From Ancylomarina sp. DW003 (GTDB taxonomy: Bacteria; Bacteroidota; Bacteroidia; Bacteroidales; Marinifilaceae), in contig NZ_JAKJSD010000001.1 of the NCBI RefSeq assembly GCF_029029505.1, positions 62,001-126,000 of the forward strand: a stretch of DNA of 64,000 bases, in the 5' to 3' direction. Position numbers and translations under genes: made by a program. This document shows, in pieces, positions 1 to 64,000 of this stretch. The number at the start of each line of letters is the position of its first letter. The first letter of the stretch is position 1. A model generated the notes under the pieces. That model was not told where the DNA came from. It ran no database searches and saw only the letters and a list, made by a program, of their open reading frames with translations.

Positions 1-2705
1 ACGTTTATACTTTTGGTGATGGTAAGGCCGAAGGTAAAGCAGACATGAAGAATTTGCTTGGAGGTAAGGGTGCTAACCTTGCTGAGATGAACCTAATTGG
101 TGTACCAGTTCCTGCTGGTTTCACTATCACTACTGACGTTTGTACTGATTACAACAAGCTTGGAAAAGATGCTGTTGTAGCAATGATTAAAGAGCAAGTT
201 GAAGCTGCTGTAGCTGATACTGAGAAAGCTATGAACGCAAAATTTGATGCAAAAGAAGGTTTTCCTTTGTTGCTATCAGTTCGTTCTGGTGCTCGTGCTT
301 CTATGCCAGGTATGATGAACACTGTTCTTAACCTTGGTATGAATGACGATACAGTTAAGATTGTAGCTGAGCAGTCAGGTAACGAAAAATTTGCTTACGA
401 TTCATATCGTCGTTTCATCCACATGTACGGTGACGTAGTAATGGGTGTTGAGGCTGAAGAAGGACAGCATAACCCATTCGAGGTTGTTCTTGACAAATTG
501 AAAGAAGCTAAAGGTTACAAATTAGATACTGAACTTACAGTTGAAGACCTTAAAGAATTGGTAGAAGGTTACAAAGTAGTTGTACGTGAGCACGCTGGTG
601 TTGACTTCCCTACTTGTCCTTGGGAGCAACTTTGGGGTTCTGTATGTGCTGTATTCGATTCATGGGATACTGAAAGAGCTATTCTTTACCGTAGAATGGA
701 AGGTATTCCTGACGATTGGGGTACTGCAGTTAACGTACAAGCTATGGTATATGGTAACATGGGTGAGACTTCTGCAACAGGAGTTTGTTTCTCTCGTGAT
801 GCTGCTACTGGTGAAGACCAATTCAATGGTGAGTACTTGATCAACGCACAGGGTGAAGACGTTGTTGCTGGTGTTCGTACGCCACTTGAAATTACTCTTG
901 TAGGTTCTAAGCGTTGGGCTGAGCGTGGTGGTGTTTCTGAAGAAGCTCGTAAGGCTGATTTCCTTTCAATGGAAGAAGCGATGCCTGAGCTTTACAAAGA
1001 ACTAGATACTATCCAGCAGAAGCTTGAAGATCACTATTCTGATATGCAGGATATGGAGTTCACTATCCAACAAGGTAAATTGTGGATGTTGCAAACTCGT
1101 TCTGGTAAGCGTACTGGTGCTGCTATGGTTAAGATGGCTGTAGATATGTTAGAGCAAGGTATGATTGATGAGAATACTGCTATTCTTCGTCAGGAGCCTA
1201 ACAAATTGGATGAGCTACTTCACCCGGTATTCGAAAAATCAGCTCTAGAGGCTGCAAAAGAGCTTTCTAAAGGTCTTCCTGCTTCTCCAGGTGCTGCTAC
1301 TGGTCAAATCGTATTCTCTGCTGAAGCTGCTGAAGAGTGGGCTGCTGCTGGTAAAAAAGTAATTTTGGTACGTAGAGAGACTTCTCCTGAAGACTTGAAA
1401 GGTATGTACGCTGCTGAAGGTATTCTTACTGAGCGTGGTGGTATGACTTCTCACGCTGCTGTAGTTGCTCGTGGTATGGGTAAATGTTGTATTTCTTCTG
1501 CTGCTGGTACTTTAGTTACTGGTTCTTCAATGACTATCAACGGTGTTGAGTATAAAGAAGGTGATTTCATCTCATTGAACGGTACAACTGGTATTGTTTA
1601 CGAAGGAAAAGTTGCTACTATCACTCCTTCATTAGATGGTGATTTCGGTAAGGTAATGGACATGTCAGAGCGTAACACACGTATGTATGTTCGTACAAAT
1701 GCTGATACGCCAGCTGATGCTAAAACAGCTCGTGAATTCGGTGCTAAGGGTATTGGTCTATGTCGTACAGAGCACATGTTCTTCGAAGGTGATAAGATCT
1801 GGAAGATGCGTGAAATGATTCTTGCTGAAGATGTTCAAGGACGTAAAGAAGCTTTAGCTAAATTACTTCCTGTTCAGAGAGAAGACTTCTCTGGAATTCT
1901 TGAAGCTATGGACGGTTTTGGTGTAACTATTCGTCTACTGGATCCACCATTGCACGAGTTTACTCCTAACGATGCTGAGTCTCAAAAAGAAATGGCTGAA
2001 AAATTAGGTGTTTCTGTAGAAGAAGTAGCTAAAAAAGTTGAGTCTCTTCACGAGTTCAACCCAATGTTAGGTCATAGAGGTTGTCGTCTAGGTAACACTT
2101 ACCCAGAGATTACTGAAATGCAAGCTCGCGCTATTCTTGAAGCTGCTTGTGATCTTAAAGCTAAAGGAAAAGATCCTAAGCCAGAGATCATGGTTCCATT
2201 GATCGGTACGATTAAGGAATTCAAGATGCAGGAAGAGATTATCAGAGAGATTGCTGCTGCAGTATTCGCTGAAAAAGGTATCGAAGTTGATTTCTTAGTA
2301 GGTACAATGATCGAGATTCCTCGTGCTGCATTGACTGCTGATCAAATCGCCGAGCATGCTGAATTCTTCTCATTCGGAACAAATGACTTAACTCAAATGG
2401 GATTCGGTTATTCTCGTGATGATGCTGGTAAATTCTTACCAATTTACATCGAGAAAGGTATCCTTAAGAATGATCCATTCCAGGTTCTTGATCAGGAAGG
2501 TATCGGACAATTAGTTCGTATGGGTTGTGAAAAAGGACGTTCAACACGTAAAGATATCAAATTAGGTATCTGTGGTGAGCACGGTGGTGAGCCATCATCA
2601 GTTGAGTTCTGTAACTCAGTTGGTATGGAGTACGTTTCATGTTCTCCTTTCCGTGTGCCAATCGCACGTTTAGCTGCTGCTCAAGCTAACTTGAAGCAAA
2701 ACTAA
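1..2705 (+). CDS. ppdK: Pyruvate, phosphate dikinase (5' end cut by window)
   Basis: Interconverts pyruvate, ATP and phosphate with PEP, AMP and pyrophosphate in the cytosol, for glycolysis or gluconeogenesis. The reading frame is open from base 3, and the residues before the first in-window ATG (base 45) read VYTFGDGKAEGKAD, which is the normal start region of this enzyme. The true start therefore lies just left of the window and only a few residues are missing. An N-terminal nucleotide-binding region is followed by the phosphohistidine domain, with the catalytic His in GGMTSHAAVVARG near residue 470 (numbered from base 45), and by the PEP-binding TIM barrel with the CGEHGGEP motif near residue 842. 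Codon use is strongly biased to GGT, GCT and CGT, as expected of a highly expressed gene. A strong terminator follows 26 bases after the stop. Confidence 0.97.
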   Translation, partial: VYTFGDGKAEGKADMKNLLGGKGANLAEMNLIGVPVPAGFTITTDVCTDYNKLGKDAVVAMIKEQVEAAVADTEKAMNAKFDAKEGFPLLLSVRSGARASMPGMMNTVLNLGMNDDTVKIVAEQSGNEKFAYDSYRRFIHMYGDVVMGVEAEEGQHNPFEVVLDKLKEAKGYKLDTELTVEDLKELVEGYKVVVREHAGVDFPTCPWEQLWGSVCAVFDSWDTERAILYRRMEGIPDDWGTAVNVQAMVYGNMGETSATGVCFSRDAATGEDQFNGEYLINAQGEDVVAGVRTPLEITLVGSKRWAERGGVSEEARKADFLSMEEAMPELYKELDTIQQKLEDHYSDMQDMEFTIQQGKLWMLQTRSGKRTGAAMVKMAVDMLEQGMIDENTAILRQEPNKLDELLHPVFEKSALEAAKELSKGLPASPGAATGQIVFSAEAAEEWAAAGKKVILVRRETSPEDLKGMYAAEGILTERGGMTSHAAVVARGMGKCCISSAAGTLVTGSSMTINGVEYKEGDFISLNGTTGIVYEGKVATITPSLDGDFGKVMDMSERNTRMYVRTNADTPADAKTAREFGAKGIGLCRTEHMFFEGDKIWKMREMILAEDVQGRKEALAKLLPVQREDFSGILEAMDGFGVTIRLLDPPLHEFTPNDAESQKEMAEKLGVSVEEVAKKVESLHEFNPMLGHRGCRLGNTYPEITEMQARAILEAACDLKAKGKDPKPEIMVPLIGTIKEFKMQEEIIREIAAAVFAEKGIEVDFLVGTMIEIPRAALTADQIAEHAEFFSFGTNDLTQMGFGYSRDDAGKFLPIYIEKGILKNDPFQVLDQEGIGQLVRMGCEKGRSTRKDIKLGICGEHGGEPSSVEFCNSVGMEYVSCSPFRVPIARLAAAQANLKQN

Positions 2706-2730
2706 GAGAATATTATTCTCAATATATAGA

Positions 2731-2758
2731 AAGGCTGTCCCTCGGGGCAGCCTTTTGT
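2731..2758 (+). terminator. Rho-independent terminator of ppdK
   Basis: An 11-base arm, AAGGCTGTCCC, pairs with GGGGCAGCCTT (one G-T wobble) around a very short loop and is followed by a T-rich run. It sits directly after the ppdK stop. Confidence 0.85.
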
Positions 2759-2868
2759 GTTTCTGAAATGTTAAAAATGTCAATTGAAATTAAATCTTCT
2801 TCAAAACGGTGAACTTTTTTTATTTCTTTATGCTTCGTTAAACAAATAATATACTCATAAAAAAGAAT

Positions 2869-3417
2869 ATGAATTGGAATTTAAAATTCAGAAATTGGCA
2901 TAGAGATTTCTCTTATTTCTATGCTGCCTTATTAATCGCTTTTTCTATTTCGGGCATTGCTCTTAACCATCGTCATTCATGGGATCCTCGTGATTATGTG
3001 TATCAAACTACGGATATAAAAATTGATATCCCTGAAGATAGAGAAACAATAAATGATGAATTTTTCGAAAATTGGTTAAAAGAAAATAATATAGATCTGG
3101 AATTAAGGGGCACAGCATGGCGTAGAGGAGGCTATAATTTGTACTTTGGGAATGCTTATGCCTTTATTAATCCATTTACCGGAGAAGGTCAAATAGAGCG
3201 ATTTCGAGTTAGACCAATTTTAGGACAAATGGTCGATTTACACAAATCATCAAGTGATGTTTGGATATGGTACTCAGATATCTTTGCAATATGCGTTTTA
3301 TTAATTTGCATTACAGGATTAATTATTGCCAAAGGAAAGCATGGTTTTAAAAAACGAGGATGGAAATTAGCTGCAATTGGTATTTTAATTCCATCAATAA
3401 TGTGGTTCTTTCTATAA
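2869..3417 (+). CDS. PepSY-associated transmembrane protein
   Basis: A 182-residue inner-membrane protein. A first hydrophobic helix at residues 14-33 is preceded by the basic, aromatic stretch RNWHRDFSYFYA. An extracytoplasmic segment of about 100 residues follows, then two C-terminal helices (about 132-151 and 162-182). The start WHRDFSY, the helix pattern and the later LVDLHKSS-like segment (QMVDLHKSSSDVWIW) resemble the short PepSY-associated TM proteins of Bacteroidota, which are often linked to siderophore or metal uptake. No such partner is adjacent here, so the substrate is unknown. It is a single-gene unit with its own start about 110 bases after the ppdK terminator. The family assignment rests on motif resemblance only. 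Confidence 0.7.
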   Translation: MNWNLKFRNWHRDFSYFYAALLIAFSISGIALNHRHSWDPRDYVYQTTDIKIDIPEDRETINDEFFENWLKENNIDLELRGTAWRRGGYNLYFGNAYAFINPFTGEGQIERFRVRPILGQMVDLHKSSSDVWIWYSDIFAICVLLICITGLIIAKGKHGFKKRGWKLAAIGILIPSIMWFFL

Positions 3418-3702
3418 GTGAAATCTACGCCAATACAAAAGTCGCTCCCCAATGAGATAACATTTCATATTTTATAAGCTTCCTAAATTCAACAGGCCTC
3501 CTCTTTTATAAAAAAAACAAATTCTTTTTAAGGATAGTTTATCAGGTATTTAAACACATTTATGTTTTTAAAGGAATAACATAAGCAAAACTAATGTTCT
3601 AATAAATTTATAAAATTTAAGATAAAAATGTATTTTTATAGCTGATCAACGGAATCAAACGTTCTCATCACAAGTAGAAATTAAACTTAAAATATTACAA
3701 TT

Positions 3703-3807
3703 ATGGCTAAAGGGCAAGATTCAAAGAAAAACGTTAAGAAGGAACCTGCAAAAACAGCTAAAGAGAAGAAGGCTGAAAAAAGAGAAAAGAAAGCAAAAAA
3801 AGCTTAA
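3703..3807 (+). CDS. 34-residue Lys/Ala-rich basic peptide
   Basis: A short ORF, ATG at 3703 to TAA at 3807. It starts MAKGQDSKKNVKKEPAKTAK and ends EKREKKAKKA, with 16 Lys among 34 residues and no hydrophobic segment. The composition suggests a nucleic-acid-binding or ribosome-associated peptide, but that is inference. Support for a real gene: a clean start and stop, very few rare codons, an upstream intergenic region of about 285 bases, and a strong hairpin terminator starting 17 bases after the stop. I recall similar tiny Lys-rich proteins in related Bacteroidota but cannot verify this here. Confidence 0.6.
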   Translation: MAKGQDSKKNVKKEPAKTAKEKKAEKREKKAKKA

Positions 3808-3823
3808 GCTTTCACATATAATT

Positions 3824-3856
3824 AATAAGGCTATCCCAGTGGATAGCCTTATTTTT
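3824..3856. terminator. Bidirectional terminator
   Basis: A perfect 13-bp stem (AATAAGGCTATCC at 3824-3836 with its complement at 3841-3853) around the loop CAGT. T-rich sequence lies on the right and A-rich on the left, so it can end both the 34-residue ORF (+) and the converging HsdR_N-like gene (-). Confidence 0.85.
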
Positions 3857-3862
3857 GTTTAA

Positions 3863-4315
3863 TCAAATCAATGATTTGTAATCAGGTATCTCTGGTATAA
3901 ATTTAAAACTATTATTCTCGTAATCAATCTGGCAACAGTAATGGTTTAAACCATTCGTTACTACAAGATAAGGAACTTGCAATTTCATATTATAACGTGC
4001 AATTTGATTAAAAGTATCTTGAGAAATCTTTACGCTCGCTGCTTTGCACTCAACTATCATAAGTGGAATGGCTTTATTATTGTATAAGACAATATCACTT
4101 CGCTGAGGCATTCTGTTAACATCCACTTTCTTTTCCACCGCAATCAAACCTTTAGGGTAGTTTTTATCTTCCACCAAATAGGAAATGAAATTCTGTCTCA
4201 CCCATTCTTCAGGCGTTAATACGACAAACTTCTTTCTGATACTGTCAAAAATTAGCTTTCTTTGTCCTTCTAATTTTATATTAAAATTATAGGTGGGTAG
4301 ATTAAGTTTTTCCAT
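3863..4315 (-). CDS. Stand-alone HsdR N-terminal domain (PD-D/ExK nuclease-fold) protein
   Basis: A 150-residue protein matching the HSDR_N_2 domain, that is, only the nuclease-like N-terminal part of type I restriction enzyme R subunits. The signature is TPEEWVRQNF early on, then RSDIVLYNN and LMIVECKAASVKI, which hold the Asp and the Glu-x-Lys expected of a PD-(D/E)xK site, and finally YLVVTNGLNHYCCQ. No helicase domain and no hsdM or hsdS genes are nearby, so this is not a working restriction system; in Bacteroidota such proteins usually sit next to housekeeping genes. The start chosen is the ATG at 4315 (MEKLNLPTYNF), where family resemblance begins. A longer frame opens at 4357 but adds 14 unrelated residues. 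It is divergent from amn. Confidence 0.85.
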   Translation of the reverse strand: MEKLNLPTYNFNIKLEGQRKLIFDSIRKKFVVLTPEEWVRQNFISYLVEDKNYPKGLIAVEKKVDVNRMPQRSDIVLYNNKAIPLMIVECKAASVKISQDTFNQIARYNMKLQVPYLVVTNGLNHYCCQIDYENNSFKFIPEIPDYKSLI

Positions 4316-4396
4316 ATTTTCATTATATTGAACAGTAAAGATAAACAGATTTTTCATTAGCCATTAAGCTAAATTCCAAAGCAAATAATCTAGCAT

Positions 4397-5167
4397 ATGA
4401 AAACAAAAGAAGAAATTGTAAAAAATTGGTTAACACGATATACAGGGAGAGCTCTCGAAGATTTTAACGACTACATTCTTTTGACAAACTTCAATAATTA
4501 TCTTGAGATGTTTGCTGCTAAATACGATGCTGAAATTATTGGTGAGGATAAAGCCATGCCTAATGTTTCTGCTGATGGAATTACCATGATCAACTTTGGA
4601 ATGGGCAGCCCTAATGCAGCAACAATAATGGATTTGTTAAGTGCTATAAAACCCAAAGGTGTTTTATTTCTGGGAAAATGTGGTGGCCTAAAAAGGAAAA
4701 ATCAACTTGGAGATCTGGTACTCCCTATTGCAGCTATCAGAAGCGAAGGAACATCAGATGATTACTTACCACCTGAAGTACCAGCACTACCTGCCTTCAG
4801 CTTGCAAAGAGCCGTATCGCAAGCTATTGCCGACAAAGGAATAGAATATTGGACTGGAACTGTGTTTACGACAAACAAACGTGTTTGGGAATACGATGAA
4901 CGATTTAAAAAGTATTTAGCAAAAACACGTGCTATGGCCATCGATATGGAAACTGCAACTATTTTTACAGTTGGTTTCATAAACGAAATTCCATCAGGTG
5001 CTGTTTTACTAGTTTCAGATCAACCAATGATTTCTTCGGGAGTTAAAACCGATGGTAGTGATGCAATTGTAACAGATAATTTTGTTGACAGACACATACA
5101 AACAGGTATTGATGCTCTTAAAGAAGTAATGAATAATAAAGAGTCAGTTAAGCATCTTAGATTCTAA
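4397..5167 (+). CDS. amn: AMP nucleosidase (short Bacteroidota form)
   Basis: Hydrolyses AMP to adenine and ribose 5-phosphate in purine salvage. The 256 residues cover the phosphorylase/nucleosidase catalytic domain only; the E. coli enzyme is nearly twice as long because of an N-terminal regulatory part. Visible family features are the glycine-rich INFGMGSPNAAT near residue 70, FLGKCGGLK near 96, and the substrate-loop region with AIDMETATIF near 185. It is followed by holA with a 25-base gap on the same strand, so the two are probably co-transcribed. Confidence 0.93.
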   Translation: MKTKEEIVKNWLTRYTGRALEDFNDYILLTNFNNYLEMFAAKYDAEIIGEDKAMPNVSADGITMINFGMGSPNAATIMDLLSAIKPKGVLFLGKCGGLKRKNQLGDLVLPIAAIRSEGTSDDYLPPEVPALPAFSLQRAVSQAIADKGIEYWTGTVFTTNKRVWEYDERFKKYLAKTRAMAIDMETATIFTVGFINEIPSGAVLLVSDQPMISSGVKTDGSDAIVTDNFVDRHIQTGIDALKEVMNNKESVKHLRF

Positions 5168-5192
5168 TTAGACTATCTTTCACAAGAAACAT

Positions 5193-6194
5193 ATGACATT
5201 CGAAGAAATATATAGCAGTATCAAGAAACAAGAATATGCCCCAATCTATTTTTTGATGGGGGAAGAAAGTTTCTATATCGATAAAATTACAGATTACATT
5301 CTAGATAATGCTTTACCAGAAGCTGAACGTGATTTTAATCAAACTCTTTTTTACGGAAAAGATGCTGACATAGCTAATATTATAGATACGGCCAGACGTT
5401 TTCCAATGATGGCAACTCGTCAGTTGGTTGTTGTTAAAGAAGCTCAACATCTTAAGAATATTGAGCTATTGAGTTCATATATTAAAAATCCTCTTCAATC
5501 GACAATCCTTGTAATCAACTACAAATACAAATCGTTAGATAAAAGGAAAGCCTTTACAAAAGACGTGGCTAAGTTTGGTATTCTTTTCGAATCGAAAAAA
5601 ATTTATGAAAATCAATTACCCGATTGGATCACAAAATATACGAGCACGCTTAAATTAAAAATTGAAACAAAAGCTAGTATTCTTTTAGCTGAATTTTTGG
5701 GAAATGATTTGAGTAAAATCTCAAATGAGTTGGATAAACTAAGCATCAATATCCCACAAGGCAATACAATTACTCCCGATGATATTGAGAAAAATATTGG
5801 AATATCGAAAGATTATAACAACTTTGAATTGCAAAATGCATTGGGAAAAAAAGATGTAATTAAGGCCAACCAAATCATAAATTACTTCTCTACTAATGAG
5901 AAAAACAACCCAATTTATGTTACAATTGCTCTTCTCCATTCTTATTTTTCTAAAATTTTAAAATTTCATTTTCTAAAAAATAAAACCAACGATAAATTGG
6001 TTGCATCAGCTCTTGGCGTGAATCCATTCTTCGTAAAAGACTATAAATCAGCAGCAAGACTATACAATCCAAAGAAACTAGTAACAATTATCAACTTGCT
6101 TAGGGAATACGATTTAAAATCGAAAGGGATTGGAAATGTCAGTTCTAAGAATGGTGATCTTCTAAAGGAGTTAATATTCAAAACTCTGCATTAG
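5193..6194 (+). CDS. holA: DNA polymerase III subunit delta
   Basis: Clamp-loader subunit that opens the beta sliding clamp. At 333 residues it has the usual length. The N-terminal part reads YAPIYFLMGEESFYIDKIT, the normal opening of HolA. A degenerate, non-hydrolysing AAA+ fold follows, with RRFPMMATRQLVVVKEAQ near residues 69-86 and LAEFLGNDLSKISNELDKL near 165-183, and then a helical C-terminal collar domain. It lies 25 bases after amn on the same strand. Confidence 0.94.
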   Translation: MTFEEIYSSIKKQEYAPIYFLMGEESFYIDKITDYILDNALPEAERDFNQTLFYGKDADIANIIDTARRFPMMATRQLVVVKEAQHLKNIELLSSYIKNPLQSTILVINYKYKSLDKRKAFTKDVAKFGILFESKKIYENQLPDWITKYTSTLKLKIETKASILLAEFLGNDLSKISNELDKLSINIPQGNTITPDDIEKNIGISKDYNNFELQNALGKKDVIKANQIINYFSTNEKNNPIYVTIALLHSYFSKILKFHFLKNKTNDKLVASALGVNPFFVKDYKSAARLYNPKKLVTIINLLREYDLKSKGIGNVSSKNGDLLKELIFKTLH

Positions 6195-6334
6195 TAATTT
6201 CTCAACAAATCTATTATCTTTAAAATAATATTTCGTTTACTCTAGTAGGGTAAGTATCTGAAGGATGAAACATATTGTTATTTTTTTTATGGATTAAAAT
6301 CAATCATCCATCAATAAAGAATTTGTATTTAACT

Positions 6335-7018
6335 ATGAAATCAATCTTTACTCTTTCTTTCTTATTAATTCTTTTGTTAGGTTCAAATAATATTTTTGGA
6401 CAGAATGGCGCACCCCCGGTTGCTAAAAATGATTCCGTCTCAATTAACAATAAAACACTTATTGATGAAGTCAATTACATTGAGATTGTTTTCCTTGAGA
6501 ATGATATCTATTCGGAGTCAACTTTAGATTTTTCACAAACAAAAATTCTTCGCCAAAATGATCAAGCTGGAAAAGCTTATCTAATCGAAAATAATTCGTT
6601 AATGGTGTTTTACCCATACGAAGATAGTTTCGGTGTTGATACCATATTCTACGAAATTTGTAATAATAGAAGTCAGTGTAGCCAAGCTTATATATTGGTT
6701 GATGTTAAGAATCCCAATAAGGTTGATTTAACTATTCCTTCTGCATTTTCTCCCAATGGAGACAATATCAATGATAAATTTTACATTAAAGGCATAGAAA
6801 ATTATCCTGTTAATGAATTTATTGTCTTCTCGAGATGGGGATCAAAAGTTTACGACAAAAGTAATTACACCAACGACGACGCCTGGGATGGTAGTTATAG
6901 TAAAACAGGTGTAAAACTTGGTCCTGGAGATAAATTGCCTTCTGGAACCTATTTCTTCAAACTCATTATTAAGGATAAAAAATTCCTTAAGAGTGGTTAT
7001 ATCGTCATAAAAAAATAG
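6335..7018 (+). CDS. Secreted protein with T9SS type B sorting domain
   Basis: A 227-residue exported protein. The ATG at 6335 begins a clear signal peptide (MKSIFTLSFLLILLLGSNNI) ending near FGQ; an upstream in-frame ATG at 6275 would bury this signal and was not used. Residues about 25-130 resemble a cadherin/Ig-like beta domain (PVAKNDS opening, FYPYEDSFGVDTIFYEI). Residues about 133-227 are the gliding-motility-associated (CHU_C, type B) C-terminal domain: PSAFSPNGDNINDKFYI, FSRWGSKVYD, AWDGSY, LPSGTYFF. This targets the protein through the type IX system. The next gene is a PorP/SprF protein, the usual partner of type B cargo. Confidence 0.92.
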   Translation: MKSIFTLSFLLILLLGSNNIFGQNGAPPVAKNDSVSINNKTLIDEVNYIEIVFLENDIYSESTLDFSQTKILRQNDQAGKAYLIENNSLMVFYPYEDSFGVDTIFYEICNNRSQCSQAYILVDVKNPNKVDLTIPSAFSPNGDNINDKFYIKGIENYPVNEFIVFSRWGSKVYDKSNYTNDDAWDGSYSKTGVKLGPGDKLPSGTYFFKLIIKDKKFLKSGYIVIKK

Positions 7019-7119
7019 AAGCACTTATATCAAATTAAACTATTAGCCTTTTCATTCTAATAGTTCTTGCAATTATTGTGTTCTGTTATCAACCTACTAC
7101 TCAATCTAGATTAAATTGA

Positions 7120-8085
7120 ATGAATAAGAAGAAAAACATTATCAACACTATCATTATACCAGTATTGATATGTCTTATTTCAATCAGTTCTAAAACTCAA
7201 GCACAAGAAAATATTCTATTCTCCAATTATAAAAACAACAAACTTTTTATTAACCCAGCCGTTTCAGGTAGTTATCCATATATGGAATTGGCTATGGGAT
7301 ATCATAAACAATGGACTGGAATAGATGGTGCGCCAAAATCAGCTATTCTTTCTGCTCACGCGCCCTTAAATAATAGCCGCATCGGATTAGGTGCAATGAT
7401 ATATAGCAATAAAATTGGCATCTTAAACGAAACTGGTTTCTTTGCCAATTACGCCTATAAAATTAATTTAAGCAACAATCGTGTTTTTTCATTAGGATTT
7501 CAAGCTGGCCTTGTCAATAAGGAAGTAAGATGGTCAGAAGTAAGCACTTATGATCCTAATTTTAATGGAGATGACCCAAGTATTCCCAATACAAACATTG
7601 GTAGTATTGCACCAAATTTTGGTTTAGGCATGTATTACACGGCTAATAAGTTTCATTTCGGCTTCTCCGCCCCTCGATTACTGCAAAATACTTATCCTCA
7701 CGAAAAAAGTTTGGGTAAAAATGTAAATTTTGAATTCAAAGACATTTATTTTTACATGAATTCAGGTCTTTTACTAAATTTAAACTCAAATGTTCAAGTA
7801 GAGCCTTCACTCTTACTTTTCTCATCGCTCAATTCTACATTAAACACTAGTTTCCATCTCAATTTCACACATCGAAATGGTGTTTCAGCAGGAGGAAGCT
7901 ATCGCTCGGGTAAATATTGGTCACTTAATATGGGCTACGAGTTCGATTCTAAAATTGGCATATCATATTCTTTTGAAAATAGTCACGATAAACTTAAACG
8001 AGGTGACCACATGAGTCATGAGATTTTTATAAATTACAAAATATCTTTAAAGAAAAGTAGCTACACATCACCCAGGTTTTTCTAA
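7120..8085 (+). CDS. PorP/SprF family T9SS outer-membrane protein
   Basis: A 321-residue outer-membrane beta-barrel with a signal peptide ending near residue 28 (KTQAQ). Family marks are the opening NILFSNYKNNKLFINPAVSGS after cleavage (shortened here to its first part), HKQWTGIDGAP near residue 65, then alternating beta-strands to a C-terminal aromatic Phe. SprF-like proteins are needed in Flavobacterium for secretion of proteins with type B sorting domains. The upstream gene encodes such a protein, and the downstream gene encodes a PorE-like periplasmic protein, so the three look like one functional T9SS module. Confidence 0.92.
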   Translation: MNKKKNIINTIIIPVLICLISISSKTQAQENILFSNYKNNKLFINPAVSGSYPYMELAMGYHKQWTGIDGAPKSAILSAHAPLNNSRIGLGAMIYSNKIGILNETGFFANYAYKINLSNNRVFSLGFQAGLVNKEVRWSEVSTYDPNFNGDDPSIPNTNIGSIAPNFGLGMYYTANKFHFGFSAPRLLQNTYPHEKSLGKNVNFEFKDIYFYMNSGLLLNLNSNVQVEPSLLLFSSLNSTLNTSFHLNFTHRNGVSAGGSYRSGKYWSLNMGYEFDSKIGISYSFENSHDKLKRGDHMSHEIFINYKISLKKSSYTSPRFF

Positions 8086-8178
8086 AGTTGTGTATTTTGC
8101 GTTTTGTTAAGTTTCAAACCAGTCTCATTCAGAAGATTAGATTATAACCGTCACTTAAGTTGACTTGATATTAAAACT

Positions 8179-10251
8179 ATGTATAGAAAATTGCTAACAA
8201 CAATTTTTGTTGCCATTATACTCACATTCGCAAGTTCTAATGTTTTTGCCCAAAACAGAGACTTGGAGAAAGGACAGCGCTTTTTTACGAAGAAGGAATA
8301 CAAGCTTGCTATCCCTTACTTAAAAAGATATTCCCAAAACCATAAAGATTTATCAGCAAGAAGAGATTTGTTTCGATGCTATGTAGAAACCAGGCAAAAT
8401 AATGAAGCTCTTAATCTTGCCAAGCAAATGGTTCAGAACCCAAATGCAGAAGCAATCGATTTTCTAAACTACGCCAAACTACTAAAAAAATTAAGTCGAT
8501 ATGACGAATCGGAAGAGTGGTACACTAAATACAGTAAACTAAATCCTAAGGATAAAATTGCATTGCAGCATATTCAAGCTTTTAAGCTAAAAAAAGAAAT
8601 CGTTGATGACACCTTATATTTCGCTAGATCAATCAATATAAATACAGATCGTACGGATTATGCAACCTCTCTTCATAAAGGAGGTCTTATTTTAGTTTCC
8701 GGTCGACAGAATAAGTATTCAAAACAAATTAGTAGAGAAAATAAGGATCACTATTTCAACCTTTACATTACAAAAAAACTTGGATCAAAATATTCTACCC
8801 CAAAATTATTATCTAAAGATTTAAGTACTAAATATCACGAAGGTTCAGCTTCATTTTCTGCAAATGAGCAATTCATATATTTCTCTAGAAATAAAGGAAT
8901 CGTAGATTTAAATGGTCAATCTCAATTAAACATTTATATGTCTCGATTTAACAAAGGGAAATGGGATAAACCCGAATTGTTTAAATATGCAGCAGATGAT
9001 TATTCAACCGGACATCCATCAATATCAAAAGATGGACGCTTGTTATTTTTCATCTCGAATATGCCGGGCGGCTACGGTGGAACTGACATTTACTATTGCC
9101 GCAAACAGGGTTTTTCATGGGGACCACCAATTAACCTAGGCCCAAGTATTAACACTTCGGGTGACGAAATGTTCCCCTACATTAGTGATGATCATTACCT
9201 CTATTTTGCATCTAGTGGACATATTGGCTTTGGTGGTTTAGATATCTTCAAATCCACATTCGAACAGAATCATTGGAATTATCCGGTAAATATTGGTTTC
9301 CCATTTAATTCTGAAAAAGATGATTTTGCTTATTTATATGATGACAAAAATAAAATAGGCTATTTCTCATCTAATAGAAATGGCAATGATGATATTTACG
9401 AATTCGAAACGAATATTAAAAAACTCAAAAATTTAAAAGGGAAAATTTCGAAACTTAGACCCAACCATCCAATTGACAGTGTAAGTGTATTCTTGGTTGA
9501 CAAAAATATTATTCTGGATAAAACCTATACTGATGCTTCTGGAAACTTCAACTTTAATATTTTCAAAGACAAAAAATACAGTCTTATAATTCAAAAACAA
9601 GGTTTCAAAACTAAACGTGTTTTATATTTTCCTAACAACCTAGCCAAAGGACGAAGTATTAAGATCAGGCTTGAAGAGTCGCCATGGGCACAATTGAAAG
9701 CTTTTGTTAAGAATCAATTCTCATCGAAGCCAATAAAAAATGCGAAAGTTGAAATTGTGAATAAGACTTATAATATGTCGACAAGCCGCAGTACCGATGC
9801 TAATGGTAACTTCTCGATTGACGTAGATACCGGAAATTACTACGACATAATTGTATCAAAACCTGGCTATTTCACAACGGTTCTCAATAATTACATGCAT
9901 GATGATATCCAATCTGTTGATTTAATAAAAACAAAGGGAAATCAAACAGTCGAAATACAAACCTCTACTTTCCCAAATCAAGGTTGGTTATTAACAGAGG
10001 TTAATAAAGGTGAGTTGAATAATGTGATTGAAATATTAAATAACAATCCTGATATCCTTATCGAAGTTAGAGCAAGTACAAAAGTTGATAATGGATCTAA
10101 GAAAAACAAAGTCTTGTGTTTGAAAAGAGCAACTGAGGCAATGAATTACATGATTACCAAAGGAATTCCAGCTAACAGAATAAGAGTAAAAGCAATTGGC
10201 TTTAATACAAGAAGTGCTTCTATTGTCGTTAAATTGGTAGAATCCTTTTAA
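8179..10251 (+). CDS. PorE-like TPR/PD40/OmpA-family protein
   Basis: A 690-residue exported protein with a signal peptide to about residue 24 (SNVFAQ). Residues 27-150 form TPR-like helices. About 150-415 hold four PD40/WD-like blades, ending in YFSRN, FFISN, YFASSG and YFSSNRNG. About 420-580 hold two carboxypeptidase-regulatory-like beta domains (TDASGNFNF and TDANGNFSI). Residues 600-690 form an OmpA-C-like domain. This is the domain order of PorE, the T9SS protein that anchors the complex to peptidoglycan. The OmpA-like part is degenerate: the Asp of the usual TD motif is Lys (STKVDNG), although the Arg of the later KRA motif is kept. Peptidoglycan binding is therefore doubtful. It follows PorP/SprF by 93 bases. 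Confidence 0.87.
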   Translation: MYRKLLTTIFVAIILTFASSNVFAQNRDLEKGQRFFTKKEYKLAIPYLKRYSQNHKDLSARRDLFRCYVETRQNNEALNLAKQMVQNPNAEAIDFLNYAKLLKKLSRYDESEEWYTKYSKLNPKDKIALQHIQAFKLKKEIVDDTLYFARSININTDRTDYATSLHKGGLILVSGRQNKYSKQISRENKDHYFNLYITKKLGSKYSTPKLLSKDLSTKYHEGSASFSANEQFIYFSRNKGIVDLNGQSQLNIYMSRFNKGKWDKPELFKYAADDYSTGHPSISKDGRLLFFISNMPGGYGGTDIYYCRKQGFSWGPPINLGPSINTSGDEMFPYISDDHYLYFASSGHIGFGGLDIFKSTFEQNHWNYPVNIGFPFNSEKDDFAYLYDDKNKIGYFSSNRNGNDDIYEFETNIKKLKNLKGKISKLRPNHPIDSVSVFLVDKNIILDKTYTDASGNFNFNIFKDKKYSLIIQKQGFKTKRVLYFPNNLAKGRSIKIRLEESPWAQLKAFVKNQFSSKPIKNAKVEIVNKTYNMSTSRSTDANGNFSIDVDTGNYYDIIVSKPGYFTTVLNNYMHDDIQSVDLIKTKGNQTVEIQTSTFPNQGWLLTEVNKGELNNVIEILNNNPDILIEVRASTKVDNGSKKNKVLCLKRATEAMNYMITKGIPANRIRVKAIGFNTRSASIVVKLVESF

Positions 10252-10294
10252 ATCGTCTTCACATTTTAAAGCTTACACAATTACAACGTAAATT

Positions 10295-10891
10295 ATGACC
10301 ACATTTATTATAGCAATCACAGCTCTTATATCAATTACGGCTTTCAACAAAACAGAGTTACTATACCGATATCAGTTTAATGCCTATCAAATCCTGAAGC
10401 GAGAACAATGGTATCGTATTCTTACCCATGGCTTCCTTCATGCCAATTGGAATCACCTTATAGTAAATATGATTGTATTATATTTCTTTGGTAGTGCTCT
10501 CGAAAACTATTTCAATTACTATTTGGGCTCAAGTACTTTCTATTTTATCGCCCTTTATATTTCCAGCATTGTTTTCTCAAGCCTATATGATTTAAAAAAA
10601 TACGCCAACGATTATAATTACAATGCCCTAGGAGCATCCGGGGCAACGTCTGCTATTGTATTCGCAACGATCTTTTTCGATCCTTGGCAATTACTATATT
10701 TCTTCTTTGTTATTCCAATCCCAGGTATTGTATTTGGTGTTTTATATCTTGCCTACTCTTACTACATGAATAAAAAGCAGATGGATAATATTGGACATAG
10801 CAGTCATTTTTATGGTGCTCTATTTGGTTTTCTATTTCCTATTCTTGTAAAACCTGAATTATTCTCTATATTTTTGCAGAAGTTATTTTAA
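10295..10891 (+). CDS. Rhomboid family intramembrane serine protease
   Basis: A 198-residue polytopic membrane protein of about six helices. Catalytic features are visible: HLIVNMIVLYFFG (the HxxxN motif, near residue 54), GASGATSA with the nucleophile Ser near 114, and a His in SHFYGALFG near 171 completing the Ser-His dyad. The WYRILTHGFLHANW loop before the HxxxN motif is also typical. Substrate unknown. It lies 43 bases after the PorE-like gene and 9 bases before the phosphatase gene. Confidence 0.93.
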   Translation: MTTFIIAITALISITAFNKTELLYRYQFNAYQILKREQWYRILTHGFLHANWNHLIVNMIVLYFFGSALENYFNYYLGSSTFYFIALYISSIVFSSLYDLKKYANDYNYNALGASGATSAIVFATIFFDPWQLLYFFFVIPIPGIVFGVLYLAYSYYMNKKQMDNIGHSSHFYGALFGFLFPILVKPELFSIFLQKLF

Positions 10892-10900
10892 ACTTTCAGT

Positions 10901-11398
10901 ATGCAAAAAGCTATTTTTCTTGATCGCGATGGTGTTATAAATTCCGACGTAGGACATTATTATATCTACAAGGTAGAAGATTTTATAATCAATAAGGGAA
11001 TCGTTAATTCTCTTAAGCGATTTCAGGAATCAGGGTACATACTCTTTGTAATCAGCAATCAAGGAGGCGTTGCAAAAGGTATTTATTCTTGTGAAGATGT
11101 AGATAAAATTCACGCCTATCTTGAAAGTGAACTAAAAGAAAGCAAAGTCTTTTTGCAAGAGATATACTACTGTCCACATCATGATAGTGTTGCTAGCTGT
11201 GAATGTAGAAAACCAAGCCCATATATGATCAATCAGGCTATTGACAAATACGATATAGATATTAATAGATCGTATATGATTGGAGATAGTAAACGTGATA
11301 TTGAAGCCGCAGAAGCTGCAGGAGTTAAAGGAATAAAAATTGAAGCAAACGAAGATATTTCTATTTATTGTGACAAAATTCTAAAGGGAGAAATCTAG
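10901..11398 (+). CDS. gmhB: HAD phosphatase, GmhB/HisB-N type
   Basis: A 165-residue cytosolic phosphatase of the HAD superfamily. The nucleophile motif FLDRDGVIN is at residue 6, ISNQGGVAKG near 49 and the zinc-binding loop CPHHDSVASCECRKPSP near 90; the last motif is MIGDSKRDIEAAEAAG. This layout belongs to D-glycero-D-manno-heptose 1,7-bisphosphate 7-phosphatase, which acts in LPS heptose precursor synthesis. The zinc loop is shared with the HisB phosphatase domain, so histidinol phosphatase is the alternative. No other heptose or his genes are adjacent. Its stop is 2 bases before the next start, so translation may be coupled. Confidence 0.82.
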   Translation: MQKAIFLDRDGVINSDVGHYYIYKVEDFIINKGIVNSLKRFQESGYILFVISNQGGVAKGIYSCEDVDKIHAYLESELKESKVFLQEIYYCPHHDSVASCECRKPSPYMINQAIDKYDIDINRSYMIGDSKRDIEAAEAAGVKGIKIEANEDISIYCDKILKGEI

Positions 11399-11400
11399 TT

Positions 11401-12255
11401 ATGAACTCATATCAACTTTGTTATAACGGTGAATTTTATGCTACCGATACCGCTTTGTTCTCAGCTGATAACAGAGCTTTTCGTTATGGAGATTCTTTAT
11501 TTGAAACCATACATTGCAATGGAACACAAATTCAGTTTTTCGATGAGCATATTGAAAGGCTACAACTAGGAATGACTAAATTACAAATGGAAATTCCTGA
11601 GAATTTTGCTTCAACAATCGGACAAAATATTAAAAGTCTCATTACCAAAAACAAGTCTTTTCTCGGAACTCGGATTCGTTTAAGTGTATTTCGTAATCCT
11701 GGAGGCTTGTACACTCCTAATACCAATCAGATTTCGTACATTATTGAAAGCTCAAAATTAGAATCACCACACTATTTCTTGAATAAAAAAGGTTTAAAAA
11801 TTGGCCTTTTTGACACTTACAAAAAAGCCTCAAATTCACTTTCTGGATTTAAGACAGGCAACTCTCTTCCTTTTATTTTAGCGGGCTTGTATAAAAATGA
11901 AAATAAATGGGATGACTGTTTACTTTTGAATGAAAGACAAAATTTGGTAGAAGGTATTAGCTCAAACCTGTTCGTCGTAAAAGATCGCGTTTTATTTACC
12001 CCTTCCCTTGAGAGTGGATCTGTAAATGGAATAATGAGAGAACAGATAATTCAAATTGCTTTAAATTTAGGAATTACGGTATACGATGATTGCATTATAA
12101 AACCTGAACAATTAAAAGATGCTGACGAGATTTTCTTAAGCAATGCAATTGTAGGAATAAGATGGGTTGTAGCCTTCGAAGAAAGACGCTATTTTAATCG
12201 AAGTGCAAAGATTCTAATTGAAGAATTAAATAAAAAAGCATTTCCAGAAAGATAG
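11401..12255 (+). CDS. Class IV PLP-dependent aminotransferase
   Basis: A 284-residue fold-type IV enzyme, either branched-chain aminotransferase-like or 4-amino-4-deoxychorismate lyase-like. Marks are FRYGDSLFETI near residue 28, the PLP lysine in GFKTGNSLPFILAG near 157, LVEGISSNLF near 183 (cofactor phosphate contacts) and SGSVNGIMREQ near 207. Sequence alone does not separate the lyase (PabC, folate) from a D- or branched-chain aminotransferase, so no gene symbol is given. It begins 2 bases after the phosphatase gene and converges on yqgE with only 9 bases between the stops. Confidence 0.85.
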   Translation: MNSYQLCYNGEFYATDTALFSADNRAFRYGDSLFETIHCNGTQIQFFDEHIERLQLGMTKLQMEIPENFASTIGQNIKSLITKNKSFLGTRIRLSVFRNPGGLYTPNTNQISYIIESSKLESPHYFLNKKGLKIGLFDTYKKASNSLSGFKTGNSLPFILAGLYKNENKWDDCLLLNERQNLVEGISSNLFVVKDRVLFTPSLESGSVNGIMREQIIQIALNLGITVYDDCIIKPEQLKDADEIFLSNAIVGIRWVVAFEERRYFNRSAKILIEELNKKAFPER

Positions 12256-12264
12256 AACTAGTTT

Positions 12265-12861
12265 CTAGTTTAAATTCTGATCTTTTGGAAAGTTAGCCCA
12301 AACCTTAAAATTCCCACCTAACTTACTTAAGGATTCTTTCCATATATCTGTATTATCTACAGACATGATTTGTTCTAAATCAATAGAACTCACCAGCCAT
12401 GAATTTTCTTTTATCTCATCTTCAAGCTGTCCTGCACTCCACCCGGAATAACCTGCAAAAAAACGAACCTGATGAACTTCTATTTTTTTTAAGCTGATTA
12501 ACTCCTTCAGAATTGCAAAATCTCCTCCCCAATACAAATTATCAGTAACTTGAAAAGAATTTGGTATAAGCTCAGGAACAGTATGCAAATAGTAGATTTG
12601 ATTGTTTTGAACAGGTCCACCAATAAATACCTCACTTGGGAATTCATCCAACTCAGTAAGCACCTCATTAACATTCAGATTAACTGGTTTATTCAATACA
12701 AAACCTACCGCTCCTTCATCCGAGAATTCAGTCAATAGAACTACCGATCGACTAAAATATCGACCTTCCAAAAATGGTTCAGAAATTAAAACTCTCCCCT
12801 TCTTTGGTTCAATATCATTCGATTCAAAACGAAATATGTCATAAGATTCATCCACAGTCAC
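12265..12861 (-). CDS. YqgE/AlgH family protein
   Basis: A 198-residue protein of the UPF0301 family. It begins with KKGRVLISEPFLEGRYFSRS, followed by VVLLTEFSDEGAVGFVLNKP, both near the N-terminus, then FIGGPVQNNQIYYLH and FFAGYSGWSAGQLEDEI, all conserved blocks of the family. The biochemical function is not established. The start used is a GTG at 12861. No ATG lies upstream of the conserved block, so a non-ATG start is needed. It is a single gene on the minus strand between two plus-strand units. Confidence 0.92.
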   Translation of the reverse strand: MTVDESYDIFRFESNDIEPKKGRVLISEPFLEGRYFSRSVVLLTEFSDEGAVGFVLNKPVNLNVNEVLTELDEFPSEVFIGGPVQNNQIYYLHTVPELIPNSFQVTDNLYWGGDFAILKELISLKKIEVHQVRFFAGYSGWSAGQLEDEIKENSWLVSSIDLEQIMSVDNTDIWKESLSKLGGNFKVWANFPKDQNLN

Positions 12862-13081
12862 TCAATTATTATAAGGTCAAAATAAGCAAATTCAACTAAG
12901 ATTAAAAATGATCTGAATTATAAATTCAAATCAAAAGTTTAAATGTATTATTATCACCTATTTTATAACAAATCATATAAATATTTCTGTGCTTTTTTTA
13001 TTTGAAGATTAACAAAATAGAATAAATATTTTGACTGGAATTATCTATATTTAGGGAACCTAACCCAAACGAATACCCCAT

Positions 13082-15010
13082 ATGATTCAGTCAATAAGAA
13101 AGCTTCTACTTCCTCTTTTAATCCTAAATTTTGCTGTTAGTTTTAACTCACATGCTGAGGAGGAAAAACCTTTTTCAGTCGAATTTCCGTCAATTATTGT
13201 TACAAAAGTCAACCACACCATAACAATAACACCTAATACTACTTTGTTAAAGCAAATTCAAACGGATTCTACCGAAATTTATATAAATGGTACAAATACA
13301 ACTTATAAGATAGAAGGTCAAAATCTTAAATTTGATTATAAATTCACAAAAAAGGAATCAGTTCAGATACAGATAAAAGAACATGCTATATCAGAAGAAG
13401 TAAATCCAATTCCGCTTTGGTTATCTATTCTTCCTCCCCTCATCGCAATTCTAATGGCACTTCTTTTTAAAGAAGTCTTATCTGCACTCTTTATAGGCTT
13501 ATTCACAGGAACACTAATTATCTATTCGTACAAAGGAGCTTCGATCTTTATCGCTTTCTTTCAAGCTATCTTTGCCATTTCCGATACTTATATTATCAAC
13601 TCTGTTCACGATACAGGACATATTTCGATCATTGTTTTCTCCATGTTGATTGGTGCCATGGTAACACTTATTTCCAAAAATGGAGGCATGCAGGGCATTG
13701 TCAATATTCTTTCTAGATTCGCCAATACGGCTAAATCCGGCCAATTAGTAACTTGGTTTTTAGGCGTGCTTATTTTCTTTGATGACTATGCTAACACTTT
13801 GGTTGTAGGAAACACGATGCGTCCTGTAACAGATAAGCTTAAAGTCTCTAGAGAAAAATTAGCCTATATTGTCGACTCGACTGCTGCACCTGTTGCTTCT
13901 GTTGCAATGATTACGACTTGGATAGGTATCGAATTGAGTTATATACAATCAGCAACCGTTCAAATTGGTGTTGAAGAAAGTCCTTACAGTATTTTCCTTA
14001 ACTCTTTACCAAGTCGATTTTATCCTTTCTTTATGCTGGCTTTTATGCTTTTTATTATTTACAAAGGAAGAGATTTTGGGCCTATGCTTAAAGCCGAGAA
14101 AACAGCTCGGAATTCTACAATTGATGATACGAATAAAGCTGTCGAAAAAAATGAGAATGAATTGGAAATGGCTGCACACATTACCCCCAAATGGTATAAT
14201 GCTGCAATCCCAATTCTGATCGTGATATTAGGAACACTAGCTGGTCTAATTTATACAGGTTGGAATGCTACAGTTTGGGCTGATGAAACGATAGGTTTTA
14301 GCAAAAAACTATCACATGTGATTGGAGCCTCAGATTCCTATCTGGCACTGCTTTGGTCATCTTTATCTGCTGTACTGGCTGCTGTACTTTTAACAGTAAG
14401 CCAAAAACTACTAACTCTGCACCAAATAAGCGATAGTTTGCTCAAAGGTTTTAAAACCATGCTGACTGCTATTCTAATTTTAATCCTTGCATGGGCATTA
14501 GCAGACATTACAAAAGATTTACATACAGCAGATTTTATTTCAAATATCTTGATATCAATTAACGTCGCACCCCAATTATTACCTGCATTAACCTTTATAC
14601 TATCAGCACTAATTGCCTTCTCCACAGGTTCTTCATGGGGAACTATGGCGATTCTTTATCCATTAATACTACCTGCATCTTGGTATTTAAGCCATAGTGT
14701 TGGCTTAAGTGATACTGAATCTATGCATATCTTCTACATTGTTGTTTCAGCTATTCTTGCAGGTTCTGTTCTTGGCGATCATTGTTCCCCAATATCAGAC
14801 ACAACTATTCTAAGCTCTCTAGCTAGTTCATGTAATCATATTGAACATGTACGCACACAAATGCCTTATGCACTTTCGGTAGGTGCTGTATCCATCTTTA
14901 TCGGACTTATTCCGGCTGCGTATGGTGTATCGGGTTGGATCATATTCCCTGCAGGGATTATCAGTCTTTATTCAATTGTTCACTTCTTTGGTAAAAAAAT
15001 TGAGAATTAA
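13082..15010 (+). CDS. nhaC: NhaC-family Na+/H+ antiporter with extra exported N-terminal domain
   Basis: A 642-residue membrane protein. From about residue 115 to the end it is a polytopic NhaC-type antiporter, with LGVLIFFDDYANTLVVG near residue 226, GSSWGTMAILYP near 516 and AGSVLGDHCSPISDTT near 560. Family members are normally about 450-520 residues and start directly with membrane helices. Here a signal-peptide-like start (residues 1-25, SFNSHAEE) and about 90 polar, beta-rich residues precede the first transporter helix, so an extracytoplasmic N-terminal domain is predicted. The gene stands alone and converges with pruA across a terminator. Confidence 0.88.
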   Translation: MIQSIRKLLLPLLILNFAVSFNSHAEEEKPFSVEFPSIIVTKVNHTITITPNTTLLKQIQTDSTEIYINGTNTTYKIEGQNLKFDYKFTKKESVQIQIKEHAISEEVNPIPLWLSILPPLIAILMALLFKEVLSALFIGLFTGTLIIYSYKGASIFIAFFQAIFAISDTYIINSVHDTGHISIIVFSMLIGAMVTLISKNGGMQGIVNILSRFANTAKSGQLVTWFLGVLIFFDDYANTLVVGNTMRPVTDKLKVSREKLAYIVDSTAAPVASVAMITTWIGIELSYIQSATVQIGVEESPYSIFLNSLPSRFYPFFMLAFMLFIIYKGRDFGPMLKAEKTARNSTIDDTNKAVEKNENELEMAAHITPKWYNAAIPILIVILGTLAGLIYTGWNATVWADETIGFSKKLSHVIGASDSYLALLWSSLSAVLAAVLLTVSQKLLTLHQISDSLLKGFKTMLTAILILILAWALADITKDLHTADFISNILISINVAPQLLPALTFILSALIAFSTGSSWGTMAILYPLILPASWYLSHSVGLSDTESMHIFYIVVSAILAGSVLGDHCSPISDTTILSSLASSCNHIEHVRTQMPYALSVGAVSIFIGLIPAAYGVSGWIIFPAGIISLYSIVHFFGKKIEN

Positions 15011-15147
15011 ATGATTTGTTGATTTGAAAATTAGGTGATATACAACCTGCTAGGTTAAATTTGCAAAACCTCGTATGTTTACGAATGAAAAGATTAAATA
15101 TATCTTTTTTACATTTATGAGATAACAATAAGAACAGAATCAGATAA

Positions 15148-15184
15148 AAAAACGATCGAAGCAGAAGCTCCGATCGTTTTTAAT
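15148..15184. terminator. Shared terminator between nhaC and pruA
   Basis: AAAAACGATCG at 15148-15158 pairs with CGATCGTTTTT at 15171-15181, with inner AGC/GCT pairing and flanking A and T runs. It can end both converging genes. Confidence 0.85.
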
Positions 15185-15203
15185 CTAACAATTATTTTAG
15201 TTC

Positions 15204-16835
15204 CTAGTCTTCTAAGAAGTTAGGGTACATATAATCTGTAGCTGGCACAAAAGTTTCCTTAATTGTACGTGGAGAAACCCAACGTAATAGGTTAATCATA
15301 GAACCTGCTTTATCGTTAGTTCCAGAACCTCTACCACCACCGAATGGCTGCTGTCCAACAACTGCACCAGTTGGCTTGTCGTTGATATAGAAGTTACCTG
15401 CAGTATGTGTTAAACGCTTAACTAATTTCTCAATCTCGTAACGACAGTCAGCGAAAATTGCACCTGTTAGAGCGTACATTGAACCTTTATCAAGGATATC
15501 TAATGTCTCATCTACTTTGTTATCATCGTATACGTAAATAGTCAAGATAGGGCCGAATAGCTCTTCTTCCATTGTAATATAGTCATGCTTAAGAGCTCTA
15601 ATAATAGTTGGAGCAACAAAGTAACCTACAGACTTGTCGTAAGTACCACCTGCTACAATCTCAGCATCTGGAGAAGCCTTAGCCTCATCGATTGATTGAG
15701 CTAACTTATCGAAAGAAGTCTCATCAATTACAGCATTCACAAAATTTGTGAAGTCTTCAGTTCCACCCATCTTGATTTTTGCAAGATCTTCCTTAACATA
15801 TGCCATTACCTCATCATACTTGCTTGCAGGAATGAATGCACGTGAAGCAGCAGAACATTTTTGTCCTTGATACTCGAAAGCACCACGAGTAATACCTGTA
15901 GCAACTTCTTTACAACTTCCTGTTGGGTGCATAAAGATATAGTCCTTACCTCCTGTTTCACCTACGATACGTGGGTACGATTTGAACATGTGAATGTTCT
16001 CACCTATATTCTTCCAGATATCCTGAAATACACCAGTCGATCCGGTAAAGTGAATACCTGCGAAATCAGGAGAAGAGAATAATACTTCTGAAGCAGCAGG
16101 ACCTGATACATATACCAAGTTGATAACACCAGCAGGTACACCAGCTTTCTGGAATACTTCCATAAGAACCTGAGCTGAATATACAGCCGTTTTAGATGGC
16201 TTCCAAACAATACAGTTACCCATCATTGCTGGAGCTGTTGGCAAGTTACCAGCAATTGCAGTAAAGTTAAATGGAGTCAAAGCAAATACGAATCCTTCCA
16301 ATGGACGTTGCTCAACGCGATTCCAAATTCCTTTTGAAGATACAGGCTGTTGCTTGTAAATATCAGTCATATATTGTACGTTGAAACGCAAGAAGTCAGC
16401 AATCTCACAAGCAGAATCAATCTCCGCCTGGAATGCATTTTTCGACTGTCCCAACATTGTTGCAGCATTTAGTTTCTGACGGTATGGTCCGGAAATTAAC
16501 TCAGCAGCTTTCAAGAAAATAGAAGCACGATGCTCCCACCCTAGAGCCTCCCAAGCTGGTTTAGCAGCCAAAGCAGCATCAATAGCCATTTGGATATGCT
16601 TCTTCTCTCCTAAATGATAATGCCCTAATACATGCTGATGATCGTGTGGAGGTGTCATGGTAAATAATTTACCTGTACGAACCTCTTCACCACCAATATA
16701 CATAGGTACATCGATCTCTTCAGAACGCATTTTCTTAATAGTAGCTTGTAATTCTGCTCTTTCAGGAGAACCTGGAGCATAAGAAAAAATTGGCTCGTTA
16801 GTTACAGCCGGAATGTTGTATATACCTTTTGGCAT
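15204..16835 (-). CDS. pruA: L-glutamate gamma-semialdehyde (1-pyrroline-5-carboxylate) dehydrogenase
   Basis: The second enzyme of proline catabolism; it oxidises glutamate semialdehyde to glutamate with NAD+. The 543 residues are the length of the single-domain P5CDH type, not the bifunctional PutA. Aldehyde dehydrogenase marks are FVFALTPFNFTAIAGNLPTA near residue 180, FTGSTGVF near 265, GETGGKDYIF with the general-base Glu near 292, and the catalytic Cys in YQGQKCSAASRAF near 325. The C-terminal GGGRGSGTNDKAGS is also typical. No proline dehydrogenase gene is adjacent. Transcription probably starts from the TACATTTG box 50 bases upstream. Confidence 0.95.
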   Translation of the reverse strand: MPKGIYNIPAVTNEPIFSYAPGSPERAELQATIKKMRSEEIDVPMYIGGEEVRTGKLFTMTPPHDHQHVLGHYHLGEKKHIQMAIDAALAAKPAWEALGWEHRASIFLKAAELISGPYRQKLNAATMLGQSKNAFQAEIDSACEIADFLRFNVQYMTDIYKQQPVSSKGIWNRVEQRPLEGFVFALTPFNFTAIAGNLPTAPAMMGNCIVWKPSKTAVYSAQVLMEVFQKAGVPAGVINLVYVSGPAASEVLFSSPDFAGIHFTGSTGVFQDIWKNIGENIHMFKSYPRIVGETGGKDYIFMHPTGSCKEVATGITRGAFEYQGQKCSAASRAFIPASKYDEVMAYVKEDLAKIKMGGTEDFTNFVNAVIDETSFDKLAQSIDEAKASPDAEIVAGGTYDKSVGYFVAPTIIRALKHDYITMEEELFGPILTIYVYDDNKVDETLDILDKGSMYALTGAIFADCRYEIEKLVKRLTHTAGNFYINDKPTGAVVGQQPFGGGRGSGTNDKAGSMINLLRWVSPRTIKETFVPATDYMYPNFLED

Positions 16836-17300
16836 GATAATTTGGTTTAAGGGTTATTTTTTTGTCTTTTCTTTTCAATCTGAACAAATGTAAAAAATTT
16901 GATATGCGATTAATATGAGTTATGTCATGAAATTTGCTTTGATTCTAGAAGATTTTAGTCTGATATTTCATTTCAAAACTATTTTACGGGATCCTCTTTA
17001 TAATTGAAAACTCAATAAGGCTTTTTCAATTTCGGATTAGAAGTTAAATTATTTTCCTGAGAGCAAAAAATATTTTTTAGACACAAATAAATGCACTCCC
17101 CTTTTCATCTGCTAATTGCTTTATATATTAATAAGTAAATGTTAAATTTATCGAAATCTATTATTCTTTAGTTTCCACCGAAAAGAAAGCTAAATCCATC
17201 GAAAGAAGTTTACAATAAAATAGGGATTACCTTATTTTGAAAATAGATCATGAAAATCTGCGCGGAAATCAATATCTATTTTCACTAAAAACGAACTAAC
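16836..17300. other. Divergent intergenic region between pruA and the lipoprotein gene
   Basis: 465 bases of AT-rich DNA separating divergent genes. Apart from the pruA -7 box I see no ORF with coding character, no tRNA, no riboswitch-like conserved core and no long repeat. It presumably holds the promoters of both units. Confidence 0.5.
16885..16892 (-). promoter_or_regulatory. Candidate -7 box of pruA
   Basis: On the minus strand the bases read TACATTTG, matching the Bacteroidota -7 consensus TAnnTTTG, 50 bases before the pruA start. I see no clean TTG -33 box at the right distance, so only the -7 element is supported. Confidence 0.45.
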
Positions 17301-18215
17301 ATGAAAACAATTAAAATATTCAAATTAAACTCATTCTTCCTTTTTATACTTATCGCTACACAATCATGTATGGTAAGTTCATTACACCCACTTTACACCT
17401 CTACAAATCTGATACATAAAGAAGAATTAAACGGGAAATGGCAAACAAATGATGGAACAAAAATAGAAATTACAACAATTACAGATACAACTGGTTTGGC
17501 AGAACAGTCTAAAAACATGCAGGACATCTCAAAAATTAAGCATAAGGTTGGAACAAAATTAAAAGTGAAGTATTCAAAAAATAGAATAGACAAAGATTCT
17601 GTTGAAACTGAAACCTTAAGCAAAGAGGAACGATTCATGATGGGACTTAACAAGGAAAAGGAAAATGGGCAATCTATAAGTTCCACTAAAAAGAATAGTG
17701 ATCTAAGTAAAGAGGAACGTTTCATGATGGGATTAGATCAGCCTAAAAAAGGTGGTAATCAGAACAAAATTCCTAGCATGAAACAAATGATATACTTCAT
17801 GTATCCCAATACAAGAAAACATTATGAGATTAAACTTATAACTAAAAGGGATACAAGTTTCTTTGAAGGGCGATTAGCCAAATTGGATAAATACTATTTC
17901 TTGGATGTCATTCCTCATGAAGATTACTTGGAACAAAAACTAGATAACGATAATATGATTAGTTTAGTTGTACCCATGCATGGATTTTTTAAACTCAATT
18001 TTATTGATAAAAAGTTGAAGCTAAATTGGATCTATTTTGAAGATTTTAAAAAATTACGAAAGAACAAAAAGATAAGACTTGCACGCATATCAAGAGATGA
18101 TAGAGAAATCATCACCGCAAAGACTTCCAATATTCAGAAATTCCTTATCAAGTTTGCAGATTCTGATCTCTTTAATAACAAAGATGCCGAATTGATTTTA
18201 ACTCCATTGAAATAA
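17301..18215 (+). CDS. Putative lipoprotein with duplicated LSKEERFMMGL motif
   Basis: A 304-residue protein that I do not recognise. Residues 1-22 form a hydrophobic signal ending in ATQSC, a plausible lipobox with Cys23, so a lipid-anchored envelope protein is likely. The mature start SLHPLYT followed by NGKWQT resembles small lipocalin-like or stress-linked lipoproteins of Bacteroidota. An 11-residue motif occurs twice, at residues 106-116 and 135-145, in a Lys-rich, low-complexity middle segment. The C-terminal 140 residues are rich in charged and aromatic residues and look globular. It is followed 21 bases later by the LytS-type kinase and LytTR regulator, suggesting one transcription unit and a possible accessory or sensed-signal role (inference). 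Confidence 0.72.
   Translation: MKTIKIFKLNSFFLFILIATQSCMVSSLHPLYTSTNLIHKEELNGKWQTNDGTKIEITTITDTTGLAEQSKNMQDISKIKHKVGTKLKVKYSKNRIDKDSVETETLSKEERFMMGLNKEKENGQSISSTKKNSDLSKEERFMMGLDQPKKGGNQNKIPSMKQMIYFMYPNTRKHYEIKLITKRDTSFFEGRLAKLDKYYFLDVIPHEDYLEQKLDNDNMISLVVPMHGFFKLNFIDKKLKLNWIYFEDFKKLRKNKKIRLARISRDDREIITAKTSNIQKFLIKFADSDLFNNKDAELILTPLK
17616..17735 (+). repeat. In-frame duplication of LSKEERFMMGL
   Basis: The segments at 17616-17648 and 17703-17735 encode the identical 11 residues LSKEERFMMGL, but with different synonymous codons (TTA AGC CGA against CTA AGT CGT, for example). The peptide is thus conserved while the DNA has diverged. Confidence 0.9.
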
Positions 18216-18236
18216 GGCTGTACTTAAACGAATACA

Positions 18237-19298
18237 ATGATCAATCGATTACAAACGATAACAAAGAGCTTGGTTCAAAACAGAATGCTTCAACACCTTC
18301 TGTTTTGGGCTTGCTCCTTCTACACCCTTCTTGAGTTTTTTGCTCTGGAAGAACAGATTTCTGATATCGATATCGTATACACCTTACTCTTTCATATCAG
18401 TTTGCTTATTGGTGTGTACTTCAATATCGAGATCCTTATTCGATTCCTGCTAAAGAGAGAGAGGTATCTACTCTATCTGATTATAATTATTGGTACATGG
18501 TTGGCAATTGCTTATGGCAACCAATTTACATTTGATCATCTGAGTGATTGGATCGCTTCTGATTATTTGTTTATATCAGCATACAGCATTCCAGATTTAT
18601 TAAAATTTAGTTTCGTTTACCTCGCTATTACAACACTTTTAAAACTGTCGAAATCGTGGTTTACTGTGCTTGAGACTCAAAAAGAGTTGGAAATTGTAAA
18701 ACGTGAACAAGTCGAAAGCGAGTTAAGCGTTCTCAAATCAAATATTAATCCCCATTTTCTCTTCAATAACTTAAATTCACTTTACGCCTTATCTAGAAAG
18801 AATGCAGTAGAAACTCCTGATTACATTCTCAAACTATCAGAACTTATGCGCTATATGATTTACGAGACGCAAGATAAATTAGTGCTTTTAGAAAAGGAGA
18901 TCAACTATATCACGAATTACCTTGATTTACAAAAACTGAGATGCCAATCGGATACATCTATTCATTATTCAATAGTAGGTGAAATAAATTCGCTGAAGAT
19001 TGCACCTTTTCTACTGATTCCTTTTATTGAAAACTGTTTTAAACATGGCGGAATGAATCAATCAGACTCCAATTTCATCGATTTGAAAATTCAAATTGAA
19101 TCTGATCATATCAAAATGAATCTAAGAAACAGTATCCCGATCAAACCCAATAAACAAATCAACAATGAAGGTGGTTTTGGAATCGAAAATGTAAAAAAGC
19201 GCTTAAGCTCCCATTACCAAAATAAACATGAATTGAGTTTGGAATTAAAACAAGAACAATTCAACGTTAATCTAAATCTTAACCTCAAAGATGACTAA
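18237..19298 (+). CDS. LytS-type sensor histidine kinase
   Basis: A 353-residue membrane kinase of the His_kinase (LytS/YehU) family. Four hydrophobic helices lie in residues 15-145. A short coiled coil, then the phosphoacceptor motif NINPHFLFNNLNSLYALS with His near 172, and a HATPase domain with LIPFIENCFKHG near 262 and GGFGIENVKKRL near 315. No periplasmic sensor domain is visible, so the signal is probably sensed in or near the membrane. The last 8 bases overlap the start of the LytTR response regulator, giving translational coupling of a cognate pair. Confidence 0.94.
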   Translation: MINRLQTITKSLVQNRMLQHLLFWACSFYTLLEFFALEEQISDIDIVYTLLFHISLLIGVYFNIEILIRFLLKRERYLLYLIIIIGTWLAIAYGNQFTFDHLSDWIASDYLFISAYSIPDLLKFSFVYLAITTLLKLSKSWFTVLETQKELEIVKREQVESELSVLKSNINPHFLFNNLNSLYALSRKNAVETPDYILKLSELMRYMIYETQDKLVLLEKEINYITNYLDLQKLRCQSDTSIHYSIVGEINSLKIAPFLLIPFIENCFKHGGMNQSDSNFIDLKIQIESDHIKMNLRNSIPIKPNKQINNEGGFGIENVKKRLSSHYQNKHELSLELKQEQFNVNLNLNLKDD

Positions 19299-20013
19299 TA
19301 CACCACAAAAATATATCAATTGTCTTATCGTCGAAGATGAACCTCTTTCTCAAGAAGTTCTCGAATCGTATATCAATAATTGCCATGAATTAAAACTTTG
19401 TGGTATTTGTAAAGATGCTATGCAAGCAAATTCTATTCTTCACAATGAAAACATTGACCTTATCTTTCTGGATATTAATATGCCAATTATAAATGGTATT
19501 GAATGGCTAAAGAGCTTAGATCAGAACTCCGAAGTGATATTCACAACAGCTTATCCGGAATACGCTGTTGAAGGCTTCGATTTAAACGCGCTGGATTATC
19601 TTTTAAAACCCTTTTCATTTGATCGCTTTCTAAAATCTATCAATAAGTTTACAGCTACGAAAAAGCATACAAAAACAACGCAATCTGATACATCAAAAAC
19701 TATATGGGTAAAATCGAATAAAAAATCATACCCAATCAAACTTTCAGAACTCATTTATATAGAATCTGATGGTGATTACCTCAAATTATATCTGAATGAT
19801 AAACCTATTATCATTCATGAAACCTTAAAGCATTTTATCTCGAAATTACCCAATAAGGTATTCATGAAGATACACCGCTCATTCGTAATCAATATTACCA
19901 AAGTCGAGTATCTTGAAGGCAATCAAGTTTGCCTTGCATCCAAACTGATTCCAGTTGCGGCATCCTACCGTGAAGAATTCTATCAGGCTATAGAAAAGAA
20001 TGAACAAGTTTAA
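19291..20013 (+). CDS. LytTR family response regulator
   Basis: A 240-residue two-component regulator. The receiver domain spans residues 8-125, with the acidic pair in LIVEDEP, the phospho-Asp in IFLDINMP near residue 60, the switch Thr in IFTTAYPEYAVEGF and the Lys in DYLLKPFSF. A LytTR DNA-binding domain spans about 135-236, with YIESDGDYLKLYL, FMKIHRSFVIN and VAASYREEF. It overlaps the upstream kinase by 8 bases, and the lipoprotein, kinase and regulator form one cassette. Confidence 0.95.
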   Translation: MTNTPQKYINCLIVEDEPLSQEVLESYINNCHELKLCGICKDAMQANSILHNENIDLIFLDINMPIINGIEWLKSLDQNSEVIFTTAYPEYAVEGFDLNALDYLLKPFSFDRFLKSINKFTATKKHTKTTQSDTSKTIWVKSNKKSYPIKLSELIYIESDGDYLKLYLNDKPIIIHETLKHFISKLPNKVFMKIHRSFVINITKVEYLEGNQVCLASKLIPVAASYREEFYQAIEKNEQV

Positions 20014-20090
20014 CCAGGCATAAGTTTGAGAAGAAAATAGTTTTGATTTAATTTGATTATTATTTTAAAAGAATCTAATTAAACTACAAT

Positions 20091-20285
20091 ATGGAAGATG
20101 TAAAATCACCTTGTATACAAATATGTCGTGCCGACTCTAATGGCGTTTGTTTTGGATGTAGAAGAACCAACAAAGAAATTGGAGATTGGTCATTATATAC
20201 CAACGAACAAAAGAAGGAAGTCTTAGAAAAAGCAAGCAATAGAAGAAATGCTCCTGATACACAATCAAGCGGTTTTTTCCGTTAA
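20091..20285 (+). CDS. DUF1289 small Cys-rich protein
   Basis: A 64-residue protein of the DUF1289 family. The hallmark is four Cys in the pattern CIQICRADSNGVCFGCRRT near the N-terminus, followed by EIGDWS, a compact iron-sulfur- or zinc-binding-like knot. The function of the family is unknown. It lies 77 bases after the LytTR gene and has its own terminator immediately downstream. Confidence 0.9.
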   Translation: MEDVKSPCIQICRADSNGVCFGCRRTNKEIGDWSLYTNEQKKEVLEKASNRRNAPDTQSSGFFR

Positions 20286-20300
20286 AATATAACTTGAAGT

Positions 20301-20331
20301 GTGTTCCTTAGAAATTGGAGCACGTTTTTTT
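20301..20331 (+). terminator. Terminator after the DUF1289 gene
   Basis: GTGTTCC pairs with GGAGCAC (one wobble) and is followed by seven T. The tail touches the end of the converging kinase gene. Confidence 0.75.
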
Positions 20332-21631
20332 AAGCTTTATTGTAGGGTATGGTAAAATACAGAGATGTGCCTTTACTTAATTGAGATTTAAACCATATTT
20401 TGCCTCCTAATTTCTTCACATAACCAGCACAAATAGATAAGCCTAAACCAATACCGTCGAATTCTCTTTGTGTTGAAGAATCAACTTGATGAAAAGGTTT
20501 AAAGATATCTTCCCACATATTTTCTGGTATACCAATCCCTGAATCCTGAACATAGAATTCAATATCCTTCTCTTTAATCTCATAGCCAAACCGAACAAAG
20601 CCTTCAGGTGTAAATTTAATTGCATTCATTATCAAATTCCAAAGAATCTGTTTTAGTTTTAACCCGTCAGTTACAATATGGCTATCTCTATCAGGAAGAG
20701 ATGAATGATAAGTAAATTCAATATTTTTATCTGTCAATTTCTCTTTAAACCCTTTATGTAATTGTTTTAATAATGCATTTAAATTTAATTCATCCTCATT
20801 AGTTTCAACTTGTCCTGATTCAATATTTGAAACATATAAAATATCATTAACAACAGATAATAATTGATTACAACTACTCACAATGTATTTTGAATATTCC
20901 TGCAAGTCTGCTCTGGAAAGTTGATCATTATCCAATAAATTAGAAAATCCCAATATCCCATTCATAGGCGTTCTAATTTCATGCGATATATTCTGTAGAA
21001 AAGCTGACTTTAATCTTTCTTCTGCGATAGTCTGTTCCAAAGCAAATTCCAATTTTTCATTCTGTATTTGATATTGCTCATTTAATGTAAGGTATTCTTT
21101 ATTTAACTTGGTAAGATCTTCAATAGTAGCCAAACGTTGAATTTCTCCAGCAACTCTATGAGCAAAAAACTCAAGAATAGTTTGCACTGAATTTTCTTCG
21201 TGTAAACACTCATTAAACAAACAGACCAATACACCAATATTTTTCTCTTTATCTGTATATAAGGGAACACCAAGGTAGGCTTCAATATTCATTTCCTGCA
21301 ACAAAAGATCACCAGGAAATAGTTCAGCAACATTCTTCGGATAAGAGCAAACCTTTTTTCCATAAACGTTTTCACAAGGCGTACCCAAATAATCATATTC
21401 CAAAGAAGGTAGCAACTTATCGCCATGGCATAAAGAAAGCGTTTCTAATTGTGTTGTTCCATTTTCTTTAGGCACTGCTATTAGAACATAGTCTGCACTG
21501 AGAGCTTTAGACAAAACACAAACGAGAGCATTCAAATAATCTTCACCTGAATAATGAGATGTCGCATCTGCAATCTCTCTCATTCTTGTTTCAGTACGTT
21601 CTAAAATTTCTAATCGATCATTTTTAAACAT
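20330..21631 (-). CDS. GAF-domain sensor histidine kinase
   Basis: A 433-residue soluble kinase with no membrane segment. A GAF sensor domain covers about residues 15-165 (YLNALVCVLSKAL, AYLGVPLYT, GVLVCLFNE), then a coiled coil at about 170-210. The HisKA motif ISHEIRTPMNGILGFSNL has the phospho-His near residue 219. The HATPase domain has ILWNLIMNAIKFTPEG, VQDSGIGIPENMW and GIGLGLSICAGYVKKLGG. No response regulator is adjacent, so it is an orphan kinase. It is divergently separated from nothing and reads away from bioB on the same strand, with the bioB terminator between them showing that they are separate units. Confidence 0.93.
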   Translation of the reverse strand: MFKNDRLEILERTETRMREIADATSHYSGEDYLNALVCVLSKALSADYVLIAVPKENGTTQLETLSLCHGDKLLPSLEYDYLGTPCENVYGKKVCSYPKNVAELFPGDLLLQEMNIEAYLGVPLYTDKEKNIGVLVCLFNECLHEENSVQTILEFFAHRVAGEIQRLATIEDLTKLNKEYLTLNEQYQIQNEKLEFALEQTIAEERLKSAFLQNISHEIRTPMNGILGFSNLLDNDQLSRADLQEYSKYIVSSCNQLLSVVNDILYVSNIESGQVETNEDELNLNALLKQLHKGFKEKLTDKNIEFTYHSSLPDRDSHIVTDGLKLKQILWNLIMNAIKFTPEGFVRFGYEIKEKDIEFYVQDSGIGIPENMWEDIFKPFHQVDSSTQREFDGIGLGLSICAGYVKKLGGKIWFKSQLSKGTSLYFTIPYNKA

Positions 21632-21686
21632 AGAAAAAGTATATAGATTATTAAATTACAATTATTTTTTCAAAAATCATATACAT

Positions 21687-21717
21687 AAAAAAACTGCTTG
21701 TGCTAACAAACAGTTTT
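21687..21717 (-). terminator. Terminator downstream of bioB
   Basis: On the minus strand AAAACTG pairs with CAGTTTT, with inner TTGT/ACAA pairing, and ends in a T7 run (A-run 21687-21693 on the plus strand). It lies 28 bases after the bioB stop. Confidence 0.8.
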
Positions 21718-21744
21718 ACTTAATAAAATACGATATCGGATTTT

Positions 21745-22719
21745 CTATTCATCCAGCGTAGTAAGCTCATGGTATCTGGTAGATTGCATTCCCAGTGTCT
21801 CAAGTAAAGCTTGGTCTTCATTGATTTTAACATTACCAACTGTCAAAAGCTTATTTCCAAAGAAAATTGAGTTTGCACCAGCCATAAAACAAAGGGCTTG
21901 TCCTTCTTTGCTATAGTGAGTACGTCCGGCTGCAAATGCAATTACGGCTTTAGGCATCAAAATCCTAGCCGTTGCTACAGCACGAACCATCTCGAAAATA
22001 TCAATTACATCTTTTCCGTAAAATGGTGTTCCCTCAACAGGAACTAAAGAATTTAAAGGTACATTATAAGGGTGTTGTTCTTGATTTGATAGTGTACGTA
22101 GCATCTCAATACGATCCTCGTCATCCTCTCCCATTCCAAGTATACCGCCAGAACAATACGAAATACCCGCTTCTTGCAGATTAGCTAAAGTTTCCAATCT
22201 CTCAGCATAAGTTCTCGTAGTTGTAATATTTGGGTAATGACGTTCTGATGTATCCAAATTGTGATTAACAGCTGTGATACCCAGGCCAGCAAGTTTCTTC
22301 GCTTTGTCTTTATTAATCATACCCATGGTACAACAAACCTCCAGTCCAAGTTTTTTCACCTCAGTAATCATTTCAGCCATTTCGTTAAAACGATCGTCAC
22401 GATTTCCATCACGACCAGCCGAACTTAAACAAACACGTTTTACACCATTCTCCTTAGCAACTTTCGCATCTTCGAGCACTTGCTCTAAGCTTAGTTTCTC
22501 TGGTTTTACATGCGTATTGTATCGAGCTGATTGCGCACAATATTTACAATCCTGAGAACAAGCTCCTGTACGAACAGAAATCAGCGTATTCATATTCATC
22601 TTAGATGAATCGTGATATTTACGGTGTATGTTAGAAGCACGGTTTACCAAGTCTAACAAGGGTAAGTCATAAATTTCTTTGACCTCATTGTGGGTCCAGT
22701 TGTTTCTAATATCAGTCAT
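21745..22719 (-). CDS. bioB: Biotin synthase
   Basis: A radical SAM enzyme that inserts sulfur into dethiobiotin. The 324 residues match the family. The [4Fe-4S]-binding CSQDCKYCAQSARYNT is near residue 55, followed by VCLSSAGRDGN, GICYSSG-like YCSGGILGMGE, and the NSLVPVEGTPF and FAAGRTHYSKEGQ blocks that line the substrate and auxiliary-cluster sites. No other bio genes are next to it. The small gene upstream ends 3 bases before the bioB start, so the two form an operon driven by the promoter near 23200. Confidence 0.96.
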   Translation of the reverse strand: MTDIRNNWTHNEVKEIYDLPLLDLVNRASNIHRKYHDSSKMNMNTLISVRTGACSQDCKYCAQSARYNTHVKPEKLSLEQVLEDAKVAKENGVKRVCLSSAGRDGNRDDRFNEMAEMITEVKKLGLEVCCTMGMINKDKAKKLAGLGITAVNHNLDTSERHYPNITTTRTYAERLETLANLQEAGISYCSGGILGMGEDDEDRIEMLRTLSNQEQHPYNVPLNSLVPVEGTPFYGKDVIDIFEMVRAVATARILMPKAVIAFAAGRTHYSKEGQALCFMAGANSIFFGNKLLTVGNVKINEDQALLETLGMQSTRYHELTTLDE

Positions 22720-22722
22720 GAT

Positions 22723-23100
22723 TCAATTCTTTTTTCGGTTAATAATTAATTTTTGGGTAGGATTATCGGACGAAGAAAAGAATTGATCAGATTGACGCTG
22801 ATATTTCTTTCGCTGACCAATAGTTTTGCTTTCCTGATTACAGATCATATTCTGTAACAAGATTAATGCGTCACCATCAGGATCATCTTCATCACATTTA
22901 TCGCCACCTTTCTGAGGTTCGTAGATAAAACCTGAAATTCCAGCTTCTTGACTTGGCGTCATCATATTATAGCTTGCCGACAAACAGGCGATCTTAACCT
23001 CCTGATTCATACTTGCAAATGCTGCATACGATTTTCTGCTCCAGTGTCTAAAAACCTGTAGTTTCTGATTCCGACCTCGTTGTAGGTTGTCAGTAAACAT
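22723..23100 (-). CDS. Small protein with RHWSRKSYAAFASM N-terminal motif
   Basis: 125 residues, not assigned to a named family. Residues 17-45 read like the N-terminal segment often seen before B12-linked TonB-dependent receptors and in short proteins of corrinoid clusters in Bacteroidota: a basic Arg-Trp-Ser-Arg-Lys stretch, YAAFASM, then a moderately hydrophobic stretch (EVKIACLSASYNMM). That resemblance is from memory. The rest is polar, with an acidic CDEDDPDGDA patch and a Lys-rich tail, and has no receptor domain. It lies 3 bases upstream of bioB and divergent from cobyric acid synthase. Function unknown. Confidence 0.65.
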   Translation of the reverse strand: MFTDNLQRGRNQKLQVFRHWSRKSYAAFASMNQEVKIACLSASYNMMTPSQEAGISGFIYEPQKGGDKCDEDDPDGDALILLQNMICNQESKTIGQRKKYQRQSDQFFSSSDNPTQKLIINRKKN

Positions 23101-23199
23101 GGAAATTTATTTTAGTTATAAAGTTTAAGAGATCAGATGTTTCTAATACCGATGATTATCAAAACTGTTCTCACAAATAAAAATTCTAAACTAAGCTGC

Positions 23200-23231
23200 C
23201 AAAGATATCATATTTTAGATTCTTTTCCCAA
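23200..23231 (-). promoter_or_regulatory. Promoter of the small gene-bioB operon
   Basis: On the minus strand TTG (23229-23231), a 21-base spacer and TATCTTTG (23200-23207) match the Bacteroidota sigma-ABfr-type promoter. It lies about 100 bases upstream of the first gene. Confidence 0.6.
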
Positions 23232-23384
23232 CTCAATAAATCTGAATTAAAAATTACAAAACACATTCAATTCTCGGACCCCATTTGTGACATTTTAAAC
23301 ACATATATTACTATTTTTGCCACCTGAACTCTAGAGTTTGACATCAAATAAAAATTGTCTTCTCGCTATACATATCTCAAAGCA

Positions 23385-24851
23385 ATGAAAAAGTTAAAAT
23401 CAATCATGTTTGTTGGTACAGGTTCCGATGTTGGGAAAAGCATGGTGAATACTGGTTTTTGTCGTATTTTCAAACAGGATGGTTACACGCCAGCTCCCTT
23501 TAAGGCACAAAACATGTCATTAAATAGCTTTGCCACACCTGAAGGTTTCGAAATTGGGCGTGCTCAAGCCGTACAGGCTGAAGCTTGCAAATTGCCTTGC
23601 CATACAGATATGAACCCAATCCTACTTAAACCCACTAATGACAAAAGTTCTCAAGTGGTGCTGAATGGAAAACCAGTCGGTACACAAACGGCTACCGAAT
23701 ATTTCATGGGTAACAATAAGGCAGCTCTTTTTACTGAAGCTATCAATGCGTTTAATCGTTTAGAGAAGCAGTATAATCCTATAGTATTGGAGGGTGCGGG
23801 AAGTATATCAGAACTGAATCTCAAATCCAGAGACATCACCAACATGCGTATGGCCGTTGAAACTGATGCCGTAACCTATTTGGTTTCTGATATTGATAGA
23901 GGTGGTGTATTTGCAAGTGTTTTTGGTAGTATTCATTTACTTGATGAGGTAGAAAGGAAGCAAATAAAAGGCATTCTTATTAATAAATTCAGAGGTGATG
24001 CGAAACTTTTTGAAGAAGGTCGAACCATACTTGAAGAATTAACTGGCGTTCCTGTTATTGGTGTGCTTCCTTATTTTCGAGATATTCATATCGAAGAGGA
24101 AGATTCAGTTAGCTTAGAAGATAAATTTAAAGAATCACACTCAAGCTTGATTAATATTGCTGTCATTCGTCTTCCACGGATGGCTAACTTCACTGATTTC
24201 ACAGTTCTGGAACACGATCCTCGGGTTCACCTTTATTATACCGACCGTCCAAGCGAAATTGAGAAAGCTGATATTGTTATTATCCCAGGAAGTAAGAATA
24301 CAATTTCAGATTTAGCCCATCTTCGTAAAATTGGCATTGCCAGTTCTATTGTCAGAGCTCAGAAGGACGGTAAAAAAGTGATTGGAATTTGTGGTGGCTA
24401 TCAAATGATGGGTGAAAGTATTAGCGATCCTCAAGGTATAGAAGGAGATTTACCTCTAATATCTGGTCTTGGCTTACTCCCAATCAACACAGTTATCGAA
24501 GATAATAAAGTGACAGAACAATGTCAATTCAAATTTAAAGATTACTCCGAACTTTGTACCGGATATGAAATTCATATGGGGCAAACTACACTAAAATATC
24601 CTGAAAATCATCTTAATAAATTAAGTAATGAAAAAGAAGATGGATATTCTTTAAACGATAATTGTTGGGGCTCATACATACACGGTATCTTAGATAATTC
24701 TGTCGTTATACAAGATCTACTAAAAGGATTTGAAACGGAAGATATTAACTTTGATTACAATCAATTTAAGGAAGAACAATACGATAAACTAGCCAATGCC
24801 ATAAGAGAGCATGTCAATATGAATTTAGTATATCAGCACCTTAGTGAGTAA
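23385..24851 (+). CDS. cobQ: Cobyric acid synthase
   Basis: Amidates adenosylcobyrinic acid a,c-diamide to cobyric acid in cobalamin synthesis. The start used is the ATG at 23385 (MKKLKSIMFVGTG); an upstream in-frame TTG at 23355 adds only ten non-family residues. The ATP-binding DTBS-like domain has GTGSDVGKSM near residue 12 and FKAQNMSLNS near 40. The class I glutaminase domain has IPGSKNTISD near 302, GICGGYQMMG with the catalytic Cys near 336, and SYIHGILDN with the catalytic His near 433. A TATTTTTG box lies at 23312-23319. I found no cobalamin riboswitch core upstream. No other adenosylcobalamin assembly genes flank it except cbiZ. Confidence 0.95.
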   Translation: MKKLKSIMFVGTGSDVGKSMVNTGFCRIFKQDGYTPAPFKAQNMSLNSFATPEGFEIGRAQAVQAEACKLPCHTDMNPILLKPTNDKSSQVVLNGKPVGTQTATEYFMGNNKAALFTEAINAFNRLEKQYNPIVLEGAGSISELNLKSRDITNMRMAVETDAVTYLVSDIDRGGVFASVFGSIHLLDEVERKQIKGILINKFRGDAKLFEEGRTILEELTGVPVIGVLPYFRDIHIEEEDSVSLEDKFKESHSSLINIAVIRLPRMANFTDFTVLEHDPRVHLYYTDRPSEIEKADIVIIPGSKNTISDLAHLRKIGIASSIVRAQKDGKKVIGICGGYQMMGESISDPQGIEGDLPLISGLGLLPINTVIEDNKVTEQCQFKFKDYSELCTGYEIHMGQTTLKYPENHLNKLSNEKEDGYSLNDNCWGSYIHGILDNSVVIQDLLKGFETEDINFDYNQFKEEQYDKLANAIREHVNMNLVYQHLSE

Positions 24852-24899
24852 ACAAAGTCAACCCATATATAAGAACAGCTAGAATAAGAGAAGCCAAAC

Positions 24900-25433
24900 A
24901 TGTCAAGTCATTCAAATCGCTATATTATTACCGGAGGCCCAGGATCTGGTAAGTCAAGCCTTCTTAGTGCTCTTATCAATCGAAACTATAAAGGTTTTGA
25001 GGAAATATCAAGAGTCATTATTCGTGAGCAACATGAAATGGGTGGAGATATGGTACCATGGCAAAATTTAGTCGGCTTTGCCGATTTGTGCTATAATAGA
25101 ATGAGTTCGCAGCTAGATGAATGTGATGCGAATTGCACCTGTTTTTACGATCGTGGCTTACCCGATATCATTGCCTATGTGAGAAGAGGCGGGTTGACTG
25201 TTCCGGAAAAATACTTCGAAAAAGCTAAAGCTTATAATAATACCGTATTTCTGGCACCACCATGGGAAGAAATATTTGTGAATGACGATGAAAGACCGGA
25301 ATCATTTGGAGATGCCACTGAGATTTATAAATTCCTAAAATCAACCTATCAAGAATTAGGTTTCGAAATTGTTGAATTACCAAAAACATCGATAGAAGAT
25401 AGACTTGCTTTTATAGAAGGTATTTTAGGATAA
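24900..25433 (+). CDS. AAA_28-like P-loop NTPase
   Basis: A 177-residue P-loop protein. The Walker A motif GGPGSGKSS is near residue 12, FYDRGLPDIIAY near 80 supplies the Walker B-like Asp, and the middle PPWEEIFVNDDERPE is typical of the AAA_28 group of small predicted kinases or ATPases. The substrate is unknown. It follows cobQ by 48 bases and overlaps tail-to-tail by 9 bases with cbiZ, so a role near corrinoid metabolism is possible but is inferred only from position. Confidence 0.85.
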   Translation: MSSHSNRYIITGGPGSGKSSLLSALINRNYKGFEEISRVIIREQHEMGGDMVPWQNLVGFADLCYNRMSSQLDECDANCTCFYDRGLPDIIAYVRRGGLTVPEKYFEKAKAYNNTVFLAPPWEEIFVNDDERPESFGDATEIYKFLKSTYQELGFEIVELPKTSIEDRLAFIEGILG

Positions 25434-26084
25434 AGAATCTTTTAAAGCTTGATAAACAGCCTTAGCAAGTAATTCTCCAAACAAAACGTGTTTGCCGCAA
25501 TATTCGACTTCAGGCCCTGTTCCAGATGCAATAGCACAAGAATCGGTTCCTGTTCCCGTTGCAATCTTACCACTAACAGGACTCTTAACTTTCAAGTCTT
25601 GCAAACAAGCAGACTTGGCTTCAGTTGCCATTATCAAACACTCAATCAGACTATTAGACGAAAGGCTGGCATTGGTCAGAAGTATCATATTGATTGTTCC
25701 GACTTTCTCACAAGCTTCATTCATAAATTGATAATCTGCCTTATCGCCTGCTCTCCTGGCATTTGAAACTCCCGAAGTTAGAAATACTTCAATCCAAATA
25801 CCTTGTTCTTCTAGCTTAACTCGTCTGAAAGAAGCCATCAATGCAGCCGTCATCATACCAACAGTCACACCCTCCCAAGCATTTCTATTTGCGATATTTA
25901 AAAGACTTACTGCAGGTTTCTCAAACTCTGTTTTTTCTCCTAAGAAATTAGCATCTACTTTGGTATTGAAGAAATGTGATGCTTTACAAAAACCACCATT
26001 CAATACCGACGAACTCATCATAGAGACGGGCTCGTCGAATTCCAAATGGAAAAATTGATCGTTTATATCAAATTTGTATTTCAT
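25425..26084 (-). CDS. cbiZ: Adenosylcobinamide amidohydrolase (CbiZ)
   Basis: Hydrolyses the aminopropanol side chain of adenosylcobinamide (and of some pseudocobamides) to adenosylcobyric acid, letting a cell rebuild salvaged corrinoids with its own lower ligand. The 219 residues show the family blocks EGVTVGMMTAA, EVFLTSGVSNARRAGD, INMILLTNASL and ATGTGTDSCAIASG. In salvage its product, adenosylcobyric acid, is the same intermediate that CobQ makes, and cobQ lies just upstream on the other strand. The gene is the last of a minus-strand TetR-dus-cbiZ run: the dus stop is 3 bases from the cbiZ start. Confidence 0.92.
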   Translation of the reverse strand: MKYKFDINDQFFHLEFDEPVSMMSSSVLNGGFCKASHFFNTKVDANFLGEKTEFEKPAVSLLNIANRNAWEGVTVGMMTAALMASFRRVKLEEQGIWIEVFLTSGVSNARRAGDKADYQFMNEACEKVGTINMILLTNASLSSNSLIECLIMATEAKSACLQDLKVKSPVSGKIATGTGTDSCAIASGTGPEVEYCGKHVLFGELLAKAVYQALKDSLS

Positions 26085-26087
26085 CTC

Positions 26088-27026
26088 TTATTCCTTCACG
26101 CCTTGCTGAAAAGCAAAAGCTACAGCAGCATTATATTTCTTCATACCCCCTGCTTTTTTAATTGCTTTATAAACCTTGCGCTCATTATTAAAATTAGATG
26201 CAAAATACTCCCACATCGGTTTCAATTTCGATAAAATCTGAGTATCCCCACTCAAATAAGAACTATATGAATCGTAAATTTCACCATGTAACTTCTCTAG
26301 TAAATCCAATCGCTCACCAACTGATGGAAGTTCCTTTCCTTTTATCTTCAAAGGCAAAAATAAATCATGCAGTAAGCCACGCCCGATCATTACCTGTTTA
26401 AGTTTTGGAAATTGCTCTAAACGCTGCTGATAGTCTTCGAGAGCACCTATATCTCCATTGTATACAATAGGATGTTTAGACAGATTTATCGCCTTTTCAA
26501 AAGCTGACATATCAACCTCTCCCTTATACATCTGCTTACCCAACCTTGGATGAATAATGATTTCTGCAATATTAAATTTATTCAGAACCTGTAAAACGGC
26601 TTCTAATTCATTGCTCGACTCATATCCAATACGCATTTTGACTGAAAGCTCTATTTTATCATCTAAGCCTTCAGATAAAACTTCTTCTATTATCTCAGGA
26701 TATGACAATAAGCCAGAACCTTTTTTCTTTTTCACCAACATTGGAAAAGGGCAACCCAAATTCCAATTCATTTTTTTGTATCCTAAGCCTGTCAAATAAT
26801 CACGGAAGAATACGAACTCTTTTACACTGTTTCCAATAAACTGTGGTATCAGCTTCTCTTCCTCGCCAGATTCAACTTCTCTTCTATGAGATGACTTTAA
26901 TTCGTCCCCTTTCTGTAGGACAAGAAAAGGGGTATAGAAATAATCTATCCCCCCTATATATTTTGCAAATGCTCTACGGAATACCAAATCGGTAAATCCC
27001 TGTAGAGGTGCCAATGATAATTGCAT
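26088..27026 (-). CDS. tRNA-dihydrouridine synthase family protein
   Basis: A 312-residue FMN-dependent enzyme that reduces uridines in tRNA D-loops. It opens with LSLAPLQGFTDLVFRRAFA (substrate and FMN contacts). WNLGCPFPMLVKKKKGSGLL carries the catalytic Cys near residue 92, followed by LSVKMRIGY, EIIIHPRLGKQMYKG and MIGRGLL. It starts 22 bases after the TetR gene and ends 3 bases before cbiZ. Which uridine it modifies cannot be read from the sequence. Confidence 0.9.
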   Translation of the reverse strand: MQLSLAPLQGFTDLVFRRAFAKYIGGIDYFYTPFLVLQKGDELKSSHRREVESGEEEKLIPQFIGNSVKEFVFFRDYLTGLGYKKMNWNLGCPFPMLVKKKKGSGLLSYPEIIEEVLSEGLDDKIELSVKMRIGYESSNELEAVLQVLNKFNIAEIIIHPRLGKQMYKGEVDMSAFEKAINLSKHPIVYNGDIGALEDYQQRLEQFPKLKQVMIGRGLLHDLFLPLKIKGKELPSVGERLDLLEKLHGEIYDSYSSYLSGDTQILSKLKPMWEYFASNFNNERKVYKAIKKAGGMKKYNAAVAFAFQQGVKE

Positions 27027-27048
27027 AATTAAATAGTAATAATTAAAT

Positions 27049-27675
27049 CTAACGACCGAAACTTAAAACGCTCAAAAGTTGCTTACGGTGACGGTAATAA
27101 GTTAATCCATCTTCAGTAGCAATACTTTTCACAAAGCTATCAATCATGGTATCATAAATGGTTCCAAATTTAAACCGATCTGGTGGATACAATTCTGGAT
27201 TATGCATGTCCTCTAATCTAGACAGATACATACGACCAACAATTTCAGGACTTAAATCCTCACGATACATGCCTTGAGCAACTCCCTTTTGAACATTAAT
27301 CTGAATTTTATCAAAGATAAAAGCCATTCTTTGGTCCATATGTTTTTTATAAATCTCCGGGAAGTATTTTTCGAATTCCATAGTTACTGATGGAGACACA
27401 TTCACAAATCGATCGTTAATTTCCTGACTCACAATAAAAAGAATATCAATAGCGTTTTGACCTTCAAAATTATATTCTAAGAAAATCTGAATAAAGCTAT
27501 CTCTTTCAAACTCCAACACCCTCTCTACCAATTCTTCTTTAGAGTCAACAAACTTAAGAATTTCTTCCTTGCTAATGCCTGCTGTTTCAAGCGTATCAAG
27601 AGAAATATCTCCCATACCCTTTTGCATCAGAAACTTCCTAACCTTCTCAATTATCTGAATAAAAGCTTTTTCCAT
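27049..27675 (-). CDS. TetR/AcrR family transcriptional regulator
   Basis: A 208-residue helical protein. Residues 5-55 fit a TetR-type DNA-binding domain, with a first helix IIEKVRKFLMQKGM, the turn at SLDTLETAGISKEEILKFVDSKEELVERVL, and a final helix leading into the ligand domain. The HTH is less canonical than in most TetR proteins (no clear YxHFxxKexL), so specificity and even family are less certain. The C-terminal domain is all-helical. It begins the TetR-dus-cbiZ run. Confidence 0.75.
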   Translation of the reverse strand: MEKAFIQIIEKVRKFLMQKGMGDISLDTLETAGISKEEILKFVDSKEELVERVLEFERDSFIQIFLEYNFEGQNAIDILFIVSQEINDRFVNVSPSVTMEFEKYFPEIYKKHMDQRMAFIFDKIQINVQKGVAQGMYREDLSPEIVGRMYLSRLEDMHNPELYPPDRFKFGTIYDTMIDSFVKSIATEDGLTYYRHRKQLLSVLSFGR

Positions 27676-27826
27676 ATTACTACAATATTATTACTTTAAT
27701 ATTTAAGTTTTCAGATTCCAATCATCACAATCACTATCACTACTTCTGTTGAAACTTATATAACTCCTACGCACTAAAATTAACTCTTTTTTTGTCAGAA
27801 AAAATAAAAGCTTTAGTATAAAAACA

Positions 27827-27858
27827 AAAAATGCGACTGAATCAACAATCGCATTTTT
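27827..27858 (-). terminator. Terminator downstream of the TlpA-like gene
   Basis: AAAAATGCGA at 27827-27836 pairs with TCGCATTTTT at 27849-27858. The minus-strand transcript ends in a T-rich run directly after the thioredoxin-like gene. Confidence 0.75.
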
Positions 27859-27876
27859 AATTAAAAGTTCAATATC

Positions 27877-28401
27877 CTATTTCTTTAACTCCTCTTCAAT
27901 CACTTTTTTCATTGCTGAAAATTCCTCATGATTAAATAATCGGGTTAAGAATATAATTTTTCCTTCTCTGTTTAAAATCACATTTCGAGTTATACCACTA
28001 TTCTTCTCTGCATATTTCTCAAAAATCTGTCCACCATCATCCAAAGCAATAGGGTAAGTGATATTGGTCGCATCAATCAATTTTTGTGCTTTTTCAATTG
28101 GTTCATCACGATCTAAACCATAAAGAGCAAAATCCTTATTTTTATTAATTTGCCAAATTTCTTTCTCGATAAAAGGCATTTCTTTGCGACACACGCCACA
28201 CCAGCTAGCTGTAAATTGCAACATCACAACTTTACCTTTTAAATCAGACAACTTAACTTTCTGTCCATCCATTAAGCTCATTTCAAAGTCCGGAGCCATA
28301 TCTCCCACTTTCACAATATAGCCTCTATCATTATCTTTTTGCGCCATTCCACTTATCACAATTCCCATAAGCACTATCAATATTGATATTTGTTTCTTCA
28401 T
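27877..28401 (-). CDS. TlpA-like thioredoxin-fold protein
   Basis: A 174-residue exported thiol-disulfide protein. The signal peptide covers residues 1-20 (ISILIVLMGIVISGMAQ). The AhpC/TSA-Redoxin domain has GDMAPDFEMSLMDGQKVKLS, VVMLQFTASWCGVCRKE with the CxxC active site near residue 69, and a late Pro-containing block (SGITRNVILNREGKI). It probably reduces or protects envelope thiols. Single gene with its own terminator. Confidence 0.9.
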   Translation of the reverse strand: MKKQISILIVLMGIVISGMAQKDNDRGYIVKVGDMAPDFEMSLMDGQKVKLSDLKGKVVMLQFTASWCGVCRKEMPFIEKEIWQINKNKDFALYGLDRDEPIEKAQKLIDATNITYPIALDDGGQIFEKYAEKNSGITRNVILNREGKIIFLTRLFNHEEFSAMKKVIEEELKK

Positions 28402-28542
28402 CTTCTTTACTCAATTAAATTAGTCGGTCGGTTTTATTAGGCTCGCAAATTAATAAGATTATTCATTGAATAATACTCCTAATTACATTTTAACAAGAAC
28501 TTAAGACAAATATTGATCGTAGAAACATGCTAATTGTTGGCA

Positions 28543-28574
28543 TAAAAAAAGAGAGAAGTAAAATACTTCTCTCT
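28543..28574 (-). terminator. Terminator of the tRNA cluster
   Basis: A perfect 11-bp stem (AGAGAGAAGTA with TACTTCTCTCT) around the loop AAA. On the minus strand it is followed by seven T. It lies 7 bases after the last tRNA-Pro. Confidence 0.9.
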
Positions 28575-28580
28575 TCTTAG

Positions 28581-28655
28581 TCGGGGTGGCAGGATTCGAA
28601 CCTGCGACCTCCTCGTCCCAAACGAGGCGCGATGACCGGGCTACGCTACACCCCG
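28581..28655 (-). tRNA. tRNA-Pro (anticodon TGG), copy 1
   Basis: 75 bases on the minus strand without encoded CCA. Acceptor stem CGGGGTG/CACCCCG with discriminator A, anticodon stem CCTCG/CGAGG around TTTGGGA, T arm GCAGG-TTCGAAT-CCTGC. Identical to the next three copies; the last in transcription order. Confidence 0.97.
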
Positions 28656-28731
28656 AAATTTAATTCCGGTATTATAATTGAAAGCTTTTTCTTGAAAGAA
28701 AAAAAGAGAAGAATTATTTCTCTCTTCTTAG

Positions 28732-28806
28732 TCGGGGTGGCAGGATTCGAACCTGCGACCTCCTCGTCCCAAACGAGGCGCGATGACCGGGCTACGCTAC
28801 ACCCCG
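28732..28806 (-). tRNA. tRNA-Pro (anticodon TGG), copy 2
   Basis: Same 75-base sequence as copy 1, anticodon loop TTTGGGA. Followed on the minus strand by a weaker AGAGAA/TTCTCT hairpin and a T-run, before copy 1. Confidence 0.97.
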
Positions 28807-28869
28807 AAAATTTAATCTCGGTACTTTCAATAAAAATGAAGTTTTTCAACTTCTGTAATTTTCTCGGTG

Positions 28870-28944
28870 TCGGGGTGGCAGGATTCGAACCTGCGACCTC
28901 CTCGTCCCAAACGAGGCGCGATGACCGGGCTACGCTACACCCCG
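28870..28944 (-). tRNA. tRNA-Pro (anticodon TGG), copy 3
   Basis: Identical to the other copies. The spacer to copy 2 is 63 bases and holds a short AAGTT/AACTT hairpin. Confidence 0.97.
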
Positions 28945-28969
28945 AGAATTTAATTTCAATATTTGCGAT

Positions 28970-28997
28970 AAAAAAAGAGAAGTTCTTCAACTTCTCT
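28970..28997 (-). terminator. Terminator-like hairpin between tRNA-Pro copies 4 and 3
   Basis: A perfect 9-bp stem (AGAGAAGTT with AACTTCTCT) around CTTC, with seven A on the plus strand, so a T7 tail on the minus strand. Transcription of copy 3 must read through or restart. Confidence 0.7.
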
Positions 28998-29010
28998 GGA
29001 ATTTTCGGTG

Positions 29011-29085
29011 TCGGGGTGGCAGGATTCGAACCTGCGACCTCCTCGTCCCAAACGAGGCGCGATGACCGGGCTACGCTACACCCCG
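29011..29085 (-). tRNA. tRNA-Pro (anticodon TGG), copy 4
   Basis: Identical 75-base tRNA-Pro; the first of the four in transcription order, 60 bases after tRNA-Ser. Confidence 0.97.
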
Positions 29086-29141
29086 AAAATTAAAGTGAAA
29101 AGGTTAAGCTTTTCACTTTGCATCTTTTCAATTAAGAAAAG

Positions 29142-29233
<92 letters not shown>

Positions 29234-29245
29234 TGATTGCGGTAG

Positions 29246-29275
29246 CAAAAGTAGGTAAAATTTTGATCTGTGCAA
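29246..29275 (-). promoter_or_regulatory. Promoter of the tRNA-Ser/tRNA-Pro cluster
   Basis: On the minus strand TTG (29273-29275), 19 bases, TACTTTTG (29246-29253). It has the same spacing and -7 box as the rpsO promoter in this window and lies just upstream of tRNA-Ser. Confidence 0.75.
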
Positions 29276-29373
29276 ATTTTATTTTCACACAAATTGAAAT
29301 ATTCTCATGAGTGAAATTATAGTAAATTATAAATCAATGAGATTCGTGATTAAAATTAATTACTTTTTTTTTC

Positions 29374-29411
29374 AAAAAAAGCTGAACATGCTCAAAGAAC
29401 AGGCCCAGCTT
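29374..29411 (-). terminator. Terminator downstream of floA
   Basis: AAGCTG/CAGCTT outer stem with an inner TGTTC/GAGCA pairing, followed on the minus strand by a T-run. It lies 23 bases after the floA stop. Confidence 0.7.
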
Positions 29412-29433
29412 CATTTCTAACAATTATTTTTTT

Positions 29434-30411
29434 CTATTTTTTCTTATCCTTTGGATTAGGTTTGGCAATATTTTCGCGCATAGAAGTATCCGCTTCAATA
29501 TTTTTCATGCGATAATAATCCATCACGCCTAAATGACCACTACGGAAAGCTTCCGCCATAGCCATTGGCACTTCAGCCTCAGCTTCGATAACTTTAGCGC
29601 GCATCGCTTGTGCAAGAGCTTTATTCTCCTGTTCAGTTGCAACAGCCATTGCACGACGTTCCTCAGCCTTAGCTTGTGCAATTTTTAAATCTGCATCAGC
29701 TTGGTCAGTTTGAAGTACTGCACCAATATTTTTTCCTATATCAATATCTGCAATATCAATTGATAAGATTTCGAAAGCAGTTCCAGCATCCAATCCTTTT
29801 TCAAGAACTACACGAGAAATAAAATCTGGATTTTCAAGTACTGTTTTGTGCGACTCTGAAGAACCAATAGATGATACGATTCCTTCACCCACACGAGCTA
29901 AAACAGTTTCTTCACCTGCTCCACCAACCAACTGGCGTATATTTGCACGAAGTGTTACTCTAGCCTTTGCAATCAACTGAATACCATCTTTAGATACTGC
30001 AGTTACTGGAGGCGTATTAATAACTTTAGGAATTACACTCATTTGTACAGCTTCGTATACATCACGTCCTGCAAGATCGATAGCTGTAGCCATTTTAAAT
30101 GGCAAATCAATATTCGCTTTTGATGCAGATACCAAAGCATGAGTTACTTGCTCTACATGACCTCCTGCCAAATAATGTGCCTCAAGGTCGTCACGTGTAA
30201 GATGTAGACCAGCCTTGTGAGCTTCAATCATAGCACGTACAATAACATTAGGTGGCACACGACGCCAACGCATAAATACAAGTTGAATCAATGAAATTCT
30301 AACTCCTGACAAAAGAGCTGAGAACCATAATGCAACCGGAATAAAAAAGAAAAGGATGTAGATACCTACCCCTATCGCAACGATTAAAAATATTAATGCT
30401 CCAATTTCCAT
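29434..30411 (-). CDS. floA: Flotillin-like protein FloA
   Basis: A membrane-microdomain scaffold of the UPF0365/FloA family. A hydrophobic N-terminal hairpin (residues 5-50) is followed by the SPFH-like core ([29 protein letters not shown] near 150-178) and an Ala/Glu-rich region ([21 protein letters not shown] near 240-265) typical of flotillins. The 325 residues match the family. It is the last gene of the SPOR-clpS-nfeD-floA run, 6 bases after nfeD; the nfeD-floA pairing is common in bacteria and supports the call. Confidence 0.95.
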
Positions 30412-30417
30412 TTAAAT

Positions 30418-30885
30418 TTATTTTATAGGTTTTACAACAATAACTTTATCTACTATTTTAATAACTTCTACCTCTGTTTGTTCATCAACATATGCTCCTG
30501 TCGATTTGGCTTCCACAATATGATTGTTTATTCGTATCTGCCCCATAGGTGCTAAACGAGATAAACAAATTCCATGATCACCAATTTGAACGAGATCTTC
30601 TTCTAATTTTTCAACTTTGGAATCAATCTCAGTCTTCAACATGATTCTATTCCATGTACCTGATTTTAATGCAAGCCAAAGAGCAAACAAACTAAATAAC
30701 ACAGAGCCCAAAACTGTCAAATGACCTGTAGTACTTCCATAATGATGATAAGACAAATAAATTCCACCTAGCATCATCACAACGCCTGCGATACCAGCAA
30801 CAGTAATTCCGGGAAGAACAAAAAATTCAAGTAGGATAAGAACAACTCCTAAAACTAACAGGAGAATAATAATAAAAATTGTCAT
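30418..30885 (-). CDS. NfeD family membrane protein
   Basis: A 155-residue protein with two or three N-terminal helices (VLILLEFFVLPGITVAGIAGVVMMLGG and a second block near 55-75) and a C-terminal OB-fold domain (residues 85-155; GICLSRLAPMGQIRINNHIVEA, then VIKIVDKVIVVKP). The Pro-Gly-hinged PG motif after the first helix and the OB fold are typical of short NfeD proteins that pair with flotillins. It directly abuts clpS (start at the base after its stop) and is followed by floA. Confidence 0.93.
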   Translation of the reverse strand: MTIFIIILLLVLGVVLILLEFFVLPGITVAGIAGVVMMLGGIYLSYHHYGSTTGHLTVLGSVLFSLFALWLALKSGTWNRIMLKTEIDSKVEKLEEDLVQIGDHGICLSRLAPMGQIRINNHIVEAKSTGAYVDEQTEVEVIKIVDKVIVVKPIK

Positions 30886-31131
30886 TTAATATGCGGTTTT
30901 ATTAGTTTCTACACTTATGATTAATCCCTTTTCCTCCAGCTGCTTTTGCATAATCGTTAAATCAGCAAAGCCTCCAACCTTAATCTCACTTTTTCCCTTA
31001 TAATGTGTAATATAAGCACATTGTTCAGCCTGATCAGAAGTATGTTCACATATTTCCATTAAAACATCAACTACGAAATCGAAGCTGTGTTCATTATCGT
31101 TATGCAAACAAAGTACATGTTCAGATTTCAT
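30886..31131 (-). CDS. clpS: ATP-dependent Clp protease adaptor ClpS
   Basis: An 81-residue ClpS core domain that delivers N-degron substrates to ClpA/ClpC-ClpP. The N-terminal LHNDNEHSFDFVVDVL corresponds to the substrate pocket region (the HNDDxHTFD-type motif of Bacteroidota ClpS), followed by HTSDQAEQCAYITHYKGKSE and the closing GLIISVE. The flexible N-terminal tail present in many ClpS proteins is almost absent. It starts 7 bases after the SPOR gene stop and abuts nfeD. Confidence 0.87.
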   Translation of the reverse strand: MKSEHVLCLHNDNEHSFDFVVDVLMEICEHTSDQAEQCAYITHYKGKSEIKVGGFADLTIMQKQLEEKGLIISVETNKTAY

Positions 31132-31138
31132 TGTTATT

Positions 31139-32827
31139 TTATTTTATCAAACGTATGGCGTCTTGTATAGAGATTCTTTTATTTCCTGTGTAAGCTACAG
31201 TAAACACATCTGTAAATCCTGATTTATGAAGCTTTTTCTTTAAAGCTCCGGCATCAGCAATTGAATCAAAATGACCAATTGTACAAACCGTTTTCCCATT
31301 AGCTTGTTTATCAGCAGAGCCACCAAAAGCTCTGTATTTCTCCATCAATTCACTTACTTTCTCTGGAACACCATTGGCAAAAACACCAATTTGAACCCGG
31401 AAATTAATATCCCCAACCAAATCTGCTTCGGTTAAAGGTTCTTTTTCAACCTTAGCTTGTTGAACTGGAACTGGCTTTGACTCTCCTTCTGTCTTCTTAA
31501 GACTCGCTTGAAGCGAAACTCGTTTTTGTCCGCTATAAGCCACTGTAAAAGCATCTACATAACCAGCTTCATGCAATTTACTTTTCAAACTCCCTACTTC
31601 GGTAATCGATTTGAATCGGCCAATTGTACATACAATTTTCCCATCAGCTCTCTTTTCGTAAAAAGAACCAAAAGCTTTATAACGTTCCATCGTCGCGTTT
31701 AACTCTTCTGGTATTTCACCAGCAAAAACACCAATCTGAACTCGATAAGTTACTTCGCCTGTTATATCGCTACTATATTGAGTTGTAGCAACGTCCTTGG
31801 AAGTTGATTTTACTTTATCAGTAGCAGCAATTGCGTCCTTTAAATTGGTTCTGATTCCATTTTTATAAACAACAATAAACGCAGCAGGAAAAGCCGATTT
31901 TATTGTCGTTTTAAAACTAGCAGCTTTCGCGTAAGTTCTATATGATCCTGTAAGATATCTAAAAGATTTTCCTCCATCAACAATCTCCTCTTTGATAAAA
32001 CCCATTCCTTTATAAAAATCGTTTTTAGGTCGTTCATCAAATACAGCAACCTGATAGCAATATTCGTACTCATAATCTAGATAACCACCTTCATCTTCTT
32101 GTGGACTCACTTCAAGTTCTTCTGAATTGGCAGGTTCCATAAAATCCGATTCATCATTTACTTCTACAGCTTGACTCTCTCTAGTAGCGTTTTTTTCTTC
32201 AGTTGCAGTCAAGCTTTTATAATCTGGTGTAGTCGTTTCATGTGTTGCTGCTAAAATCAAGTTTGGCGCATCTTCCGAACTTTGTTCCAAAACCAGAGCA
32301 TGCTTAGCTTTTTGAGTTGCATTTTTCTTCAACTCCTCAGCTCTGTTTTCCAAATCGCGAACCCGACGATTAAATAAATCTTTATCAACTTCTGAATAAA
32401 CACCTTGCTTGGTATATAGTAAGTTCACTTCTCGTGATAAGCTATCACTGTTGAATTGGTCATTTTTAGCAAGTACAAACAACTCTTTAGCCTGCTCTGA
32501 ATTAAATTCAGACAACTTGTGATAAACCTTATTCTTACTAATTCTGAAATTGAAAAAAGGAAAGTTCTTAAGGGTATATTTCTTCGTATAACGTATTCCT
32601 GTTGAATCTTTCTCCAGAGAACGTCGACGAATTACCGAACTTGCCTTCTTAGATTTCGCTGAAAGCGTATCTCCAAATTGAGAATTTACATTTTCGAATT
32701 TATTAATAGATAATTCAGTAGCATGTGAAAAAATCGCCCCCTCCTCCAACTCAATATTAGAGTTAGAATAAACAGAGAACGAAAAAAACATCAACAGAAA
32801 CAACAAATAAATACAAGTTCTATTCAT
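31139..32827 (-). CDS. Exported protein with three SPOR-like repeats
   Basis: 562 residues with a signal peptide (ends near SVYSNS, residue 22). About 240 residues of low-complexity, charged, coiled-coil-prone linker follow. The C-terminal 320 residues hold three SPOR-like domains beginning YCYQVAVF (near 262), VTYRVQIGVFAGEIPEEL (near 358) and INFRVQIGVFANGVPEKV (near 477). The last two are much alike (both with RYKAFG or KYRAFG and VCTIG blocks), so they look like a recent duplication; the first is more divergent. SPOR domains bind denuded septal peptidoglycan, suggesting a cell-division or envelope role. It starts the SPOR-clpS-nfeD-floA operon. Confidence 0.88.
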   Translation of the reverse strand: MNRTCIYLLFLLMFFSFSVYSNSNIELEEGAIFSHATELSINKFENVNSQFGDTLSAKSKKASSVIRRRSLEKDSTGIRYTKKYTLKNFPFFNFRISKNKVYHKLSEFNSEQAKELFVLAKNDQFNSDSLSREVNLLYTKQGVYSEVDKDLFNRRVRDLENRAEELKKNATQKAKHALVLEQSSEDAPNLILAATHETTTPDYKSLTATEEKNATRESQAVEVNDESDFMEPANSEELEVSPQEDEGGYLDYEYEYCYQVAVFDERPKNDFYKGMGFIKEEIVDGGKSFRYLTGSYRTYAKAASFKTTIKSAFPAAFIVVYKNGIRTNLKDAIAATDKVKSTSKDVATTQYSSDITGEVTYRVQIGVFAGEIPEELNATMERYKAFGSFYEKRADGKIVCTIGRFKSITEVGSLKSKLHEAGYVDAFTVAYSGQKRVSLQASLKKTEGESKPVPVQQAKVEKEPLTEADLVGDINFRVQIGVFANGVPEKVSELMEKYRAFGGSADKQANGKTVCTIGHFDSIADAGALKKKLHKSGFTDVFTVAYTGNKRISIQDAIRLIK

Positions 32828-33046
32828 AGCATTTATTTAATTACATTATAATCAACAAAATACCTTTTGAATTAAGATTCAAAAAGCCTAATTTACTATT
32901 TTGTAAGGTAACAATAATTTTTAAAAGAAAAATAAATATGCTCATAAGGATAAGCCACTTATAAAATTTCATTTCTCACCAATTCAAAGCATTTTTATGA
33001 CTAGAATTTCTAGAAATCAATATCCCCCTAATACAGATAAAGACAT

Positions 33047-33084
33047 AAAAAAATTCCCTACTAAAAACAATGTTCCAGTAGGGA
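33047..33084 (-). terminator. Terminator downstream of the S9 peptidase
   Basis: TCCCTACT at 33055-33062 pairs with AGTAGGGA at 33077-33084; the minus-strand transcript then runs into seven T. It lies 28 bases after the peptidase stop. Confidence 0.8.
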
Positions 33085-33111
33085 GTTTTAATATTTTAAA
33101 TGTAGATCAAT

Positions 33112-35217
33112 CTACTTCTTTAACCATTTATCTAGCCAGCTAGCAAATTCGCGTTGCCATAGAATTCCATTCTGAACACCAAGTACCCAATGGTTTTCTT
33201 CAGGGAAATAAAGATATTTCGCAGGAATACCTCTCAAACGAGCAGCATTAAATGCTTGCATACCTTGTGAAGCAACAATACGGTAATCTTTTTCTCCGTG
33301 AACAACCATAATTGGCGTATCCCACTTGTCAACAAATTTATGAGGAGAGTTAGCATATGAACGCTGAGCAACCTTGTTTTTCTTATCCCAAAATGCTCCG
33401 CCAAGATCCCAGTTCACAAAAAACATCTCTTCCGTTTCTAAATATTGAGCTTCTAAGTTGAACATACCATCGTGAGCAATGAATGCTTTGAAACGCTTGT
33501 TGTGATGACCTGCCAACCAGAAAGTCGAGAATCCACCATAAGATGCACCAACACAACCTAAACGATCTGCATCAACATACTTCTCAGCTTTCACATTATC
33601 AATTGCAGAAAGATAATCTTTCATATTTTGTCCACCATAATCGCCTGAAATTTGCTCACACCATTCTTTACCAAATCCTGGTAAACCTCTACGGTTTGGT
33701 GCAACAATTACATAGTCATTTGAAGCCATCATTTGGAAATTCCAACGGTAACTCCAAAACTGAGAAACAGTTGACTGAGGGCCACCTTGGCAATAAAGTA
33801 AAGCTGGATATTTCTTATTCTCATCAAAATGTGGTGGCTTAATCACCCAAACCAACATCTTCTTACCGTCAGTCGTTTTTACCCATCTTTTTTCAACTGT
33901 ACCCATGGTCAACTGATCAAGGATGTGCTTATTTACGAAAGAGATTTCATTTGACTCTCCTGTTTTAGCATCAACAGTATATAATTCAGCTGGCTTACTC
34001 ATTGATACACGCTTAGCAATCAACTTATCACCAACAGGATGTACCGATTGGTAATTATGAACACCTTCAGTAATCTTGTGAATTTTACCATCAGCCATGT
34101 TCATACGGTAGATCTCATCAGTTGCATGCCAGTTAGAAATAAAGTAAATAGATTTACTATCCTTTGTCCAAGTTAGGTGACCAGCATTTTGATCGAAACC
34201 TTTTGTCATATATTTCTTCTCGCCAGTCTTCAAGTCCATTACAAATAAACGAATCTGATCTGCCTCATAACCTTCACGTTCCATACTTTCCCAAGCCATA
34301 TATTTTCCATCAGGCGAAAAAGACAGGTTATTATCGTACCCCATCATACCTTTGGTCATGTTCTTGGTTTTTCCACTTTCCAAATTATAAAAATAGATAT
34401 CTGTATTAGTAGAAAGACCATATGCTTGACCGAACTTCTTACGAGAAGAATAAGCAATCGTCTTACCATCAGTAGTCCAGTTTACTTGCTCAATTCCACC
34501 CCAAGGGCGAACAGGAGCTTCCCACTTTTCACCTTCCATAATATCCTTACCAGTTTTCAACATTGTTCCTTTGCTGAAATCAGCAACAAAAATGTGAGTG
34601 TAAGTTTCTACCCAATGGTCCCAATGGCGATAAAACTCATCGTTAATAACGCGACCATCAGATTTTTTCAAATCTGGGTGTTTATCATGAACATTCTCTT
34701 CAAGCTTTACCTCTTTCGAGAATAACATTTTCGACTCATCTGGAGAAAATTTAAAATCGTTAATTCCACCTTCAATATCAGTCAATTGCTTACGGCCTGT
34801 TCCATCAGCATTCATTTCCCAGACCTGAACCGATCCGCTTTCAGCTGAAAGAAAAGCAATCTGACCATTCTTTGTCCAACGTTCTCCCCACTCTTTACCT
34901 TTTGTATTGGTAATTTGAGTCGCTTTGCCTCCAGCAACTGGAAGTGTATAAAGATCTCTGTACGATTTATTTTCTTCTTTATTAAAATAAGTCACTCCAT
35001 AAAGAACTGTTTTCTCGTCAGGCGAAATACTTTCTCCACCCATACGTCCAAACGACCATAAAACCTCTGGTGTCATACGATCTGAAGCTAATTTGGTTTT
35101 CGGCGTACGATAAGATTGATTATCCGTTTCGCTCTTCTTATCAGCAGTAGCCGCTTCTTGACACGACGACATACCTGTGATTAATGCCAAACCAATTAAT
35201 AAATGTTTATTCTTCAT
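33112..35217 (-). CDS. S9 family prolyl oligopeptidase, lipoprotein
   Basis: A 701-residue peptidase. The ATG at 35217 (MKNKHLLIGLALITGMSSC) gives a lipoprotein signal with Cys near residue 19; the ATG at 35226 adds three residues. Residues 40-440 are WD/PD40-like beta-propeller blades (SPDEKTVLYG, SPDESKMLFS, SPDGKYMAWES). The alpha/beta-hydrolase domain (about 450-701) has the nucleophile in GASYGGFSTFW near 561, the Asp in HGEKDYRI near 649 and the His in EENHWVLG near 681. It degrades short Pro-containing or other oligopeptides in the envelope. Monocistronic with its own terminator. Confidence 0.94.
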   Translation of the reverse strand: MKNKHLLIGLALITGMSSCQEAATADKKSETDNQSYRTPKTKLASDRMTPEVLWSFGRMGGESISPDEKTVLYGVTYFNKEENKSYRDLYTLPVAGGKATQITNTKGKEWGERWTKNGQIAFLSAESGSVQVWEMNADGTGRKQLTDIEGGINDFKFSPDESKMLFSKEVKLEENVHDKHPDLKKSDGRVINDEFYRHWDHWVETYTHIFVADFSKGTMLKTGKDIMEGEKWEAPVRPWGGIEQVNWTTDGKTIAYSSRKKFGQAYGLSTNTDIYFYNLESGKTKNMTKGMMGYDNNLSFSPDGKYMAWESMEREGYEADQIRLFVMDLKTGEKKYMTKGFDQNAGHLTWTKDSKSIYFISNWHATDEIYRMNMADGKIHKITEGVHNYQSVHPVGDKLIAKRVSMSKPAELYTVDAKTGESNEISFVNKHILDQLTMGTVEKRWVKTTDGKKMLVWVIKPPHFDENKKYPALLYCQGGPQSTVSQFWSYRWNFQMMASNDYVIVAPNRRGLPGFGKEWCEQISGDYGGQNMKDYLSAIDNVKAEKYVDADRLGCVGASYGGFSTFWLAGHHNKRFKAFIAHDGMFNLEAQYLETEEMFFVNWDLGGAFWDKKNKVAQRSYANSPHKFVDKWDTPIMVVHGEKDYRIVASQGMQAFNAARLRGIPAKYLYFPEENHWVLGVQNGILWQREFASWLDKWLKK

Positions 35218-35328
35218 TATTAACATTGTTAGTGAGTTTAAAAATTGCCTCGTAAAATTATAACAAAAAATACGATTAAATTAATTTGTCTCAATATTTT
35301 GATTCAAACCCAAAGCATATAATAAAAG

Positions 35329-35360
35329 TAAAGGTTCTCAATTTAGATTGAGAACCTTTA
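35329..35360. terminator. Terminator of recA
   Basis: A perfect 14-bp inverted repeat (TAAAGGTTCTCAAT and its complement) around TTAG, 40 bases after the recA stop. The T-run is short on both sides, but the stem is strong. Confidence 0.7.
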
Positions 35361-35400
35361 TATTTTAATAAAGCTTATGCCTTATAAATACTTTCCTAAA

Positions 35401-36423
35401 CTAGTTTTCCTTAGGCGCATTGATAGCTTCAACAATTTTAGCTTCTAATTCTTCAGCCAACTCTACATTATCAGTAATCAAACGCTTAACAGCCTCACGA
35501 CCTTGACCAAGCTTTACATCACCATACGAGAACCATGAACCACTTTTCTTAATGATGTTATAATCAACACCAAGATCGATAATTTCACCTGTCTTAGAAA
35601 TACCTTCACCATACATGATATCAAATTCTGCTTTACGGAAAGGAGGTGCTACCTTATTCTTCACAACTTTAACACGTGTGTGGTTACCTTGAATCTCATC
35701 ACCATCTTTAATCTGACCTACACGACGAATATCCAAACGAACTGAAGCGTAAAACTTAAGTGCATTACCTCCTGTTGTCGTTTCAGGGTTTCCAAACATG
35801 ACACCAATTTTCTCACGCAACTGGTTAATGAACATACAAGTAGTATTCGTCTTATTAATGTTCGCAGTTAATTTACGAAGTGCTTGCGACATCAAACGAG
35901 CCTGTAATCCCATCTTCGACTCACCCATTTCACCTTCAATCTCCGCCTTAGGAGTCAAAGCTGCAACAGAGTCAATTACAACCAAGTCAATAGCTGATGA
36001 ACGTATCAGTTGGTCTGCAATCTCAAGTGCTTGCTCACCATTATCTGGCTGAGAAATCAATAAATTCTCAGTATCAACACCTAACTTCTCTGCATAAAAA
36101 CGATCGAAAGCGTGCTCAGCATCGATAAAAGCGGCAATACCGCCAGCTTTCTGAACTTCAGCCATAGCATGAATAGCAAGGGTTGTTTTACCTGATGATT
36201 CAGGACCATAAATCTCAACGATACGTCCTTTAGGAAAACCACCTATTCCGAGAGCCATATTCAATGAAAGTGAACCAGAAGAAATTGCTGGAACTTCTTC
36301 ATGAATCTCGTCTCCCATTCTCATGATAGCGCCTTTACCATAGGTTTTATCAATTTTATCCATGGTTAACTGAAGTGCTTTCAGTTTTTCCTTATTAATG
36401 TCTGCAATATCTTTAGTTGCCAT
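35401..36423 (-). CDS. recA: Recombinase RecA
   Basis: DNA strand-exchange ATPase for recombination and SOS signalling. 340 residues, full length. Walker [15 protein letters not shown] near residue 74, Walker [11 protein letters not shown] near 147, the L1 region [20 protein letters not shown], and L2 loop residues with [37 protein letters not shown] (named in part: [16 protein letters not shown]). It starts 21 bases after bcp on the same strand, so the two are probably co-transcribed. No LexA-type operator was seen. Confidence 0.98.
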
Positions 36424-36444
36424 ATTTATATGTATTATTAATTT

Positions 36445-36915
36445 TTAAAATTGAATATTCAGTTCTGTCAAAATCTGATTGGTATGGTCTTTTGTTTTTA
36501 CCTTTTTAAAGATTTTTTCAATCACACCGTTTTCAGAAATTATAAATGTCGAACGCAAAACACCATCATAAACTTTCCCATAGAGCTTCTTCTCCCCCCA
36601 GGCACCGTAGGCTTGTAACATTTCCTTTTCGGTATCCGCAATCAAATTAAAAGCCAAGTTATATTTAGCTATAAATTTCTGATGTTTGCCAATCTCATCC
36701 GGACTCACACCTACAACCTCAAAACCATGTTTGGTTAGCTCGTCGTAATTTTCATTCAAATTACACGACTCGGCTGTACATCCAGGCGTATTATCTTTGG
36801 GGTAAAAATAAAGAATCAGTCGTTTTCCCTTAAAATCAGACAATTTCAAAGTTTTACCATCCTGATTCACTCCAGAAAATTCTGGTGCTTTATCACCTTC
36901 TTTAAGTTCTATCAT
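36445..36915 (-). CDS. bcp: Thioredoxin-dependent peroxiredoxin (Bcp/PrxQ)
   Basis: A 156-residue peroxiredoxin that reduces hydroperoxides. The peroxidatic Cys is in YPKDNTPGCTAESCNLNE near residue 44, with a second Cys five residues later (the CxxxxC of the two-Cys atypical PrxQ type). GVSPDEIGKHQKFIAKYNL and the later YGRKYxGxxR-like GKVYDGVLRSTFII follow. A TATATTTG box on the minus strand at 36933-36940 lies 18 bases upstream of the start and may be its -7 element. recA follows after 21 bases. Confidence 0.95.
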   Translation of the reverse strand: MIELKEGDKAPEFSGVNQDGKTLKLSDFKGKRLILYFYPKDNTPGCTAESCNLNENYDELTKHGFEVVGVSPDEIGKHQKFIAKYNLAFNLIADTEKEMLQAYGAWGEKKLYGKVYDGVLRSTFIISENGVIEKIFKKVKTKDHTNQILTELNIQF

Positions 36916-37256
36916 TTTGAAAAATTGAATTACAAATATACCATTTAAAATAGATTAGCCTTTACAATTAGAGAACAAGAACTCTAAAAGATCAGTACTT
37001 CTCACGGGCTTAATCTGATACACTTTTGACACCACAATGACAAAAGCAGCATGAAGATAAAGAAAATCATTATGAATCATCAAATAATTATCAACAAAAA
37101 TCACACTAATTATCTTGTTTTCAGATAAAAGAAATGTTGAAAAACAGAAAAGTTATTTCTAATTTGCAAACGATGTAATCCTAAATCTTTTGCTACATTT
37201 ACGCTCGCAAATTAAGGTGAATCTTTTTTACACAAACACTAAATTTTTACAAGGAT
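36916..37256. other. Divergent intergenic region between bcp and gcvP
   Basis: 341 bases. It holds a minus-strand TATATTTG (36933-36940) for bcp and a plus-strand TACATTTA (37194-37201) about 55 bases before gcvP, both near-matches to the Bacteroidota -7 box. No glycine-riboswitch-like structure, ORF or repeat was recognised before gcvP. Confidence 0.45.
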
Positions 37257-40148
37257 ATGGCAACCGAAAAGTTTGTTTCCCGTCACATTGGACCTCGCAA
37301 TGGCGATATTAAAACAATGTTGGAAACTGTTGGCGCATCATCTTTAGATGCCCTAATTGAAGAAACAATCCCTTCTGATATTCGTTTAACTCAGCCTTTA
37401 GATCTTCCTGAAGCTTTAACTGAGAATGAATATTTAGCGAAAATTAAAGGTATTGCTGCTAAAAACAAATTATTCAGAACCTTTATTGGTCAAGGATATT
37501 ATGACACAATTACCCCTCCTGTTATCCTTCGAAACGTACTCGAAAATCCAGGATGGTATACGCCATATACACCATACCAAGCTGAAGTTTCTCAAGGTAG
37601 ACTAGAAGCACTTTTGAACTTTCAAACAGTTGTTTTAGATCTAACTAAAATGGAATTAGCTAACAGCTCACTTCTTGATGAAGCAACTGCTGTGGGTGAA
37701 ACCATGTATATGATGCATAGTTTACGTTCAAGAGCAAAGAAAAAGGCTAAGGCCAATACACTTTTTGTTGACGAAAACATTTTTGCTCAAACACTAGATG
37801 TACTTGTGACTCGTGCTCAGCCACTAGGTATTGAGCTTGTTGTTGGAGATTATAAAACATTCGAATTTACTGATGCAGTATTCGGATCTATCATCCAATA
37901 CCCTGCTGCTAATGGTAGTGTTGAAGACTACACAGAGTTCGTAGAGAAGGCACACGGAGCTGAAGCTTTAGTTGCTGTTGCAGCTGATCTTATGAGTTTA
38001 GCGTTACTTACTGCTCCTGGCGAGTGGGGTGCTGATATTGTTGTCGGTTCGTCTCAACGTTTTGGTGTTCCAATGGGATACGGTGGACCACACGCAGCTT
38101 TCTTAGCTTGTCGTGAAGCTTATAAGCGTAACGTTCCCGGACGTATCATTGGTGTAACCAAAGATGCTCAAGGTAACCAGGCAATCCGTATGGCTCTTCA
38201 AACTCGTGAGCAGCATATCAAACGTGAAAAAGCGACTTCAAACATCTGTACAGCTCAGGCCTTATTAGCTACAATGGCAGGTTTTTATGCGACTTATCAC
38301 GGACAAAAAGGGATTAAGCGTATTGCGACACATATTCATTCAGCAGCTGGTTTCCTTTCAGAAGGATTAAAAGCATTAGGGTACACTCAGAATATCAAAA
38401 ACTATTTCGATACACTTGAGATTGTATTACCTGCTGGTGTTTCAATGGAAGTTATTCGTACTGCAGCTCTTGAGAAAGAGATGAACTTCCGTTATATCAA
38501 CGATACAACTGTAGGTATTTCTACCGATGAGAAAATTAGTGATGCAGAATTGGCTGCCATCCTAAATATTTTCGCAAATGCAGCTAACAAAGCCGAAGTT
38601 GTTGAAACAGCAATGGAAGAAAAGTTATATTTCGATGAGAAATTAGCTCGTAAAAGCGAATACCTAACATTAGATGTATTCAATCGTTATCATTCAGAAA
38701 CTGCAATGATGCGTTACATCAAAAACCTTGAGAAAAAAGATATCGGGCTAAACACTTCGATGATTTCTTTAGGTTCTTGTACTATGAAATTGAATGCTGC
38801 TGCAGAAATGTTTCCTATTAGCTGGCCTGAATTTGGTGGACTTCACCCATTCATCCCAACTAATCAAGCTGACGGTTATACTCAAATCATAACTGAACTT
38901 GAGCAGTGGTTATCTACAATTACGGGCTTTGCCGGATGTACACTACAACCAAATTCCGGTGCTGCTGGTGAGTACACAGGTTTATTAGTTATTCGTGAAT
39001 ACCAAAAATCTCGTGGCGAAGGTCACAGAAATGTTGTATTGATTCCTGCATCTGCACACGGAACTAACCCAGCTACAGTAACAATGGCTGGAATGAAAGT
39101 CGTGGTTGTTAAGTGTGATGAAAATGGTAACGTAGATTCAGAAGACTTTAAAGCTAAAGTTGAGAAGCACAAAGAAGATTTATGTGCCTACATGATCACA
39201 TACCCTTCTACTCACGGTGTATTTGAAACTGGCATCAAAGAAATGATGAACTTGATTCACGAGAATGGTGGACAGGTTTATATGGATGGTGCTAATATGA
39301 ATGCTCAAGTTGGATTAACAAACCCAGGTGCTATTGGCGCTGACGTTTGTCACTTGAATCTACATAAAACATTTGCCATTCCTCACGGTGGTGGTGGTCC
39401 TGGAGTTGGTCCTATTGGTGTTGCTGAACACTTGGTTCAATTCTTACCTTCACACAAAGTTGTTGAGACAGGTGGTAAAAATGGAATCACGGCAGTAGCT
39501 GCTGCTCCTTTCGGATCGGCTAGCGTATTACCTATTACTTACGGTTATATCGCAATGTTAGGTACTGCTGGTTTAGAGGAAGTAACCAAGATGGCTATCT
39601 TAAATGCCAACTACCTTGCTTCTTCGTTCGAAAAACTTGGTTTCAAGATTCTTTACAAAGGAGATAATGGTCGTGTAGGTCACGAGATGATTTTCGACTG
39701 TAGAGAGTTTAATAAAACTGTTGGTATTACTGATGGTGATATTGCGAAGCGTTTAATGGACTACGGCTTCCATGCACCGACTCTTTCTTTCCCTGTTCAC
39801 GGAACACTTATGGTAGAGCCTACTGAAAGTGAGCCACTAGAAGAACTAGATCGTTTTGTTGAAGCACTTGCTAAGATTAACGAAGAGATGAAGGAAATTG
39901 AAGATGGTGTTGCCGATGCTCAAGACAACGTTCTTAAGCATGCTCCACATACGCATATGGTATTAACTGCCGATGAGTGGAACCATTCATACTCTCGTAA
40001 AAAAGCAGCTTATCCATTAGAGTGGGTTGCAGACAACAAATTCTGGCCATCAGTATCTCGTGTTGACGATGCGCATGGAGACAGAAACCTGATGTGTACT
40101 TGTGCACCTCTTGAAAATTATATCGAAGAGCATTGTGAAGTAGAATAA
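37257..40148 (+). CDS. gcvP: Glycine dehydrogenase (aminomethyl-transferring), P protein
   Basis: The PLP-dependent decarboxylase of the glycine cleavage system, which transfers the aminomethyl group to the H protein. 963 residues, the fused alpha-beta form. N-terminal FVSRHIGPRNGD (residue 5), GQGYYDTITPPVILRNVLENPGWYTPYTPYQ (begins near 79), the second-half start NTSMISLGSCTMKLNAAAEM, and the PLP-Lys site CHLNLHKTFAIPHGGGGPG near 704. Codon bias is strong, as in other highly expressed genes here. No gcvH or gcvT is adjacent. It ends in an unusually long hairpin. Confidence 0.97.
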   Translation: MATEKFVSRHIGPRNGDIKTMLETVGASSLDALIEETIPSDIRLTQPLDLPEALTENEYLAKIKGIAAKNKLFRTFIGQGYYDTITPPVILRNVLENPGWYTPYTPYQAEVSQGRLEALLNFQTVVLDLTKMELANSSLLDEATAVGETMYMMHSLRSRAKKKAKANTLFVDENIFAQTLDVLVTRAQPLGIELVVGDYKTFEFTDAVFGSIIQYPAANGSVEDYTEFVEKAHGAEALVAVAADLMSLALLTAPGEWGADIVVGSSQRFGVPMGYGGPHAAFLACREAYKRNVPGRIIGVTKDAQGNQAIRMALQTREQHIKREKATSNICTAQALLATMAGFYATYHGQKGIKRIATHIHSAAGFLSEGLKALGYTQNIKNYFDTLEIVLPAGVSMEVIRTAALEKEMNFRYINDTTVGISTDEKISDAELAAILNIFANAANKAEVVETAMEEKLYFDEKLARKSEYLTLDVFNRYHSETAMMRYIKNLEKKDIGLNTSMISLGSCTMKLNAAAEMFPISWPEFGGLHPFIPTNQADGYTQIITELEQWLSTITGFAGCTLQPNSGAAGEYTGLLVIREYQKSRGEGHRNVVLIPASAHGTNPATVTMAGMKVVVVKCDENGNVDSEDFKAKVEKHKEDLCAYMITYPSTHGVFETGIKEMMNLIHENGGQVYMDGANMNAQVGLTNPGAIGADVCHLNLHKTFAIPHGGGGPGVGPIGVAEHLVQFLPSHKVVETGGKNGITAVAAAPFGSASVLPITYGYIAMLGTAGLEEVTKMAILNANYLASSFEKLGFKILYKGDNGRVGHEMIFDCREFNKTVGITDGDIAKRLMDYGFHAPTLSFPVHGTLMVEPTESEPLEELDRFVEALAKINEEMKEIEDGVADAQDNVLKHAPHTHMVLTADEWNHSYSRKKAAYPLEWVADNKFWPSVSRVDDAHGDRNLMCTCAPLENYIEEHCEVE

Positions 40149-40171
40149 GTTCTATACACAGTTTACGATAC

Positions 40172-40214
40172 AAACCAAATAAGAATGCTCATAATGAGCA
40201 TTCTTATTTGGTTT
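40172..40214. terminator. Very long hairpin after gcvP
   Basis: A perfect stem of about 20 bp (arms 40172-40191 and 40195-40214) around a three-base loop, 23 bases after the gcvP stop. The arms are AT-rich at the base (AAACCAAATAAG) and end in GCTCA at the tip. It works as a terminator in either direction and is longer than any other in the window. Confidence 0.85.
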
Positions 40215-40274
40215 AATTAATTCCCACTGGAGTAACATCTTCATAATTTCATCACGTATTGATATTTTTTTCTC

Positions 40275-40953
40275 TCTCTTTTTTATGCCCCAGGAATAAG
40301 CAATAGTGATATTAATTAAACCCGATAGCTTTACAACTTTGAATTATCTACAAGCACGATATCACGTATTACAAGTAAAATTGCTAATGGCATTGTCTTT
40401 GAGCTAAGAGAAAATTCTAAGATTATTAATCAAACCATCTACATTGTCGCAGATCTTCGAAGGGATGGTAAAAAAGAAAGCCTTTGAACTATGGCTGGTT
40501 AAGAACAAATCTTCAGCCTACTGGATAAGTATTTTAGTCGACATGAAAGCTCATGATCTGCAGGATTTGTTGATCACATCTAAATGGCTTCACCGAAACC
40601 ATCAGAAATGTATTTCCACAGACCACTACCCAGATTTGTATGGTTCATCAGATTCAAAATATTCTTACACAATTAAGAGCTGCCGAGATAACTGGGAAGG
40701 ACTAATTGCATTTGCTAAATTTCCTTTAGAGATTAGATAAATCATTTACACCATCAATTTGATTGAGAATCTAAATGGAAAAATCAGAAAATACATCAAA
40801 AATAAGCTATCTTTTCCTACGGATGATACAGTAATGAAATCAGTTTATTGGACAACAAAAGAAGCAACAAAGAAATAGACAATGCCAATCAAAAACTGAG
40901 AAACAATACTTAATCAGTTTTTAACTATATTTAAACAAAAGGTCGTACTATAA
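40275..40953 (+). pseudogene. Decayed IS256-family transposase
   Basis: A remnant of a Mutator-type (IS256) transposase of about 400 residues, readable only by switching frames. In order: LFYAPGISNSDIN, LYNFELSTSTISRITSKI, then GIVFELRENSKIINQ after the loss of about 20 residues. A one-base shift near 40484 leads into YWISILVDMKAHDLQDLLIT, another shift gives NGFTETIRNVFPQTTTQICM, and after a deletion of roughly 65 residues comes KSCRDNWEGL. The rest is one frame, with three nonsense codons where family members have Lys or Trp: TAA at 40738 (after PLEIR), TAG after EATKK and TGA before ETILNQF. It ends at the family's normal C-terminus (TAA 40951). Non-functional. The ORF at 40444-40740 is one fragment of it. 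Confidence 0.88.
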
Positions 40954-41367
40954 GCCTACCTCTTGAAATTTTTACTCACACACTTGGCAGGGGGAGTTCA
41001 ATAAACCTTTGAAGAGGCAAATCTCTCCCACATTAGGAAGATAAGCCTTATGAAAACCTAAAGTTATCAAACTCTCCTCTTCTAACCCCGCAGCAAGCTG
41101 CAAAGAATTCTTTTAGATTAAAAACTCAGATATTCACAAAAATTTGACAAGATTTATTATACATCTCTTAAAAGTTATCACTATTCATTTTACTATAGGG
41201 TCATTGTCGTCTGTTTTTTTGACTTAGCTCTTTATTATTATACTATGCAGTGTAGACCTTTTGCTATAAACCAACTTTTTAAATCTACAATACTCGACTT
41301 ACAACAGCTATCAACAATCTTGCAGACAGACACGTAAGCATCCCTATTGGTTTTTATCAGTTTTTGT
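40954..41367. other. Non-coding stretch between IS256 remnant and radical SAM gene
   Basis: 414 bases without a coding ORF. Near 40975-40995 the bases CACACACTTGGCAGGGGGA could be what is left of the right terminal repeat of the IS256 element; no matching left end was found. A small palindrome GCAGCAAGCTGC lies at 41090-41101 within CCCCGCAGCAAGCTGCAAAG. The remainder is featureless AT-rich sequence to the stop of the radical SAM gene. Confidence 0.4.
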
Positions 41368-42711
41368 TTACACTTTACATGGAACACCATACAAATTATC
41401 TTCTGCTATGAATGCTTTTGCTCGACAAGTTTTTAAAACACATGTTTTATAATCTGGGCATTCAATACATTCCTTTAATTGATGATATTTTATTCCTCCT
41501 CGAAATGGATTTTCCTCCTTTGGTTTCCTCCAAATATCCAAAACAGAACTATCAAAAACATTTCCAATCTTAAAAAAATTAGATTTAGAAGAGACCGCAC
41601 ATGGAAAAGCATCACCAATTTCATTAATAAATAACGTTGACGTGAGACCAGAACACGACACACAATCCGTAGATCTATCAAGCCTTTCTTCACCAGAAGA
41701 ATCATTAAAGATTAAATTGATTTTTATGTCTTTTTCGTACTTTTTTAAAAGTTGTTGAGTTTGATTTATATCCTTGTCTTTTTCTTTACTGTGCAAATAG
41801 CTATTTTCTTTACTTCGACCGATGTTCTGTAAAACAATGATGCTAGCAGCATCCACCTCCAACTCTTTACATAATTGGACAAATCCTTCGACTTCGTGTT
41901 TGTTTATATCAGTCAAGGTAAAACATAGATTCAGGCTAATTTTTCCTTTGACAGTATTTAAAATTTTGAATAGTTTCTTAAAATGTCCACTTCCTCTAAT
42001 TTTGTCATGAGTATTTGATGAAACTCCATCTAGGGAAATCGTTGTTGATATATTAGGATATGTTAAGTATTCTATTATATCTTCATCGATAAGAGTCCCA
42101 TTGGTAAGCAAAGTTGTACGAATCCTTTTAGATGTAAGATACGATAACAGTTCTTTAATCCCTGGATATACAAGAGGCTCTCCGCCTGATATATTCAAAT
42201 TGGGTGTTTTCAATTTTTCTAATTCATCAATTAATGATTTCCACTTCTTCACCTCAAGTCGTTTATTCTGTAAATTTTCCGGTGAACTTTCAATATAGCA
42301 ATGAGGACATTTTAGATTACATGCAGTTGTAGGGTGAATTTCAACTAAAGTCGGTGTCTTACTGATTTTTATTGGTAATTCAAATTGGATATTTGCAATA
42401 TCAGTAAAAATCCTTGGACTGTCATTTTTAGATAGAAAATTAAAATACTGAGGATTACTGAAAATTCGCTTTAACTCTCCTTTCGGGAATTCTCTATTCT
42501 CAGACCTAATAAACTCTTCTAATTCACCTAAACTAATCTTGTTGAATTCAAAGAAATTTAGTATCCGGAATAATGATTCGCTTAAATTTATTATTTCACT
42601 TTTTTGAATATTATACAATACATATGATTCTCTGTGAGTATCATTTCCATTGTCATTACGTAGGATATAATGAGATGATAATGTGTATGGAGTGTCTAGA
42701 TCTAACTTCAT
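41368..42711 (-). CDS. Radical SAM/SPASM peptide maturase
   Basis: A 447-residue enzyme expected to modify the adjacent precursor peptide. Residues 1-115 form an N-terminal recognition-like region (SESLFRILNFFEFNKISLGELEEF). The [4Fe-4S]/SAM motif CNLKCPHC is at about 131-138, followed by LNISGGEPLVYPG and LLTNGTLI, TTISLDGVSSNTHDKIRG, all radical SAM core blocks. The last 90 residues are a SPASM domain binding two auxiliary clusters: TDCVSCSGL, NEIGDAFPCAV, IGNVFDSSVLDIW and CIECPDYKTCVLKTCRA, with a final Cys near the end. The layout fits the GG-Bacteroidales type of RiPP maturase. A terminator-like hairpin and the Cys-containing precursor lie just upstream. The reaction type (thioether or other crosslink) cannot be told from sequence. 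Confidence 0.9.
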   Translation of the reverse strand: MKLDLDTPYTLSSHYILRNDNGNDTHRESYVLYNIQKSEIINLSESLFRILNFFEFNKISLGELEEFIRSENREFPKGELKRIFSNPQYFNFLSKNDSPRIFTDIANIQFELPIKISKTPTLVEIHPTTACNLKCPHCYIESSPENLQNKRLEVKKWKSLIDELEKLKTPNLNISGGEPLVYPGIKELLSYLTSKRIRTTLLTNGTLIDEDIIEYLTYPNISTTISLDGVSSNTHDKIRGSGHFKKLFKILNTVKGKISLNLCFTLTDINKHEVEGFVQLCKELEVDAASIIVLQNIGRSKENSYLHSKEKDKDINQTQQLLKKYEKDIKINLIFNDSSGEERLDRSTDCVSCSGLTSTLFINEIGDAFPCAVSSKSNFFKIGNVFDSSVLDIWRKPKEENPFRGGIKYHQLKECIECPDYKTCVLKTCRAKAFIAEDNLYGVPCKV

Positions 42712-42742
42712 GATGGTTTAATTATTAAAATAAAGTACTTTA

Positions 42743-42779
42743 CTAAAAAAAGGAGTATGCTATGACTAACATACTCCTT
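42743..42779 (-). terminator. Attenuator between RiPP precursor and maturase
   Basis: On the minus strand AAGGAGTATG (42779-42770) pairs perfectly with CATACTCCTT (42759-42750) and is followed by a T-run. It sits 8 bases after the precursor stop and about 30 before the maturase start, so partial termination would give much more precursor than enzyme mRNA. Confidence 0.8.
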
Positions 42780-42786
42780 AATCATG

Positions 42787-42954
42787 CTATTCTTTCTTAT
42801 CTTCAGGAAAAGGCCAAGCTGATTGACAACAATTAGCTATACCTTCACATTTTGCATCAATCTCAATCTTATTCGACGAAATATTCTTTCCCCCTTTAAG
42901 GTTTTTCAATTGTTCTTTTGTTAATGGATTTGTAATATTAATTTGCTTTTTCAT
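42787..42954 (-). CDS. RiPP precursor peptide with GG leader and CEGIANCC core
   Basis: A 55-residue peptide from the ATG at 42954. The leader MKKQINITNPLTKEQLKNLK ends in Gly-Gly, the hallmark of Bacteroidota GG-leader natural-product precursors; TKEQLKNL matches the usual S/TxEExxNLxGG recognition segment. The core after the GG, of about 33 residues, carries three Cys in DAKCEGIANCCQSAW and ends PFPEDKKE. A longer frame starting with TTG at 43023 adds unrelated residues and was not used. The maturase gene follows on the same strand after an attenuator. Predicted fate: Cys- and aromatic-containing core modified by the radical SAM enzyme, then cut at GG and exported. No protease/ABC exporter is in the window. 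Confidence 0.83.
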   Translation of the reverse strand: MKKQINITNPLTKEQLKNLKGGKNISSNKIEIDAKCEGIANCCQSAWPFPEDKKE

Positions 42955-43225
42955 GATATTCTTTTTAGTGTTTAAAAGGTTTAACATCCCTTCTTTCACA
43001 ATTGCAAAATTCACCTCTTTCAAGCAACGTTGTACACTGTAATAGGTAATTTTAGTTACTTCAGCCGCCTCCAGTAGAGGACGGATTTAATTCATTATCC
43101 GGGACGGCAACTTTCCTAAATTATTCTTTCCTAAGAAAAAGATTGACAAATAAAATTTTCCTATTAAATACATATAAATTGAATATTAAAATTTTAGATT
43201 GTTTTTAGTAGAGTAACCCAAATTA

Positions 43226-43357
43226 TTACACATATAACCTCACCTCTTCTCCATCAATAATAACTATAACATAATCTCTTCCTTCTCCACCTTTCACTAG
43301 AAGTAATTCTTTTCGACTCAGTACCTCAATTGCCTTACATTTCTCTCTCGTTTTCAT
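43226..43357 (-). CDS. Second GG-leader peptide (43 residues)
   Basis: ATG at 43357 to TAA at 43226 on the minus strand. The leader MKTREKCKAIEVLSRKELLL ends in VKGG, and LSRKELLLVKGG closely parallels the LTKEQLKNLKGG of the nearby precursor and the general Bacteroidota GG-leader pattern. The predicted core, EGRDYVIVIIDGEEVRLYV, is short, rich in Val, Ile, acidic and aromatic residues and has no Cys. It may be a second substrate of the radical SAM enzyme (a Tyr- or Asp-based product would not need Cys), a peptide pheromone, or a decoy. It precedes the first precursor by 271 bases and follows a good promoter. Confidence 0.62.
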   Translation of the reverse strand: MKTREKCKAIEVLSRKELLLVKGGEGRDYVIVIIDGEEVRLYV

Positions 43358-43759
43358 GATTTTTACCTTTTATGAAATTGAATTATTCATTATTAAATTC
43401 TCTTTCTAAAACTAAAATATGGGCTCTTAAAAAACGATTAGCATCCTAAGTTCCTAGGATTAAAAACTTAATCAAATAACGGATGGTTTCTAATCAAAAA
43501 CATGCAAAACAATTACTGTCAAACAAAAATACTATACGAAAAAGCAGAGCACAAAAAACACAAACTCAATATTAATTGGACATAGCTGATTTTAATACTT
43601 TTCTAATTACAATATTAGATTTCAAACACAATTAGATTAGAAGAACCAATCTATTTTGATTAGGAAAAGATTCATTGTTTTTTGACAAAAACATAATTTA
43701 TAATTATTCTAATGGGAGTAAGTTTTATTTTCCTTTGAAAAGAAACATACCTTTATCTT
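43358..43759. other. Divergent intergenic region between RiPP locus and histidine kinase
   Basis: 402 bases, very AT-rich. It contains the minus-strand promoter at 43524-43554 described separately. An 87-codon plus-strand frame (43675-43938) overlaps the kinase start and has no coding character. No repeat or RNA gene seen. Confidence 0.5.
43524..43554 (-). promoter_or_regulatory. Promoter of the GG-peptide/radical SAM locus
   Basis: On the minus strand TTG (43552-43554), 20 bases, TATTTTTG (43524-43531) fit the Bacteroidota promoter consensus. The leader to the 43-residue peptide start would be about 160 bases. Confidence 0.5.
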
Positions 43760-45142
43760 ATGAGAAACAAATTACTCAATCGGCTCAGCATAATAGCAGT
43801 CTTGGTTCTCGCCATACTTATTGTATCGCAGGGATTGTGGCTATGGCAGCAATTGGAGCAAGAAAAACAGGCGTTTACATCGAAACTAGAAAATTCTTTG
43901 CAGAGCGTAATAAACTTTCATGCTTTACAAGGCTATAGGACACCTAATCCAGCAAAACCAGATGTGGCTATTTTTTCAATGGAGAAAGTAACAAATAATA
44001 AAGTAAGCAGAGATACCTCAGCTGCATTAGGAAGATTTGATATTAGTACAAAAAAATACATTCCTGGTTTCGCACTAGGAAAATTGATAGAAGCCTCATT
44101 TACAGATAAAAGTTTATTGAAAGATAAATTCAAACTAAAAACTGTTGATTCATTATTTATCAACAACTTTCCTGATTATACAAAAATACAGGCCTATCGC
44201 TTGCAGCTGTTTAAAAATAGAAAACTCATTGATAGTTTATCGTGCAAAATATCAAACATAAAAAAAACAACTAATTCTCCTTCAATTATACATTTACAAG
44301 TACCTCTGGGGACAAAAAACATCTATACTTTTATAGCTGATTTTCAAATGGAAATCTTACCTTTTTTACGGCAAATGGTATTTTCCATAGGCATATCAGC
44401 ATTGGCCATTATTTTAGTCGCCTTTTTTATGCTTTGGCTACTTTCGGCATTACAAAGACAGATAGCACAATTGTTATGGCGCGAACAAGCTGTAAGCGGA
44501 ATAGTACATGACCTTAAATCTCCCCTATCCTACGTTTATACTTTCTTAGATTATTTGGCAAGTAAAGAACAGCAGCCCATTATGCAGGAGCGCCTTGCAA
44601 GTGCAAGTACTAATATTTCCAAATTAACTGATAAGATGGAAGTTTTATTGACATTATTCCGTTCAAAAAAGAAAAAAATTACCATGGAGCCTGCGCCTTA
44701 CAATTTGGCACAAAAGTGCAGAGAACTACTATCGGAATTGGAACTTATCTATCAAGAGAAAAAGCCCAAATACAAGCTATCAATTCCTGATGATTTAGAA
44801 ATCAAGGTAGATGTTCTTTATTTTGAAGCTGCCTTACGAAATTTACTGGATAACGCTTTTAAGTATTCTAACACACCTGCAAAACTAGCAGTTACTACAA
44901 GCCAAAAACAAAAAGAATTATACATTTGCATTGCCGATTCAGGTAAAGGTATTCCTCAAAAAGAATTAAAGAAAATCTTTCAGGAATTTTACCGTACTGA
45001 CGACAACAGAAAGGGACATGGCATCGGCTTGGCTTTTAGTCAAAAAATAATAAAAGCTCATAAAGGACGTATCAATCTACAGAGTGAGATCGGAAAAGGA
45101 AGTAGTTTTTGTATCATTTTACCTGCCCAAATAATAGTGTAA
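43760..45142 (+). CDS. Membrane sensor histidine kinase
   Basis: A 460-residue two-helix kinase. TM1 (about 9-30) and TM2 (about 206-230) enclose a periplasmic domain of about 175 residues with no recognised family, so the signal is unknown. The dimerisation domain has VSGIVHDLKSPLSYVYTFL, with the phospho-His near residue 250. The HATPase domain has FEAALRNLLDNAFKYSN, IADSGKGIP and GHGIGLAFSQKIIKAHKG. The H-box DLKSPL differs slightly from the common ELRTPL. It is followed after 17 bases by its OmpR-type regulator, and reads away from the GG-peptide locus. Confidence 0.93.
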   Translation: MRNKLLNRLSIIAVLVLAILIVSQGLWLWQQLEQEKQAFTSKLENSLQSVINFHALQGYRTPNPAKPDVAIFSMEKVTNNKVSRDTSAALGRFDISTKKYIPGFALGKLIEASFTDKSLLKDKFKLKTVDSLFINNFPDYTKIQAYRLQLFKNRKLIDSLSCKISNIKKTTNSPSIIHLQVPLGTKNIYTFIADFQMEILPFLRQMVFSIGISALAIILVAFFMLWLLSALQRQIAQLLWREQAVSGIVHDLKSPLSYVYTFLDYLASKEQQPIMQERLASASTNISKLTDKMEVLLTLFRSKKKKITMEPAPYNLAQKCRELLSELELIYQEKKPKYKLSIPDDLEIKVDVLYFEAALRNLLDNAFKYSNTPAKLAVTTSQKQKELYICIADSGKGIPQKELKKIFQEFYRTDDNRKGHGIGLAFSQKIIKAHKGRINLQSEIGKGSSFCIILPAQIIV

Positions 45143-45159
45143 CTATAAAGAAAGTGAGA

Positions 45160-45852
<693 letters not shown>

Positions 45853-45974
45853 TTAATGATAGCTATAGAATAATTAGTAATGAGATAATAAGTCCAAAAG
45901 GATATTTTAACTTGATTATTTAATCGTATCCAAATATAATTGCTAATTAATAATAACTGGTTGATGCAAGCTTA

Positions 45975-46004
45975 TTGATTTATAAAAATAAATCCTTACT
46001 TTTG
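45975..46004 (+). promoter_or_regulatory. rpsO promoter
   Basis: TTG (45975-45977), 19 bases, TACTTTTG (45997-46004), a textbook Bacteroidota promoter, 44 bases before the rpsO ATG. Same form as the tRNA cluster promoter. Confidence 0.75.
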
Positions 46005-46048
46005 CCGAATTAATAGTTCAAACAAAAAACAAATAAATTTTAAGTACT

Positions 46049-46318
46049 ATGTATTTATCAGCAGAAAAAAAGCAAGAGCTTTTCGAACAATACGGAAAGT
46101 CTAATAAAGACACTGGGGCTGCAGAATCTCAGATCGCTTTATTTTCCTACCGTATCGCTCACTTAACTGAGCACCTTAAGAAAAATAGAAAAGATTACAG
46201 TACCCAACGTGCGCTGCAATTGCTAGTAGGTAAAAGAAGAAGCCTATTAGATTACTTAAAAGCAAAAGATATTGAAAGATACCGTGCTATTATTAAAGCA
46301 TTAAACATGCGTAAGTAA
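46049..46318 (+). CDS. rpsO: 30S ribosomal protein S15
   Basis: An 89-residue 16S rRNA-binding protein of the small-subunit platform. The sequence YGKSNKDTGAAESQIALFSYRI near residues 15-36 (named in part: DTGAAESQIALFSYRI), LTEHLKKNRKDYSTQRALQ and LLVGKRRSLLDYLK are diagnostic. It is followed by pnp after about 100 bases, the conserved rpsO-pnp pairing. A hairpin with a T-run separates them, so pnp may be expressed partly by read-through. Confidence 0.98.
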   Translation: MYLSAEKKQELFEQYGKSNKDTGAAESQIALFSYRIAHLTEHLKKNRKDYSTQRALQLLVGKRRSLLDYLKAKDIERYRAIIKALNMRK

Positions 46319-46332
46319 TATCTTATAATATT

Positions 46333-46365
46333 AGCAATCTTGAGCAATCGGGATTGCTTTTTTTA
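46333..46365 (+). terminator. Terminator/attenuator between rpsO and pnp
   Basis: AGCAATC at 46333-46339 can pair with GATTGCT at 46352-46358, followed by T-rich sequence. A second AGCAATC at 46343-46349 competes for the same 3' arm but would leave almost no loop. Confidence 0.6.
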
Positions 46366-46420
46366 TTTAAGTACGGCAACATCTAGCCTTATCCCAATAT
46401 AAGTTTGAATAAAACTACAA

Positions 46421-48556
46421 ATGATGAATGTAATCGAAAAAAAAATTGAATTAGGTGATGGAAGGTCCATCACAATTGAAACAGGGAAATTAGCTAAACA
46501 AGCTGATGGATCTGTAGTAGTAAAAATGGGTAAGACCATGCTGTTGGCTACAGTTGTATCCGCAAAGGATGCAAAACCTGATGTGGATTTCATGCCATTA
46601 TCAGTAGAATACAAAGAAAAATTTAGTGCTCTAGGAAGATTTCCAGGTGGTTTCATGAAACGTGAAGGTCGTCCTTCAGATCATGAGATTCTAGTTTGTC
46701 GTCTTGTGGATCGTGCTCTACGTCCACTATTCCCAGAAGATTATCATGCAGAAACTTTTGTTACAATTAACCTTATTTCGGTTGATGCTAATGATATGCC
46801 TGATGCAATTGCCGGTTTAGCTGCATCTGCTGCAATTGCAGTTTCAGATGTGCCATTTGCAGAACCAATTTCTGAAGTACGTGTTGCCAGAATAGATGGT
46901 AAAATGGTGATCAATCCTGGTCGTGAAGAGTTAGCTACAGCTGATCTTGATATGATTATTGCAGCTACCATGGATAACATCATGATGGTTGAAGGCGAAA
47001 TGAACGAAGTTTCTGAGGCTGAAATGTTAGAGGCTATCAAAGTTGGCCATGAAGCTATTAAGGTTCAATGTCAAGCTCAAGTTGAGTTGGCTGAATTAAC
47101 AGGTAAAACTGTAAAAAGAGAATATTGCCATGAGGAGAGTGATGAAGAGCTTCGTCAGTTAATCGTGGATAAAACATACGCTAAGGTATTAGCAGCTGCA
47201 AGATTGCAGAATCCAAATAAGCACCAGCGTGCTGAAGCATTCGCTTCAATTAAAAAAGAATTTGTTGAGGAATATTCAGAAGGAAAAGAAGCTTCAGATA
47301 TCAACATGTCTTTAATTGGACGTTATTACCACGATGTAGAAAAAGATGCTGTTCGTGAAATGGTATTGGAAGATCGTAAACGTCTTGATGGTCGTGATAC
47401 AGATCAAATCCGTCCTATCTGGTCTGAAATTGATTACCTTCCAGGTGCTCACGGATCAGCTGTATTTACACGTGGTGAGACTCAATCGTTAACATCAGTA
47501 ACTTTAGGTACAAAGTTAGATGAGAAAATCGTTGACGATGTACTTTATAGAGGAAAAGAGAAGTTTGTTCTTCATTATAATTTCCCATCATTCTCAACTG
47601 GTGACGCCCGTCCAAATCGTGGTGTTAGCCGTAGAGAAGTAGGACATGGTAACCTGGCTTTCCGTGCTCTTAAAGGTATGATTCCAGCAGATTCTCCATA
47701 TGCTATCCGTGTTGTTTCTGATATCCTTGAATCAAATGGTTCGTCTTCAATGGCAACAGTTTGTGCAGGTACATTAGCATTAATGGATGCAGGTATCCAA
47801 ATCAAAAAGCCGGTAACTGGTATCGCAATGGGATTAATCTCAACTGAAGGTGCTAAAAAATATGCTGTTCTTTCTGATATCTTAGGTGATGAAGATCACT
47901 TGGGAGATATGGACTTTAAAGTAACAGGTACCAGAGATGGTATTACTGCTACTCAAATGGATATTAAAGTTGACGGACTTCCATACGAAGTATTGGAGCA
48001 AGCTCTAATGCAAGCACGTGATGGACGTCTTCATATTCTAGATAAGATTTCTGAGACTATTGAAACTCCAAGAGAAGATCTTAAGCCTCACGCTCCAAGA
48101 ATTGTATCACTTGTTATTCCTAAGGATATGATTGGTGCTGTAATCGGACCAGGTGGTAAGATTATTCAAGAGATTCAAGAAACTTCAGGTGCGGTTATCG
48201 TAATCGAAGAAGTTGACGGAAAAGGTCATGTTGATATCTCAGCTGACAACAAAGAAGCAATTGATATTGCATTAGGTCGTATCAAAGGTATCACTGCAGT
48301 TCCTGAAGTTGGAACGATCTATAAAGGAAAAGTTAAGTCGATTGTTGCCTTTGGTGCTTTCGTCGAAGTTCTTCCTGGTAAAGATGGTTTACTTCACATT
48401 TCTGAAATTGAGCATCGCAGACTAAACACTGTTGATGAAGTATTGAAAGAAGGTCAGGAAGTTGAAGTGAAACTTATCGGTATCGATCCTAAAACAGGTA
48501 AATTGAAACTTTCTAGAAAAGTTTTATTACCAAAGCCTGAGAAAAACGAGAAATAA
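46421..48556 (+). CDS. pnp: Polyribonucleotide nucleotidyltransferase
   Basis: A 3'-5' phosphorolytic RNase of RNA decay. 711 residues: first RNase PH domain (residues 5-210, [21 protein letters not shown]), helical linker, second RNase PH domain (about 305-530, [38 protein letters not shown]), KH domain with [15 protein letters not shown] near 570, and an S1 domain with [20 protein letters not shown] near 635. The usual order is complete. The ATG at 46424 is an alternative start one codon later. It follows rpsO. Confidence 0.98.
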
Positions 48557-48576
48557 ACCCTCGTCTACTATAAAAG

Positions 48577-48605
48577 AAAAGCCCGATTCACATCGGGCTT
48601 TTTTC
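48577..48605. terminator. Terminator shared by pnp and the ABC-F gene
   Basis: A perfect 11-bp stem (AAAAGCCCGAT at 48577-48587 with its complement at 48592-48602) around TCAC, followed by more T. It ends pnp and, from the other side, the converging ABC-F gene. Confidence 0.9.
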
Positions 48606-48643
48606 ATATCTATCCGTCTGTAAAGACGATCTATTATTATTAG

Positions 48644-50590
48644 TTATTCTCCTTTTTCAAGAACCAAGGTTTCCAACTCTTCGTTTTTTGTTTCCCAGTT
48701 GGTCATCTCATCCTCAAGATTCTTTTTGGCCTCATCGTATATTTTAAAAGTCTCCTGATCCTGATTCTTTGGATCTGTTAATAGAGCTTCAATTTCTTCT
48801 ATCTTCTCTTCATACTCGGCAATCATTTCTTCGCTCTTAGATACTGCTCTTTCTAGCTTAGAAATCCGCTTGCTCATTTCTTTACGTTCCAGATAATTCA
48901 GTTTGTTTTCTGATGGAACAACTTCAACCTTTTCCTCAGCCGCGACTTGTTTCTTTCTATCAAGCTCACGCATATTATCCATTTTCTTATTCTGAAGAAA
49001 TGAATAAATACCACCCAAATGTTCTTTTATCTTCTTATTCGTAAACTCATATACCTTAGAAGATAAACCATCCAGAAACTCTCTATCGTGCGAAACAACA
49101 ATTACCGTTCCTTCAAATTTCAAAAGTGCTTCTTTTAACACATCCTTCGATTTCATATCAAGATGGTTGGTAGGCTCATCAAGAACAAGCAAGTTTACAG
49201 GTTCCAGCAAAAGACGAATCATAGCCAATCGCGAACGCTCTCCTCCTGATAAAACTTTCACCTTCTTATCGATATCTTCGCCACCAAACATGAATGCTCC
49301 CAGAATATCACGAATCTTAGTTCGTACATCTCCCACGGCAACATCATCAATTGTATCGAAAACCGTTTTATTCTCATCAAGTAACATCGCCTGATTCTGT
49401 GCAAAGTAACCGATCTTCACATTATGTCCAATTTTACAAATACCCGTATGATCCAACTCGCCCATCAACACTTTTACAAGGGTCGACTTACCTTCGCCAT
49501 TCTTACCAACAAAGGCTAACTTTTCACCACGCTCAATAACAAACTCTAGGTCTTTCAATACTAGATTATCGCCATAAGATTTACTCAAATCTTTCACCTG
49601 ACAAACCAAATCTCCTGAACGAGGCGCTGGTGGGAATTTCAAATTCAACTTTGAATTGTCAACCTCATCTACTTCAATTCGATCCAGCTTTTCTAATTGC
49701 TTTACACGTGATTGTACCTGAACCGACTTAGTAGCTTTATAACGGAATCGTTCTATAAAATCTTCGGTATCCTTAATCATTTTTTGCTGATTCACGTAAG
49801 CTTTCATCTGCTGCTCACGTCGCTCGGCATGTAATTGGACATACTCTGTATAGGATACTTTATAATCGTATATTTTTCCAACCGAGATTTCAACCGTACG
49901 ATTGGTAATATTATCAAGAAATGCTCTATCATGAGAAACCAGCACAACAGCTCCAGGATAAGTTTTCAAGAAATCTTCCAGCCATTGAATCGATTCAATA
50001 TCCAAGTGGTTAGTCGGCTCATCCAGTAGAAATACATTAGGACGACGAAGTAATATCTTTACCAATTCTATACGCATTCGCCATCCGCCTGAAAACTCAT
50101 CAGTCTGACGATTAAAATCGCTACGTAAAAATCCTAAACCTAACAAAGTACGCTCTGCTTCAGCTTGAATATTCTCTCCTCCCATCATATGAAACCTATC
50201 GTTCTTTTCCGTTAAACGATTTATCAATTTCATATATTCCTCTGATTCGTAATCTGTACGCTCGGCAATCTCATTATTTATTTGAGCAATCTCCTTCTCC
50301 AATTGAATCACTTCTTCAAAAGCAGTTAAAGCTTCTTCAATTACCGTTCTTCCATCCTCATGCTTCATTTGCTGAGGCAAATATCCAATCTTAATCTCGT
50401 TAGGTATACTAACTGTCCCCTTAGTAGCCTCCTGTTTTCCAGCAAAGATTTTTAAGAGTGTTGATTTTCCTGCACCATTCTTTCCCACCAAACCGATTCG
50501 GTCACGTGAATTTACAATGAATGTTACATCTTTGAAAAGTGTAAAACCACCAAACTCTACTATAAGATTATTAATTGATATCATGGACAA
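48644..50590 (-). CDS. ABC-F family ATPase
   Basis: 648 residues, two ABC ATPase domains in one chain and no membrane part: a ribosome-associated translation or antibiotic-protection factor type. Domain 1 has GKNGAGKSTLLKIFAG near residue 37 and the signature DEFSGGWRMRIELVKILLRR near 166; domain 2 has GKNGEGKSTLVKVL near 362 and VLSGGERSRLAMIRLLL near 448. The interdomain linker is about 90 residues (YTEYVQLHAERREQQMKAYV) and the C-terminal 120 residues are a Lys/Glu-rich coiled coil, as in Uup/YheS-like members. Which ABC-F subgroup it belongs to is not decided. Divergent from rlmD. Confidence 0.93.
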   Translation of the reverse strand: MSMISINNLIVEFGGFTLFKDVTFIVNSRDRIGLVGKNGAGKSTLLKIFAGKQEATKGTVSIPNEIKIGYLPQQMKHEDGRTVIEEALTAFEEVIQLEKEIAQINNEIAERTDYESEEYMKLINRLTEKNDRFHMMGGENIQAEAERTLLGLGFLRSDFNRQTDEFSGGWRMRIELVKILLRRPNVFLLDEPTNHLDIESIQWLEDFLKTYPGAVVLVSHDRAFLDNITNRTVEISVGKIYDYKVSYTEYVQLHAERREQQMKAYVNQQKMIKDTEDFIERFRYKATKSVQVQSRVKQLEKLDRIEVDEVDNSKLNLKFPPAPRSGDLVCQVKDLSKSYGDNLVLKDLEFVIERGEKLAFVGKNGEGKSTLVKVLMGELDHTGICKIGHNVKIGYFAQNQAMLLDENKTVFDTIDDVAVGDVRTKIRDILGAFMFGGEDIDKKVKVLSGGERSRLAMIRLLLEPVNLLVLDEPTNHLDMKSKDVLKEALLKFEGTVIVVSHDREFLDGLSSKVYEFTNKKIKEHLGGIYSFLQNKKMDNMRELDRKKQVAAEEKVEVVPSENKLNYLERKEMSKRISKLERAVSKSEEMIAEYEEKIEEIEALLTDPKNQDQETFKIYDEAKKNLEDEMTNWETKNEELETLVLEKGE

Positions 50591-50614
50591 CGAATTGTTT
50601 ATATGTTAGGGCTG

Positions 50615-50622
50615 CAAAGATA
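50615..50622 (-). promoter_or_regulatory. -7 box of the ABC-F gene
   Basis: Reads TATCTTTG on the minus strand, 25 bases before the ABC-F start. It continues as TATCTTTGCAGCC, the same 13 bases as the divergent rlmD box. Confidence 0.55.
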
Positions 50623-50731
50623 ATACGAAGAGAGTAGATATTAGAATTCTAATCACAATTAATCCACATCATCTATCAAAACGAGATCTATGCTCAATAT
50701 TCTATACATCAACAACTCTTCACTATTTTAC

Positions 50732-50739
50732 TATCTTTG
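50732..50739 (+). promoter_or_regulatory. -7 box of rlmD
   Basis: TATCTTTG on the plus strand, 27 bases before the GTG start of rlmD, followed by CAGCC as in the divergent box. No clear TTG at the right distance. Confidence 0.55.
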
Positions 50740-50765
50740 CAGCCAAATCTTAAAAGAAATACAAA

Positions 50766-52175
50766 GTGGGACGTAAAAGAAACAGAAAACCCTTACTGGA
50801 AAACATTGAAATAGTAAAGTTAGCAGCCGAAGGAAAGGCCATTGCTAAGGTAGACGATAAGGTTGTATTTGTAACCAATGTGATACCTGGCGATGTTGTG
50901 GATGTGCAGGTGACAAAAAAACGTAAAAGTTATATGGAGGGTCATCCTGTTGTATTTCATAAATATTCTGATTTAAGAGTAGATGCTTTTTGTGAGCATT
51001 TTGGTATCTGCGGAGGATGCAAGTGGCAAAACTTACCATACGAGGAACAACTAAACTTCAAACAACAAGAAGTTCTTGATAATTTAAGTCGAATTGGAAA
51101 AATAGATTTACCTGAGGCAAATCCAATTTTACCTTCGGCAAAAACAGAATTCTACCGTAACAAGCTTGAATTCACTTTCTCAAACAAGCGCTACCTAACT
51201 TTTGACGAGATTAACAGCACGGAAGAAATAGAGCGTACACCGGCATTAGGTTTCCACGTGCCTCGCCTATTCGACAAGGTTGTTGATATCAATAAATGTC
51301 ATCTTCAAGCAGAACCTTCAAATGCCATTCGTTTAGCAATTAAGGAATATGCTTTTGCCAATGATTTGAGCTTCTTCGATATTCGTGCTCAGGAAGGATT
51401 TCTTCGCACACTAATTATCAGAACCTCAACAACAGGTGATGTAATGGCTATCGTTGTTTTCTATCACGAAGATGTGGAGAAACGCGAAGGTCTTATGGCT
51501 CATATAGCTGAGAAATTCCCGGAGATTACCTCATTATTGTATATCATCAACGAGAAAGCTAATGACACCATTACTGATCAGGATGTTATTCTTTATAAAG
51601 GTGAAGATCATATCTTCGAGCAAATGGAAGATTTAAAGTTCAAAATTGGACCAAAATCATTCTATCAAACCAATTCGGAACAAGCTTACGAATTATATAG
51701 CAAAACTCGTGAATTTGCTAATATTCAGAAAGACGAAGTTGTTTACGACTTATATACAGGAACAGGAACCATTGCTAATTTCGTGGCTCGTCAGGCTAAA
51801 AAAGTAATTGGTATTGAATATGTGCCAGAAGCAATTGAAGATGCTAAGTTGAATTCAGAAATTAATGGGATTGATAATACGGCTTTCTTTGCTGGTGATA
51901 TGAAGAATGTATTAAATGCGGAATTCATTGCTGAACATGGTCATCCTGATATGATGATTGTTGACCCACCAAGAGCAGGTATGCATGCTGATGTGGTTGA
52001 AACTATTCTACAGGCTGCCCCAAATCGAATTGTTTATGTCAGTTGTAATTCAGCAACACAAGCAAGAGATCTTGAGATGATGGACCATGCTTATAAAGTA
52101 ACTAAAATACAAGCTGTTGACATGTTCCCACACACACATCATGTGGAAAACATAGTCCTAATGGAAAAACGATAA
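50766..52175 (+). CDS. rlmD: 23S rRNA (uracil-C5)-methyltransferase, RlmD/RumA type
   Basis: A 469-residue SAM-dependent m5U methyltransferase. The start is a GTG at 50766 (MGRKRNRKPLLENIEIVKLA), which fits the family N-terminus; no ATG is near. A TRAM domain occupies residues 10-70, then a [4Fe-4S]-type Cys set, CEHFGICGGCKWQNL near 78 with a fourth Cys in NKCHLQ near 179. SAM-binding VYDLYTGTGTIANFVA near 325, catalytic MIVDPPRAGM and VSCNSATQARDL with the nucleophile Cys near 425. The RlmD against RlmC or TrmA distinction is by resemblance to RumA-type proteins with a TRAM domain and cluster; the exact uracil is not proven. The shared terminator follows. Confidence 0.9.
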   Translation: MGRKRNRKPLLENIEIVKLAAEGKAIAKVDDKVVFVTNVIPGDVVDVQVTKKRKSYMEGHPVVFHKYSDLRVDAFCEHFGICGGCKWQNLPYEEQLNFKQQEVLDNLSRIGKIDLPEANPILPSAKTEFYRNKLEFTFSNKRYLTFDEINSTEEIERTPALGFHVPRLFDKVVDINKCHLQAEPSNAIRLAIKEYAFANDLSFFDIRAQEGFLRTLIIRTSTTGDVMAIVVFYHEDVEKREGLMAHIAEKFPEITSLLYIINEKANDTITDQDVILYKGEDHIFEQMEDLKFKIGPKSFYQTNSEQAYELYSKTREFANIQKDEVVYDLYTGTGTIANFVARQAKKVIGIEYVPEAIEDAKLNSEINGIDNTAFFAGDMKNVLNAEFIAEHGHPDMMIVDPPRAGMHADVVETILQAAPNRIVYVSCNSATQARDLEMMDHAYKVTKIQAVDMFPHTHHVENIVLMEKR

Positions 52176-52180
52176 ATTAC

Positions 52181-52215
52181 AAAGGCCGAAACAATTTAGT
52201 TTCGGCCTTTCTTTT
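52181..52215. terminator. Terminator of rlmD
   Basis: A perfect 12-bp stem (AAAGGCCGAAAC and its complement) around AATTTA, then CTTTTTC. It starts 5 bases after the stop and is shared with the converging kinase gene. Confidence 0.9.
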
Positions 52216-52233
52216 TCTATTTTTAATAGGAGT

Positions 52234-54690
52234 TTAATTTTCGTAAATATTAGGAATTGTAACGATAAATTTTGATCCTTTCCCAATAGATGATTCAACC
52301 CATATTTCTCCTCCAAGAAGTGTTACGATCTCTTTAGATACAGCTAAACCTAATCCTGTTCCCTCAAACTCTCTGGTTGAATAGCTGTCAATCTGCCTAA
52401 ACCTGTCAAATATTTTATCCTGATCCTGAGCAGCAATTCCAATACCTGTATCTTCTACTGATAATAAAAGCATATTTTTATTACATTCTGCTCTAAGTGT
52501 AATTTGTCCGTCAGAAGTAAACTTAATCGCATTTCTGACCAAATTATCTAAAACCTGACGTATTCGTTTTTTGTCGTTTATAATTCTTAATTCACAATGG
52601 CATTCGATAAAAATCCTTAGCTGTTTTTTAGTGGCTTCATCAAAATAAAAACTTTCAACATCTAATAATAATTCACTAACCGAGAATGATGCATGCTTAA
52701 CAGTTAAATTCCCTGACTCTATGGTAGACATTTTTATGATATTATCCATCATCAGCATCAATTGATTACCTGAAGATTCTACAAATTCTCCGTATTCACG
52801 ACGTTCGTCGTCTGAAATTCCATCTGAAATTAGCAAGTTCGCAAAACCCATAATGCCATTTAAAGGCGTTCTTACTTCGTGACTCAGATTAGATAAAAAT
52901 GAACTTTTTAATTTATCACTCTCTTCAGCCTTTAATATGGATTGGCTTAGTTGGTTTTCTAAGCGTTTTCTCTCAGTTATATCCTCTCCAATTTTTAAAA
53001 AATTAACAATCTCTCCTAAATCATTTTTTATAGGTACTATTGATGCTGACTCCCAATAAAAGCTACCGTTTTTCTTCTTATTAAAAAATTCACCTGACCA
53101 TTTCCTTCCACTTGTTATTGTCTTCCATAAATGAGTATAAACAGATTTATTAGATTTTCCAGATTTTAAAATCCTTGAATTAGAACCGATTAGTTCTGTA
53201 ATTGAATAACCTGTCAGTTCACAATGCTTCGGATTACAATATAATATGTCACCATTTGTATCGGTAATAACGACTGCAACCGGACTTTGATCGACAGCCA
53301 TGGACAGACGATTTACTTCTACCATTGCTTTTTGGCTTTCAGTTACATCATGAATAACAGAATGTAACAAAATCTGTCCATTGGCAATCAAAGCTCCTGA
53401 ATACACTTCAACATCACGCAATTCACCTGAAGCAATTTGGTGTTTAAATAGAAAATGGGTTTTCTTTTTCTCAGTTGCTAAATTTATTTCTTTTTTTAAA
53501 TCTTTCTTGGACATGATATTAATATCATGCATTTTCATTGTTAACAATTTATCTTTAGGATACCCATAAAACCTAACAGCAGCCACATTTGCATCAATAA
53601 TAGAACCTTCCTCAGGATCTACCAACATCATAACAGAACTGCTTTCGTGGAAAATAGTTTTATAACGTTTTTCACTATCTTTCAATTTTTTCTTAAGCAA
53701 TTCATTATCTGTATTATCATGATATGAGATAGCAAAAATATTATCCTCGATAGGAAAAACATTGGCTGAGAAATATTTATTCAAAGGATGATGAAACGAA
53801 TCGAATTGCAGGGATTTATTATTCTTTATAACAGTCTCAAAATTTGAAAGCCAAACTTGTTCTGTCTCAGGGAAGAGCTCCAAAATAGTCTTGCCTAACA
53901 CATCTTCTTTTTTATATCCAATAATCTCCTCATTTTTAGGATTCATATCGATATAACGAGCATCAATCAACTTCCCTTCATCATTCATAATAGATTGAAA
54001 TACAACTAAAGCAGAAGTCATAGAAGAAATAATATTTTCATATCTATGCTCTTTCTTATTTAGTTCAAGATCGAAGTTATTAAGTTTTTTTTGCAATACT
54101 TTTTGAATGTGCTTTTGTTTATTTAACTCGCTTTCAAGATCTAGTATTGATTTCTTCTTTAAACTTTCAGATAAAAACTGATCTACAAGATTACTCTCTA
54201 ATTTAACACTTGTATTTTCGTATAAGCAATAGGTAGCAATATCTAATTCTACAACCTCTTTTATTTGTTTTAGAAACTCTTCAATCGATCCATTAAACGT
54301 ATTCTCTTTTGAGTCGAGGATGCAGATTGTGCCAAAGACCTTACCATTGGGATATCTTAAAGGAAGTCCCAAATAAGCAATCAAACCATCTTTTATTTCA
54401 GGACATGATTCCCAATCAGGATCTTTCAGAGCATTAGGAATTAAAAATTTCACATTATTCTTAACAACAGCTTCACAATACGAATTTGCAATCCCCTCAT
54501 ATTCTCCAGATTGATATGGATTCCCTTCAGTTATACTACTTGCAAGTATTTTAAGGAAATCATCCTGCACATGTGTAACTAAGGTTGCTGGTAAATCAAA
54601 TGTTGCGCTCAATAAATCAACAAGTTTCTGCCACTTTCTAATGACTATATTAGGAAAAACTGTCTCTATTTTCATAGTGTGATTCAACAT
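52234..54690 (-). CDS. GAF/multi-PAS sensor histidine kinase
   Basis: An 818-residue kinase without membrane helices. The GAF-like domain is at about 20-155 (GLPLRYPNGKVFGTICILDS), followed by a coiled coil near 180-215. Three PAS-type domains lie at about 220-335, 345-450 and 460-580 (VDARYIDMNPKNEEIIGYKKED-like RYIDMNPKNEEIIGYKK, MLVDPEEGSIIDANVAAVRF, SRNRIL-like GSNSRILKSGKS). HisKA has LSNLSHEVRTPLNGIMGFAN with His near 596, and HATPase has LDNLVRNAIKFTSDG and VEDTGIGIAAQ. No response regulator is adjacent, so it is an orphan kinase, with a second ATG at 54675. The PAS domain SNKSVYTHLWKTITSGRKW resembles light- or redox-sensing LOV-like groups, but no Cys-containing LOV signature is present. 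Confidence 0.92.
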   Translation of the reverse strand: MLNHTMKIETVFPNIVIRKWQKLVDLLSATFDLPATLVTHVQDDFLKILASSITEGNPYQSGEYEGIANSYCEAVVKNNVKFLIPNALKDPDWESCPEIKDGLIAYLGLPLRYPNGKVFGTICILDSKENTFNGSIEEFLKQIKEVVELDIATYCLYENTSVKLESNLVDQFLSESLKKKSILDLESELNKQKHIQKVLQKKLNNFDLELNKKEHRYENIISSMTSALVVFQSIMNDEGKLIDARYIDMNPKNEEIIGYKKEDVLGKTILELFPETEQVWLSNFETVIKNNKSLQFDSFHHPLNKYFSANVFPIEDNIFAISYHDNTDNELLKKKLKDSEKRYKTIFHESSSVMMLVDPEEGSIIDANVAAVRFYGYPKDKLLTMKMHDINIMSKKDLKKEINLATEKKKTHFLFKHQIASGELRDVEVYSGALIANGQILLHSVIHDVTESQKAMVEVNRLSMAVDQSPVAVVITDTNGDILYCNPKHCELTGYSITELIGSNSRILKSGKSNKSVYTHLWKTITSGRKWSGEFFNKKKNGSFYWESASIVPIKNDLGEIVNFLKIGEDITERKRLENQLSQSILKAEESDKLKSSFLSNLSHEVRTPLNGIMGFANLLISDGISDDERREYGEFVESSGNQLMLMMDNIIKMSTIESGNLTVKHASFSVSELLLDVESFYFDEATKKQLRIFIECHCELRIINDKKRIRQVLDNLVRNAIKFTSDGQITLRAECNKNMLLLSVEDTGIGIAAQDQDKIFDRFRQIDSYSTREFEGTGLGLAVSKEIVTLLGGEIWVESSIGKGSKFIVTIPNIYEN

Positions 54691-54987
54691 TGGTTTTGAA
54701 TAATCGCGTACCCTCTAATATAATGAAAAAATAACCGAATCAATTCAACACATGACATATTACTCGAATTTAATTTAACATCCACAAAACCCTAACCAAC
54801 TAAACAACAGCCCCAATAAACAATTTCACTTTACAATTAAGGTAAATGAACTTCATTAGTTTAATTTACACTAGCAATAACTAAACTATTCTAGAATTTA
54901 GCTTAAGTATGAGAAAATTCAGTTTTTTTGACCTACAAAAAATTGTAATTTTAAGCCTTAGCAACAACAAAAATTTAAACTAAAATC

Positions 54988-57573
54988 ATGAATAAAATTC
55001 TTTACACACTTAGCTTCATTCTCTTATTAAATATGAGTAGTCTGGCTAAGAAAAAAACAGATAACAAAACCCTTGAATTAAAGAGTTGGTTACAGTCCGA
55101 AGCCGTTATGATTTCTCCTCCTGCTTTTAGTGATTCAAAAGATATTGAAGGAAATTTGTTTCAACTCTCGAACCTGATTAAGGAAAACTACATCAATATA
55201 AAAAAGTTAAAACCAGAAGAAAATAATTCACTAGCTTGGAATGGCAAACAATTAAAATGGGATAAAGCAAACCTATCTAAGAAAGGGTCTCTAAGCACAA
55301 ACAGTACAAGTAATGGTTTAAACTATTTTGCAACTTATATTAGTGTTGATAAGTGGAGTAAAGCAAAATTAATTGCTGAAACCTTCCCGATGCTTGAAAT
55401 CTATTTAGATGGCAAGAAAATTGCTTCGAACTATCAACAAGAAAATAAAAAGTCAAAAAGACTAACGGCTAACATTACCTTAGAACCAGGTAAGCATTGC
55501 ATCATTATCAAAGCTTTATCTCTAAATAATAAAAACACTTTCAAACTTCAACTTGAGGCTGATAATGGATGGGATAAAAATGATTTTAAAACGTCCATTT
55601 CCGCAGAACAATACTTAACGATTAATAAAATTCTTGATGGCGTAAAAGTTAAATCATCTGTTCTTTCATCCAATGGAAAGCTGGCTTTGGTAAACTATTC
55701 TCGTACTCTACCTCCATCTGACAAAATTGAAAACTGGAAAGAGATTCTCTCAGTTAGCGATGGTAAAATCTTACATTCTTTCCGAGGAACTAAGCTATCA
55801 CAAATCACGTGGTTACCATTAGGAAACAAAATATCGTATACTAAAAATTACAATGGTAAAACATCAATTTTCATTTTCGATTTTGAAAAAGGAACTGAAA
55901 CCGAAATTGTAAAAGGGATCAGTTATTTTGAGCGTTACACTTGGGCTCCTAATACTAAAACCCTTCTTTACTCTGTAGCGAAAGATCATTCTAAAGAATG
56001 GAAAATTAGAAAAATTCAAGGTATGGAAGATCGTTTGCCGGGATTCAGGTATCGTAGCTTCCTATACAAACTGGACGTTGAAAGCGGTGTTAAGCAAAGA
56101 CTAACCTATGGCAATCTTTCTACTCAATTAAATGATATTAGTGCAGACAGCAAACGAATTCTATTCTCGCAGTCAAGACCAGATTACAATGAATATCCAT
56201 ACAGTAAACAGAATCTTTATGAGATGAACTTAGAGACTTATGAGCTAAGTACTATCTGGGAAGATAAATTATTTGGAGGTTCTGCTCAATACTCTCCTGA
56301 TGCAGATAAGATATTAGTACAAGGAGGACCTTCATGTTTTGGCAAACTTGGAGAGAATATTGGCTCTCAAAAGTTAGCCAATAACTACGATGGTCAGCTT
56401 TATATTATGGATCTAAAATCGAAAAAAGTTACTCCTGTTTCAATAGATTTCGATCCGGCAATAGGCCAAACAATTTGGAATAAAAAAGATGGCAATATTT
56501 ACTTAAAAGCTAACGACAAAGATTACGTTCGACTTTTCAAGTATGACACCCGAAACAAATCCTTCACGAAGTTAAACATCCAAGATGACGTTGTTAAAAA
56601 CTTCAATATTTCATCAGAAGGCTCTGTATTGTCTTATATCAGCTGTAGTATTTCAAGTCCATACAAAGCTTATACCTTCGATTTAGAAAAACAAGAATCA
56701 TCTATTCTATCGGATCCAGAGAAAGTAAAATTTGACAATGTGAAATTTGGTAAAACCGAAAACTGGAATTTCACTAAAGAAGATGGCAAAACAATTATTG
56801 GTCGCGTGTATTACCCTCCCAATTTTGATGCTAACAAAAAGTACCCAATGATTGTAAACTACTATGCAGGAACAGTACCTGTGGAGCGTAGTTTCGGTGG
56901 ACGCTACCCTTTAAATTTATATGCTGCTATGGGCTATGTTGTTTATCTACTTCAACCTAGTGGAGCAACAGGTTTTGGTCAGGAATTTTCTGCAGAACAT
57001 CAAAATAATTGGGGGATTACAACAGCTGACGAAATTATTGAAGGAACCAAGAAATTTGCTGCATCTCATTCATTTATTAATGCTGACAAAATTGGATGCA
57101 TTGGCGCTTCTTATGGTGGTTTCATGACTATGTTACTTCAGACGAGAACCGATATTTTTGCTGCTGCAATTTCTCATGCCGGAATTAGTGATATCACCTC
57201 GTATTGGGGTGAAGGTTATTGGGGATATAGCTACAGTGTTAATGCCTCTGGAAAATCATTTCCTTGGAACCATAGAAAATTGTATGTCGATCAAAGTCCT
57301 CTTTTTAATGCCAATAAGGTAAATACACCAATGCTACTTATTCATGGTAGTGTAGATACTAATGTTCCACTTGGAGAAAGTATTCAAATGTATCAAGCAC
57401 TTAAGTTATTAGGTAAAGATGTGGATTTTGTACAGGTTAAAAACCAAAACCATCAAATACTGAATTATACACAACGTATTTTATGGAATAACACCATTTT
57501 TGCATACTTCACTAAACATTTGAAGGATAAAAATCAATGGTGGAATTCTCTATATCCTGATGAAAATTTATAA
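54988..57573 (+). CDS. S9 family prolyl oligopeptidase
   Basis: An 861-residue exported peptidase (signal peptide residues 1-20, MSSLAKKK). N-terminal 190 residues carry a beta-sandwich-like domain not seen in the other S9 protein of this window, then a beta-propeller region (about 200-600). The catalytic domain (about 610-861) has Ser in GASYGGFMTMLLQ near 710, Asp in LIHGSVDTNVPLG near 792 and His in KNQNHQILNY near 824. It differs from the lipoprotein-type S9 gene at 33112 in length and anchoring, so it is probably a periplasmic peptidase of different specificity. Followed by a strong terminator. Confidence 0.93.
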   Translation: MNKILYTLSFILLLNMSSLAKKKTDNKTLELKSWLQSEAVMISPPAFSDSKDIEGNLFQLSNLIKENYINIKKLKPEENNSLAWNGKQLKWDKANLSKKGSLSTNSTSNGLNYFATYISVDKWSKAKLIAETFPMLEIYLDGKKIASNYQQENKKSKRLTANITLEPGKHCIIIKALSLNNKNTFKLQLEADNGWDKNDFKTSISAEQYLTINKILDGVKVKSSVLSSNGKLALVNYSRTLPPSDKIENWKEILSVSDGKILHSFRGTKLSQITWLPLGNKISYTKNYNGKTSIFIFDFEKGTETEIVKGISYFERYTWAPNTKTLLYSVAKDHSKEWKIRKIQGMEDRLPGFRYRSFLYKLDVESGVKQRLTYGNLSTQLNDISADSKRILFSQSRPDYNEYPYSKQNLYEMNLETYELSTIWEDKLFGGSAQYSPDADKILVQGGPSCFGKLGENIGSQKLANNYDGQLYIMDLKSKKVTPVSIDFDPAIGQTIWNKKDGNIYLKANDKDYVRLFKYDTRNKSFTKLNIQDDVVKNFNISSEGSVLSYISCSISSPYKAYTFDLEKQESSILSDPEKVKFDNVKFGKTENWNFTKEDGKTIIGRVYYPPNFDANKKYPMIVNYYAGTVPVERSFGGRYPLNLYAAMGYVVYLLQPSGATGFGQEFSAEHQNNWGITTADEIIEGTKKFAASHSFINADKIGCIGASYGGFMTMLLQTRTDIFAAAISHAGISDITSYWGEGYWGYSYSVNASGKSFPWNHRKLYVDQSPLFNANKVNTPMLLIHGSVDTNVPLGESIQMYQALKLLGKDVDFVQVKNQNHQILNYTQRILWNNTIFAYFTKHLKDKNQWWNSLYPDENL

Positions 57574-57596
57574 ACCAAGTTTCGATTAATGAATAT

Positions 57597-57628
57597 AAAA
57601 GCAGATGTTAGGCATCTGCTTTTTTTTG
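57597..57628 (+). terminator. Terminator after the S9 peptidase
   Basis: A perfect 11-bp stem (AAAAGCAGATG and its complement) around TTAGG, with a T8 tail, 23 bases after the stop. Confidence 0.88.
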
Positions 57629-57744
57629 TTTTTAATGATACTAGCAATATATAAATTAGAACAATATAGGCATCAAAAAACTCAATTAGTTTATCTCTTT
57701 CAAATCACATATCTTAGATTCATAATCTCAAAAAAACATCATAT

Positions 57745-58515
57745 ATGTTAATTCTTATATCACCGGCAAAGTCTCTTGATTTTGAAACGAAAAGTACAAC
57801 GAAAAACTTTTCAGAAGCATCATTTCTAAAAGATTCTCAAACGCTAATTAAGAAACTTAGAAAGTTATCTACTGATGAAATAGCAGATTTTATGGGTATC
57901 AGTCCAAAATTAGCACAACTCAATTTCGAACGTTTTTTAAGTTGGCAATTACCATTTAATCTAGACAACGCAAAACAAGCTGTTCTAGCTTTTAAAGGTG
58001 ACGTATACACTGGACTAGATGCCTACTCTCTAAGTGAAAAAGAACTACAGACAGCACAAATGGATTTGCGAATACTTTCCGGATTATATGGTGTTTTGAG
58101 ACCTCTTGATTTGATTCAAGCTTATCGCTTAGAAATGGGCAAGAAATTACAAACAAAGAAAGGTGATAATCTGTATGAATTCTGGGGTGATAAAATAACC
58201 AAAGAAATTAATAAAACTTTAAAGGAAAAGGATGGTAAATTCTTAATAAATCTGGCTTCAAATGAATATTTCAAATCTGTAAACAAGAAAAAAATTAAAG
58301 CTGAAGTAATTACGCCTGTTTTTAAAGATTTAAAAAATGGGCAATACAAAGTCATTAGTTTCTTCGCAAAAAAAGCACGAGGCTTAATGACACGCTTTAT
58401 TATTCAGAATGAAATTACAGATCCTGAACATTTGAAAGCTTTCGATTCTGATGGCTATATTTTCAATCCTCAACTTTCGAAAAATACAGAATTAGTCTTC
58501 ACTAGAGATCAATAA
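57745..58515 (+). CDS. yaaA: Peroxide stress protein YaaA
   Basis: 256 residues of the DUF328/YaaA family, linked to lowering free intracellular iron under peroxide stress. Family blocks: the N-terminal LILISPAKSLDFET, LMGISPKLAQLNFERF near 51 (here FMGISPKLAQLNFERF), AVLAFKGDVYTGLDA near 82, LSGLYGVLRPLDLIQAYRLEMG near 113 and the C-terminal FDSDGYIFNPQLS. Monocistronic between two terminators. Confidence 0.95.
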   Translation: MLILISPAKSLDFETKSTTKNFSEASFLKDSQTLIKKLRKLSTDEIADFMGISPKLAQLNFERFLSWQLPFNLDNAKQAVLAFKGDVYTGLDAYSLSEKELQTAQMDLRILSGLYGVLRPLDLIQAYRLEMGKKLQTKKGDNLYEFWGDKITKEINKTLKEKDGKFLINLASNEYFKSVNKKKIKAEVITPVFKDLKNGQYKVISFFAKKARGLMTRFIIQNEITDPEHLKAFDSDGYIFNPQLSKNTELVFTRDQ

Positions 58516-58633
58516 AAAAAGACTTTGAGTTCTTGTTTATTCTTTCATTTTTTGCTAAGTTTAAACTAGTACTCATATAGTACTGAAACTATTGCAATCA
58601 ATTAAATAAGTACCACTAAACCTCTCTTTATAT

Positions 58634-59344
58634 ATGACTACAAAAACTCAAATAAAATATGGAAGCCTTATAAAAGAAGAAGCTTTTGAGCTTATTGAAG
58701 GTGCTGTACTTCCCAATACATTCGTTTTAGAATCAAAGAATCCATTCCCAGGTTTTTACGAATACTACGATAACTTACAAAAGGATGTCACACCTCACTA
58801 TATTTATCTGGTAACAGACAAAAAATACGATCTGGAGCAATTTACTCGTACGACTCAAAAAATAATGGCAGATACCAATAAGAAGTATCATGCTGCACAA
58901 GGTACTATTACGATTTTCAATAACGTTTATCATGTTATTCGTGTTCGACATATTGAGCAATATGCTGATATTAAGGAATTGCAAGCTTACTATGTTTCTT
59001 TAGGTATCAACTTTAAGGATAAACCTTCTAAATTCGGTCATGACACAGGTATTACACGTTTGAATAAATTCTTCTCTCTTGAAAAACTTGAAGATAATTT
59101 TTATTTAGATACTGTTGAAGCTAATCATGGTTACTTTAAGATACCCAAACAACTTAGTTGGAGCGAATTTGAGGATCTTACAAAGCAAGTGAAGTACAAT
59201 ATGGATTTATTGCATTTTGATGCTTCTATTGGCTTTATTTACGATCATTTTAAAGCAGTTGATATCATCCGAATCTATGCTGAAAAATTAAACCTTGATA
59301 TTCTTAAACAGATCAGAACTAAGTATCTGGAACGTATCAGATAA
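58634..59344 (+). CDS. Conserved-looking protein of unknown function (236 residues)
   Basis: A soluble 236-residue protein that I do not recognise. No signal peptide, no membrane helix, no Cys. Aromatic- and Lys-rich segments PFPGFYEYYDNLQKDV (near 37), KYHAAQGTITIFNNVYHVIRVRHI (begins near 83) and KIPKQLSWSEFEDLTKQVKYN (near 171) look like a compact alpha/beta fold. Its coding quality is good over the full length and it has its own upstream region and terminator, so it is a real gene. No neighbour suggests a role beyond lying between yaaA and a T9SS gene pair. Confidence 0.8.
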   Translation: MTTKTQIKYGSLIKEEAFELIEGAVLPNTFVLESKNPFPGFYEYYDNLQKDVTPHYIYLVTDKKYDLEQFTRTTQKIMADTNKKYHAAQGTITIFNNVYHVIRVRHIEQYADIKELQAYYVSLGINFKDKPSKFGHDTGITRLNKFFSLEKLEDNFYLDTVEANHGYFKIPKQLSWSEFEDLTKQVKYNMDLLHFDASIGFIYDHFKAVDIIRIYAEKLNLDILKQIRTKYLERIR

Positions 59345-59362
59345 ATAAGAAATACCAAATAA

Positions 59363-59399
59363 AAAATAAGCTCATTCTTCTGAATGAGCTTATTTTTTT
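59363..59399. terminator. Bidirectional terminator
   Basis: A perfect 15-bp stem (AAAATAAGCTCATTC and its complement) around TTCT, with T7 to the right and A-run to the left. It ends the unknown gene (+) and the converging PorP/SprF gene (-). Confidence 0.9.
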
Positions 59400-59402
59400 G
59401 TC

Positions 59403-60392
59403 TTAAAATTGTGGGTGTCTGACTCGGTTTGGACGTCGACGCTTTTTCCTTTTTTCTATAACTAGTGGGAATGAAAAGGATAATTCATGAGCTCCTGTAT
59501 TGGTTTGTACCAATTGCGTAATCGTATAGTCGTAACTATATGCCAACTTAAACCTATCGGTTACAATACCAGCCATTAAAATAACGGCATCATAATTTAA
59601 TTGGAAATTTTGATTAAACCAGAATCCAAAAACCAAAGAACTCTTGCTTAAATACATTCCGTAGTTCATTTGAGTAAACTCACCTTGCTTTTGAAACAAT
59701 AAGGCTGGCGCCAAAACTAAACCATTACCTCTTGTAGAACCTGACAAAGCAAACTCTGCTCCCGCATGAAAGGTATATTTTGCGTTTAGCTGATCATCTT
59801 CAAAATCGTCAAAACTTAAATTCGGTTGATTTACATGACTAGCTGCTGCTCCGAAGTAGTAGTTCTTATAATATGCCATAACGCCTACAGAGAAATCCAT
59901 TCCGTTCCAACTTCTATTACTTGGATCACCCGACGTATTATGAGGAAAAACATCACCATAAATTGGAGATACCTGATCCGGAAAGATTAAATTCTTAAAA
60001 TCAAGTTTCTTTTGTATTAAAGAAGCCTGAATTGCAGGTCGGAAAACCAATTCATCATTAACTCTTAAGTAGAATGAATAAGCACCTGCAAAAGAAGTTG
60101 TGGTAATCGCACCATCACCTTGATCGTCTTGCATTACAAGAAGTCCTAAACCGCCGTTTAAGCCTGGAAAGAAATTATCATATGAGAAACTGTAAGACAC
60201 ATAGGGATAATCCAAATTTGGCCATTGATTACGGTAATTTAAACTCACATTTGCATGATCACTAGAACCTGCTAAGGCTGGATTTAGGTAAAGTTTGTTT
60301 GCGTAAAATTGTGAAAAACGAATATCCTGAGCACTACCTACTAAGCTTATTCCAAAAACAAAAAAGATGATAGAGAGTATAAGCTTATTCAT
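59403..60392 (-). CDS. PorP/SprF family T9SS outer-membrane protein (second copy)
   Basis: A 329-residue beta-barrel protein with a signal peptide to about residue 21 (VGSAQ). The mature N-terminus DIRFSQFYANKLYLNPALAG is the family signature, followed by NYRNQWPNLDYPY, and the many beta-strands end in a basic tail (KKRRRPNRVRHPQF), which is unusual because the family generally ends in an aromatic residue in the last strand. It follows the giant type B sorting-domain gene by 150 bases on the same strand, mirroring the 6.3-8.1 kb module. Confidence 0.92.
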   Translation of the reverse strand: MNKLILSIIFFVFGISLVGSAQDIRFSQFYANKLYLNPALAGSSDHANVSLNYRNQWPNLDYPYVSYSFSYDNFFPGLNGGLGLLVMQDDQGDGAITTTSFAGAYSFYLRVNDELVFRPAIQASLIQKKLDFKNLIFPDQVSPIYGDVFPHNTSGDPSNRSWNGMDFSVGVMAYYKNYYFGAAASHVNQPNLSFDDFEDDQLNAKYTFHAGAEFALSGSTRGNGLVLAPALLFQKQGEFTQMNYGMYLSKSSLVFGFWFNQNFQLNYDAVILMAGIVTDRFKLAYSYDYTITQLVQTNTGAHELSFSFPLVIEKRKKRRRPNRVRHPQF

Positions 60393-60542
60393 GTAGTTTT
60401 AAAGTTATGTTGTTGTGACTATAAGCTTTATATAGTCAATTATTACTGACTACAAAAGAACAATTATTTCCTTTATTATTTAATAAACTAAACAAATTAT
60501 TTCTAACTGAAAGATATTTCTTATTTTTCAGAATTCAAAAAT

Positions 60543-63500
60543 TTATCTAACGAGCACCATATGCCCCTTTTCAGTCGCTTTCCCATTCAAGATTAGAATC
60601 CAAACGTAAACCCCTGTCGGACATCTTTCACCCCTGTATGTTCCATCCCATCCTCCTGCATATCCTGCCTCTTTGGTTCTGTGCATTAGTTCTCCCCAAC
60701 GGTTATAAATATACAATTCAAAGCTTTCTTCAATATTGATCTTCTTTAGATAAAAACGATCATTTTCATTTCCAGCTTCAGGCGTAAAGGCGTTAGGTGA
60801 TTCTATTCCGATAGGTTTTACAACAACTATGGCAGAATCTTTTGCCACACAACCAATTTCATCTTCAACTATTAAATGATAAGTATCCGGTTCAGAAACT
60901 TCTAAATCAGGAGTAAGATCTCCCGTACTCCACTCACAGGTATATGGCGCAAAATCTTCATTTAAATCAGGCCTAAGAGTCGCCGATTCTCCTTCGAAGA
61001 TTAGAGTATCTCTTAAATTAGGAACTGGCGTTGGGTTCATTTTTATTTTCTGAGTTTCCACACAACCAAATTCGTTACTTACGCTCAATTGATATTCCCC
61101 TGGTTGATTTATTATTCTTTCCCAAGCGGTATTATAACCATCCTTCCAAACTGCATTCTCCATTTTGCGGGTATCAATCTTTAAAGATTCACCTTGACAT
61201 AAAAATTTCGATTCTCCAATCTCAGGATTAGCTCTAACATCAACTTCTACTGACGATGTCGCCACGCAACCATACATATCGTTTACATTGATTGTGAAAT
61301 TATGAATTCCCGCTGACAAATTGCTCAATTGAAGATCTCTAATTGATGATTTATTTAAGGTTTCTTTATCAGAGGTCCAATTAATTTCAGAGATCTCACC
61401 AACAATATCAGTTGCTAAAACTAAAGTTTTACACTGACCAATAATGGTATCATTTATCGTTGTAATAACCGGAAGGGGTGCTACATTTACATTCACAATA
61501 TCAGTACCAACGCAACCGTGGCTATCTACAGCAAAAGCTACATACCTTTGTGTTTCTCCAGATGTGAATAATGGCGTTTTCGATTTAGGGTCATCTAAAT
61601 ATCGACTAGGGGACCATTTTATATTGTCAATCTCTGTTTCAGCCCATAATTGCTTACTCTTACATGCTCCTACTGTGAGATCTTCTATCACTTTCACTAC
61701 TGGTAAAGAATCAACCTGCATCATCTTTTCTTCGGTCGTATTGGAACAACCATTTTCGTCTGTATATGAATAACGCACTGCATATTCTCCCTTACCTTTG
61801 TCTGGATCAAATGATCTTTCTCTAATTCCATTGACCCAATAAATACCACCTTCCGGAAAACCACCTTTTAATGCAAACTCAGGTTCGCACACACCATGAG
61901 ATTCCAATTCAGATAATCTTACATCTGGCAGAGGATGAAGTTTTACCAATGAATCAATTTGTGCAAAACAACCTGTTTCTTCATCAACAATTCGAATATT
62001 AATATTTCCATCTTCCAATTCTCCCCACGTTATCTTGGTTTTTGCACCTATATTCTCAGTTGTAAACTCTCCACCTTCAACCTGCCACAAGTAATTAATT
62101 TCTGGCTGATCAGGTGTTGTATAAGTTACTCTATCTTCTAATACACAGAGTTTCATTCGTCCATATATTTGAGCATTTGGAAGTGCATTAACATCTAATT
62201 TTTTAGAATCTGAATATCGCTTTGAAGTACATTTATCTGAAATTTCACAAGTGTAATATCCTCTATCTTTTAGGCTTGTTTTAACAATCTGATAATTTGT
62301 ACTATTAGCTCCTTCAATAGCCTCTCCATTAAATTGCCATTGATATTCCACGTCTCTTCCTTTCGCTTCTACAACAAAATCAACACCTTCACCCTGACAA
62401 ACCTCCAAGTCACCACTCTCACTTAAAATTTTCAACCCAGGAATCACCTTCAAAATCATTTCAGGGCTTATAAATTCCTTACTACAAGCTGAATTTACAG
62501 CACAAGTATATGTTCCTGCATCTATTTGTTTTACATTCCTAAGAGTAATTGATGAGCTATTTTCACCTCCTATATCGACTCCATCTTTTCGCCACTGATA
62601 GCTTATTTTATCACCCCCATAATTGACTCTAAAATGTGTTTCGTCGGTGTTCTCACAAATTTCTACACTTTCACTATGACTAATATAGTAAGGTAACTTC
62701 TGTATTTCAAGATTAGCTTCACTACTCACATCGCCGCACTTGCCCGAAATATCAAGGCGATAGTCACCTGCTTGATCCATCTTCAAATCAATCAAATTCA
62801 AGACAGGTTCATCAGAGATACTAGTTCCCTTATATTGCCAGTCATACTTTAAACTCGCCCCTTCAACATCTAACGACCAAAACAAGTTCTCTTTCTCACA
62901 GAGTATTTGATCCCTTAGATTTGAATTTAATACAGTTTGCTTGTGAACTATCAAATCAACAGTTTCACTCAACTTTGCTCCTTCTCCATTAATCTCGCAA
63001 TGGTATTTTCCAGCGTCGGTATAATCTAGTTCTGAAATAAAATAAGTTAGCTCATGATGATTTAAATTAATATCATCTTTGAACCAATCAATTTTATAAA
63101 CCTCTCCTTTTACAGATATATCCAAACTTAACGGTTCTCCATAACATTTTTCAATGCTAGATAATTCGTTCAATCCTTTCACAATCTTTAGTGGATCTTT
63201 TACAATCAAATATCCGGAAGTAAACCTTCTTCCACACACACCTGAGATATAACAAGAATATTCACCTCCATCATCTAAAGTCAGATTATTCAATTTCAAA
63301 CTAGAACTCGTTTCTGTCAATAATTTATCTACTCCATCTTTATTGGTATGATGCCATTCGTAACTTAAATTACTACCTGTTACATCTAAACTAAACTCAT
63401 AATCACTTTCTACATACACCACCTCTGCTTTAAGAGATGATTGAAGAATAGTATTAGGGTAAACAATCACTTGTGACTTTTCAACTTGTTCATCGCCACA

Positions 63501-64000
63501 TGAACTTAAACTACGAACCCGACACTCTATTTCATAAATTCGGAAAGTATTGTCATCAATTGTTTGAACATTGTCAATTTTCAATTCTGATTTTCCTGAA
63601 TATGCTAATTTTTCTACTCCATCGACCAACCACTTATAGGTTAAATCTTCTCCTGTTGTCACAGTACGAACAATTACATCTTCTCCTTGACAAACTTCTT
63701 GAGCTGGAATAGCGGCGAGAGTTGGTAGAGTAATAATTTCTTGAAAACCTAAACTAAAATCTGAACCACAAGTGTTACTTACTTCTACTTTATAATTTCC
63801 TTCTTCACTCTGTTCTGCTTTCGCAAGATTTAATGTATTTGCATGTATTGAACTCGTACTTCCATCGTTCAATATCCAATTAATAGAAGTTTCATTCCCT
63901 TGAACTATAATAGGTCCTAGCTCCAAATTTTCACCTAAACAAACCGGACTCAAACCATCTATTCCTTTAGTTATAACTGGTGCTTTATTAACTATTAACT
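60543..64000 (-). CDS. Giant Ig-repeat surface protein with T9SS type B sorting domain (N-terminus beyond window)
   Basis: More than 1150 residues are inside the window and the frame stays open to base 64000, so the gene starts further right. The first apparent start in the frame is only a TTG inside a repeat. It consists of at least seven Ig-like repeats of about 80-90 residues, each with a Y-x-C pattern (YSCYISGVC, YHCEI, YTCAVNSAC, YTCEISDKC) and a preceding QWQFNG or WRKDG-type block, followed by several PKD-like or Ig-like beta domains (about residues 590-1040) and a C-terminal type B sorting domain: PNAFTPEAGNENDRFYL, YNRWGELMHRT, GGWDGTYRG, CPTGVYVWILIL. A secreted, surface-attached adhesin-like protein is likely. 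The PorP/SprF gene follows. Confidence 0.92.
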   Translation of the reverse strand, partial: LIVNKAPVITKGIDGLSPVCLGENLELGPIIVQGNETSINWILNDGSTSSIHANTLNLAKAEQSEEGNYKVEVSNTCGSDFSLGFQEIITLPTLAAIPAQEVCQGEDVIVRTVTTGEDLTYKWLVDGVEKLAYSGKSELKIDNVQTIDDNTFRIYEIECRVRSLSSCGDEQVEKSQVIVYPNTILQSSLKAEVVYVESDYEFSLDVTGSNLSYEWHHTNKDGVDKLLTETSSSLKLNNLTLDDGGEYSCYISGVCGRRFTSGYLIVKDPLKIVKGLNELSSIEKCYGEPLSLDISVKGEVYKIDWFKDDINLNHHELTYFISELDYTDAGKYHCEINGEGAKLSETVDLIVHKQTVLNSNLRDQILCEKENLFWSLDVEGASLKYDWQYKGTSISDEPVLNLIDLKMDQAGDYRLDISGKCGDVSSEANLEIQKLPYYISHSESVEICENTDETHFRVNYGGDKISYQWRKDGVDIGGENSSSITLRNVKQIDAGTYTCAVNSACSKEFISPEMILKVIPGLKILSESGDLEVCQGEGVDFVVEAKGRDVEYQWQFNGEAIEGANSTNYQIVKTSLKDRGYYTCEISDKCTSKRYSDSKKLDVNALPNAQIYGRMKLCVLEDRVTYTTPDQPEINYLWQVEGGEFTTENIGAKTKITWGELEDGNINIRIVDEETGCFAQIDSLVKLHPLPDVRLSELESHGVCEPEFALKGGFPEGGIYWVNGIRERSFDPDKGKGEYAVRYSYTDENGCSNTTEEKMMQVDSLPVVKVIEDLTVGACKSKQLWAETEIDNIKWSPSRYLDDPKSKTPLFTSGETQRYVAFAVDSHGCVGTDIVNVNVAPLPVITTINDTIIGQCKTLVLATDIVGEISEINWTSDKETLNKSSIRDLQLSNLSAGIHNFTINVNDMYGCVATSSVEVDVRANPEIGESKFLCQGESLKIDTRKMENAVWKDGYNTAWERIINQPGEYQLSVSNEFGCVETQKIKMNPTPVPNLRDTLIFEGESATLRPDLNEDFAPYTCEWSTGDLTPDLEVSEPDTYHLIVEDEIGCVAKDSAIVVVKPIGIESPNAFTPEAGNENDRFYLKKINIEESFELYIYNRWGELMHRTKEAGYAGGWDGTYRGERCPTGVYVWILILNGKATEKGHMVLVR

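Follow-up and report, generated by a model that had tools for sequence, protein, structure and literature searches.

The streptococcal ComC-ComDE and BlpC-BlpHR systems each combine a GG-leader peptide, a C39 exporter, and a kinase with its regulator, and variable bacteriocin cargo is kept under one regulator. Pheromones often diversify. The circuit proposed here resembles these systems in its GG peptide, C39 exporter, kinase and regulator, and variable cargo. It differs in belonging to the Bacteroidota, in being known from sequence, and in having an OmpR-type regulator (Trans_reg_C) where the streptococcal systems have LytTR; the polytopic HPK10 architecture of the streptococcal kinases was not seen in the window kinase.

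Also similar are the Bacteroidales RiPP clusters with radical SAM enzymes, GG-leader precursors and PCAT exporters (Fernandez-Cantos et al. 2023, PMC10352776); one of them, BGC5, encodes a histidine kinase and regulator but lacks an exporter. These clusters share GG-motif precursors, radical SAM maturases and C39 exporters with the locus described below. The passages of that paper covered here describe neither a conserved GG peptide of its own kind that partners a kinase nor operators shared across RiPP classes, and its main text does not contain 'Labilibaculum' or 'Marinifil-'.

We analyzed a stretch of 64,000 nucleotides from Ancylomarina sp. DW003, called the window. The features that bear on the argument are as follows.

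40155-45966, no strand: inserted island between gcvP and rpsO (gene names read from translations)
40444-40878, plus strand: probable decayed Mutator/IS256-type transposase remnant (match of a 39-aa frame under the cut-off)
41368-42711, minus strand: radical SAM/SPASM enzyme, 447 aa, intact ORF, presumed maturase of GG-B
42787-42954, minus strand: GG-B, GG-leader precursor of 55 aa, starting MKKQINITNPLTKEQLKNLKGG, core KNISSNKIEIDAKCEGIANCCQSAWPFPEDKKE
43226-43357, minus strand: GG-A, GG-leader peptide of 43 aa, proposed signal peptide, core EGRDYVIVIIDGEEVRLYV
43436-43495, no strand: candidate operator on the GG-A side, with GATTAG at 43436, the dyad GATTAAAAACTTAATC at 43458-43473, and CTAATC at 43490
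43613-43663, no strand: candidate operator on the kinase side, with TATTAG at 43613 and GATTAG at 43635 and 43658 (spacing 22 and 23 bp)
43760-45142, plus strand: histidine kinase, 460 aa (HATPase_c E 1.3e-23; HisKA under the cut-off)
45160-45852, plus strand: OmpR/RprY-type response regulator, start set at an internal ATG

We consider it somewhat probable, from gene order and conservation, that GG-A, the kinase and the regulator form a Com/Blp-like signalling switch in Bacteroidota, joined to a RiPP cassette that can be exchanged. If so, the phylum would have a pheromone circuit built on a GG-leader peptide, of which the best matches in the open-access literature describe no example.

GG-A is linked to one kinase family

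The GG-A core has 19 residues and no Cys, and we propose EDRDYYTVIIDGKEVRIYV as the candidate mature signal peptide. Of 56 family genomes, 11 gave strong matches to GG-A, and exactly these 11 also encode a close kinase orthologue (53-76% identity in the 10 genomes other than that of the window); in every one of them GG-A adjoins the kinase gene in divergent orientation. The order and phylum searches with GG-A scored up to 18 candidates per genome. A GG-peptide gene beside a kinase-regulator pair, as in Com/Blp, was thus present at 11/11 close kinase loci; the contig of genome G037 stops after the kinase, and the regulator was not seen there. The distant kinase of G015, a weaker homologue (35% identity, residues 124-458) in a genome without GG-A, has no such neighbour and was left out of the kinase alignment of 11 close orthologues. 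Common descent of a single linked module may account for part of the co-occurrence. The original prediction had correctly noted a two-component pair next to the RiPP genes, and had missed, together with GG-A, that the pair belongs to this conserved unit. The range that it described ends at 43357, the start codon of GG-A, and its text omits GG-A.

By eye, the kinase has hydrophobic segments near the N-terminus and near residues 207-230, with the sensor region in between; the structure model of the N-terminus was poor (mean pLDDT 42.9). The regulator matched Response_reg (E 7.4e-16) and Trans_reg_C (E 6.4e-13), and its two domains are joined by a run of ten Gln. In G025, the GG-A leader is interrupted and the coding sequence of the regulator is divided between two reading frames.

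Conservation of the two GG peptides runs in opposite directions. Between the window and Labilibaculum euxinus A4 (G027), the GG-A core is 74% identical and the leader 54%, whereas in GG-B the leader is more conserved than the core. Over 10 intact GG-A copies (10 of 12 alignment rows, omitting the second copy of G003 and the interrupted one of G025), the means were 63.0% for the core and 57.9% for the leader, so that the core is slightly more conserved. The core diversifies little across genomes, which we count against a pheromone.

The neighbouring cassette varied: next to GG-A and the kinase we found the SPASM type of the window, another SPASM type, or a YcaO protein with a nitroreductase (G038). 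Two SPASM types at GG-A loci were 24-32% identical to the window enzyme over partial length; NCBIfam searches covered three of the seven other SPASM enzymes in cassettes, and blastp placed each of the remaining four with one of these three. No maturase was visible near GG-A in the stretches fetched from G033, G037 and G025. Where the cargo peptides differ, GG-A retains its position and length. The unit lies in at least four neighbourhoods, namely gcvP-rpsO, miaA, an etf/cstA region, and a site next to an integrase-like frame (gene names read from translations).

The most serious alternative, which we nevertheless consider unlikely, is that GG-A is itself a secreted effector, an unmodified bacteriocin of the class II type, and that no peptide signalling takes place, the two-component pair instead responding to envelope stress or to the exported product and serving control or self-protection. 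Like the cargo peptides, GG-A carries a GG leader, and it comes first in the cassette, and a cassette may hold several GG peptides, as in G003. An effector would fit less well with a place and length that stay constant through changes of cargo, with persistence where no maturase is visible, or with the co-occurrence of GG-A and a single kinase family in every one of the 11 genomes that have a strong match to either.

GATTAG repeats in the GG-A/kinase intergenic region

The 11 regions between GG-A and the kinase gene contained 38 GATTAG/CTAATC hexamers, where the remainder of the loci would predict about 2.1; the motif was derived from the same regions in which it was counted. Same-strand pairs occurred 16 times at 22 bp and 14 times at 23 bp (0.65 and 0.11 in control windows), and every one of the 11 regions held one or more hexamer pairs 22-23 bp apart. 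In 4,623 bp there were 26 pairs of which one or both sites were exact, and shuffles gave a mean of 0.058 and a maximum of 1 (n = 500). A variant, GATGAG/CTCATC, occurred 11 times and was confined to G025, G037 and G038. GATTAG is kept beside it in G038 (2) and G025 (3), so that the change of motif is partial.

The strict dyad GATTAN6TAATC was exact in just 3 of the 11 regions (window, G003 and G025), and was also found outside the main regions, in L009, L080 and L132. A single copy per 64 kb is unremarkable (0.24 expected; matched by 22 of 100 shuffles), and a search of the window strain's genome with five free positions, where the dyad has six, returned 8 places against 17 for the backward control, giving no evidence. 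Outside the main regions we found 15 repeat pairs, 11 of them in L076, L078 and L079. An independent regulon was considered for these outlying pairs and rejected; because the pairs in L076, L078 and L079 lie beside a decayed second GG-A and a kinase remnant of 15-16 residues (E 0.002-0.009), they were taken as relics.

A proposed signalling circuit

For export, sensing, DNA binding, operon structure and chemistry, we infer the following sequence of steps. A C39-peptidase ABC exporter, encoded in trans in the window strain, would export GG-A and trim it at Gly-Gly, and the kinase encoded next to it would sense the 19-residue core outside the inner membrane and phosphorylate the OmpR-type regulator. 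The phosphorylated regulator would bind the GATTAG/CTAATC repeats in the intergenic region and raise transcription in both directions, towards the kinase and regulator genes and towards those for GG-A, GG-B and the maturase. The diverged core of GG-B would be modified by the SPASM enzyme.

In favor of this circuit we count the GG-A/kinase co-occurrence, the cassette exchange, the opposite conservation, the repeats, the joint interruption in G025, the presence of C39 proteins, and the several sites; gene content, linkage, conservation, repeats, cassette exchange and the one joint interruption are observed by sequence. Against it we count the G015 kinase without GG-A, a GG-A core only slightly above its leader in conservation, the rarity of the exact dyad, and the loci without a C39 exporter in cis. 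We give an even chance to the broader claim of a portable peptide-pheromone switch in Bacteroidota, with two very different SPASM types and YcaO behind the same signal and operator at several sites. Such a switch would probably govern whichever peptide-making genes adjoin it. The 19-residue peptide would then be a handle for turning on silent RiPP clusters, and GG-A with the kinase would be a search key that finds peptide clusters whatever their chemistry.

Exporters and the genomic setting

In L. euxinus, an outer-membrane barrel, a C39 ABC exporter and a short HlyD follow GG-B and the enzyme in cis. A C39 ABC exporter was encoded in cis at 4 of the 11 loci (G003, G027, G028 and G040) and was not found within the stretch examined at the other 7, including the window; C39 (PF03412) matches were present in all 11 genomes. 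The original prediction saw no exporter, and this holds in cis for the window. It had also suggested looking for one elsewhere in the genome, where two long C39-bearing frames were found outside the island; an exporter for the window peptides is thus probably present in trans, to judge from these frames.

At the borders of the island, homology to G001, G002 and G004 ends at 40154-40160 and returns at 45966-45968, and the site is empty in 3 of 5 genus genomes compared. The decayed IS256 element noted earlier is at best probable: the frame at 40759-40878 (39 aa) matched positions 337-372 of PF00872, the last 36, at E 0.0035, which is under the cut-off, and the frame at 40444-40740 (98 aa) had no match in the domain search.

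This setting bears on the possibility, improbable in our judgement, that the window locus is a stranded remnant that has lost its exporter side and whose remaining genes are disused. The island lacks a C39 exporter, HlyD and an outer-membrane barrel, the probable transposase remnant stands in the exporter's place, and tblastx of 40101-41400 against the other loci detected no cassette remnant at E 0.01. Disuse is at odds with the open frames of the enzyme, both peptides, the kinase and the regulator, and loss of export with the C39-bearing frames elsewhere.

The SPASM enzyme and the GG-B precursor

The radical SAM/SPASM enzyme scored over the cut-offs for PF04055 Radical_SAM (E 2.3e-22, 80.4 bits; cut-off 29.5) and PF13186 SPASM (E 6.5e-10, 39.6 bits; cut-off 21.5). 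Its CX3CX2C motif is C131/C135/C138, and further Cys residues are at 263, 281, 350, 353, 371, 415, 418, 424, 429 and 445. Residues 1-118, examined for a leader-binding (RRE) domain, had no Pfam match and no meaningful match in the PDB sequence search, and the structure model was poor (mean pLDDT 38.2).

In 7 of the 11 loci a SPASM enzyme is encoded downstream of GG-A in the same orientation, and we considered GG-A as its substrate or second substrate. This is very improbable and was rejected: GG-A also occurs with YcaO and at loci with no visible maturase, it stands beside two very different SPASM types, and its core has no Cys.

GG-B lies 75 nt upstream of the enzyme gene, confirming the arrangement of enzyme and 55-residue GG peptide in the original prediction. 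The L. euxinus homologue is 54% identical over 445 aa, and GG-B precedes it as well, the one close homologue found. The leaders are identical at 22/22 amino acids and 62/66 nucleotides; the cores agree in 13 of 34 aligned columns. An identical leader before a 54%-identical enzyme indicates that the pairing is more than chance, and GG-B and the enzyme are probably a RiPP precursor and its maturase, as originally predicted, judged by this linkage. The contrary outcome named in the original prediction, which included an upstream peptide not conserved beside homologues, was not observed for the one close homologue. The CEGIANCC core in that prediction was not supported as a defining feature: within the GG-B core, the CC pair alone is kept in L. 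euxinus.

Relatives are few. GG-B had strong matches in 2 of 56 family genomes (remainder E 0.03 or worse). Enzyme homologues were not found in the other 392 order-sample genomes at E<=1e-35 or in the other 394 phylum-sample genomes at E<=1e-25 (at most 4 candidates per genome scored in each), nor in the plasmid collection at E 1e-30. A single-protein scan of genome contigs gave no relatives, and a two-row-alignment scan gave 6 loci, of which L. euxinus alone was close and the other 5 were at E 3e-11 or weaker.

The model searches proposed with the original prediction gave no match over a cut-off among the models listed. TIGR04149 (GG_sam_targ_CFB), whose precursors are the Bacteroidota GG-leader substrates of TIGR04148 radical SAM maturases, matched GG-B under the cut-off (E 0.011, 15.7 bits; cut-off 25), and TIGR04148 was not among the best 25 of 80 NCBIfam models for the enzyme. 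These 25 (E up to 1 among the 80) all fell under their cut-offs, including the named SPASM maturases (WgkB, AlbA, PapB, mycofactocin and others), and mixed peptide models (WgkB, mycofactocin, AlbA) with non-peptide ones (AhbD, NirJ). The enzyme shares the radical SAM and SPASM architecture of the sactipeptide maturases AlbA and SkfB, but the AlbA model gave 98.3 bits against a cut-off of 850, and the candidate substrate core conserves CC only. In the PDB sequence search, SkfB was best (E 7.8e-16), followed by 5v1q 'Radical SAM' (E 2.2e-14), which we take to be a peptide maturase; a sulfatase-maturing enzyme and PqqE were weaker (2.1e-9 each). That the enzyme is instead a non-peptide maturase of the heme or cofactor type with GG-B as a chance neighbour is barely credible, despite AhbD and NirJ among sub-threshold models and the N-terminal 118 residues without a Pfam domain, given the identical-leader GG-B before the homologue in another genus. 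By themselves, the enzyme and GG-B would count as a new SPASM subfamily member, its product unassigned.

A 78-aa GG-B with a TTG start was rejected, since the ATG at 42954 opens the identical leader. The frame upstream of this ATG is open in both the window and L. euxinus.

A fixed GG-A/kinase-regulator unit

The genes of the locus lie in the window as follows.

41368-42711, minus strand: radical SAM/SPASM enzyme, 447 aa (Pfam domains)
42787-42954, minus strand: GG-B, a 55-aa GG-leader peptide (cargo precursor)
43226-43357, minus strand: GG-A, a 43-aa GG-leader peptide (proposed signal)
43760-45142, plus strand: histidine kinase, divergent from GG-A
45160-45852, plus strand (start at 45160 assumed): OmpR-type regulator, divergent from GG-A

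The original prediction described the enzyme and GG-B correctly; its range covered both and stopped at the GG-A start codon, though GG-A itself went unmentioned. In the window regulator, a ten-Gln run (45520-45560) links the receiver and the DNA-binding domain; the Labilibaculum homologue is without this run.

Ten other family genomes carry a close orthologue of the kinase (identity 53-76%, E no higher than 8.2e-152), and a distant match in G015 (35% identity) covers part of the protein. The best matches of the GG-A profile (E 8.5e-20 or better) fell in the same 11 genomes, and no strong match was seen in the remaining 45 family genomes. Second GG-A copies were matched at the G003 and G034 loci (E 1.5e-16 and 1.5e-12), and the five other matches in family genomes were all weak (E 0.001 or worse). 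The order (393 genomes) and phylum (395) samples gave ten weak matches outside the window's genome (E 0.001-0.007), seven of them confined to profile positions 1-31, mainly the leader. GG-A adjoins the kinase, divergently, in 11 of 11 loci. The fixed unit is GG-A with the kinase-regulator pair; at G037 the regulator was not seen, and the contig ends there.

Mean pairwise identity among the 11 kinases was 57.4% in the sensor region (33-205) versus 68.6% in the kinase region. The GG-A core (e.g. EDRDYYTVIIDGKEVRIYV) lacks Cys and may fold as two beta strands flanking a DGK turn. In G025 the regulator is broken into two frames, and the GG-A leader, too, is interrupted. Either interruption may be a sequencing error; as read, the changes affect both partners of the proposed circuit.

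Repeats between GG-A and the kinase

Alignment of the 11 GG-A/kinase regions showed that GATTAG and CTAATC blocks recur (window 4, G003 7, G029 6, G033 3, G028 4, G027 3, G034 4, G040 2, G038 2, G037 0, G025 3), giving 38 in total where the rest of the loci would predict about 2.1, with the motif derived from the same, related regions in which it was counted. GATGAG/CTCATC occurred 11 times, in G038 (4), G037 (5) and G025 (2), and in none of the other eight regions. Same-strand hexamer pairs, with one mismatch allowed, were most frequent at spacings of 22 bp (16 pairs; control windows, 0.65) and 23 bp (14 pairs; control windows, 0.11). When one site or both had to be exact, 26 pairs were counted in 4,623 bp inside the regions and 15 in 241,888 bp outside; shuffling the regions for 500 rounds yielded 0.058 pairs on average and never more than 1. 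Of the 15 pairs outside, 11 come from three loci where a second copy of the GG-A/kinase region has decayed.

In these three loci (L076 12253-12640, L078 15133-15520, L079 10487-10872) the decayed second GG-A is accompanied by its cluster of repeats and a small piece of the kinase gene; in L076 a DUF4377 protein and an astacin-type protease are encoded behind it.

The strict dyad GATTAN6TAATC was exact in only 3 of 11 regions and is present elsewhere too (L009, L080, L132), and its single occurrence in the 64-kb window is unremarkable. CTAATC is not over-represented in the window (29 versus 41.5 expected); 4 of the 29 copies sit within the 402-bp GG-A/kinase region.

Proposed circuit

We consider most likely, by a modest margin, a circuit in which GG-A would be exported and its core sensed as a signal by the kinase encoded next door. 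The regulator would then act on the repeats to turn on GG-A, the cargo peptide and the maturase, and likewise its own genes. In this circuit we infer the export and sensing of GG-A, the binding of DNA by the regulator, the way the operons are built and the chemistry carried out on GG-B. The nearest working analogy is with the Com and Blp circuits of streptococci. No pair of GG-peptide signal and kinase was described in the titles and abstract openings of the top-ranked papers of an open-access library. Bacteroidales rSAM maturases are known to be associated with GG-motif precursors and C39 exporters, and one published cluster has a kinase-regulator pair without an exporter (PMC10352776).

The maturase and its precursor

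Radical_SAM and SPASM both exceeded their Pfam cut-offs in the window enzyme. NCBIfam returned 80 families at E up to 1, and none of the best 25 of these 80 reached its own cut-off, including the top families WgkB, AhbD, NirJ1 and mycofactocin maturase. Among PDB sequence neighbours SkfB came first and 5v1q second, with the anaerobic sulfatase-maturing enzyme and PqqE as weaker matches. The enzyme is rare: a homologue was found in 1 of 55 other family genomes (E<=1e-30), in none of 392 other order-sample genomes (E<=1e-35) and in none of 394 other phylum-sample genomes (E<=1e-25); in the last two samples no more than four candidates per genome were scored. Its own genome holds six further, more distant homologues (best E 1.3e-14).

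The enzyme of Labilibaculum euxinus A4 (G027) shares 54% identity with that of the window across 445 residues. There the regulator and kinase run one way, and GG-A, GG-B and the maturase the opposite way. Downstream of the maturase the first to follow are an outer-membrane barrel protein (PF14905 at E 1.1e-53) and a 163-aa protein for which a Pfam search gave no match. Next come a C39-peptidase ABC exporter of 738 aa (PF03412 at E 8.9e-31) and a PDDEXK_3 protein, and last a short protein resembling HlyD, whose PF13437 match stays below cut-off (E 0.003). The GG-B leaders of the two loci are identical at 22 of 22 residues and 62 of 66 nucleotides, and the cores at 13 of 34 aligned columns. Of the predicted Cys core, the CC pair is kept in G027 and the first Cys is absent there. 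This pattern is that of a maturase which recognises a constant leader while the core varies.

Changing cassettes

Cassette contents are what the examined stretch of each of the 11 loci shows. A SPASM enzyme was present in seven: the 447-aa type in the window and G027, and a 426-442-aa type, about 24-32% identical to the window enzyme over partial length only, in G003 (two enzymes), G028, G029 (two), G034 and G040. Instead of a SPASM enzyme, G038 encodes a YcaO protein (E 2.9e-55), along with one nitroreductase-type and one ABC protein. No maturase was seen in the examined stretch of G033, G037 (9.6-kb contig) or G025. A C39 exporter lies in cis in G003, G027, G028 and G040, and each of the 11 genomes has at least one C39 match.

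Several cassettes, the YcaO type included, share a protein of 161-163 aa (MSTLKNLISTHLSAEQVE...); the one copy searched had no Pfam match. At just 172-245 aa, the HlyD-like frames of the cassettes listed below are small for a periplasmic adaptor.

Recurrent 161-163 aa protein and short HlyD-like frames in the cassette loci
L017: protein 2821-3312; HlyD-like 6896-7480
L075: protein 6670-7161; HlyD-like 2230-2967
L077: protein 12109-12594; HlyD-like 7959-8516
L078: protein 8719-9210; HlyD-like 12688-13251
L081: protein 14631-15122
L082: protein 15150-15641
L083: HlyD-like 7522-8040

The L078 frame matched TIGR01843 below cut-off (E 4.8e-14), and PF13437 scored slightly over cut-off in L075, under it in L017 and without a match in L083.

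Genomic setting and exporters

Three genomes of the same genus, G001, G002 and G004, have gcvP and rpsO (named by reading) side by side, and window homology to these genomes ends at 40154-40160 and restarts at 45966-45968. G003, also of this genus, carries the same kinase-regulator-GG-A unit in front of rpsO; its exporter cassette is complete, and the gcvP 3' end is present in an additional copy. Comparison with the G003 unit therefore indicates that the window holds the same unit with a different cassette, without the exporter half. The transposase remnant predicted beside the window locus is a weak match; it occupies the place where exporter genes would be. Around the island of G003 the gcvP 3' end is found as up to three fragments (L075 1219-1327 and 1502-2180; L130 46-762), which suggests repeated insertion or duplication at that site.

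Four C39 matches were found in the window's own genome: two lie in long frames, one in a 156-aa protein, and one is weak. Export in trans is possible in this strain. The two long frames belong to other peptide loci, L132 (735 aa) and L133 (739 aa). L132 (G000:C4) is a second rSAM peptide locus, with a 443-aa SPASM-like enzyme related to the cassette enzymes, a 590-aa protein, the C39-bearing frame and a 438-aa HlyD-like frame (2115-3431) within 2115-8959. L133 is another peptide locus, with three near-identical GG-type peptides (728-1517; G000:C1 about 565.7-566.5 kb), the cores of which start DNDEDWCIVGQC and end CYTGA, near its C39-bearing frame.
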